DNA of 64,000 nt, taken from Chondrilla cf. caribensis. Its lineage: Eukaryota; Porifera; Demospongiae; Chondrillida; Chondrillidae. The notes below the pieces were generated by a model. That model saw only the letters and a list, made by a program, of their open reading frames with translations. It ran no database searches and was not told where the DNA came from. The translations under genes and the position numbers were made by a program. Shown here in pieces: positions 1 to 64,000 of this stretch (the first letter of the stretch is position 1; each line of letters starts with the position of its first letter). The stretch lies in NCBI GenBank assembly GCA_964020155.1, contig OZ026546.1, positions 175,001 through 239,000 of the forward strand, given 5' to 3'.

Positions 1-75
1 GTGTGACGGTGAGGGTGTTATTAGGTGTGGTGGTGAGGGTGATATTAGGTGTGGTGGTGAGGGTACACTGGTATA
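1..75. repeat. Short G/T-rich tandem repeat at the left edge
   Basis: Two to three copies of a unit containing ggtgtggtggtgagggt run off the left edge. It lies inside the next intron of the USP gene. Confidence 0.6.
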
Positions 76-248
76 CAGGCTTGCACTAGTACATACGTAC
101 ATAGGCTCATTTAACAGTTGAAATCCCAGCAATGTATCATTTACATATTATGTACATACGTATGTATTTAATTTCTATTAACTCTTAGCAAATATGTAAA
201 TACACATTCAATTCAGTGTCAACAACACCAAACTGCTCTCTCACTCAC

Positions 249-836
249 AGCTTTCTCAGATCCAGTCAGTCTTTCTTTAGCTGTGAATTCTTCCAAACAC
301 CCTCTAACCTCCACTGTATCAAAACCACTCTATGTACAGACAATACACATCGCAAGTGAACATGTATAATACGTACGTATCTGTACTCAGTGAAGAATAT
401 AATATAGTGCATGTACGTATGTACCTACAAACTACTGTGTAGAAACAGAAATGGACAAAAACCTCTTCATATTCTCACATACGTACATACTTGAGTACGT
501 ACATAGGTACATAGGAAACCAATAATTATCACAATGACATTCACTACATAACACACCCATCACATGACACACTCACCCGTTTCATTGGTAAGGAAAGGTC
601 CCAGAAAGGGTCAAAGGTCACTGATCTGAACCTGCACGTCTCACATACCAGACTGCTCTTCAACTGTCCCATGAACAGATCTGCAGAGATACACACATTA
701 GGTGTGAGTACTGGTCAGCTGTGCTAACAGGCAGACACATGTACACCTGGGAAGGTTCAATTAGCACACGTGTACAGATACGTACGTACATAAGTACACA
801 CCCACACACCCACACACATGCATGCACACACACATA

Positions 837-882
<46 letters not shown>

Positions 883-1633
883 CACACACTGACCAGATAT
901 TGGGCTACTCTCAAAAGAGAGGTACTTATTCCAGCTATGAACAGCCTGCTCGTCCTCACTGCAGCACAACAATCAACGCAGGAGGAGCAATCAGTGTACG
1001 TATATGTACACACATGTGGTACTGGTAGTGAAGGTACGGACTGACACACACTACTACATACGTACGTACCTACAGACATAGGAGTGACAACACTGCACAC
1101 ATACGTAGGTATGTAGGTATGTATTATACCTGCTATGCACAATGAGACTAGGTAGGTGGAGTGAACAAGGGGCCACATGTACAGCCCAAAGGGTTTACAG
1201 ATGGTACAATCCATATACGTATACATGTACATACGTACATTGGAAGCCATATTGAAGACCGCCTACATATTATGAGGACCGTTTGTCACTTCATAGACAG
1301 GCTCCACTGTACATGTGCACATTAGTCATATTGTATACGAAGACATATTCCTCTCACTTCTTGAATTCTTTTGGAGTATTCTGTCTCTTTACTGGTTGAG
1401 GTGAGTTGAGATCATCATGAAGTCCAGATAGGAGGAAGCGTAGGAACTCCTGGCAGTCTTGTTGTCTGAGGACACGTAGACAACACACACATACGTACAT
1501 ACATACGTTTGTACACACATGAACACACACACACGCGCATGCACACACCACACACACACACGTACACACATACACACATACACACACACACGCACACACA
1601 CACACATGTACACACCACACACACACACACACA

Positions 1634-1697
<64 letters not shown>

Positions 1698-1730
1698 CAC
1701 GTACACACATACACACACACAACACACACA

Positions 1731-1810
<80 letters not shown>

Positions 1811-3960
1811 GCAGCAACACTTACTCAAATCCCATGAAGCGTCTTGCATATTTCTGTATTTGTGATTTGAATGCTGTTGGAGACACTGGTGTACTCCCCT
1901 TGTTCCACATCTCCTTCAACAGGTCACGATAGGCTGGGCAAAGGAGGGGGAGGAAGAATAACCTGTACTGTAAGTACTGTGTGTACTGTGTGTACAGTGT
2001 GTATTGTATGTACTGTACATATGCATTGTATGTACACACTGTGTGTACTGTGTGTATTGTATGTATTGTGTGTACTGTGTGTACTGTACGTACGTACGTA
2101 TGTACTGTATGTACTGTGTGTACTGTGTGAACAAATCAGAATGTAGTAAGTTATCCAGGTGGTACAGGTGCACAGCAAGGACACCCTGTGACTTGATGCT
2201 GTGAGGAAGAATCTCTTCATCACTGATCACACGTCAGCTCAATGTGGACATCGCTCATTCTTATTTAGTATGTACTGTACATACGTAGCAGCTCTATGAA
2301 GTCTCATTATTATCAATACCCTCATTCATATGTGAACTTGTGAACACACAACATGCCATTGAGTACTGTGCTAGACATTCTAATACAAGTGGACACGCCC
2401 TTTTCATGATTTGCCACACCCACCTTTGGCTAAATTCCCCTTCATGGTACTCTTTTGGCAGACGGTGAGTTGGCCTTTGAATAAGTCGGTCATCCTGGGG
2501 GTGTGGCTCAAACACTGCAAGATGCAGTTCATGAAGCACTGGAAGGGGGAGATCAAGACAGAGATCGAGGTCATCAGTGGGACCACTGGGACTCCACAAT
2601 AATGGACAGAAAACATGGAATTTAGGTTCAGAAACGGATAAACAAGTTCTATGTGTTGCTAATCTAATAGGTGCACACCAGGCTCCTCGTGGCTGCAGTA
2701 TGATACTATGTATTGAATAACAGGTAAGGGACCCTCTGATGATAACAGACCAGAGACCCTCTGATGAGAACAGGTGAGAGACCCTCTGATGATTTCACCA
2801 CAGTGATGACATTGAAGGTCACTTTAATTAATGCAACTGCAACCATATTTCATTCCATCTCTACGTAGGCACTGTTCTACTTTACAATCCTTATTCATTG
2901 CACACCTGAGTTCAATACATCTTAACCATGCTGAAACAGAAATGAGATAAAATCATGCCTACGAGTAGGACTTAAATGGAACCTGAAATGGAATATACAT
3001 ATGTTAGTATTTTTTTGAAACTGGATTTCAGGAGGTCTACATAAGAAGGTATGGACATATTATACGTAGATAAAAGATATAAGTGCAACGTTGTATACCA
3101 CACCCAGACCACTGTGTGGGGCATGATGAGGTACCACACCCAGACCACTGTGTGGACCATCAGGTACCACACCCAGACCACTGTGTGGACCATCAGGTAC
3201 CACACCCAGACCACTGTGTGGACCATCAGGTACCACACCTAGACCACTGTGTGGACCACCATGAGGTACCACACCCAGACCACTATGTGGACCACCATCA
3301 GGTACCACACCCAGACCACTGTGTGGACCATCAGGTACCACACCCAGACCACTGTGTGGACCATCAGGTACCACACCCAGACCACTGTGTGGACCATGAG
3401 GTACCACACCCAGACCACTGTGTGGACCACGATGAGGTACCTACCAATGTACACATCGGTGTGCTGTTACGTACGTACATACGTACAGACATGAACACAT
3501 GTTGAAATAAGGACTCACAGTGTTGCCAAGGTTACTCAGTCCTCTCAACCCCACCCCCTCCACAGTCGTGGGTGATGGACCATACTTGTCTGGAACCTGA
3601 ACATGATAAGCAGTCTCATCATATGACAGTGCTATGATACACGTATATTAATATGCATGTACATATGTATGTACGTACATGTGTGTGTACGTATATACGT
3701 ATATGCATACGTACGTACATGTTTATCACCCAATGTACGTATGTAATATACATACATCTAGTCAACACAATGACATGTACGTACGTATGTGCTCACTGTG
3801 TCCAAAGATCACTAGTAAATCCTCTCTTATAATTCCCAACCCAAACTATCCACTGCTCCCACATACACTGGTATGTACGTCTGTATAAGTAGATGTACGT
3901 ATGTATGTATGCACTGTACAAATGTGCATACATGTACATATATGCTCACTATGGAGAAAG

Positions 3961-4007
<47 letters not shown>

Positions 4008-5369
4008 CGTACATATGTACAGTATGACTTACAGCAGTCCTTGTACTGGTACTAACAGACAATCCTCCAGTTCCTGACGAAACGTATGTTGTATTGGTCA
4101 TAGAATATGCAGCAAAATGACCAGGTGGGCTCTATGTATACAAACATACAGAATGAGGTGAATACATACATGTGTATGTGTACACACAGGGATGAGGTGA
4201 ACATGAGTGTACTCACAGAGATTGATAAAAGATCATAGTATCTACTGGTGTGAGGACATGTCCACACAAAAGACTATTGAGCTGTGCAGTCACGGACAAT
4301 GATAAGTACAGGACATATGTATGTACATACGTACTAGGCAAAGTCACTTAAAAATTCTTTTCTTAAGTACACTTCCTTCCATTTCAGTGTATTGCTACTA
4401 GTATTGTACACTTTCATACACAAAGTGTTCCACGTATACAGAATACTAGATTCACTATATCCAGCTCTTAAATATACATACATAATATGTATTTCCATAG
4501 GGAAACAGTGTCTACATACACACATATATTCAACTCACAGATGGTGCTACACCGTTCACAGTAGGTGGTGATAAAGGGTTCATTGCATACATAGGTCCTC
4601 CGTTGGAAGGTGAGACATCACTATCTTTGGTCTTTGACTGTGTACAACCTCCTCCAGGTATGCCACTGTGATAACCATGAAGGTCCTCAGCCCTATACGA
4701 CTCTCTGGCTGGTTTGATGCTATTGCTGTTGTTAGTATTGGTCCCAATGTTGTTGGCAGTGATCCAAGAGTGAGTATCATAACGAGAAGTGTACCTGTCT
4801 TTATTATACAAGGTTCTATTCGAATTCCCAGCTCCAAGTTGTACTTTATCCACAGCAACATGAGGACGAGACACCTCACCCCCACCACCTGTGGGAGAGT
4901 ATCGACTGGGATTACCCCCTTTCCTCCCCTCCTCAGTTACGCCTACAGTGGTTCTACTGCCAGAAGCATGTTGTCGATGGCCTATGATGTCCTTTCCACT
5001 GCCAGACCAGACAGGTTCCTTTGACTTCGAAGAAGAGGAAGATTTCCTGGCGGGATCTTTCCCCACACTGCCACTCCTTGCATTAGTAGTTTTCTTACTA
5101 GTAGGATCGAAAGAAGAACTACGAATGGTATGGTCAGCGTTTTTCCTGGTTGATAAATAGTCCGAATAACCGTAATTTTTTCCGGATTTGAGACCCAAGT
5201 GACGGCTCTCTACTGCTGCTGCATGAGAACTCGTCGAGTACGACCTTCTCGTCGTGTTAGGACTCCCCTGGGAGTGTACTCTGGGAATATCAGGCAAGCG
5301 AACACTAGGACTGGTTGTTGCGCTTGAAGAAGTTTTCTTGAGACGTTTCTGATACAAGCTATTTTCCAT
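249..5369 (-). CDS. USP2/USP21-like ubiquitin-specific protease, 3' end off the window
   Basis: Cysteine protease of the USP family that removes ubiquitin from proteins. Eight coding exons keep phase: 4539-5369, 3519-3596, 2424-2538, 1825-1933, 1358-1465, 894-958, 577-680, 249-329 (497 codons, incomplete). The first 277 residues are a Ser/Thr/Arg-rich disordered tail. The catalytic domain begins with the Cys box [12 protein letters not shown] (nucleophile about Cys304, split by an intron exactly before the Cys). It continues with an [12 protein letters not shown] box, [23 protein letters not shown] and a first zinc knuckle CETC followed by [10 protein letters not shown], then [12 protein letters not shown]. 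The His box and second zinc knuckle must lie left of base 1. The order and spacing match USP2, USP21 and USP8; the short finger region favours USP2/21. Introns hold (CA)n runs and a 33-bp minisatellite. The family call is firm, the orthologue less so. Confidence 0.88.
839..893. repeat. (CA)n microsatellite at a USP donor site
   Basis: The dinucleotide run begins a few bases after the 5' splice site of the exon ending at 894. On the gene's sense strand (minus) it reads (GT)n. Confidence 0.9.
1481..1808. repeat. Long interrupted (CA)n microsatellite in a USP intron
   Basis: About 330 bp of CA dinucleotides with CACG, TACA and CACC interruptions fill almost the whole intron 1466-1824. The sense strand reads (GT)n. 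It starts about 16 bp after the 5' splice site at 1824. Confidence 0.92.
1975..2137. repeat. TGTACTGTG-type simple repeat
   Basis: Irregular repeats of tgtgtactgtatgtac in the USP intron 1934-2423. The many GTAC palindromes recur throughout the window. The remainder of that intron shows nothing recognisable. Confidence 0.8.
3093..3440. repeat. 33-36 bp minisatellite in a USP intron
   Basis: About ten tandem copies of a unit containing accacacccagaccactgtg, some lengthened by 3 bp in register. They lie inside the intron 2539-3518. All long reading frames here come from the repeat and are not genes. Confidence 0.93.
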
Positions 5370-5781
5370 ATTGTACGAAACAACTGAGGCAATGAGCCGG
5401 GCTATCCAGTAGTTGAACGAACACAGTCGGATTGGATGATTGTTTCAGTTTAGACAGCAGCCATTTTCCCATCGGTAACCGTAACAACGACCCACCCAAC
5501 ACTTCCGGGTCTGTTGTCACAGGATACACCCTCATTTTCTTTATTCTTCCGGTACGTATGATACTGATAATATGCGCGCCGCACTAGTGTACATCCGTAT
5601 TATTGTACTCTTGCGCATAACGATTCATTCTCAGATCACACAGCTATAGCTATAGCATACAAACATAATGCATTGTCTATGAGCTAACCAAACATGAGCA
5701 TGTTTGCTCGGTTCAAAAACAACACTATCCTTAAGCAGCTTCCAGTTCTGCAATGTACACCTATTTTGCTCCTGGTGGGGG
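5370..5781. promoter_or_regulatory. USP 5' flank and 3' flank of the beta-trefoil gene
   Basis: Unique sequence between two minus-strand genes. It should hold the USP promoter and 5'UTR and the polyadenylation region of the upstream gene. No TATA box was recognised near the USP start codon at 5369. Confidence 0.4.
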
Positions 5782-5961
5782 TTAATAAGGTGCTGATGGA
5801 GGAGGCTGATATGGCTGCCCTGAAGGAGGTGGTTGGTAGGACTGAGCAGGAGGAGGTTGTTGTCTCTGCATGCTAGGTGAGGTTTGAAGCTTACTCTATC
5901 CAAGAGAGAGTGAAGATGCCGTCAATCAGTGCTGTGTACAGTTACACACACACACACACAT

Positions 5962-6034
<73 letters not shown>

Positions 6035-6085
6035 ACACACACAATACACACACACACGTGTACATACATACACACACACATGCAT

Positions 6086-6147
<62 letters not shown>

Positions 6148-8394
6148 ACACCTGATAGATGGGTTTGAACAGAGCACAATCATTATTGGCCGGTGTTTGC
6201 CCAGGTGCTGTCATCTGTCCGCTAGGGAGAGTACCTATGTGCGCATGAGGGAACTGTGTGGACTCCAGAGCAATGTAGCCCCCTTGCACCAGTTGAGTGA
6301 AGTCGCTCTCTGGACCACTGGTTCCCTGTCGGAGACAACGCATCAGAATGTGTTCATTCACATGTTTGAACTCATACGGTGTTAGCGCATGGAGGAATGT
6401 TGTTTATTGCATGCGAGAGAGACAGTAGTCAGGTGTACATCACATGGGTACACAGCCAGGTTCACTAAGTCTATGCACACTGTATGTACAGTGTATGTAC
6501 AGTGTATGTACAGTATATGTACATACACACTGTAAATGAAAACATGCACAATATATCCCCACACCAACACACCACACCCACATTTCCAATGAGGTAGATT
6601 TGGTCTACGTTCTGTATCATCCCAAGGTACCAGGTGGACTGGGAGGAGTTTCGGAACTTGAACTTCCCATAACCAAGTGGGGAGGCCTCCACAATGAAAT
6701 CACCTAGGAAACCAGGCACAGAAATGATAAGTAGCTCATTAATAAGCCAAAATACAAGACACTGAAGTATGTAGATGTTTACTCACTATTAGCACTGGTC
6801 AACATGTTGTACATTAAAGGGAACAGGATGAGGAGTGTATAATAACCGGGAGTGTGTAATAACCAGGGGTGTATACTAACCGGGAGTGTGTACTAACCAG
6901 GAGCGTGTACTAACCAGGAGTGTGTACCAACCGGGAGTGTGTACTAACCAGGAGTGTGTACTAACCAGGAGTGTGTACCAACCGGGAGTGTGTACTAACC
7001 AGGATTGTGTACCAACTGGAGTATGCATTATCCTGGAGTATATCCTTCATACACAACACTCAATACACACATCCCCCAAACACAACACATACAGATGCTT
7101 CCCTGTGTTCCAGTACAGTCTACTGCTCCATTTTCAAACACTTGGAGGAACTTTCCATTTGATTTTGACTGTAGCCTAATCACGTTGCCTGGCTGGACAA
7201 TCTCCTAACATACAGGACAAACACAGGACATGTAGAAGTCAAGAACTCACGTTGTGCATGAGTAAGTGGAGTCTATATGGCACCCAACAGCATGAACGGC
7301 AGCGGACTAGCACTACCACCACCACTAGCACTACCACCACCACTACCATTACCACTAGCACTACCACTAGCACTAGCACCACCACTACCACTACCACTAC
7401 CATTACCACTACCACTAGCACTACCACCACCACTACCACTACCACTAGCACTAGCACTACCACTACCACTACCACTACCACTACCACCACCACCACTACC
7501 ACTACCACCACCACTACCACTACCACCACCACTAGCACTACCACCACCACTACCACTACCACTAGCACTAGCACTACCACTACCACTACCACTACCACTA
7601 CCACTACCACCACCACCACTACCACTACCACCACCACCACCACTACCACTACCACTACCACTACCACTACCACTACATAACAGTTGCAGTTGAGCACATT
7701 GAGACAAACACAGGGTTGAGTGGTCACTTCTAACACACTGGTTGAAGTCCTCCGATCTTCAATAACAATTGCTAAAATGACATTGTATTCAACAGTCAAG
7801 ACTAAGGGGGAGGGGCCAGGGACACACCCTCTATCCGTCACGGACTCCAATAATTGTCAACGATACTTCAATACACTATACCAAAAGGGCACTTACGTAC
7901 GTACATTAGACCCATTTTCTAACCATTATGGTAATCACGTTATTTTAATGTACATTTATAAACTTAGTTATTACAAAAATGACTCATATTCGATACACTT
8001 GAATGTATGTTATCCTGAAAAACTGATAACATATGGATAAGTGCTACTGGACTTAGTGTTAATAGCTCATCTCAGCTCACAACCACACCCACCAACAATC
8101 TCCACTACTCACTCACAACAACTCAACCTCAAGAAGCTATACCCACTCATGACCTACCACAACTACACTTCCACCACCAATCTATAACTACTCCCAACTG
8201 CCCACAACTGCCCACAACTGCTCCCAACTGCCCACAGCTGCTCACAACTGCTCAGAAGTACTCACGCCAACAGATAAATGAAGAGACCTGTCAACATCTT
8301 TTTCAACTGTTTTTGCTGCTCCTTCAATAGCATCACCTAGCTTCTTCTGCAAAGAATGAAATTGTGTGTATGTACATATGTATGTCTCTCACTT

Positions 8395-8475
<81 letters not shown>

Positions 8476-8887
8476 TGCATAACTCACGAAGAACTGTTAA
8501 TTGACATTTTAGAAGAATTCAATTCATGTAACAAGAGAAAGGAACAATAAAAATATGTCCTTCACAGATATACAGTATTATACACAAGACAGACAGATAA
8601 GACCAGATAATACTGAAGTTGGAGAGGATACCTCTTCCATCCTCTGCACCTCTCTACTAGCCGCATCAGAGATTTACAAGCAACCATTGTCATTTGTGTT
8701 ATCATTAATCATTTTGAATTAAACTGATCTCTCCCATACATACACATCAAGTAAAATGCATGCATGCATGGATAGGGTTATTGTAAGGTGGACCTTCATG
8801 TGTGATTTCCCTAAAATACGAGCATATAAACCAGACAATGAGCTATGACATTGATAATAATAACGAGAATAATGTTAAGGTAATGAG

Positions 8888-8930
<43 letters not shown>

Positions 8931-9260
8931 GGGAATAATGGTTAAATAACTTGGATTTAGGTAAACGAATAGAATTGGAGCGTATACGGAAAAGGAAGAT
9001 CTATGATAAAACATAGGGATGGGATTTGGAGGGTATCCATTGACAAACAAAATATCTATCATAATAAATACATCCCATGTTAACAACAAACAATGAATCT
9101 GTCGATTGCAATAATTATCTCTTGTAATGTGATTCTCGGCTAAAGCGCGGGTACACCGCGTACATTCCCATTGTAATAAAATGCGAACAGACAACACAGA
9201 AGAGGTGAGACCGTAGAAATTAGAGGGCTGAACAATCACAGGGGTGACACTCACCGACAT
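5782..9260 (-). CDS. Predicted beta-trefoil (FGF/fascin-like) protein with proline-rich tail
   Basis: Small protein of roughly 185 residues assembled from exons 9255-9260 (Met-Ser, donor gtgagtg), 8266-8346, 7093-7204, 6582-6703, 6152-6325 (or 2 bp longer) and 5782-5872. It begins with a charged helix (KKLGDAIEGAAKTVEKDVDR). Next come three beta-rich segments of trefoil character, including GNVIRLQSKSNGKFLQV with NGAVDCTGTQG, DFIVEASPLGYGKF with STWYLGM, and GGYIALESTQF. The tail has QPPPAQSYQPPP-like repeats ending APY. No signal peptide is visible, so it would be cytosolic or non-classically exported. The segment spacing resembles FGF/IL-1 or fascin trefoils, but no named family was recognised. 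The last junction keeps the proline frame only if the donor is taken 2 bp into the (GT)n run, and is the weakest point. Confidence 0.6.
5943..6151. repeat. (CA)n microsatellite abutting a 5' splice site
   Basis: About 200 bp, slightly interrupted, starting immediately at the donor of the trefoil-gene exon ending at 6152. On the sense strand the intron begins gtgtgtgtgagtgtg. Confidence 0.93.
6838..7030. repeat. 17-bp minisatellite (taaccaggagtgtgtac)
   Basis: About eleven copies with small changes in the intron 6704-7092 of the trefoil gene. Confidence 0.9.
7297..7679. repeat. (CCACTA)n/(CCA)n interrupted hexanucleotide repeat
   Basis: About 380 bp of CCACTA, CCACCA and GCACTA triplet pairs in an intron of the trefoil gene. 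It is open in all six frames because no unit contains a stop codon, so its poly-Val, poly-Thr and Leu-Pro readings are not evidence of coding. Confidence 0.93.
8397..8475. repeat. (GT)n microsatellite
   Basis: About 78 bp pure run in the first intron of the trefoil gene, about 50 bp upstream of the exon 8266-8346. On the sense strand it reads (CA)n near a 3' splice site. A shorter run lies at 8890-8929 in the same intron. Confidence 0.93.
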
Positions 9261-10096
9261 AGCGCCGAGTCGTCGTACAACTCACAAAAAGAGGGTGTAA
9301 TAGCCAGAAGGACTCACGGTTTTATGACCTTGATGACGTGATGTCACAAGCGTTCACGTGCTATTAGCAGCGTGTGGACTAAGAGAAATTCGACATTTCA
9401 TCGATGTTGAAACTTAGAAATTCTAAGTTAAAAAGGTCACCCACTCAGGGTCAAAGACACCCGAATGTGGAGAACTTGTAGGTACTTTCTATTTTTCGGA
9501 CGGTCTGGACGGACTCTTCAAAGATATCGTGTACTTGGTCATTCCGCGAATGCAGAAGACACTATTCTAGCTGGGAGGTCAGCTGCCAGTCCCAAAGCCT
9601 ATTTGCTCATACAGTAATTATTATTGACGACATCATATGAATATGTATGATCTATTTTGAGTGGACTTTTGCTGTATATTTCTTCAGTTTGGCATGCTGA
9701 AGGTATTAGTCCAGTCATGGAGGTGTGGATGACCAGTACACACGGCAGGGATGAGAATATGGGATGGATTGCATTCAAGTTCAAAATAGTCGAAATATGA
9801 TAATATTTCATCACTCTCAGTAATGTAGTAAGGAGAACACTAAAACCCAGACATAATAATTCCATGTACAAATGGTTGTGTAATATGTATGTGTCCATGT
9901 GAGTGTAATGGGTTAATCTTCCTTCAACCTCTGCATGTGGACATCTCCCTGCAATGTACTCAACTCAGTGCACTGAGTAGGCCTATCAATCCTGCGGTTA
10001 CACCATAGACTCTACTCTGGTTACACCCAGGCCCTACAATACTACTTCCGGTTAACCGATATAGTCTACAACGAGGAAATCACGTGCACATTAAAA
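9261..10096. promoter_or_regulatory. Head-to-head intergenic region
   Basis: 836 bp between the start codon of the trefoil gene (minus) and that of the first GPR157-like receptor (plus). Promoters for both must lie here. It is mostly unique sequence. No exon was recognised and no clear TATA box stands close to either start. Confidence 0.45.
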
Positions 10097-10802
10097 ATGG
10101 CGTCATACATGTATGACGGTGCCCTCCACCCTCTCCATCCGTGGACAAGCGGGCAACCGAGAGTGAACGAGTCGAAGATAATAGTAACTATTGTGTGTTG
10201 CTCTCTCTCCATCATCGGATCTCTGTTCATCATATTGTCTTTCTGCTGCATTAAGGACTTACGGAACAAAATTCGTTCTTTTGTCGTTTTCATTTCCCTC
10301 ATGGACTTTACCTATTCCGCTGCCAATTTGGTGGGAGCCAGTATCAATTTCGACAAATATATGAAAGAAACACCTTATGGAGGGTACACGTTCGCTCCCC
10401 CGCGAGTGCTTAAGGGAGTCTGTATCGCTCAGGGATCCTTTGCGGCCTATGGAACCTTGGGTTCGTTCCTGTGGACGGCGTGTATGGCCCTGTATCTGTA
10501 CTTTAACGTCATTTGCCACCTAAAGGGTAAGTATTCCAAGATGCTGGGCGCCATCTACTGGTGTGGACACGCCGTGTGCTGGGCAGTCCCGCTCTACATT
10601 GTGGTGTGGTCGTTGGTCGACGATGACGTCACATACTCGCCATTTCTCAGTTTTGGCGGTTGGTGTACTGCTTTTGGTTATCGCGACTTTTCCTGGAGAG
10701 GAATAAAGTATGCACTCTTGGTTTACAATGAATATTGGATATTCCTGGTCAGCTTGATGATCTTGTTGTTTTGTTTGGCAACATCTGTTATTATATGTGC
10801 AG

Positions 10803-10852
<50 letters not shown>

Positions 10853-11826
10853 CTGTGTGTGAGTGCATGTAGTGTGTGTGTGTGTTTCAGAGTGATAAAG
10901 TGCTGTAATGATTTTGATATTTTTCCCTCAGAAAAGAGCCTCCTTGACTGCTCCAGTGAAGATACCTTCACGGCTAGATGCCAGTTTCAAGTTGATAGCC
11001 ATCCCGTTGGTGTTCATCTTTCTCAGATGTTGGAGCACCTTGATCGATTTCATCTTTGTAGTTCCATACGAGCATCCCAAAGACCCACCTGTTTTCCTGC
11101 AATATCTATCAGTCAGTGAGCAATCCTATGAACTCTAAGCACTGTCAAATCTTTAATTCTAATTCCCATCATTGGGGTTATTGTGTGGTGTTGTGTAGTG
11201 CTGTTACTCACTGTTACTCAATGCTGCGGTATCATTACATAATGGTACTCACATGTTACTTAATGTTGCTAAATTGTTACCCAATGTTGCTGAGTTGTTG
11301 CATAAGGGTATTGTAGCATTGTCCGATGTGGAGTACTTGTTTCCATTCCAAGTACAGTGGGACCTCTTCATAAAACACACATTGGGACCAGCTAATTTGT
11401 CCACTGTAGAGAGGTTGTCCACTCTTCTCAGATGACTAATGTATTAGCACTATAGGAGAGTCTACTTTTAGCGCCTTAGAAGTGTCCTTTGTAAGGAGGT
11501 AATTTCTATTGTATTTTTATTATTTTTACGGTAATACAAACTGTTATAGGTGGGAGATAAGTGATCATAATTTAATAATTAATTTTTATAATCAATTTAG
11601 TATCCTTCATCCAGGGTGTCCTTTAGTAGAAGTTCCACTGTATTGGTTGAATGTGTAATTGACAGATGTCCCCTTTCTCTACTGTCAGGCTATTGGTGAC
11701 TCAAGTCAAGGGTTCTTCAACTTCATCCTCTACTGTCTGCTGACAAAGAAGTTTCGAAGCAAATTGATACAACCATCGATATCAGCCCTTCAGCAGTCCA
11801 TACAAAAGTCGACTCGGGATTTGTAA
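10097..11826 (+). CDS. GPR157-like seven-transmembrane receptor, copy 1
   Basis: G-protein-coupled receptor of the GPR157/cAMP-receptor-like group, expected in the plasma or ciliary membrane; ligand unknown. Exons 10097-10804, 10932-11111 and 11689-11826 join in phase 0 to 341 residues. Membrane spans lie near residues 28-52, 60-83, 112-138, 148-173 and 205-233 in exon 1, the sixth (LIAIPLVFIFLRCWSTLIDF) in exon 2 and the seventh in exon 3 after the signature YLS-AIGDSSQGFFN. Cys109 before span 3 and Cys190 in GGWC probably form the usual disulphide. Intron 1 starts with (GT)n directly at the donor. The exon borders coincide with those of the two neighbouring copies, so the group arose by tandem duplication. 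Confidence 0.88.
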
Positions 11827-12434
11827 ATACAATCATGAGAGGCTTCCACACTTGTTTATTGCTTTCAACTCCCAAAGCTTCCGTCAAATCCAACTTATAC
11901 AAAATATTATTATTGTGACACCTCAAGCAGTATTTTTGTTTATATCATACCTTATTGAGATCAGTGTGAAATGTGACTATTTAATATCACCAATGTATGG
12001 AATATGATCGGCTGTCCGTGATCACAGATATTCAACGCTGTCATCCATCGAGTGTGATTACATGGGATGGGTTGGGCAGTAGGTGGGAAGGTGATGTTGG
12101 ATGCCTCTCCTTTGGGTATATCTACATGGTATTGGGGTGCTTTAGCTTATACACAGTATATAATATTCAATTAGATCTACAATGATAATATGAAATACGA
12201 TTATTATATGTACAAATGCAAGACATCAATTGTATAATTATTGTACCGTTCAAATAATAAGTAAAATTAATACCATATGATATTCTGACATTGAGAACTT
12301 TACATTCAAACAAAAACAATACTTGATTCGTAAAAGCATAAATCTTCCCCCCGAGGGCAGCATGCATACGTCTGTAGAAAACTGTCACGGCCAGTACTTG
12401 CATCAAATTGCAATATAAGAGACATAGTGGTGGA
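11827..12434. other. Convergent intergenic region, no gene seen
   Basis: 608 bp between the stop codons of receptor copies 1 (plus) and 2 (minus). AT-rich stretches fit two 3'UTRs. No repeat or exon recognised. Confidence 0.5.
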
Positions 12435-15400
12435 TCATGGTACGTTGGAGGAGGGAGGTCCCACCGGTCCTTTGTGGTACTTGGTATCTGCTAACAGTAG
12501 TTTCCCCTTACTCCTGGGCTTCAGTGAACACAGCGCTAAGATCTTCTTGAAAAATGTTTCTCGAACACTTTTAGTTAATATCACAAAAAGTATCCCATTG
12601 AAGAACCCCTGTCCTGAATCCCCAACACCCTATTGAGAGAAGGATGAGGAGTTCTTGTGTGATGTAATATCTCTTGCACGCGACGTAACATACACAGTGT
12701 ATGATGCAATAGTTATCAAATGTGATGTAACATGTACAGTATATGATGCAATATCTACTACCATTGATGTAACAAGCACGGTGTATGATGCAATGTTCAT
12801 TGAATGTGATGCAACATGTACTGTATGTGATGTAATGCTTGGTCCAGCCAGTTCATACCTACCAACAAGCCCATACAGGGCAGAACAGGAAGGAATAGAC
12901 CAGCAAACCTAGGAATTAGCCACACGTCATTGAGCAACCACTGACCAATGAAATGCACAAGTTCAGTCCCACTCCAATTCCAAATTTAATGTTTGGAATT
13001 GAAACAACTCCACTGTTTTACATGTTTAAAGAGAATCCACTCAACAAGTGAATGTGTTGCTACGTTGACTAGCATAGAGCAGATAAAGAAGATGGGTTGT
13101 CTGTCCTTTCAAACAGGAATTGGAACACAACAATTTTTCATTGGTGGATCTCGGCTACGAATATTCATTAATTATTACTGTTGCCTTCTCCTTGAACTGT
13201 AGCAGCTGGAGAATTCCACTTATCTTACAGTTCAGCACGGTTACCATGGTAATACTTCACACTTTTCTTTGAATTTGTTCATACATTACAGGGTTCTCCC
13301 CATGATGTTTCCAAGGCATTGGGCTCATGTATCATCGGTGAGCAAGGAGTTTAAATGTTTGTTGTAAGTAATGACTGGATAGGTCTGTTGTAAGGTGTGA
13401 CTGGATAGGTCTATTGTAAGGTGTGACTGGATAGGTCTATTGTAAGGTGTGACTGGATAGGTCTATTGTAAGGTGTGACTGGATAGGTCTATTGTAAGGT
13501 GTGACTGGATAGGTCTATTGTAAGGTGTGACTGGATAGGTCTATTGTAAGGTGTGACTGGATAGGTCTATTGTAAGGTGTGACTGGATAGGTCTATTGTA
13601 AGGTGTGACTGGATAGGTCTGTTGTAAGGTGTGACTGGATAGGTCTATTGTAAGGTGTGACTGGATAGGTCTGTTGTAAGGTGTGACTGGATAGGTCTAT
13701 TGTAAGGGGTGACTGGATAGGTCTATTGTAAGGTGTGACTGGACAGGTCTGTTGTAAGGTGTGACTGGACAGGTCTGTTGTAAGGTGGTGGTTTGATTGG
13801 CATTTCTCAAACACAAAATGTTTACAACTGACAGCACAATCTAAAATTAATAGTAAATTGATGAAATGAAACAATTCCCCAGAAAACATGTTACCCTAAC
13901 AGCAGAGAGAATTCAGCATACACTACACTTGTCCAGATAGTTACATGCTGTACAAAGACTACTCCTGTATCATCCTTCTTCAATGCCATTGTTCTAAAGA
14001 GTGAGTACATTGTGCATGTGACATTAATAAAATGGAGGTGGGACCTGATGGAGGTGGGACCTGATGGGGGTGGGACCTGATGGAGGTGGGACCTGATGGA
14101 GGTGGGACCTGATGGAGGTGGGACCTGATGGGGGTGGGACCTGATGGAGGTGGGACCTGATGGAGGTGGGACCTGATGGAGGGTCTACTCAGTGATACCA
14201 GTGGCAATCGGCTCCCTTTAGCTAACCCTCTACTGAGGCGTGAGGATAGCGATCTAAACAGGAGGTTTAGCAGGCTCTCTAGGCATAGCGCTAGAGTTCA
14301 ATGACATAGAAGGGGCTGTGTATTAGTAGAGAAGGGGAGGACACTACATTAGGAGAGGTGTAAACTAATTGCTAAGTTTGCTAGATTGTCCCTTCCCATT
14401 CCACCCCCCATAGGTATTTGTTGGGATGATCTAGCCAGCTGGTCTATGTAATGCACAGACACACTACTGAATTAGTATGCAATGCAAACTGTGGAGGTCT
14501 GACGTGTATGATGCAATGATCATTTGGTGTTATGCAATACTTTAACATGGTTGCACAACAGTCACAGCTAAACAGGTGGTATTCACTCACTGATAAGTAA
14601 TACAGTGCTTTGATAGCAGCTGGGTTGACCCAGCAATAGGCGTCACTGTAGATGAAGATGATTCCTGTACAAATGGTCCATATCCTCAACAGCAGGAAGA
14701 TCACAGGAATGGCCATCAGCTTCATCTCTACTGACTTCCAAGATGACTTGACCACAGGAACAATGGGACTGGTTCCAACTTTCTTCTTATTACTCTGAAA
14801 CAGAAGTGAAACTGGGATTATACCATAGTGAAAAGTTGAAAATATTTACAATTAGAATAAGCACATTCAATGAGGTCCAGTAGATGAGGTCCAGTAGATG
14901 AGGCTGATATGATGAGGTGACCTCAACTAAAGTTAGGACATAAATACATACACTGGGATTGAGAGACAAGTAGTTTGAGACGGACATATAGACAATTTGA
15001 GACAGACAGACATATAGACAATTTGAGATACACGGACATATAGACAATTTGAGACAGACAGACATACAGACAATTTGAGACACACAGACATACAGGCACC
15101 TCAGAGTCAATCTGATACTTGGTAGCAATGACCAGTAGAGGGATCAGTATGATGGCCACGTACATCCACATGTCATAGCCGATGAGGTAGGGCAGGATGA
15201 ACCGCTCCTGAGTCTTGGAGTCAAACACGTCCACCGTACACCACCCAGAACTGAGGAACTTGTTTGAGCCAAGCAGACCAAGGGCGTAGAAGTACATGGA
15301 GATGAAACAGGGCAAGAGGTACCCTACGAGGTACAGCCCCACTGTGAGAGCACGCATCATTCGAGACCTCGGGTGCAGTCTAATGGTGATGACCTTGAAG

Positions 15401-15783
15401 TACAGGTATATGGCCAGACCAATCGTCCACAGCACAGACCCTGTGGTTCCATATATGGCAAACCAACCATCTGTGGTACATGCGTTCCTCAAGTATGCGT
15501 TTTGTGGGTCCTCACGCATTTTTGTGTCGAAATCCACAGCTGCTCCTATCAGATTGGCTATCGAGTACGTGAGGTCCATGACGGAGATGTGTACTAGGAT
15601 TTCTCTAGCTTTGGTTCGGACGGATTTGATCAAAATGTACGATAAAATGATCAACAACGAACCGAGTGAAGATAGTATGCACATTATGATGGCCAAGGCA
15701 GCCGAAGCGTCCTGTTCCGCTGGGTTTATCTCTCCTGGCTGGAGAATGGGGCTCAGACATCCTTCTGGGAGCACGGGGTCCAT
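12435..15783 (-). CDS. GPR157-like seven-transmembrane receptor, copy 2
   Basis: Second member of the receptor group. Exons 15100-15783, 14591-14794 and 12435-12629, all phase 0, give 360 residues. The last exon lies almost 2 kb beyond the second and is easily missed: it opens GVGDSGQGFFNGILF, the span-7 signature shared with copies 1 and 3. Cys102 and Cys182 (SGWC) are the conserved pair. Spans 1-5 fall near residues 28-53, 61-84, 106-132, 142-168 and 198-222; span 6 is in exon 2 (LMAIPVIFLLLRIWTICTGI). The 1961-bp second intron holds three minisatellites. The start codon is preceded by only 60 bp shared with copy 3 on the other strand. Confidence 0.87.
12681..12850. repeat. 42-bp repeat, four diverged copies
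   Basis: Four copies of a unit containing gatgtaacat and gtatgatgcaat, spaced 42 bp, in intron 2 of receptor copy 2. Confidence 0.8.
13362..13790. repeat. 26-bp minisatellite, about 16 copies
   Basis: Near-identical copies of a unit containing ggataggtctattgtaaggt in intron 2 of receptor copy 2. High identity suggests recent expansion. Confidence 0.95.
14035..14178. repeat. 16-bp minisatellite (ggaggtgggacctgat)
   Basis: Nine copies, differing mainly by gga/ggg, in intron 2 of receptor copy 2. Confidence 0.95.
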
Positions 15784-15843
15784 TTTGTACTCACGTGACC
15801 ACAATTCGTAACCTGAACACAGCTGACTGTCACAAGACAAAAA
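15784..15843. promoter_or_regulatory. 60-bp divergent promoter between two receptor genes
   Basis: The start codons of receptor copies 2 and 3 face away from each other with 60 bp between. The interval carries a perfect palindromic E-box, TCACGTGA, at 15791-15798, and no TATA box. Both 5'UTRs must be very short or overlap the opposite coding exon, unless unseen upstream exons exist. A role in coregulation is inference. Confidence 0.55.
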
Positions 15844-17486
<1,643 letters not shown>

Positions 17487-18629
17487 AATACCTAACAGGG
17501 TTGTGGTGTGTGTGTCATGTGATGTGTGTGTCATGTGGTGTGTGTGTCATGTGATGTGTGTGTACTTCATGTATTGTGGTTCATGTCATCAATTTCTCAC
17601 ATCAAGAATCTCATCGTCATCACCAATATTGATCCTCCTTGGAGTTGTTGGTTGATCTCTATACACAGTGACTGTTCTCTATACACAGTGACTGTTCTCT
17701 ATACATAGTGACTGTTCTCTATACACAGTGACTGTTTCATTCTGTGTTATACTTACGAGGAATGTGTTTGAGTATTGTCGTTTGTTATTTTGTTGTCTCA
17801 ATCAACAAATTAAACTGCTTTTGTATTTTTGATTCAATTTAAAATAATAAATTGTTTGTTATAATTTCGAGTAAATTATTAATGTACTTAGAAAGGTGTA
17901 ATCAAGAATTACTGCTACTAATGCACCTATACTGTACTATCTGGCTTTACCAGGCGGGTGGTCATACTGGTATGAGAGTGTATGTAGTGTTACCTCGATG
18001 GTCTGCACCTGCTGATCCCTGTACATCAAACCTCAATATTCTGACCCTAGTGTGATCACACTTTTATAAAAATTCACATGTACATGCACAGTGGTGAGTG
18101 GCAGGAGGAGAAAGTGTAGAAAGTATCGTACATGACCTTCGGGACATCCATGTACATGACCCTCAGGACATTCATGTACATGACCCTCAGGACATTCATG
18201 TACTGTACATGACCCTCAGGACATTCATGTACATGACCCTCAGGACATTCATGTACATGACCCTCAGGACGTTCATGTACATGACCCTCAGGACGTTCAT
18301 GTACATGACCCTCAGGACGTTCATGCAAAGTGGAATGTTGCAGACATACAATATGTCCTACTTGCCATGCTCTATCTCAAGACTACGTTTAGTCATGCAA
18401 CATTGCACTTGTTGGGAAGTTGTTGAATACCATGATAAATAGTAAAACCAAACTGTGAAAAGAGTGATATTTCAGTCTGTGATATAATTATATATATCAT
18501 ACATTTGAGTGTACATGGATACAGACAAGACATTGCAATACGTACAATATGTACATGTATGTATGTAGAATATGCTGTATTCACACCAAATGTGTGTGTG
18601 CTTAGCTGTTTGATAGCCTCATTCGACTG
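17487..18629. other. Intergenic region with two minisatellites
   Basis: Holds the 3'UTR of receptor copy 3. It has four copies of gactgttctctatacacagt (about 17660-17740) and eight copies of a 24-bp unit containing catgtacatgaccctcagga (about 18130-18326). No exon recognised. Confidence 0.75.
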
Positions 18630-21014
18630 TTAGCTGTTTGAGGTTTGTGTATTTATGCTACTTAGCAAATTAGTGACCTCGTCTGCATCACCATGACGAC
18701 CACATTTAGTATGATAACGAATAGACTTGTTACCAAACTCTATAGCCTTTTGCCTGTCACCTGAGTTGATGTAGCCATGGCAACGGATCTGATAGTAATA
18801 TGCCCAATCAGCGTACTCAAAGTACTTTCTGGCATTTTGCATGTTATCCAGAATCCGATTGGCTGCCGACAGTTTCTCACCAGCCATTGTATTCTGTTCA
18901 CGGGATAGGTAATAGTCGGCCATCTTCATTTTGAACATGGCTGCTTCCAGGACCGTTCTAACCAAGAACTCTTGACAGGACGATGAAGAAGACATTACGA
19001 GTGCTCTCTCATGTTGAGTGTCCAGTTCCTTGAGCTTGTCTTCGGACAATTTGTCCTTGTTAATTTGATACTCCAGTCTAGCGTAGTAGGACTCTGCCTG
19101 GACTGGGCCTAAATCCCCCTCAATTTGTCGTCCATAATGTACCCCCTCGCTAGCGTGTTCTTTAGCAGCGGCCATGTTCTTCACCCTCTTCTGACACCAG
19201 ACTAGTCTGTAGTGGAGGTTGCACTTGTGGAACAGCGGGTTCTCACACTGGGAGCTGTCACACCACAGCAAGCACTTCTTCAGTATTGGGATGGCTTCAC
19301 TGGAGGAGGGTAGAACTGCTTGTATACCGGTTAGTCTCAGGTCGAGAGGAAGAATGTTGTTTCTGAGTAGTTTACGGGCCATTGTCATGGCTTCATTGGA
19401 TGCCGATGTTCTCAGCTTTCTCATTTGAAGCATAAAACATCGTGTCTTCTTCGACCTCAGAATACGTGTTGGTCTGACTCTGGATAGTGGCAGGCTAGGT
19501 ACTAGGCACTGCTGGGTGTGAGGGATGGTGGTGCCTGGTGATGGGTGCTGGGTGTGAGGGATGGTGGTGCCTGGTGATGGGTGCTGGGTGTGAGGGAGGG
19601 TGGTGTCTGGTGAGGGTGATGGGTGCTTGGTGTGAGGGAGGGTGATGGGTACGGAGTGTCCTGATGGGACTCCAACATAAGATATCGAAGATGACACGTA
19701 ATGAGCATTGGAGGTGGAGACATCTTGTGAGCGTGGTGGGCGGGTCTGAATGTTGTGGATGTTCTGTAATAGTGACAGTGGTAGAAGATCTGATCTATCC
19801 TCGTTACTGCTGCATAAGTAGTGAGCTTTTCCCATGAGCATGAAGATCTCTGCTGTTATGGGGTCATCCTCTTCATCATCGCTCCCTTGATGGAGCTTAC
19901 TTTGTCCTTGTTCCTGAAGCAAGGAGTGGGAGGTTGACGCAGAAGGCATTGGTGATAGTGGAATGAGTTCTACATCAGTTGTCTCATTCTTGCAGCAAGA
20001 TGAAGGGTGAACTTTAATTAGAGTTGAAGCACATCCATCACTTGATTTATATGTAGTCTTTGAGTGGTAATTGTCTGGAGTGGTTGTTATGGAGATTGGC
20101 TCAGTGATCCCTGTGTAGGGGGATTTCCCTGCAGGGTGTGGTAGTTTCCCCTTGTACACTGGATCAGGAAGACCAACGGTGCAACTGTCAGCTTCACTGT
20201 GCAGACCAATATTGTCCGTCTCACACAATTTCAACCTCTTTGGTGGTGGATCGGCTAGTGGTCCATTAACTCCTGATTCATTGGACGGAGGCAACAACTG
20301 ATTGTCACTTTGGTTGGAGATGAAGGGAGGTGTGCTCACATGAAAAGAACTATAGTAGTTCTTCCCCTCATTGTTAGTACAGTAATCGGACGGGTAGGAT
20401 TGATAGTGAGGGGTTCGGCTGTAATAGCCATCAATGATGATGTTGTTACTATGGTTACAAACTGCCTGGTAGTCATGTGGTCCATTACCTTTCATGTAGG
20501 CTCCACCCCCGATGTGACCATGCCCATCCTTGAAGACCTCTCCTCCATTGTGACCACACCCATCCTTGTTGGCCCCGCCCCCATTGTGACCACACCCATT
20601 GCCTGCTGGTGGTCTCTTCCTCCCGGTAGCATTACTGATGTAGTTCAATATGAGGTCACCAAGGTGATGGTGGATGGGAACCGCTGCTTGAGAAGGTCCT
20701 GATGTGGTCTTCAAGTGGTGCCCAAATGCCTCTAGAACTTCCAGTTCTTGTGTCTTCAAGTAATCGATAAGAACCACTCTCTTCCAAACTGGTTCTTTTG
20801 CTTCATTTAATTCACTTTTGACCTCCAGTGGAATGATCCCAGCTGTATGCAGGCTCCCAATGATAGGTGGTACTTCTAGAGAATTGAGTTGATCTGAGAA
20901 GTGGTCCAGGATAGCCTCTGAACTAACAGCAAATGGGGGCCCTACAGATATGGCTTGTGATCTCGTTTCCATGGTGATGGTCTTCTGACTATAATCAGAA
21001 ATGATAGAAGTCAT
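18630..21014 (-). CDS. CARD-like protein with TPR-like helical C-terminus, single exon
   Basis: An uninterrupted 794-codon frame, unusual in this intron-rich window. Residues about 34-104 show the helix pattern of a CARD (LDHFSDQLNSLEV, then a GIIPLEVKSEL turn and VLIDYLKTQELEVLEAF), comparable with the CARD exon at 26402-26682. Residues about 105-560 are low complexity, with His/Gly-rich (GCGHNGG) and Pro/Thr-rich (PSPGTTIPHTQH) repeats. Residues about 560-794 are a helical array with degenerate TPR spacing (LEYQINKDKLSEDKL; ADWAYYYQIRCHGYINSGD). CARDs recruit partners by homotypic contact, so a scaffold role in death-fold signalling is inferred. No named orthologue was recognised. It heads a cluster of death-fold genes on the same strand. 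Lack of introns could mean retrotransposed origin. Confidence 0.75.
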   Translation of the reverse strand: MTSIISDYSQKTITMETRSQAISVGPPFAVSSEAILDHFSDQLNSLEVPPIIGSLHTAGIIPLEVKSELNEAKEPVWKRVVLIDYLKTQELEVLEAFGHHLKTTSGPSQAAVPIHHHLGDLILNYISNATGRKRPPAGNGCGHNGGGANKDGCGHNGGEVFKDGHGHIGGGAYMKGNGPHDYQAVCNHSNNIIIDGYYSRTPHYQSYPSDYCTNNEGKNYYSSFHVSTPPFISNQSDNQLLPPSNESGVNGPLADPPPKRLKLCETDNIGLHSEADSCTVGLPDPVYKGKLPHPAGKSPYTGITEPISITTTPDNYHSKTTYKSSDGCASTLIKVHPSSCCKNETTDVELIPLSPMPSASTSHSLLQEQGQSKLHQGSDDEEDDPITAEIFMLMGKAHYLCSSNEDRSDLLPLSLLQNIHNIQTRPPRSQDVSTSNAHYVSSSISYVGVPSGHSVPITLPHTKHPSPSPDTTLPHTQHPSPGTTIPHTQHPSPGTTIPHTQQCLVPSLPLSRVRPTRILRSKKTRCFMLQMRKLRTSASNEAMTMARKLLRNNILPLDLRLTGIQAVLPSSSEAIPILKKCLLWCDSSQCENPLFHKCNLHYRLVWCQKRVKNMAAAKEHASEGVHYGRQIEGDLGPVQAESYYARLEYQINKDKLSEDKLKELDTQHERALVMSSSSSCQEFLVRTVLEAAMFKMKMADYYLSREQNTMAGEKLSAANRILDNMQNARKYFEYADWAYYYQIRCHGYINSGDRQKAIEFGNKSIRYHTKCGRHGDADEVTNLLSSINTQTSNS

Positions 21015-21740
21015 TATTCACTGAGAGTACCTTGTGCATGTAGTTATTTGTAGAAGCAATTACATTGGTTGAATGATGTCATGCGTGCTTATGTAACTGC
21101 ACACATATACAATTGCACACATGTATATTATGCACGTACATGCAAGTGCAAACTGTATAATATACTTATTATGGTTTTAGTATTGTTGCTATTGATGGAA
21201 TGCCCACATGTGATGTTGTAGATCCCCAACAGTTGAGGTTGCACTATAGCTAGTGTCATGTGAGTGCTTTGGGTATTTGAAAATGATGTGATCATGTGAA
21301 AATTCCTGTGGCTTATTGATTGTATCTTGGTTGTACCTGTGGAGTGTTTTTCAATGCATTGGTTTTAGTTTCAACCTTCTACAAATGTCATGTTGTTCAC
21401 TGGCTGTGTACTGTGTGTCAGGTCACGAGGCCACTCGCATGTCTCCTTCCACTGCCTGGAATGAGGGACAAGGCACTGTTTGAGGAATGCCTCCACTCTC
21501 ATCAGGGGCAAGAATTATCATGCCAACTACAGCAAACCTTCAGTGCAATCTGCCCACAAACAACATATCAGCTAACAACAACCTCATACTAAGTAAGACT
21601 GACCGCCTAATCTCAACTGGTCACTAGACTAGTAAAGTTAACCATAATGTGTGACCAGTGATGTCCTTGAGATGTACATTAGCAATTATTACTAAGTTTC
21701 AGATTAGATGTCTTTGAGCCTTTACACTTTGAATAATCAA

Positions 21741-21917
21741 CATAGGCGGAGGAATGGTTTGGCAAGTGGGGGGGCCTAAAGGCCATGGTGCTGAACTCAT
21801 GATTAATATTGCACTTGCGTCCATGCATGTAATACTCTACATAGACATTCTTGGCCCCACAATTGTGATGAGTGGGGGGCCATGGCCCCCCTGGCCCCCC
21901 CTGTTCCGCCGCCTATG
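21741..21917. mobile_element. 177-bp MITE-like element with terminal inverted repeats
   Basis: The ends are cataggcggaggaa and ttccgccgcctatg, inverted repeats matching at 13 of 14 positions. The flanks carry a 5-bp direct repeat ATCAA at 21736-21740 and 21918-21922. A G-run near the left end and C-runs near the right add to the symmetry. No coding capacity. The superfamily is not assigned. Confidence 0.7.
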
Positions 21918-22204
21918 ATCAATATTAAAGTCAGAACTCTATGTGCCTATCAGAATTTTAAATTTGACTTCGATATTGAGTTGTCATTTTTAATTACTAA
22001 TAACTGCTTTCATTCTAAATATTATTCTAATTTTTCATTTTTTTTCTTTTTGTATCCTTTGTTCACTGTATACCTAGCACAGTAGCCTCTGGTTAAAGGC
22101 CTTCCCTTAGATATTATAACCATAACCATAAGCACTGCACTACACACACTTCACCCTATTAGGCTCACTTGGTGGACACTATATACCATTCCAGTAGTCT
22201 ATAC

Positions 22205-22535
22205 CACTCACTCACCTAGTCTCCCAACCTGTACAACCACTCACTCACCTAATGTCCCAACCTGTACAACCATCCACTCACCTAGTATCCCAACCTGTAC
22301 AACCACCCACTCACCTAGTCTCCCAACCTGTACAACCACCCACTCACCTAGTCTCCCAACCTGTACAACCACTCACTCACCTAGTCTCCCAACCTGTACA
22401 ACCACTCACTCACCTAGTATCCCAACCTGTACAACCACTCACTCACCTAGTCTCCCAACCTGTACAACCACTCACTCACCTAGTATCCCAACCTGTACAA
22501 CCACTCACTCACCTAGTATCCTAACCTATACAACC
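22205..22535. repeat. 33-bp minisatellite, about ten copies
   Basis: Units contain cccaacctgtacaaccactc and cacctagt. Because 33 is divisible by three, a reading frame stays open through it, but there is no other sign of coding. Confidence 0.94.
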
Positions 22536-22823
22536 ACTCACTCCCTACCTGTGATAGTTACTGTTCTAATCTCTCAAACTGTCAATCTGATCTTATTTGC
22601 CTTTTGAGTCACCAGGGCTTCCACTTCAAGTATCCCCTCCAAGTCTCAGGACATAATTCTTTACACTACAGATTCCCCCGTCATAGAGCTACTAAGTATT
22701 GTGTCCTATTCTGAAACTGAATTACTGACTCAGCAAACATGGTAGTGCTGAGGGTTGCAACTGGAATACACTCCACTACACACCACTTTCCTACAAGAGG
22801 TGTAATTACTACAACTAATAGAT

Positions 22824-22869
<46 letters not shown>

Positions 22870-23186
22870 CACATGTGAGCATATTAATTATCACAGATTA
22901 CAAACATAATGACCAATGTAGCTATATAGCTATTCATGTATACACAACATCTGTATTCATGAAACTCAATGAAGTAACAACACTGCTGAAAGTAGTGTAC
23001 AGTATTGTATGACCATGCCAATGGTGTGATAGCCATCAAATATGTCAGTCCATGGACCAAGGAAACAGACTTAGACATATTCGCGCCAATTATGCCATAT
23101 TGTAATGAGCATGCGCAATAGCACGTGCATGTGAACTCTTTAGCGTACGACCTGTATACGTGCGTCCATCGGTTGTTACGAACAAG

Positions 23187-23560
23187 ATGCCGAAGGTAGG
23201 CACATTCGTTGATGCACCTCAGTACCCATCGCTTCTGTAGGAAAGATGGTTTACGCTCTAGATAGTACCTGCTGGTTGTCGTGTAACTCTCTATAGTAGA
23301 TTCTTATCGAGTATTTCTTTATTCGTTATTCAACTTTCATTCAGGTAATGCTTCATTATACCTTGGAAGGCACTACAACTGTCATAGCTACGTTGATGGT
23401 TAACATAGCTACGCTGGACTTCATAAGACACGGTCTACCTGGTGCACCGGAGAATTTCGAGATAACCAAACTGGAAACCAGAGATGGGACGGAACTGACC
23501 GATGGAAAAGCAGCTCCTCCAGAGATAGTGTACGTCGTTGGCAAGAACAAGGGAACTTGA
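23187..23560 (+). CDS. 74-residue conserved-in-duplicate protein, function unknown
   Basis: Two exons: 23187-23195 (Met-Pro-Lys, donor gtaggc) and 23345-23560 (acceptor ttcattcag, starting V-M-L-H-Y), joining in phase 0. The chain is acidic and globular-looking, with DFIRHGLPGAPENFE and PPEIVYVVGKN segments. It has no signal peptide or membrane span, and no family is recognised. Evidence that it is real: good splice sites, a start in a fair context, and only a few coding changes against the second copy at 39575 over the shared part. The second copy lacks this exon 1 and the C-terminal coding end, so this is the only intact copy. Confidence 0.6.
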
Positions 23561-24524
23561 GACGATGTCTGTTCGTTTAGTGCCCGTGTGTCCCGGTGTG
23601 TCCGTGTTGTGTTTAGTTGATTGTGTTGTTTTAGGACGACAAGTTTTGGAAAGAGTACATCTGCTATTTTTGTTGCAGTAAATTCATTGTGTCATTTTCT
23701 GCTTATAAATGTTGTCTGTCTGTACATGTTTAACTGTTTCCACTGGAATATTATATCCATGCACTCAATATGCAAAGCGTTTTTTTGTAAACACAATGGA
23801 ATAATACACTATATATTTTTTGAATTATGATTTGATTGATGAGGTATCTACCGATGTGGTGGTGTAGTATCTGAAGTGTCTCAAATGTAGCTCTTAAGTA
23901 TCTCACAGCCAGCCCTTACCCTCATTGCTTCTTAGGATGAAGTTGGAAAGGCTTTCCCACTTCTGATCTAGGAAATGGGAAGGGAAAAAGGCTGACTATG
24001 GGAGTAGTCCTTGGGGTGTACATGTGTGTTACCTGTGTCAGTTGAACCCTCGGTAGGCTGTGGTGACCATGCAGTATAAACTACATATGGCTTGTCACCA
24101 TGAGGTCTGTACTGTAGGTCTCTCGATGTGTACTTACACACGATATTGTGCTCCTGTAAGAGTCATCTGGACCCTGGATAGGTTGTGGTGACCAGCAGCG
24201 GTAGTCCAGGTTCCATTCCTATACCCAGTATATTATGGCATGATGCATGCATGTCAAGTGCATGTCACTGTGGTGGTACTGGTGTACGCACTTAACCATA
24301 TAGATCCACATGGTATACATATTGTGTACGTATTGCATAGTAGAGCTACTATATTATCACAATAGTATTGTATGTTATCATGTATGTGTAATTTAAAATG
24401 TACAATCATTATAATGGACAAATTCAACACAAGTGTTTGAAGTAATTTGATTGGAGAAATGTAAACTTGATAAAAATATCAGATAAACAAATAAATATTA
24501 TAATTTTATAAATTATTATTCTCT

Positions 24525-24555
24525 CCATATGGAGAGAGAACATAATATACAATAC
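24525..24555. other. Palindrome at the end of the 23-bp array, copy A
   Basis: A perfect inverted repeat, TCTCTCCATATGGAGAGA, flanked by AT-rich DNA just beyond the minisatellite. It is retained in copy B at about 40860-40880. As RNA it would form a short hairpin; function unknown. Confidence 0.6.
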
Positions 24556-24605
24556 AAATACAAACACATGTGTCTGTGTCTCTCAATATGGATATGTACA
24601 GAGAG

Positions 24606-25560
24606 TATTGCCTTGGTGGAGCAGAGGGTGTGGTCCTGGTAGAGCAGAGGATGTGGTCTTGGTAGAGCAGAGGGTGTGGTCTCGATAGAGCAGAGGGTGT
24701 GGTTTCGGTAGAGCAGAGGGTGTGGTCTCGTTAGAGCAGAGGGTGTGGTCTTGATAGAGCAGAGGGCGTGGTCTTGGTAGAGCAGAGGGCGTGGTCTTGG
24801 TAGAGCAGAGAGCGTGGTCTTGGTAGAGCAGAGGGTGTGGTCTTGGTAGAGCAGAGGGTGTGGTCTTGATAGAGCAGAGGGTGTGGTCTTGGTAGAACAG
24901 AGGGTGTGGTCTTGATAGAGCAGAGGGTGTGGTCTTGGTAGAGCAGAGGGTGTGGTCTTGGTGGAACAGAGGGTGTGGTCTTGGTAGAGCAGAGGGCGTG
25001 GTCTTGATAGAGCAGAGGGTGTGGTCTTGGTAGAGCAGAGGGTGTGGTCTTGGTAGAGCAGAGGGCGTGGTCTTGGTAGAGCAGAGGGTGTGGTCTTGAT
25101 AGAGCAGAGGGGGTGGTTTCGGTAGAACAGAGGGTGTGGTCTTGGTAGAGCAGAGGGTGTGGTCTTGATAGAGCAGAGGGTGTGGTCTTGGTAGAGCAGA
25201 GGGTGTGGCATTGGTAGAGCAGAGGGCGTGGTCTTGGTAGAGCAGAGGGTGTGGTCTTGATAGAGCAGAGGGTGTGGATTCGGTAGAGCAGAGGGTGTGG
25301 TCGTGGTAGAACAGAGGGTGTGGTCTTGGTAGAACAGAGGGTGTGGTCCTGGTAGAACAGAGGGTGTGGTCCTGGTAGAACAGAGGGTGTGGTCCTGGTA
25401 GAGCAGAGGGTGTGGTCGTGGTAGAACAGAGGATGTGGTCTCGGTAGAACAGTGGGTGTGGTCCTGGTAGAGCAGAGGGTGTGGCCTTGGTAGAGCAGAG
25501 GGTGTGGTCTTGGTAGAGCAGAGAGTGTGGTCCTGGTGGCAGGGTGGGTGTGGTCCTGGT
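24606..25560. repeat. 23-bp minisatellite array, copy A (about 41 units)
   Basis: Tandem units containing tggtcttggtagagcagagg, varying at a few fixed positions. The unit length is not a multiple of three and holds no stop in any minus frame, so a 23-residue repeat is open in all three frames. It lies downstream of the ankyrin gene's stop codon, so at most it is transcribed as 3'UTR. Confidence 0.95.
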
Positions 25561-25881
25561 GGCAGGGTGGGTGTGGTCCTGACATAGGTGTGGATATGAT
25601 TCTGGTGTGGTCCTGGTAGAGACTATAATGATGCATCCTGTGATAGGAGTAACACACGATTGTGAAGTGAGGTACGTATTGTAGAACTGACACAGGACCA
25701 CAAGTACATTACAATGACCACCTACTTGAGAAGAACGAGAGAGTTCTTGAATGACGTTCTTCACACCTTTCTTCCAGTTCATAGTTCCCTACCTCATTAA
25801 AGAGTGTCTTAAGATCTCATGGTGGCCATGTTTCTAACAACTACTTCACATCCTGGAACTGGTTGTGGTATGATAGTAATT

Positions 25882-26341
25882 CTACTGGATGCGTTCCACC
25901 CATGTTGGATGTGCTAGCAGTTCAGTCTCCAAAGCATCAGAAATGCGAGGTCCAAATAACTTCTTTACAGTTTCCAACAAGAATTTCCACGTGGTAGGAA
26001 ACCCTCCACCACTCAGTCCATTCCTCCAGTATCGAAGAGCCAGTAATCCTCCCATTGCCAGATCCAATTGGTAGGCAGTAACCTGGTCAATAGGCACTCC
26101 AAGTTCAACAGCCAACTTGTACCACACTGGAACATGTGCTAGTACACCTGATAGGCCTGAGTCTGATGGCTTATCATCTGTGAAACACACAAGAAAGTAG
26201 ATATACCTGTTAAGACAATGTTACATGTGAGAGGGGAAAACACATAATGTAGTAGAACCCATATGCAAATGTGCACACAAACATTCACACGCACACACAT
26301 ACACCCACACACACATGCACGCACACACACACACACTCACG

Positions 26342-26378
<37 letters not shown>

Positions 26379-26730
26379 TCACGCACACTAAAATAGCTCA
26401 CATTCTGCAAAGCATCCAACATCCTTCGTCCTAGGGCATTCATGTTTTGATAGGTTTTGGTGTTGATCATAATATGAAATAGCTTCTTGGCACTTTCCTT
26501 GTCGGCCTGAGCTGTCATGTGTCTGTAGAGGATGGAGGCTGCATTGTAGTCACATTTAGCACTCATGATCTCCGTCTCTATCTCCTGAGGGATAACCCTG
26601 TCATCTCGAAGCCTACGTGCAATGTTCTGAGCAGGAACTGTACTATCCTGAAGGAATTCTTCCTTGAATTGCTCGAACAACTCTGCAAAGAGGAATGGTA
26701 ATAGTGGCACTGGTAAACATTCAATTCAAT

Positions 26731-26798
<68 letters not shown>

Positions 26799-26858
26799 AC
26801 ACGCAAATGCATGCACACAAAAATACACACACACACACACACGTACACGCAAACACAT

Positions 26859-26928
<70 letters not shown>

Positions 26929-29900
26929 TGAAGGCTACTCTCCACAGATGTACTCTGTACTACATGTACAGTTGATAGTGGTTCCAGTGGTGGGCGTGGC
27001 CTAGGGACTACAGGGTATGGACGACGTGATCCGGAAACAGAGGAAACATGAATTCGAAGATGTTCGGACTTCAGTGAGGACATCATGGTTGACTGGGTCT
27101 TGTCCTACGACAAAGTATAAAGAGTTGAATCAATTCCCATTGCCAAGCTGGTTATATCTGGAAATGGAACACAATCAAACTCACTTCTAAAGGTGCTAGC
27201 TCTTCTACAATCTTGTTTGTCATGTCATCAACAGTCTTCTTTGTCTCAAAGTGTCCTACAGCATCAAGCAAGTTCTTCCAGGTCACATGGCGGTCATGTT
27301 TCAACCATGTACTCAACATGGTTCGGTAGGCAACTTTGTCTTGATGGGAGTGAAATTGGATCTTCAGTAACTCATCTTCACTAACCTCCAGAATCACACC
27401 TACATCAAACCAGGCATCTAAGTGATGGAGTTTAGGAAGAACATGCTTGACTATGAGCCTTAGTTCAGGTCTCTTCTTGAGAGTCTTGTCCTTAACACTT
27501 TCTTCTGACTGAGATTCTGAATATCTTGAAGGATGTACACCAAACAAATGAGCCACTATCCTAGAAGCAGCTTCTTGTCCACCTGCCTCACAGCTCATCA
27601 AGGCTTTCAAAGGAAGAAGAGCACCAATGGCTTCTTGTTGTATTTGCTTTGGTAGGTTAGCCCACAGACCTGGTCCACCACCTGCTCTCTCAATCATATC
27701 GGCAACATCATGGAAGTCAAAACGATGAGCTATGTCAAGTGGACTGAGACCGTTGGGGAAGGGTTCGTTAACTGTATACTTTGTGAGTGGGTGGGAGATC
27801 AGCTTCTCTATGAAGACTGCGTAGTCCTTGGCACCACTCTTAAATGAATTACGGTAACCAACAGGTACTGTGGTGTATTTGAATGTTAGCAGTGAAATGT
27901 GCAATGACGTGAGAGGACATCCTTCAGGTAAATGAAGCTGATGGTAGATATCAACTGTTGGAAAGAACGATTCCAGCACTTCACTTGTCATCGACCATGT
28001 TTGGTGAGCTGCTTCAGTAAATATACTCTCTTTTCTGGAAAGTGTTGTTAACACAAGTGGATCACCTGTGAAGGCACCCATAACCAAAATCTTGCTTAGA
28101 TCTAGTAAGTTCCTACTCTTGAGAAAATTAATGATTTCAACGATGGATTCTCCGCAGTCGAACCCACAAGCTTTACAGATTTCAGACAATTTGTTCATCT
28201 GCCCAAACATTATAGCTTGTTCGAACATGGAGAGACCATAACTACTTCGAGCTGAGATACTACAATTTTTTGAAACCAATAATTTCACCATTTTAACATT
28301 ATCCTCTCCAGCTGCCCACATTAGAGGGGTTTGACCAATTGAATTACAGCAATCCAGAGGATTCTTATCAGGGGCACACTCCAGTTGACGAGAAGACTCT
28401 ACCTCTGATCCAGTGTCCACAGGGTGATGTGAATGATATTGCTCAATTGCTTCTGATAAAACTGACACTACTTCTACAGAACCACTGAAAACAGTTGAAT
28501 GTAGAGGAGTTCCAAACACACCTGCCACTACTGTTGGATCGGCACCTAATCTCAGTAATTTATGCACTGCTTCCAGTTTACCATCACTAGCTGCTGAGTG
28601 GAGGGGAGTGTAGCCATCAGCATCTCCTCCATTGATATCCAAACCATGTTCTACAAACAAACCTAGGAAGTCAACATGACCACCTTGAGCAGCAGAATGT
28701 AGGATATTTAGACCAACACTGGTCACTACATCAATTGGACAACCAGCTTCCAATAAAACTAACACTACCTCCTTGTGACCACCCAACGCAGCCTGATGTA
28801 GTGGAGTCCCCCTAGTACCAGCAACCTTGGTTATTGATTGTTCTCCACCCAATCTCAGTAATTCGTGCACTGCTTCCAGTTTACCATTAGCAGCTGCCAA
28901 GTGGAGGGGAGTGTAGCCATCAGCATCTCCTCTATTGACATCAAAACCACATTCTACCAACAAACCTAGTAAGTCAACATGACCACCTTGTACAGCAAAA
29001 TGTAGAATATTTTGACCAACACTGGTCACTACATCAATTGGACAACCAGCTCCCAATAAAACTAACACTACCTCCTTGTGACCGCCCAATGCAGCCTGAT
29101 GTAGTGGAGTCCCATAAATACCAGCAACCTTGGTTATTGATGGCTTTCCACCCAATCTCAGTAATTCATGCACTGCTTCCAGTTTACCATCAGCAGCTGC
29201 TGAGTGGAGGGGAGTGTAGCCATCAGCATCTCCTCCATTGATATCCAAACCACGTTCTACAAACAAACCTAGGAAGTCAACATGACCACCTTGTACAGCA
29301 AAATGTATGATATTTTTACCAACACTGGTCACTACATCAATTGGACAACCAGATCCCAATAAAACTAACACTACCTCCTTGTGACCACCAAACACAGCCC
29401 GATGTAGTGGAGTCCCATAAATACCAGCAACCTTGGTTATTGATGGCTTTCCACCCAATTTCAGTAATTGGTGCACTGCTTCCAGTTTACCATTCCTAGC
29501 TGCTGAGTGGAGGGGAGTGTAGCCATCAGCATCTCCTCCATTGATATCCAAACCACGTTCTACAAACAAACCTAGGAAGTCAACATGACCACCTTCAGCA
29601 GCAGAATGTAGGATATTTTTACCAACACTGGTCACTACATCAATTGGACAACCAGCTCCCAATAAAACTAACACTACCTCCTTGTGACCACCAAACACAG
29701 CCTGATGTAGTGGAGTCCCATAAGTACCAGCAACCTTGGTTATTGATGGCTTTCCACCCAATTTCAGTAATTTGTGCACTGCTTCCAGTTTACCATTCCT
29801 AGCTGCTGAGTGGAGGGGAGTGTAGCCATCAGCATCTCCTCCATTGATATCCAAACCACGTTCTACAAACAAACCTAGGAAGTCAACATGACCACCTTCA

Positions 29901-32899
29901 GCAGCAGAATGTAGGATATTTTCACCAACACTGGTCACTACATCAATTGGACAACCAGATCCCAATAAAACTAACACTACCTCCTTGTGACCACCAAACA
30001 CAGCCCGATGTAGTGGAGTCCCATAAATACCAGCAACCTTGGTTATTGATGGCTTTCCACCCAATCTCAGTAATTCATGCACTGCTTCCAGTTGACCATA
30101 CTGAGCTGCTGAGTGGAGGGGAGTGTAGCCATCAGCATCTCCTCCATTGATATCCAAACCATGTTCTACAAACAAACGTAGTAAGTCAACATGACCACCT
30201 TGAGCAGCAGAATGTAGGATGTTTTTACCAACACTGGTCACTACATCAATTGGACAACCAGATCCCAATAAAACTAACACTACCTCCTTGTGACCGCCCA
30301 ATGCAGCCTGATGTAGTGGAGTCCCATATGTACCAGCAACCTTGGTTATTGATGGCTTTCCACCCAATCTCAGTAATTCGTGCACTGCTTCCAGTTTACC
30401 ATTCCTAGCTGCTGAGTGGAGGGGAGTGTAGCCATCAGCATCTCCTCCATTGATATCCAAACCATGTTCTACAAACAAACCTAGTAAGTCAACATGACCA
30501 CCTTGAGCAGCAGAATGTAGGATATTTAGACCAACACTGGTCACTACATCAATTGGACAACCAGCTTCCAATAAAACTAACACTACCTCCTTGTGACCAA
30601 CCAATGCAGCCCGATGTAGTGGAGTCCCATAAATACCAGCAACCTTGGTTATTGATGCCTTTCCACCCAATCTCAGTAATTCATGCACTGCTTCCAGTTT
30701 ACCATACTGAGCTGCTGAGTGGAGGGGAGAGTAGCCATCAGCATCTCCTTCATTGATATCCAAACCATGTTCTACAAACAAACCTAGGAAGTCAACATGA
30801 CCACCTTGAGCAGCAGAATGTAGGATATATTGACCAGCACTGGTCACTACATCAATTGGACAACCAGCTCCCAATAAAACTAACACTACCTCCTTGTGAC
30901 CACCCAACACAGCCTGATGTAGTGGAGTCCCCATAGTACCAGCAACCTTTGTCATTGATGCCTTTCCACCCAATCTCAGTAATTCATGCACTGCTTCCAG
31001 TTGACCATACTGAGCTGCTGAGTGGAGGGGAGTGTAGCCATTAGCATCTCCTCCATTGATATCCAAACCACGTTCTACCAACAGACCTAGTAAGTCAACA
31101 TGACCACCTTCAGCAGCAAAATGTAGGGCACTCTGACCATCGCTAGTTAACACATCAATTGGACAACCTGCATCTAATAAGACTAACACTATCTCCTTGT
31201 GACCACCATATGCAGCCTGATGTAAAGGAGTCCCCTTAATACCAGCAACCATTGTCATTGATGGCTTTCCACCCAATCTCAGTAATTCACACACTACTTT
31301 CAGTTTACCACAACTGGCTGCATAGTGGAGGGGAGTAGTACCATCACTTCCCTGTGCACCAACAGCAGCCCCTCCGGCAATCAGTTCTTTTATCACTGCA
31401 ACATGTCCTCCTTCTGCTGCTCTATGAAGGACAGTATAACCTTCACTGTCTACTGCATCTACTGGACATCCATGGTCTAATATTGCTGACACAGTCTGTA
31501 CATCACCAGTGGAGGCTGATTGGATCAGTAAATCACGAACAGTCTCGTCATCTAGTGCTGCTATAAACTCTTGTCTTCTCTGCTCATCAGAAGGCTCTTC
31601 TCTCTGCTCACACTCAACATCCTCTACTCCACCATACTCCAACAGTTCCTCTAATGTCAAATACTTCTCACACATCACAGCCCATTTCAATGGGGTATTA
31701 CCTTCATTATCTACAGTGTTAACGTTGTTACCTAGATCAACAAGGACACCAATTGATGCAGCTTCTTCACTTGTTGCTGCATGATGTAAGGGAGTGCGGC
31801 CATGTCTGTCCACTGGATCGATACAGCATCCTCTCTCATGGAGGAGCTTTATCACCTCAACCTGTCCATGTGATGCAGCATGATGGAGAATGGACCAACC
31901 CTCTTCATCAGTCAGGTCAGGGGGGAGACCCAAATCGAGATAATTCTTCACCATTGCAATGTCCCCAGATTGAGCAGCCTCAAATATGTCACCCACGGCT
32001 ACCTGTTCACCACTCACACTACTGTGAGATTGTACTTCCTGTTCACCACTCACATTACTGTGGGATTGTACTTCCTGTTCACCACTTATACTACTGTGGA
32101 GTTTTACTTCCTGTTCACCACTCACACTACTGTGGGGTTCTACTTCCTGTTCACCACTCACATTACTGTGGGATTGTACTTCCTCTTCACCACTCACACT
32201 ACCGTGGGATTGTACTTCCTGTTCACCACTTATACTACTGTGAGATTGTACTTCCTGTTCACCACTCACACTACTGTGGGGTTCTACTTCCTGTTCACCA
32301 CTCACATTACTGTGGGATTGTACTTCCTGTTCACCACTCACACTACTGTGGGATTGTACTTCCTGTTCACCACTTATACTACTGTGAGATTGTACTTCCT
32401 GTTCACCACTCACACTACTGTGAGATTGTACTTTCTGTTCACCACTCACACTACTGTGGGGTTCTACTTCCTGTTCACCACTCACACTACTGTGGGGCTC
32501 TACTTCCTGTTCACCACTCACACTACTGTGGGATTGTACTTCCTGTTCACCACTCATACTACTGTCAGATTGTACTTCCTGTTCATCACTCACACTACTG
32601 TGAGATTCTACTTCCTGTTCACCACTCACACTACTGTGGGGTTTTACTTCCTGTTCACCACTCATACTATTGTGACATTCCACTTCCTGCCTATCACTTC
32701 CTATTATTCCACCGTCATGTTTCAAAGTCACAGCTGCTGATGTATTTGTGCCATTTTGTTGTTGTTGTCCACTAGAACGTACACCTTCCTCAACCTTATG
32801 ATGTACATTTATTTCTGGTATGTTTTGTGTTATCAGTTTATTTGTGCTTTCATCCTTGCTATCAAGGTGACCTTTGCTTTGTGATTTTGGGTCGGCCAT
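25882..32899 (-). CDS. Ankyrin-repeat/death-domain protein, copy A, with CARD exon and second death domain
   Basis: Exon 1 (27185-32899, 1905 codons) encodes an N-terminal tail and about 18 copies of a 12-residue SVSGEQEVQSHS repeat (residues ~70-298). Ankyrin repeats follow (~300-1450), including nine tandem 101-residue blocks of three ankyrins, then a helical region and a death domain (~1815-1900, LHHLDAWFDVGVILEVSEDE). Exon 2 (26927-27104) is a Pro-rich linker, exon 3 (26402-26682) a CARD (FEQFKEEFLQ; RRLRDDRVIPQEIETEIM) and exon 4 (25882-26177) a second death domain ending ERIQ. Exons 2 and 4 join in phase (2062 aa). Including the CARD with its strong gtgagc donor shifts frame and ends the protein soon after; a donor 13 bp further on (gtgtgc) restores it (2160 aa). 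No signal peptide; probably an intracellular adaptor or sensor. Confidence 0.82.
26270..26375. repeat. (CA)n microsatellite after the CARD exon
   Basis: Interrupted run in the intron between CARD and second death-domain exons of copy A, beginning within about 30 bp of the donor. The sense strand reads (GT)n. Confidence 0.88.
26731..26926. repeat. (CA)n microsatellite abutting the linker-exon donor, copy A
   Basis: About 195 bp filling almost the whole 244-bp intron between linker and CARD exons. On the sense strand (GT)n starts exactly at the 5' splice site. Confidence 0.93.
28550..31300. repeat. 303-bp higher-order coding repeat, copy A
   Basis: Nine tandem blocks of 303 bp, each three ankyrin repeats, with the recurrent sequence GTPLHQAALGGHKEVVLVLL. 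Blocks within this gene share copy-specific residues (DINGGDADGY, NGKLEAVH) that differ from copy B (DVNGEDADGY, CGRLEAVH). Confidence 0.9.
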
Positions 32900-33108
32900 T
32901 TTGTTGCAATGTATAATATATATTTACAAGTACTCCTGTTGCCACGGCTACATGAAAGGTTGAAAAATAGACGATAAACTCTCCTCATCTACTCCAAGTG
33001 TGAGAATATGGTTTATATTTCCACAAATATATAGCATGCAATATAATTAGAGGATTAGATCAAATTACAGTGTGATACTTGTCAGCTTGAGTCCTTCAGA
33101 TTAAATGT
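32900..33108 (-). promoter_or_regulatory. 5' flank of ankyrin gene copy A
   Basis: About 210 bp of AT-rich sequence between the start codon and the DNA element, alignable with copy B 48282-48480. Promoter or 5'UTR by position only. Confidence 0.4.
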
Positions 33109-33899
33109 AGAGGTCGCTTTCTTAAACGCCGACCGGTGAATCCGGAATTTTGATCGAGTATAAAAGGGAGGGTGGTCACATTCGAGAAATATTAATAGGC
33201 GCGCAATTTGAAAGCCAAATGGAGGAGCTCTCAAAGGAGAATTTCTTCATTTGCCTCAAAAACGCACTATTTTTACTCTAAACAAATAAACAAAGGAAAA
33301 GAAGCAACGCATAACACTTTAGTCCATTGATTTAGTATTTCATTCGAGCAAAATGGTAAGAAAAACTTCGAACGACTTTCTGCTCCGTTGAGACATAGAT
33401 CGATACAGAAAACCCCATATACTTCACCCAAAGTCAACTGCAGCAGGTCTCTGTCCGATACATAATCCATTTTAGATAAAGCGGGTTCCTTCGACGGTCC
33501 AGGCAGAAGTAAACTAGCTCTTTCGAATATTTTGAAGGAAAAAAATGCTAAATAAAGGCTCCACCACAGCTTATCTTTCGAATAAGGTGGTCCAGAATAC
33601 TTCATAAGCCGTAAGGCGCTCGTTGTAGAGAGATTTGGTGCCAAATTTTCGCTTGACCGGCGAAATCTCGAAGAAACCCACTGAAAAACTCGTTACATTT
33701 ATATGGGTAATAGTTACTATGTGTTGTTTTCCTTTAGTGTATTGATTTTGGAACGTATGTACGTTTTGTGTAGTGTATACTGCCAATGTAATGGTATAAA
33801 AATCGTTGGACAATCCTGACTGCGCATTGCATCCGTCAGCCATTTTGCTCCGTTTCGCTCCGGTTACGTTTACCACCCTCCCTTTTATACGCGACCTCT
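33109..33899. mobile_element. 791-bp DNA transposon-like element, only in copy A
   Basis: The outer ends are AGAGGTCGC and GCGACCTCT. The inner arms GTATAAAAGGGAGGGTGGT (33158-33176) and its exact complement (33872-33890) are perfect over 19 bp. The right arm follows the outer end directly; the left is separated from it by about 40 extra bp. A 4-bp direct repeat ATGT flanks it (33105-33108, 33900-33903). Copy B has no such insert at the matching place (about 48475). The two internal reading frames of about 100-120 codons (minus strand) match no transposase I recognise. Each inner arm has a TATAAAA motif pointing inward. Confidence 0.75.
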
Positions 33900-36685
33900 A
33901 TGTTTAAAGCTGATATCACAAATCAATTAGCACTTCACTCATCAAGTAGATTTTCATTACCGTTTATTCTAATTACTATAATGCTATTATTATGTGTTAA
34001 GCACACTATGGTACCATATTTTCAAAGATCAAATGTAAACTTTGCACTTTTGAACATATTAACATATTGTTCTATTGTTCTTACTAACTTCGTTAGCTAT
34101 CTTCATTACTACTCCTATAGTCTACTCGTTTTTTTTAACATATTATACAGATTAATATTATTGAAATATAATTTTAAATTGCTTGGGTTTCTTATTTCAT
34201 CCCTCCCCCGAGACGTTTTTTAATAGTAAACTGAATATGCAACCTTAGTTTCCCTTCCAACATCAGAGACACCTTCTGTCGGCCATTCTTCAGATACCTA
34301 CTCCATCTCTCCCCATTACCAGCAGACATACCCTTCTTGGACGAACACTTACCTTATATAGATGTGGCAATTACGATGAAATTGGGTTATATTTAAAATT
34401 CCAACAAACGACAAAATATATAGCGTAAACTGTGTGTTTTCGTCCCTTCAAACACATACGCCCCTTGTCACTTGTCATGCACACAAATATGAATAGGAAA
34501 TATTAAATACTCCATAATTATTATGTTAAGTCTAATACACACTGCAATTTAGACATATGGAGAGAACACACAATGCATATCACATGGGTACAGTACACAC
34601 TACACACATTGATGTGAATAGGGATGGGAGAGAACTGGATGAGGACATACATTCTTATCATCCATACCCTGTACACGTTATGTATGTAGCTATGGTACAT
34701 GACACAAATGATTCTGTTTTTGTGTGCAATCGATTGCATGCCTGCGCATGATTCATGTGCAAATGTCTCGTGTGTGAGGTAAAAAAATTGGGTACTATTA
34801 TGTGCAAGTGTTTTGAACAATCACGTGAGCTTGTGTGTGTATGGGGAGATTTGAGCACATCTGATTCACCGACTATAATGCTACTCTGTTAGAGTACATG
34901 AACAAAACTCAAGGTATAGTGAACTTCTTGTGGTTCCAAGAGTGCATGGGCCAATGATTACCAAGCTGCATATACTGTATACACAAGGACTACTCAACTA
35001 GCATACATCCACTGTATACTGGAGTGGACAGTCTACAACTTTGGACACTTCTGGTCCTGAACAATATGGTGGATGGAGGGAGTCCAACAGTCTGGATGCA
35101 GGAACAATTCTCACCTGCCAACAACCCCTGAGTGATCAACTTGGTACAGAGTACACTAGAACCACAGGTGTTGTCTACACTCCACACAGTGACAGGATGA
35201 TGGAGGGACCTTCCTATAGGAGTCAACATCAACTCAGTCCAGAGTACACTATATCAATTGTAAAAGAATGCATGAAGGGTGTGGGAGGTAAACCAGCTAG
35301 TACATACAATATTGCATATACAGGTTCAGATTGAGTATACTAGGCATGCAGTGATATATGTAGAGTTCGCATAACTATTGAAAGTGACACAAAAATATCC
35401 ATAGCAGTTGAGCCTACTGCAGACAAGTGGCGACATATCATTATGTTTACAGTGTGGACAAGTACGAGGAAAGTGGTAGTACATACCCATCCTCCTACAT
35501 TTGGTAGGATACTCCCACACACATACCCCTCACAGACCAACAGTCTGGACACAGGAACAATTCTCACCTGCCAACAACCCCTGAGTGATCAACTTAGTAC
35601 AGAGTACACTAGAACCACAGGTGTTGTCTACTGTCTGCTGTGGTGTGTACTGTGTTGGGAAACATAATACAGATCATATTGGTCCATTCAGTTGCACATA
35701 GGAAGTTAGCCTTCAGTCATGAATGCAAGGTTTTAATGGTATGTACTCACATACAAACTAGGTCAATATTAACGTTACCATAAAGTGATATAATGGCTAT
35801 ACACTCACATCTCATTGAATTACTGCAATCGGATCAAGACCGCGTATCCCTGTACACAGTGGCTAGTTAAAGATCAGCTGCGCTGAGTGAGGTAATAGAT
35901 GAAACAAATATATAACATTTACACGTGTTGCAATTTGGTCAGATTGGGTGCGTGCAAGGGTATTCCGCAATCGATTAGCGAAATACGGTGGGCGGAAAGA
36001 CACACGTACGCACCCAAATCCCATCCATTTCCAACACTGGTATTGAACCGGTCGATATTTGATTACTAAAGATCGGCACGTTCTATACTTTTTGGGAAAT
36101 AGCTATATTTGGGTATTCGATGTTTTACCTTGTACCGTATTGTACGTAGAGCGATAAGTAGCTGCTTATAAGCGTTACGTTTTACTCCCACAAAAAACCC
36201 AATAGCAGCGGATCAATTATATAATACGGATCCAATAGCTACTACGCAACCATTGCTGATCGACAATCTATTGTTTATCTTTATATTTCATATAACATAA
36301 GATATAGATAAATTCATGGTTAAAAACACATCACAATCTGGGTGTACAGCATCGCTTTACCTGGTGGACTCTTCACTCGAGGTTGAGTGGTCACGAATTT
36401 CAATACCTCAAACAGTTACTACCGTTCACCGCGGGCAGTGTGAGGAACTTTGGAGAGGAGGAACGCGTCGAATGAAGATGATTACTTTATCTTTCTTCCT
36501 GCACGGCACGTGATGTATTCTTTTACGGAATTTTACTAGCTAGAATACAAATAAAATTGGGTGTGGCGCATAAATTATAGAGACTCGTTTCTATGGAGTG
36601 GGCGATACTAAAATTCATAGCTATAACATACTTGCTAGCAGCTACATTATGTATATACAAAGGCTGTGTTTACTCTCTCTCTCTT
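33900..36685. other. Non-coding part of duplicated segment, copy A
   Basis: Alignable with copy B 48490-51030 but with several indels. Contains a ~90-bp sequence present twice (35090-35180 and 35540-35630, containing aggaacaattctcacctgcc) and an inverted repeat at 35946-36015. No exon was recognised, and the short open frames do not agree between copies. Confidence 0.6.
35946..36015. repeat. Imperfect hairpin-forming inverted repeat, copy A
   Basis: The arms GGGTGCGTGC and its near complement surround inner arms TTCCGC and GCGGAA. The copy B version at 50308-50366 is more regular, with TTCCGCCAA and TTGGCGGAA. Confidence 0.65.
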
Positions 36686-37240
36686 TTTTTTTTTTTTCCA
36701 TGTCACCATTCATTATTAACAACAAAGGAAAGGACTGGTAGCTAACATGCATACTTAGAGATAAAATGAATAAAAATAAGGGAAAAAAAAGGTAATGGGA
36801 GATGTGGGTTGACTAGCACTGCCAATTGTTCTGAAGAAAAAACAAGCTCAGTATAGCTAAGACAACCGAATATGAACTGTAGACCTATGTGTATAACACT
36901 GAAATTGTTGAAAGAACACAGACATACAAAGATACATTTACAAGTAGACAAAAGAGTTTAACAAGGAGTTCAACCCAACCAGTTGCGCTTGCACCAGATG
37001 TTGTAAGATCCAGTGATGGTACGCCCAATGACATCACACTCGAAGGATCGCCTCTCGCTGGCCTTGGGCTTCAACAGACGGTAGAGGTCCTGGAACCCAT
37101 TGGTGTTCATGAAGCCTCTAGAGCTGACTTCAAGGGTGATGACCTGTGTCCTGTGGGTTCTTGAGCAGGCAGTCTTCAGCTCCCTGTACCTGTCGACCTT
37201 CCTCGTGGTGGCATGGCCTATGTTGGTCTCATATGGGATG
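36686..37240 (-). mobile_element. 5'-truncated non-LTR retrotransposon with poly(A)
   Basis: On the minus strand a short open stretch to the stop near 36970 encodes a typical non-LTR ORF2 C-terminus (IPYETNIGHATTRKVDRY; VITLEVSSRGF). It is followed by about 270 bp of 3'UTR and a run of about 15 A's at 36687-36701. The insert interrupts a (TC)n tract that is continuous at the matching position in copy B (about 51026-51045), so it came after the duplication. The (TC)n on both sides acts as target duplication. Confidence 0.75.
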
Positions 37241-38890
<1,650 letters not shown>

Positions 38891-39387
38891 AAGCATTATC
38901 TCACGCATTGCCCTGTGATATTATTCATTGTCACTTTCAAATTGAGACACAGATCACGATATCATGTTGTTCCTGATTGAGTGTATAGTGTTGACACAGC
39001 AAGAAATACCACTATGAGTTATAATAGGGCACACAGTACTAAGAATTATTGGCAATACTGTTGCATTTTTTGCAAACTACTAACTTATGATCTACATATT
39101 GCACTTTGTAATGTTCATATTCAATTTATTATCCTGAGTTTTATAATCTATCAGTGCGCACACTGGTATGCCACTTCAAGGGGTGGACACCAACATGTCT
39201 CACTCCTACACCGTGCAATCTCACTCATTTTGGAGACATGTCTCACTCACACATGAAAAACTGGTTGGCATCTCTGGATGTGTGTGTGCACGTGTTTGTG
39301 TTTCTGTGTGTATGCGTGTGCATGTATGACGTTTAGTACGCAATAGAAAATACCTAATATGTAATACATACACCACACATGTGTGCA

Positions 39388-39392
<5 letters not shown>
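38891..39392. other. Unique sequence between the duplicated segments
   Basis: About 500 bp with no exon or repeat recognised apart from GT-rich stretches near 39280-39330. Confidence 0.5.
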
Positions 39393-39429
<37 letters not shown>

Positions 39430-39574
39430 CGCGCGTGCATGCGTATGTGCATATTATTACAGAAGTAGAAAAGATGGTCTAGGCACTACATAGTACCTGC
39501 TGGTTGTCATTAACTCACTATAGTAGATTCTTATCGAGTATTTCTTAATTCGTTATTCAACTTTCATTCAGGTA

Positions 39575-39760
39575 ATGCTTCATTATACCCTGGAAGGCAC
39601 TACAACTGTCATAGCGACGTTGAAAGTTAATATAGCTACGCTAGACTTCATAAGACACGGTCTACCTGGTGCACCGGAGAATTTCGAGATAGCCAAACTG
39701 GAAGCCTGCGACGATGTCTGTTCGTTTAGTGCCCGTGTGTCCCGATGTACCTGTGTTGTG
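39575..39760 (+). pseudogene. Broken second copy of the 74-aa gene
   Basis: Matches 23345-23510 closely (MLHYTLEGTTTVIATL; RHGLPGAPENFEIAKLE). About 70 bp encoding the C-terminus and stop are deleted, so the frame runs on into former 3'UTR (DDVCSFSARVSRC). Exon 1 and the upstream 340 bp are missing, so no start with Met-Pro-Lys is possible. Confidence 0.75.
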
Positions 39761-39880
39761 TGTAGTAGATCGTGTTATTTTAGGACTACAAGCTCTGGAG
39801 AGAGTACATCTGCCATTGTTTGTTGCAGTGAAATCATTGTGTCATTTTCTGGTTATAAATGTTGCATGTGTGTACATGTG

Positions 39881-40125
39881 TCAGTTGAACCCTCGGTAGG
39901 CTGTGGTGACCGTGTTACCTGTGTCGGTTGAACCCTCGGTAGGCTGTGGTGACCAAGTGTTACCTGTGTCGGTTGAACCCTCGGTAGGCTGTGGTGACCA
40001 AGTGTTACCTGTGTCGGTTGAACCCTCGGTAGGCTGTGGTGACCAAGTGTTACCTGTGTCAGTTGAACCCTCGGTAGGCTGTGGTGACCATGTGTTACCT
40101 GTGTCAGTTGAACCCTCGGTAGGTT
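39881..40125. repeat. 45-bp minisatellite, six copies, copy B only
   Basis: Units contain gttgaaccctcggtaggctg. Copy A has a single copy at about 24028-24072, so the array grew after the duplication. Confidence 0.93.
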
Positions 40126-40169
40126 GTACATAATAGCTTGTCACCATGAGGTCTGTACTGTATGTCTCT

Positions 40170-40850
40170 GGATGTGTACTTACATATGATATTGTGCTCC
40201 TGTACGAGTCATCAGGACTCTGGATAGGTTGTGGTGACCAGCTGTGGTAGTCCAGGTTCCATTCCTATACCCATTATATCATGGCATGATGCATGCGTGT
40301 CAAGTGCATGTCACTGTGGTGGTACTAGTACTGGTGTACGCACTTAACCATATATTTATATAGATCCACATGGTATACATATTGTGTATGTATTGCATAG
40401 TAGAGCTACTATATTATCACAATAGTATTGTAAGTTATCATGTATGTGTAATTTAAAATATAATGGACAAGTACAACACAATTGTATTGTGCTCCTGTAA
40501 GAGTCATCTGGACCCTGGAGAGGTTGTGGTGACCAGCAGCGGTAGTCCAGGTTCCATTCTTATACCCATGCATTATATTATGGCATGATGCATGCGTGTC
40601 AAGTGCATGTCACTGTGGTGGTACTGGTGTACGCACTTAACCATATGCATATAGATCCACATGGTATACATATTGTGTATGTATTGCATAGTAGAGCTAC
40701 TATATTATCACAATTGTATTGTACGTTATCATGTACGTGTAATTTAAAATGTACAATCATTATAATGGACAAGTACAACACAAGTGTTTGAAGTAATTTG
40801 ATTGGAGAAATGTAAACTTGATAAAAATATCGGATAAACAAATAAATATT
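40170..40850. repeat. Internal tandem duplication of about 300 bp in copy B
   Basis: The tract attgtgctcctgta...tatggcatgatgcatgc...catggtatacatattgtg occurs twice (from about 40190 and from about 40490). The second is closer to the single copy A tract at 24150-24480. Confidence 0.8.
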
Positions 40851-40962
40851 ATAATTTTATTCTCTCCATATGGAGAGAGAGAGCATAATATACAATACAA
40901 ATACGTACAAATACATGTGTCTGTGTCTCTCTCGATATGGATATGCACAGAGAGTATTGCCT

Positions 40963-42105
40963 TGGTGGAACAGAGGGTGTGGTTTCGGTAGAGCAGAGGG
41001 TGAGGTCTTGGTAGAGCAGAGGGCGTGGTCTTGGTAGAGCAGAGGGTGAGGTCTTGGCAGAGCAGAGGGTGTGGCATTGGTAGAGCAGAGGGCGTGGTCT
41101 TGGTAGAGCAGAGGGTGCGGTCTTGGTAGAGCAGAGGGTGTGGTCTCGGTAGAACAAAGGGTGTGGTCTTGGTAGAGCAGAGGGTGTGGTCTTGGTAGAG
41201 CAGAGGGTGTGGTCTTGGCAGAGCAGAGGGTGTGGCATTGGTAGAGCAGAGGGTGCGGTCTTGGTAGAGCAGAGGGTGTGGTCTTGGTAGAGCAGAGGGT
41301 GTGGCATTGGTAGAGCAGAGGGCGTGGTCTTGGTAGAGCAGACGACGTGGTCTTGGTAGAGCAGAGGGTGAGGTCTTGGTCGAGCAGAGGGTGTGGTCTC
41401 GGTAGAACAAAGGGTGTGGTCTTGGTAGAGCAGAGGGTGTGGTCTTGGTAGAGCAGAGGGCGTGGTCTTGGTAGAGCAGAGGGTGCGGTCTTGGTAGAGC
41501 AGAGGGTGTGGTCTCGGTAGAACAGAGGGTGTGGTTTTGGTAGAGCAGAGGGTGTGGTCTTGGCAGAGCAGAGGGTGTGGCATTGGTAGAGCAGAGGGCG
41601 TGGTCTTGGTAGAGCAGAGGGTGCGGTCTTGGTAGAGCAGAGGGTGTGGTCTCGGTAGAACAGAGGGTGTGGTCTTGGTAGAGCAGAGGGTGTGGCATTG
41701 GTAGAGCAGAGGGCGTGGTCTTGGTAGAGCAGAGGGTGTGGTCTTGGTAGAGCAGAGGGTGTGGTCTTGGTAGAGCAGAGGGTGTGGTCTTGGTAGAGCA
41801 GAGGGTGTGGTCTTGGTAGAGCAGAGGGTGAGGTCTTGGTAGAACAGAGGATGTGGTCTTGGTCGAGCAGAGGGTGTGGTCTTAGTAGAGCAGAGGGTGT
41901 GGTCATGGTAGAACAGAGGGTGTGGTCCTGGTAGAGCAGAGGGTGTGGTTGTGGTAGAACAGAGGATGTGGTCTCGGTAGAACAGTGGGTGTGGTCCTGG
42001 TAGAGCAGAGGGTGTGGCCTTGGTAGAGCAGAGGGTGTGGTCTTGGTAGAACAGAGGGTGTGGTCTTGGTAGAGCAGAGAGTGTGGTCCTGGTGGCAGGG
42101 TGGGT
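40963..42105. repeat. 23-bp minisatellite array, copy B (about 50 units)
   Basis: Same unit as 24606-25560, with variants tggcattgg, gcggtcttgg and gaggtcttgg not common in copy A. The arrays have therefore been reshuffled independently. Non-coding by position, despite a 488-codon frame running through it. Confidence 0.95.
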
Positions 42106-42414
42106 GTGGTCCTGACATAGGTGTGGATATGATTCTGGTGTGGTCCTGGTAGAGACTATAATGATGCATCCTGTGATATGAGTAACACAAGACTGTGAAG
42201 TGAGGTACGTATTGTAGAACTGACACAGGACCACAAGTACATTACAATGACCACCTACTTGAGAAGAATGAGAAAGTTCTTGAATAACTTTCTTTACACA
42301 TTTCTTCCAGTTCATAGTTCCCTACCTCATGAAAGAGTGTCTTAAGATCTCATGGTGGTCATGTTTCTAACAACTACTTCACATCCTGGAACTGGTTGTG
42401 GTATGATAGTAATT

Positions 42415-48281
<5,867 letters not shown>

Positions 48282-49796
48282 TTTGTTGCAAAAAATGCGT
48301 ATATTTTTATGAGTACTCCTGTTGCCACGGCTACATGGAAGGTTGAAGAATAGACAATCAACTCTCCTCATCCACTCCAAGTGTGAGTGGGTTATATTTC
48401 TACAAATATATAGCATGCAATATAATTGGAGGATTAGATCAAATTACAGTCTAATACTTGAGACCTTCAAATTAATGAGACCTCTGAATCTGTTTAAAGC
48501 TGATATCACAAATCAATTAGCACTTCACTCATCAAGTAGATTTTCATTACAATTTATTCTAATTAATATAATGCTATTATTATGTGTTAAGCACATTATG
48601 GTGCCATATTTTCAAAGATCAAATGTAAAATTTGCACTTTTGCAGATATTAAGAACATATTAACATATTATACAGATTAATAATTATTATTGAAATAATT
48701 TTAAATTGCTTAGGTTTCTCATTCCATCCCTCCCCCAGAGATGGTTTTTATAGTAAACTGAATATGCTACTTAACTAACTTTAGATACCTACTCCATCTC
48801 TCCCCATTGCTAGCAGACATGCCCTTCTTGGACAAACACTTACCTTATATAGATATGGCAATTATGGTGAAATTGGGTTATATTTAAAATTCCAACAAAC
48901 ACTGAAATATAGCGTAAAGCGTGCGCTTTTGTCCCTTCAACACATATGCCCCTTGTCACTTGTCATGCACACAAATATGAATAGTAAAATTAAATACTAA
49001 TACTTTTTGTGCGAGCGATTGCATGCCTGCACACAATTTATGTGCAAATGTTTCGTGTGTGATTTCAAACAATCACGTGAGCATGTATATGTACGGAAAG
49101 ATTTGAGCACATCTGATTCACTGACTATTATGCCACTCTGTTAGACTACATGAACAAAACTCAAGGTATAGTGAGCTTCCTTGTGGTTCCAAGAGTGGGC
49201 CAATGATTACCAAGGTGCATGTACTGTATACACAAGGACTACTCAACTAGCATACATCCACTGTATACTGGAGTGGACAGTCTACAACTTTGGACACTTC
49301 TGGCCCTGAATAATATGGTGGATGGAGGGAGTCCAACAGTCTGGATACAGGAACAATTCTCACCTGCCAACAACCCCTGAGTGATCAACTTGGTACAGAG
49401 TACACTAGAACCACAGGTGTTGTCTACACTCCACACAGTGACAGGATGACAGAGGGACCTTCCTAGGATTCATCATCAACTCAGTTCAGAGTAAACTATA
49501 TCAAGAAAGAATGATATAACATTGTGAGATACAGAACAAGACAGAATCAGTGGAATTGATGCTGTAACTACTAGTCAGAAAAGAATATTTCTTAAATAAA
49601 TACTATAATTTATTGTTAGTACAAAATCAACAAAGCAGAAAGTTTTATTGTGGTGTGTACTGTGTTAGGGAACATATTATGCAGATCACATTGGTCCATT
49701 TAGTGCACATAGGAAGTTAGCCTTCAGTCGTGAATGCAAGGTTTTGATGGTACATACTAGGTCATTACTAATGTACCATGAAGTTATAATATGAAA
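48282..49796. other. 5' flank of ankyrin gene copy B and non-coding duplicated sequence
   Basis: Alignable with 32900-33108 and 33900-35800 of copy A, without the 791-bp element. No exon recognised. Confidence 0.55.
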
Positions 49797-50151
49797 TAGC
49801 GTAAGAAACCAATTCTCGACCACCAGTACCAACTATCGACCAGATGTACAAATTGCATTACGCAATTATCGACCGGTAGGGTATTTCCCCACCTGCATAT
49901 TCCGTAGACTACTCTGCCCTCTATCTACACTACAGCAGGAGGGGACTTGGACAGCTTCTTTGACGTCAAACACTTTTTCGTCTTCGTAGTGGCCGAAACA
50001 CACTCATCACTTCAGTGGGTCTGCTTTTGACATACACGCGCACGTGGAAAGGACAGTATATTCTTGCAATTCTCCAGATACTACATTTGATTACGCATTG
50101 GCACGAACTGGTTGATAATTGGTAGTGGTCGATAATTGATCACTTACGCTA
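49797..50151. mobile_element. 355-bp MITE-like element, only in copy B
   Basis: Ends TAGCGTAAG and CTTACGCTA are perfect inverted repeats. Subterminal inverted matches follow, built on tatcgaccac / gtggtcgata. The matching place in copy A (about 35795) lacks it. The TA ends are compatible with a TA target, but the target duplication is not clear. No coding capacity. Confidence 0.7.
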
Positions 50152-50307
50152 GCTATGGCTATACACTCACATCTCATTGAATTACTGCAATGAGATCAAG
50201 ACCGCGTATCCCTGTACACAGTGGCTAGTTAGAGATCAGCTGCGCTGAGTGAGGCAATAGATAAAATGAAAACGTAACATTTACACTTGTAGCAATTTGG
50301 TCGAAGT

Positions 50308-50366
50308 GGGTGCGTGCAAGGGTATTCCGCCAATCGAAATCGGTTGGCGGAAAGACGCACGCACCC
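50308..50366. repeat. Hairpin-forming inverted repeat, copy B
   Basis: Arms GGGTGCGTGC / GCACGCACCC and inner arms TTCCGCCAA / TTGGCGGAA surround a short loop. Confidence 0.7.
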
Positions 50367-51023
50367 AAATCCCACCCATTTCCAACACTGGTATTGAACC
50401 GGTCGATATTTGATTACTAATGATCGGTACGTTCTATACTTTTTGGGAAATAGCTATATTTGGGTGTTCGATGTTTTACCTTGTACCGTATTGTACGTAG
50501 AGCGATACGTGGTGCTGCTTATAAGCGATACGTTTTACTCCCACAAAAAAAAAAAAAATAGCAGCGGATCAATCATAAAATAAGGATCCAATAGCTACTA
50601 CGCAACAATTACTGATCGATAATCTATTGTTTTCTTATATTTCATAGCTATAACATAGGATATAGATACAATTATGCTTAAAAACACATCACAATCTGGG
50701 TGTGCAGCATCGCTTTACCTGGTGGACTCTTCACTCCAGGTTGAGCGGTCACGAATTTCAATACCTCAAACTGTTACAACAGTTCACCGCGGGCAGTGTG
50801 AGGAACTTTGAAGAGGAGGAACGCGTCCAATGAAGATGATTACTTTATCTTTCTTCCTGCACGGCACGTGATGTATCCTTTACGGAATTTTACTAGCTAG
50901 AATACAAACAAAAGTTGGGTGTGGCGCATAAATTATAGAGATTCGTTTCTATGGAGTGGGCGATACCAAAATTCATAGCTGTGATATACTTGCTACATTA
51001 TGTATATACAGAGGCTGTGTTTA

Positions 51024-51300
<277 letters not shown>

Positions 51301-51564
51301 TATGTGTCACTGTGTGTATGATTACCGTTACAGTGCAATGCAATGTCAATACAGGCTGTAGCACGAGAACCTGCTGTTTGTGGAGTTTACAGCTGTCCAC
51401 ATCAGGTTAGTGGCCAAATGCCAAATTACACCACAAATGGAGTGTCTGACCTGCTGTCCATCAAGACGGTGGTAGAAGGAGATTGTAATATTACTATTTT
51501 TCTGCATACTAGGACCTAGCAACTGGACATGCACACAATTCACACCACATGAATAAAGCCATGT

Positions 51565-54500
51565 TCATCTTAGTCCAAGTTTCTGTTTCTCCCTCTCCTT
51601 CTTTCTGACCACGTCAATGTTGCGTTCTTTCCAAGTGCTCTTCCTAAGCTTCACCGGACGGCTACCAATATACTTACCTGAGAGGGGAGGGGTGGGGGAA
51701 CATTGTAACTGACAACAGAATGTACACTGATGGGGGTGGGGTGGAGGAACATTGTAACTGACAACAGAATGTACACTGATGGAGGTGGGGTGGGGGAACA
51801 TTGTAACTGACAACAGAATGTACACTGATGGAGGTGGGGTGGGGGAACATTGTAACTGACAACAGAATGTACACTGATGGGGGTGGGGTGGAGGAACATT
51901 GTAACTGACAACAGAATGTACACTGATGGAGGTGGGGTGGGGGAACATTGTAACTGACAACAGAATGTACACTGATGGAGGTGGGGTGGGGGAACATTGT
52001 AACTGACAACAGAATGTACACTGATGGAGGTGGGGTGGGGGAACATTGTAACTGACAACAGAATAATACAAAGGCATGTCAACATTGAATGTCTGCCACG
52101 TGACTGCTAAAGTCACATGACAACCGCATGACCTCTTGCTCACCATTCATCTCCTTCAAAGCATTCATGAAGTCGTGAGGGTCCTTGAAGCTGATGAAAC
52201 CGAACCCTTTGGACTTTTTAGTGTGCTTGTCTCTCACGACCTTTGCCTTGAGGAAGGACGGGTAGTGTCGGAATGCTCTTGTCAACGTGTCCTCATTGAC
52301 ATCATTCCCAAGGTCTCCACAGAAGATCCTGTAATCATCTGTAGGAAGTCAAAAAGAACCATAGTGTCGTTCCTGCATGGGTGGGGTGGGGACACTCCTC
52401 TAGTAGAGGGTGGGATGGGGACACTCCCCTAGTGGAGGGTGGGGTGGGGACACTCCTCTAGTGGAGGGTGGGGTGGGGACACTCCTCCAGTGGAGGGTGG
52501 GATGGGGACACTCCTCCAGTGGAGGATGGGGTGGGGACACTCCTCTAGTGGGAGTGGGGTGGGGACACTCCTCCAGTGGAGGGTGGGGTGGGGACACTCC
52601 CCTAGCAGAGAATGGGGTGGGGACACTCCTCTAGTGGAGGTTGGGGTGGGGCACTCCTCCAGTGGAGGGTGGGATGGGGATACTCCTCTAGTGGGGGGTG
52701 GGGTGGGGACACTCCTCTAGTGGAGGGTGGGGTGGGGATACTCCTCTAGTGGAGGGTGGGGTGGGGACACTCCCCTAGTGGAGGGTGGGGTGGGGACACT
52801 CCTCTAGTGGAGGGTGGGGTGGGGACACTCCTCTAGTGGAGGGTGGGGTGGGGACACTCCCCTATTTGGATCCACCCACAACAAATCAACATCAACTTAC
52901 TAGGGTCCCACTCATCCAGTGTCGGATCCATCCATATCTGCCCACCAGCACATCTGACGTTCTTCCTTTTCCCACCCTTCCCTTTCTCTGTAGCCATGTT
53001 ATTGGCAGCCTTCACGACGCTCTCTGACAGTTCTGTTGCTGAAGGTTGTTGGGTGTCCATTTTCTTCACTAGGCTTGGTCCTGGGGTGGGTGTGGCCTGG
53101 GGGTGTGTCATCATCACCATGGGTTGTTGTAGCGGCATTCTGAAGGGCTGTTCAGTCAAGCGTTGTGTTGGAGTGGGTGTGGCAATCTGCATGAGGGGTG
53201 TGGTCATGACGGGTTGTGGCATGCTATGGGGATTCATTGGTGGTGGTCGTTGAAGTGCCACACCCATGAGAGGCGGGGCCCTATTGGTACCACTCCCAAG
53301 CACCTCCTGTTCAAACCTAAACGAGTGAAAATGACAATTGAAATGAACAGATCAAGCTACCAGCTGGATAACAGGTGGATCAAGCTACCAGCTGGATAAC
53401 AGGTGGATCAAGCTACCAGCTGGATAACAGGTGGATCAAGCTACCCAGCTGGATAACAGGTGGATCAAGCTACCCAACTGGGTAACAGGTGGATCAAGCT
53501 ACCCAACTGGGTAACAGGTGGATCAAGCTACCCAGCTGGATAACAGGTGGATCAAGCTACCCAACTGGGTAACAGGTGGATCAAGCTACCCAGCTGGATA
53601 ACAGGTGGATCAAGCTACCCAACTGGGTAACAGGTGGATCAAGCTACCCAACTGGGTAACAGGTGGATCAAGCTACCCAACTGGGTAACAGGTGGATCAA
53701 GCTACCCAACTGGGTAACAGGTGGATCAAGCTACCCAGCTGGATAACAGGTGGATCAAGCTACCCAACTGGGTAACAGGTGGATCAAGCTACCCAGCTGG
53801 ATAACAGGTGGATCAAGCTACCCAACTGGGTAACAGGTGGATCAAGCTACCCAACTGGGTAACAGGTGGATCAAGCTACCCAACTGGGTAACAGGTGGAT
53901 CAAGCTACCAGCTGGGTAACAGGTGGATCAAGCTACCCAACTGGATAACAGGTGGATCAAGCTACCAGCTGGGTAACAGGTGGATCAAGCTACCCAGCTG
54001 GATAACAGGTGGATCAAGCTACCCAGCTGGATAACAGGTGGATCAAGCTACCCAGCTGAATAACAGGTGGATCAAGCTACCCAGCTGAATAACAGGTGGA
54101 TCAAGCTACCCAGCTGGATAACAGGTGGATCAAGCTACCCAGCTGGGTAACAGGTGGATCAAGCTACCCAGCTGGATAACAGGTGGATCAAGCTACCCAA
54201 CTGGATAACAGGTGGATCAAGCTACCCAGCTGGATAACAGGTGGATCAAGCTACCCAACTGGATAACAGGTGGATCAAGCTACCCAGCTGGATAACAGGT
54301 GGATCAAGCTACCCAGCTGGGTAACAGGTGGATCAAGCTACCCAGCTGAATAACAGGTGGATCAAGCTACCCAGCTGGATAACAGGTGGATCAAGCTACC
54401 CAACTGGGTAACTGGTGGATCAAGCTACCCAGCTGGATAACTGGTGGATCAAGCTACCCAGCTGGATAACAGGTGGATCAAGCTACCCAGCTGGATAACA

Positions 54501-55663
54501 GGTGGATCAAGCTACCCAGCTGGATAACAGGTGGATCAAGCTACCCAGCTGGATAACAGGTGGATCAAGCTACCCAGCTGGATAACAGGTGGATCAAGCT
54601 ACCCAGCTGGATAACAGGTGGATCAAGCTACTCAACTGGATAACAGGTGGATCAAGCTACCCAGCTGGATAACATGTGGATCAAGCTACCCAGCTGGGTA
54701 ACAGGTGGATCAAGCTACCCAGCTGGATAACAGGTGGATCAAGCTACCCAGCTGGGTAACTGGTGGATCAAGCTACCCAGCTGGATAACTGGTGGATCAA
54801 GCTACCCAGCTGGATAACAGGTGGATCAAGCTACCCAGCTGGATAACAGGTGGATCAAGCTACCCAACTGGATAACTGGTGGATCAAGCTACCCAACTGG
54901 GTAACAGGTGGATCAAGCTACCCAACTGGATAACAGGTGGATCAAACTACCCAACTGGATAACAGGTGGATCAAGCTACCCAACTGGATAACAGGTGGAT
55001 CAAGCTACCCAACTGGATAACAGGTGGATCAAGCTACCCAGCTGGATAACAGGTGGATCAAGCTACCCAACTGGATAACAGGTGGATCAAGCTACCTAAC
55101 TGGATAACAGGTGGATCAAGCTACCTAACTGGATAACAGGTGGATCAAGCTACCCAGCTGGATAACAGGTGGATCAAGCTACCCAACTGGATAACAGGTG
55201 GATCAAGCTACCCAGCTGGATAACAGGTGGATCAAGCTACCCAACTGGATAACAGGTGGATCAAGTTACCCAACTGGATAACAGGTGGATCAAGCTATCC
55301 AGCTGGACGTCCTGTGCCTTCGTTCATTGGAGCATACAAGCCATATTAAAGTCAATTCTTAAATGATTCGTGCGCTCTTTTTTACTGGGAGCTTGATTCA
55401 CATGCACAGGCAGCATTGGGAACTTGATTACATTCACATGCACAGGCAGCACTGGGAACTTGATTCCATTCACATGCACAGGCAGCACTGGGAACTTGAT
55501 TACATTCACATGCACAGGCAGCACTGGGAACTTGATTCCTTTAACAAGCTAAACAGGCTAAACTTGACCAAAGCTACTGGTCAACTAGAAGTCGGTTGAA
55601 ATTTGAATACATTCACCTTGACATTTCCTCTGCCAATTGACTAGCCTTCTGTACCCCGGCCAT
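51565..55663 (-). CDS. RBM42: RNA-binding protein RBM42 homologue
   Basis: Four coding exons (55617-55663, 52901-53316, 52144-52338, 51565-51677) keep phase and give 256 residues. The N-terminus ends in an FEQEVLG motif. A Pro/Gln/Met-rich middle leads to DEWDP, then one RRM near residues 156-235 with RNP2 RIFCGDLG and RNP1 KGFGFISF. The C-terminal tail GSRPVKLRKSTWKERNIDVV is almost as in vertebrate RBM42. The family takes part in pre-mRNA splicing and mRNA metabolism. It is shorter than the human protein (about 480 residues), mainly in the Pro-rich middle. Each of the three introns is largely one minisatellite. It lies head to head with the FKBP-CRTAP gene, 268 bp between starts. Confidence 0.92.
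51690..52065. repeat. 49-bp minisatellite in RBM42 intron 3
   Basis: About 7.5 units containing ggggtgggggaacattgtaa and acagaatgtacact, very alike, occupying most of the 466-bp intron. Confidence 0.95.
52375..52862. repeat. 29-bp minisatellite in RBM42 intron 2
   Basis: About 17 units containing gtggagggtggggtggggac and actcctcta, filling the 562-bp intron. Strongly G-rich on the plus strand. Confidence 0.95.
53352..55305. repeat. 29-bp minisatellite in RBM42 intron 1 (about 67 units)
   Basis: Units containing ggataacaggtggatcaagc and tacccagct, differing by cagctgga, caactggg, caactgga and similar variants in a mosaic. It fills about 1.95 kb of a 2.3-kb intron. A further four-copy 36-bp repeat (gcagcactgggaacttgatt) lies at 55385-55535. 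Confidence 0.96.
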
Positions 55664-55931
55664 TTTCTTCCACTCGTACAGTGACACAAATACGGCTTTC
55701 CTCGAAACAAACTTGAACAATTATTGGAGAAACGACCCGCACGTAATCAATGAGCGGCCATTTTACTTCAACTCTATAGCGGAATTAATACAGGAATCAT
55801 CAGTGGTGTTTTCTGTACTAAATGATGTGCACATTGAGAGGTCAAAGGTCACTTATTCCACAAAAGCCATTGTCTCTACGTAGCTATTATAGCACGTGTT
55901 GCTTTCCAACAGCAGAACCTATCGAGTTGCA
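55664..55931. promoter_or_regulatory. Divergent promoter region RBM42 / FKBP-CRTAP
   Basis: 268 bp between two outward-facing start codons. Unique sequence with no TATA box near either start. Shared promoter inferred from spacing. Confidence 0.5.
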
Positions 55932-56809
55932 ATGTTGCTGCGTCTCTTTCTCGTTCTGTTGTGCTCTTCTGGTGCTCTCTCCGCAGTTGAAGTAGGAGAA
56001 ATAGGTTTCCAAGAAGAGAATTGGGGAGACGGTCTGAAGGTGCTGGTGACGTACCGTCCAAAGTCGTGCACACATCGCGCTCAGCAAGGGGACGTCATCC
56101 ACTATCACTACGTTGGGAGGCTGGCGAGCGATGGAACCATCTTTGGAAAAAGGTATGCACTCTCCTCGTTGCAGGTAACGCTTCTCTCTCTCCTTCATCA
56201 TTAATCTCCTTCACCATCCATCTCCTTCACCATCAATCTTCTTCACCATCAATCATTTTCACCATTCATCTCCTTAACATCAATTTTATTCACCATCCAT
56301 CTCCTTCACCATCAATCTTCTTCACCATCAATCTCCTTCACCATCAATCTCCTTCACCACCAATCTCCTTCACCACCAATCTCCTTCACCATCAATCTCC
56401 TTCACCATCAGTCTCCTTCACCATCAATCTCCTTCACCATCAATCTCCTTCACCATCAATCTCCTTCACCATCAATCTCCTTCACCATCAATCTCCTTCA
56501 CCATCAATCTCCTTCACCACCAATCTCCTTCACTGCTATTCTTCTTCATGTTGGACACAGCTTTGACTACAACAGTCCCTACATAGTTGCCCTGGGGGAA
56601 GGCCGGATCATCGAGGGGATGGACCGAGGGCTGGTGGGCACTTGTCTGTGGGAGAGACGCCGCATCACCTTCCCACCTGAGCTCGGTTACGGTCAACGGG
56701 GAGCAGGGGCCCTCATACCACCCAATGCCACTCTTGTGTTCTACATCAGGATGATCAAGATTGAGAGAGTGAGTCTGCTTGTGTGTATGTGTGTGTGTGT
56801 GTGTGTGTG

Positions 56810-56879
<70 letters not shown>

Positions 56880-56911
56880 TGTGTTTGTGTGTGCGCACGT
56901 GTTTTTGTGTG

Positions 56912-56956
<45 letters not shown>

Positions 56957-56999
56957 TGTGTGTATTTCTTATACGTTATGCATTCATTTCTATATCGCA

Positions 57000-57066
<67 letters not shown>

Positions 57067-57992
57067 CTGGTGAGTCATTAGGAACTGAGAAAAGGTTCAC
57101 AGACACGTACAAGAGTGCAATGGACGACTACAACCAGCAGTTGTTTGATGGAACGTTGGACAAACTGGAGGAAGTGATCATCCAGTACGGCCTGTATGTG
57201 AACAAGACTTTGGAGTGTTTCGCCAGATGTCAGGAGGTCTCAGCTGACAGCGCTCTCTCCAGTGAGGAGAAAGAGGTGGTTGGAAAGTTTGAGAAGGAGT
57301 TCCCGTTTGCTATGGAGTATCTGAACATGGCAGGTTTGCAGTGGGTGTATTGGAGAAGTAGGGAAGGAGAAGTATCAGAGGTCATCATGTTACGTAACAG
57401 TAAATGTAACGACGTTTACATTTAATAGTTAACTCCTTTCTGGTAATAGACCACCTGAAATTGGCTGTGCGGCAGTTGGCAGTTAATCATGTATGTGTTA
57501 ACTGCTATGACTTCATAACTTACTGCCTTACCTAACATACATAGTTCAATAGTACTTACAAAGATGTTCTCATCATCCTCCTGGAAAACACTCCTTGAAT
57601 TGAACGAAGCCCTAGTCTGATAAATCAATCCCTTCACAACTCTTCTTTATTCATTGTTTGCTGTATGTGTGTATGTGGTAGAATTGTCGTTGTCTACTCA
57701 TAAGTTTTTGGATATCGTAGTTTAATCACAATTCAGTCATTATGGAATCGTAAAAAGATCTTAGTTTTCTCCAACTGTATTGTAATTCTTATGTAGTGTC
57801 CATGTATTGAGGTGATGGTCTCTTCACCTTCTGTTCATTTGGTGTAGTTCGCTCAAAGTGTGTGAGGTCGTGCAAAGAAGACACGATGAGTTATGAAATG
57901 AGGACCCCGAACCCCGCCACCCTAATGTCCATCAGGAACCGGCGCACCTACGCCTACCTGCACTACTGCTACTACAAGGTGTGTGTGTGTGT

Positions 57993-58043
<51 letters not shown>

Positions 58044-58064
58044 GGTGTGTGGGTGTGTGGGAGT

Positions 58065-58100
<36 letters not shown>

Positions 58101-58111
58101 TGTGTGTGTGT

Positions 58112-58174
<63 letters not shown>

Positions 58175-60412
58175 TGTGTTTGTGTGTGTGTGTTTGTGTG
58201 TGTGTGTGTACATGGTTTCGTATTGATACCTCCCCTATGGCCTTCTACCCCATAGCAAGGTAACATGGAAGAAGCAGGAAAGTGTGCCTTCTCTCATTTC
58301 TTCAAAGAGCCCAACGACCAGTACACCAAACGTAACATCCCATTGTATCGCAGGGATCTTGCGTTGAAGGACAACGAGTATGTGTGGAGAGAGGAGGCAC
58401 CCGGGGTGAAGCTTTACCACAAGCTCTACCTGGAGGGTGACCAGGCGTACCAGCAGGAGGAGTGGCCTCTTGCTATTGAGCTGTTTCAGAGGTCCTTGAA
58501 GCTCCTGTTGGAGGTCAGTGACGTCATGCTACTTGAAAAGGGGTTCAATAGGTTATGAGAATGTGTGTGTGAAGATTAGTGTTGTATTTGTACAAGTATC
58601 TTCCTGCGTGGTTGGATGCTGGTTGATTTGTTTGTGTTTACTTTGCACATGTCATCATATGCATGCACAGGTGATATCCCATGAGGGTAATCCCCTATCT
58701 CTGTTACGTACATTGATGTCCTCATGTTCTCCCTCCCCCCTCACACACACACCACAGGACCTCCAGAACTGTTACTACCTGTGCGAGGACGTGCAGTTCA
58801 TCAATTTTACCTCCTCAAAAATGACTACCGATAAAGCTGCTATATTGACTCGATTCTTCTACACCCCTGATGCCAAGGAGTATGGTCTGCTGATGGAGGA
58901 TTTGGTGATGAACAACCTGCAGTGTCGGCATCAATGCTGGGTCGATGTAGATGCCATCAACGACACCTTCTACCATAATACTCTGACCAACATTCTCAAC
59001 TATCTTCAGTTCTGCTACTATCAAGGTGGGTCATATTCCATGCCACACCCACTCACACCCCATGCCACACCCACTCCTCACACCATGACACACCTACTCC
59101 ACATGCCATGCCACACCTACTCCAGCCACACCCTCAACCACACCCCAAATCACACTCAACCACATCCCAACCGTACTCAACTACACCCCAACCACACCCA
59201 ACCACACTCAACCACACCCCAACCACTCCCCCCTCTCTGGTAGTTGATAAACATGCGGAGGCGGTGCAGTATGCTGCCACATATGTTGCCATGCGACCAT
59301 CAGAGGAACAGATGGCCAAGAACATCAACTTCTACAAGTTAAATGTGAAGGTGGACGAGGAGTATTATGTGCCTATGAAGGTAGGTGTTTCTTTGTGAAT
59401 TAGGTCAGATTTCCAAGTGACACCCGTCACTACATGGCATGGTACTGATGACTATTGTGATGTGTGTGTGTACATGTACAAGTTGTACAATGGTCTTATG
59501 ACATGTGGTATACATGTACAAGCTGTACAGTGGTCTTATGATGTGTGTGTACATGTACCAGCTGTACAATGGTCTTATGACGTGTGTGTACATGTACCAG
59601 CTGTACAATGGTCTTATGATGTGTGTGTACATGTACAAGCTGTACAGTGGTCTTATGACATGTGGTGTACATGTACAAGTTGTACAATGGTCTTATGACA
59701 TGTGGTGTACATGTACAAGCTGTACAGTGGTATTATGACGTGTGAAGTACATGTACAAGCTGTACAATGGTCTTATGATGTGTGTGTACATGTACAAGCT
59801 GTACAATGGTCTTATGATGTGTGTGTACATGTACAAGTTGTACAATGGTCTTATGATGTGTGTGTACATGTACAAGCTGTACAGTTGTCTTATGATTTGT
59901 GTGTACATGTACAAGCTGTACAGCGGTCTTATGACGTGTGGTGTACATGTACAAATTGTACAGCGGTCTAATGATGTGTGTGTACATGTACAAGCTGTAC
60001 AGCAGTCTTATGAAGTGTGGTGTACCTGTACATGTACTGAAAACACATAAAGTCCACAATACATGTAATGTCTGTAAAGTCTGTACACTGTTTGTATAAT
60101 ACAGTATAATATGTCATACAGTCTGTACAATATGTCATACAGTCTGTACTATATGCCACACAGTCTGTACAATATGTCATACAGTCTGTACTATATGCCA
60201 CACAGTCTGTACAATATGCCACACAGTCTGTACAATATGTCACACAGTCTGTACAATACACATAGAAATTCTGCTTTGTGTAGGAATTAACAAAGCTACA
60301 GGAAAGACACTTAGCAGAAGAGAGACTCTTGCTGTTCTCCAAGAAGGGCCAACCAGTGAAGAAGATGGGGATTATGGGCGACGATCACTCCATCATGCAC
60401 AGCGAGTTGTAA
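55932..60412 (+). CDS. FKBP prolyl isomerase fused to a CRTAP/leprecan-like region (ER)
   Basis: Eight exons (55932-56152, 56561-56768, 57066-57333, 57848-57978, 58256-58513, 58758-59025, 59244-59380, 60284-60412) join without a phase conflict to 539 residues. Residues 1-18 are a signal peptide. Residues ~36-143 are an ER-type FKBP domain (YHYVGRLASDGTIF; ITFPPELGYGQRG; IPPNATLVFYI) with the ER-FKBP cysteines at 46 and 102. Gly72 replaces the usual catalytic-pocket Asp. Residues 144-539 match CRTAP/P3H4: helical repeats with four CxxxC motifs (CFARC, CVRSC, CYYLC, CRHQC) and the NILNYLQFCYYQ and TYAYLHYCYYK repeats, without an oxygenase domain. The C-terminus HSEL is a KDEL-type retention signal. 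Role: procollagen proline isomerisation and assembly of the prolyl-3-hydroxylation machinery (inferred). Confidence 0.86.
56195..56540. repeat. 16-bp minisatellite (caatctccttcaccat) in FKBP-CRTAP intron 1
   Basis: About 22 pyrimidine-rich copies between the donor at 56153 and the acceptor at 56560. It supplies an extended polypyrimidine tract. Confidence 0.94.
56783..56965. repeat. (GT)n microsatellite at the 5' end of FKBP-CRTAP intron 2
   Basis: About 180 bp, starting 14 bp after the 5' splice site at 56769. Confidence 0.94.
57002..57062. repeat. (CA)n microsatellite at the 3' end of FKBP-CRTAP intron 2
   Basis: Thirty CA units ending three bases before the 3' splice AG at 57064-57065. 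In RNA they are complementary to the (GU)n run at the other end of the same intron. Confidence 0.95.
57979..58212. repeat. (GT)n microsatellite abutting a FKBP-CRTAP donor
   Basis: Interrupted run that begins with the intron's own first GT and fills most of intron 4. Confidence 0.94.
59465..60030. repeat. 39-bp minisatellite with GTACATGTAC palindromes
   Basis: About 14 units containing tgtacatgtacaagctgtac and tggtcttatga in intron 7 of the FKBP-CRTAP gene. Followed at 60085-60255 by about eight copies of gtctgtacaatatgtcatac. Each unit contains palindromes. Confidence 0.93.
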
Positions 60413-61226
60413 GCGCCCCTTCGCCTACAATAGACTTTATTATTATACGTCTATTATACTACACAAACACTAATGTATGATTTCCGTTTCAATTTCAATT
60501 TTAATTTCAAATTGGTTCTGGAATTATTTGCAGTTGCTGGGGTATGACGTCATCAATTAGTCACATGATCCGAAAATGGTGAGCTTGGCCGAAACTGGAC
60601 ACAATCGAGCGGGAGTGAGTTGTCAGCGGTGCAGCGTCCTTCTCTACCGATATATCTGTTGTCATGTCCTTTTAATGTAATGTACTGTTTAATTCAACGT
60701 GACGAAATAGAGACACTATCTTGGGAGGGGCATATACACGGACTCACTTAGCAACTGCTTGTCCACTGTTACCTACCTATGTGGATGTTTGGTCTGTGGT
60801 AGACCCATTGCTCCAAGTTAACGCCTCTGTTATGCGTACCTGTTGTGATAGCTAGGTGTACGCTGTTTTAGTGTGCCTACCTGGTGTGGACATGTAGTTT
60901 CTACGATTATGGAGCACCAATTTGGACTAACTCCAACTATTCGATAATCGCACGTGATCGAATCAAAACTGCTCATTTGCGCGAATTAAACCGTACTTCA
61001 AGCCCCCCTCTGTAAAACTCAGATATTCTTTTATCCATGAATAATTGTTGGTTTTATCATTACTACTGTGTTGTTCTTGTTATCTTGAAGTGTGTCTGTT
61101 TGGTGTATTTTGCCCTGTTTGTCATATTTGTTAATGTTCTGTGTTGTATTTTCCTCGTTGGGATCATGCTGTTGTATGTTTTCCTCCAAGGCATACTCCT
61201 TCCTGGACCACTCCCCGGATGATACC
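60413..61226. promoter_or_regulatory. Intergenic region FKBP-CRTAP / TMEM192
   Basis: 814 bp of unique sequence holding the 3'UTR of one gene and the promoter/5'UTR of the next. A pyrimidine-rich tract ending ctccaag at about 61190 could be the acceptor of a non-coding first intron of TMEM192. No other exon recognised. Confidence 0.45.
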
Positions 61227-63979
<2,753 letters not shown>

Positions 63980-64000
63980 TACCAACCCCTGATCGGCTCC

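Follow-up and report, generated by a model that had tools for sequence, protein, structure and literature searches.

In the human P3H1/CRTAP/PPIB complex (PDB 8k0e, 8k0i, 8k17) the isomerase is a separate cyclophilin, whereas in the sponge protein described here an FKBP lies on the CRTAP-type chain itself. CRTAP and P3H1 are reported to support each other in vertebrates, with cyclophilin B required for the complex to act (PMC4072593). Vertebrate SC65/P3H4 resembles the sponge leprecan half in being a leprecan TPR protein that lacks a dioxygenase, but the SC65 proteins P0015 and P0019 have no FKBP domain; the partners described for SC65 in its complex are P3H3, LH1 and perhaps cyclophilin B (PMC4847768). 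FKBP10 (FKBP65) is comparable to the sponge FKBP half as an ER FKBP with similar signature residues, but fish FKBP10 (P0007) has four FKBP repeats, as judged by eye, an EF-hand match (PF00036) and no leprecan region. An FKBP is not the main collagen isomerase of vertebrates: PMC4072593 states that folding of the collagen helix is hardly affected when FKBP65 is missing, and that FK506 slows it only slightly. In mouse, Fkbp10 is placed less than 900 bp from exon 1 of Sc65 (P3H4), with opposite transcription (PMC4847768). Defects in CRTAP, P3H1, cyclophilin B and FKBP10 each cause recessive brittle-bone disease (PMC4847768, PMC4072593), and the sponge fusion suggests a simpler build of the collagen machine whose parts cause this human condition. 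It also addresses an unsettled question, namely how isomerase action couples to collagen gripping and hydroxylation.

Within the 64-kb window, the whole stretch of genomic DNA analysed, a gene of 4.5 kb was predicted on the + strand at 55932-60412, comprising eight exons, introns of the form GT...AG in seven of seven cases and a coding sequence of 1620 nt with an unbroken frame of 539 residues plus stop. Exon 1 (55932..56152) encodes a signal peptide (within residues 1-22) and the first part of the FKBP domain and ends in phase 2, and exon 2 (56561..56768) supplies the remainder of that domain and ends in phase 0. Intron 2 (56769..57065), made up for the most part of (TG)n and (AC)n repeats, marks the junction at which the FKBP half (exons 1 and 2) is joined in phase 0 to the leprecan half (the other six exons). 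The leprecan TPR region begins in exon 3 (57066..57333), which holds the first CxxxC motif (residue 194), and continues through exon 4 (57848..57978) with the second (residue 237), exon 5 (58256..58513) with an Asn aligned to the collagen-peptide contact Asn184 of CRTAP, exon 6 (58758..59025) with the third and fourth (residues 367 and 418) and exon 7 (59244..59380), where the leprecan match ends. Exon 8 (60284..60412) encodes a C-terminal tail ending HSEL, followed by the stop codon TAA. Tandem repeats were observed in five of the seven introns. Upstream of the gene, a 29-base tandem array (54000-55307, about 45 copies in the scanned part) ends some 600 bases before the start codon.

Among 15-residue windows starting at residues 1-520, mean hydropathy exceeded 1.5 solely within residues 1-22. 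At the threshold applied, the interval 55300-57100 holds four hydrophobic frames opening with ATG: one is the predicted start at 55932, and the remaining three extend into the (TG)n sequence within intron 2. The in-frame triplet immediately before exon 3 is TAG, which is also the splice acceptor of that exon, and the scan of this interval revealed no credible signal-peptide start exon ahead of exon 3.

A first protein search returned 12 matches, of which eight (P0001-P0006, P0008 and P0009) carried both domains in the same order as the window protein, the others being fish FKBP10 (P0007) and three FKBP proteins without a leprecan domain (P0010-P0012). A second search, with a leprecan alignment, added a ninth fused relative (P0013). 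Pfam analysis found both domains in all nine, with the FKBP domain cut in P0008, which begins inside it, and the residues at the junction align across all of them. Comparison with P0001 gave 66% identity over the entire length. Fused proteins came from Halichondria panicea (P0002) and Geodia barretti (P0008) within Demospongiae, and from Corticium candelabrum (P0009) within Homoscleromorpha. Each of P0001 and P0003-P0006 consists of one frame of 531-548 residues, and their longest contigs span 1759-3037 bases; set against the 4.5 kb of the window gene, contigs this short led us to infer that these five are spliced transcripts. We take the gene to be more than a chance arrangement because nine different database proteins share both domains in the same order, and, judged from sequence, it is confirmed as a real single-chain sponge gene and a true fusion. 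The preliminary description of this locus, which gave these coordinates and eight exons joined without phase conflict as one gene encoding one chain, with an ER-type FKBP ahead of a CRTAP/P3H4-like region, is upheld by the gene model, Pfam and the relatives alike, as are its accounts of a CRTAP part with no signal peptide of its own and of a retention-like C-terminus. The start with a separate signal peptide before exon 3 that it named as a sign of two genes was looked for, with none credible between 55300 and 57100.

The same description knew of no such fusion and proposed a search for proteins combining an FKBP with a leprecan region. That search produced the nine relatives, and the predicted FKBP-CRTAP architecture is not unique to the Chondrilla genome, being present in public databases for at least two sponge classes. 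Database names give one half only, and none of them says fusion: P0002 is 'SC65-like', P0008 'Cartilage-associated protein', P0009 'cartilage-associated protein-like' and P0001 'FK506-binding protein 2'. No description of an FKBP-CRTAP or FKBP-leprecan fusion was found in titles and abstract openings among the open-literature matches listed, so that, while both halves belong to known families, the fusion is apparently undescribed. The second search returned only three proteins and missed P0002, P0003, P0005 and P0006, four of the five database members of its own alignment; absence in these protein searches, which depend on short exact shared words, therefore means little. A third search, with the leprecan part, gave 12 matches: three fused proteins including the query, one fragment (P0014) and eight vertebrate or insect leprecans, all without an FKBP domain (seven by Pfam, P0018 by precomputed domains). 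P0014 (306 aa, without FKBP), which seems to be a prediction made at exon level from a genomic contig, was excluded from the trees and from the count of fused proteins. Early animals other than sponges were not represented in this third search, whose word-based method missed known members. Pattern searches gave no relatives among 12 matches in viral contigs or 219 in bacterial and archaeal genomes, and of eight phage records matched, the five listed match the FKBP stretch only.

In the window protein, Pfam placed FKBP_C (PF00254) at residues 47-138 (92.4 bits, cut-off 21.1), TPR_leprecan (PF23557) at residues 157-484 (112.1 bits, cut-off 27) and TPR_P4H at residues 439-483, the last barely above its cut-off. 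A 2OG-dioxygenase domain was absent from all ten fused proteins (Pfam, E <= 0.001), and the cysteines of the four CxxxC motifs are invariant among the aligned sequences. The folds of both halves are seen in the predicted model of a relative, the leprecan half showing the CRTAP fold with its collagen-peptide groove. Features of an ER FKBP are present in the hydrophobic start, the HSEL end, for which retention is predicted, and two cysteines (Cys46 and Cys102) that align with those of FKBP2 in 8/8 fused sequences tested. P0005 and P0006 lack the Asn at the Asn184 position, and frog SC65 has Tyr in its place; this Asn is also present in P3H1 and in this genome's own P3H, and thus marks leprecans at large rather than CRTAP alone. 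Neither homoscleromorph-type protein (P0009, P0013) has an HxEL end. By eye, a G-x-(K/R/M)-G-(D/E) motif lies just before the C-terminal end of all ten fused proteins, and the SC65 proteins P0015 and P0019 have PKSKGD close to theirs.

Phylogenetic analyses placed the leprecan parts of the ten fused proteins in one group (94/96), within which P0009 and P0013, here termed homoscleromorph-type, form a pair (100/100) and eight demosponge-type proteins, including the window, Halichondria and Geodia proteins, a second set (99/98) where the window protein pairs with P0001; this placement makes a demosponge the most likely source of the window. The FKBP parts of nine fused proteins likewise cluster together (90/90) and divide along the same main line (97/93 and 100/99); both fused groupings, 94/96 and 90/90, stay slightly below the values of 95 and 80 at which the tree tool counts a branch as firm. 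Across 36 protein pairs, identity in one half correlates with identity in the other (r 0.77), and a single fusion preceding the split between Demospongiae and Homoscleromorpha would be the simplest history.

Across the 137 Mb of the genome (37 contigs), a second leprecan gene was found on C25 (L011) at about 1764-5957 on the - strand, with a hydrophobic start, leprecan exons, a dioxygenase exon downstream and both HSDNC and GVTAVTRGRRCAVALWF in its frames; by these domains and motifs it is a predicted prolyl 3-hydroxylase. Its leprecan part is very divergent, with a tree branch of 3.56, far above that of the fused gene, and its placement, which used only the first five exons joined by hand, is not trustworthy at such a length. 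Searches with PF23557, the gene's own leprecan part and frog SC65 gave no third leprecan gene in the genome. The PF23557 search also gave no match on the exons of the FKBP-CRTAP gene itself, and the gene's own leprecan part matched C10 (E 0.065) and C23 (E 0.31) weakly; another divergent CRTAP may therefore have escaped detection. FKBP matches numbered nine, including two within an FKBP2-like gene on C21 that ends DVDEL and others on C7 and C14 that look cytosolic by eye. The JGI label of P0001 would make the FKBP half this genome's FKBP2, an identity rejected given the separate FKBP2-like gene on C21; that the FKBP half forms part of an FKBP51/52-like gene was also rejected, such frames, typed by eye, lying on C7. 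The 17 cyclophilin-family matches, typed to family level only, leave room for a cyclophilin partner.

We consider it probable that this single-chain sponge ER protein pairs with a separate P3H, giving a machine of two chains, the enzyme and FKBP-CRTAP, against the vertebrate three (P3H1, CRTAP and cyclophilin B). One signal peptide would bring the whole chain into the ER, where the HxEL tail would retain it. The N-terminal half is an ER-type FKBP, with a prolyl cis-trans isomerase fold and the cysteine pair typical of ER FKBPs. The C-terminal half, a CRTAP/SC65-type leprecan that lacks a catalytic domain, would hold unfolded procollagen in its TPR groove. The P3H enzyme encoded elsewhere in the genome would dock on the CRTAP half, and the FKBP half may act on or bind prolines beside the CRTAP grip. 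Such a fusion would hold the ratio of isomerase to grip at 1:1. Its natural occurrence in two sponge classes indicates that an FKBP can sit right beside the CRTAP collagen groove, and one recombinant chain would allow the coupling between isomerase and grip to be measured.

A second reading, tentative and rather unlikely, keeps the fused ER protein but holds that the demosponge FKBP half is no working isomerase and serves a chaperoning function, as a spacer or a module binding proline-rich peptides. Of the 11 positions that we take to form the FKBP12 active site, in presumed FKBP12 numbering, the window protein keeps six (Tyr26, Phe36, Ile56, Tyr82, Ile91 and Phe99) and changes five (Asp37 to Gly, Arg42 to Tyr, Phe46 to Tyr, Val55 to Ile and Trp59 to Met). 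Because the Asp37 and Trp59 positions are altered, isomerase activity may be weak: Asp37 is Gly in 7/7 demosponge-type sequences tested, with Asp retained in P0009 and P0013, and Trp59 is Met in 8/8 fused sequences tested, as in repeats 1-3 of fish FKBP10 P0007. The six kept positions are, however, retained in 8/8 fused sequences tested, which argues for a working site, and Gly at Asp37 also occurs in one fish FKBP10 repeat (FKBP10fish_d2). The slight effect on collagen folding reported for patients lacking FKBP65 (PMC4072593) is in keeping with a non-isomerase role.

The chain might instead be an SC65/P3H4-like scaffold steering collagen lysyl hydroxylation and not prolyl 3-hydroxylation, which we regard as unlikely. 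The NCBI name of the Halichondria copy, the reported SC65 complex containing LH1 and the adjacency of mouse Sc65 to Fkbp10 (PMC4847768) all point in that direction. Vertebrate CRTAP and SC65 nevertheless group together (100/99) with the sponge fused group outside, so the sponge gene is no closer to SC65 than to CRTAP, and one gene may serve both jobs.

The adjacency of the two mouse genes, taken with splits in the FKBP tree, raises the prospect that the fused gene of sponges and the neighbouring pair of vertebrates derive from one ancestral unit, and it strengthens the suggestion in the preliminary description that the fusion is a natural linkage of partners. That the FKBP-CRTAP chain is an old animal form, later split in other animals with vertebrate FKBP10 and P3H4 staying neighbours, nonetheless seems quite unlikely. 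In its favour, a 95/92 split places the fused FKBPs and the FKBP10 repeats on one side and FKBP2, FKBP12 and a wheat FKBP on the other, and a fish FKBP10 query against the whole genome gave exon 2 of the fused gene as the best of five matches (54% identity), none of which revealed a multi-repeat FKBP10-type gene. Against it, a 98/94 split separates the FKBP10 repeats from all else in this small, unrooted tree, which lacks FKBP7, 9, 11 and 14, so that the side taken by the fused FKBPs depends on the root. The mouse genes, moreover, point in opposite ways (PMC4847768), their adjacency may be chance, and the comparison was made without ctenophores, cnidarians, placozoans and choanoflagellates. 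It is just as doubtful that sponges keep an older two-chain 3-hydroxylation machine, an FKBP10-like isomerase joined to CRTAP, of which the FKBP10-P3H4 pair would be a trace and whose isomerase cyclophilin B would have replaced. The origin of that gene pair becomes testable through early-animal comparison. Finally, the notion of two adjacent genes, an ER FKBP and a CRTAP, wrongly joined across the repeat-filled intron 2 is highly improbable and was rejected on the nine fused relatives with their aligned junction, the five single frames on short contigs and the outcome of the ATG scan before exon 3.

Elsewhere in the window, two long unbroken ankyrin-repeat frames on the - strand (27152-32923 and 43620-48443; 1923 and 1607 aa) appear alike by eye, as are tandem-repeat frames near 24516-25788 and 40760-42321, and together these perhaps reflect a segmental duplication. 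Three frames appear seven-helix receptor-like by eye: 15817-16515 (+), for which Pfam gave 7tm_2 and the cyclic AMP receptor family of slime moulds, 9977-11119 (+), without a Pfam match, and 14923-15891 (-). A 795-aa frame at 18630-21017 (-) has no Pfam match at E <= 0.001, and a frame at 37165-38121 (+) looks by eye like the endonuclease portion of a non-LTR retrotransposon.
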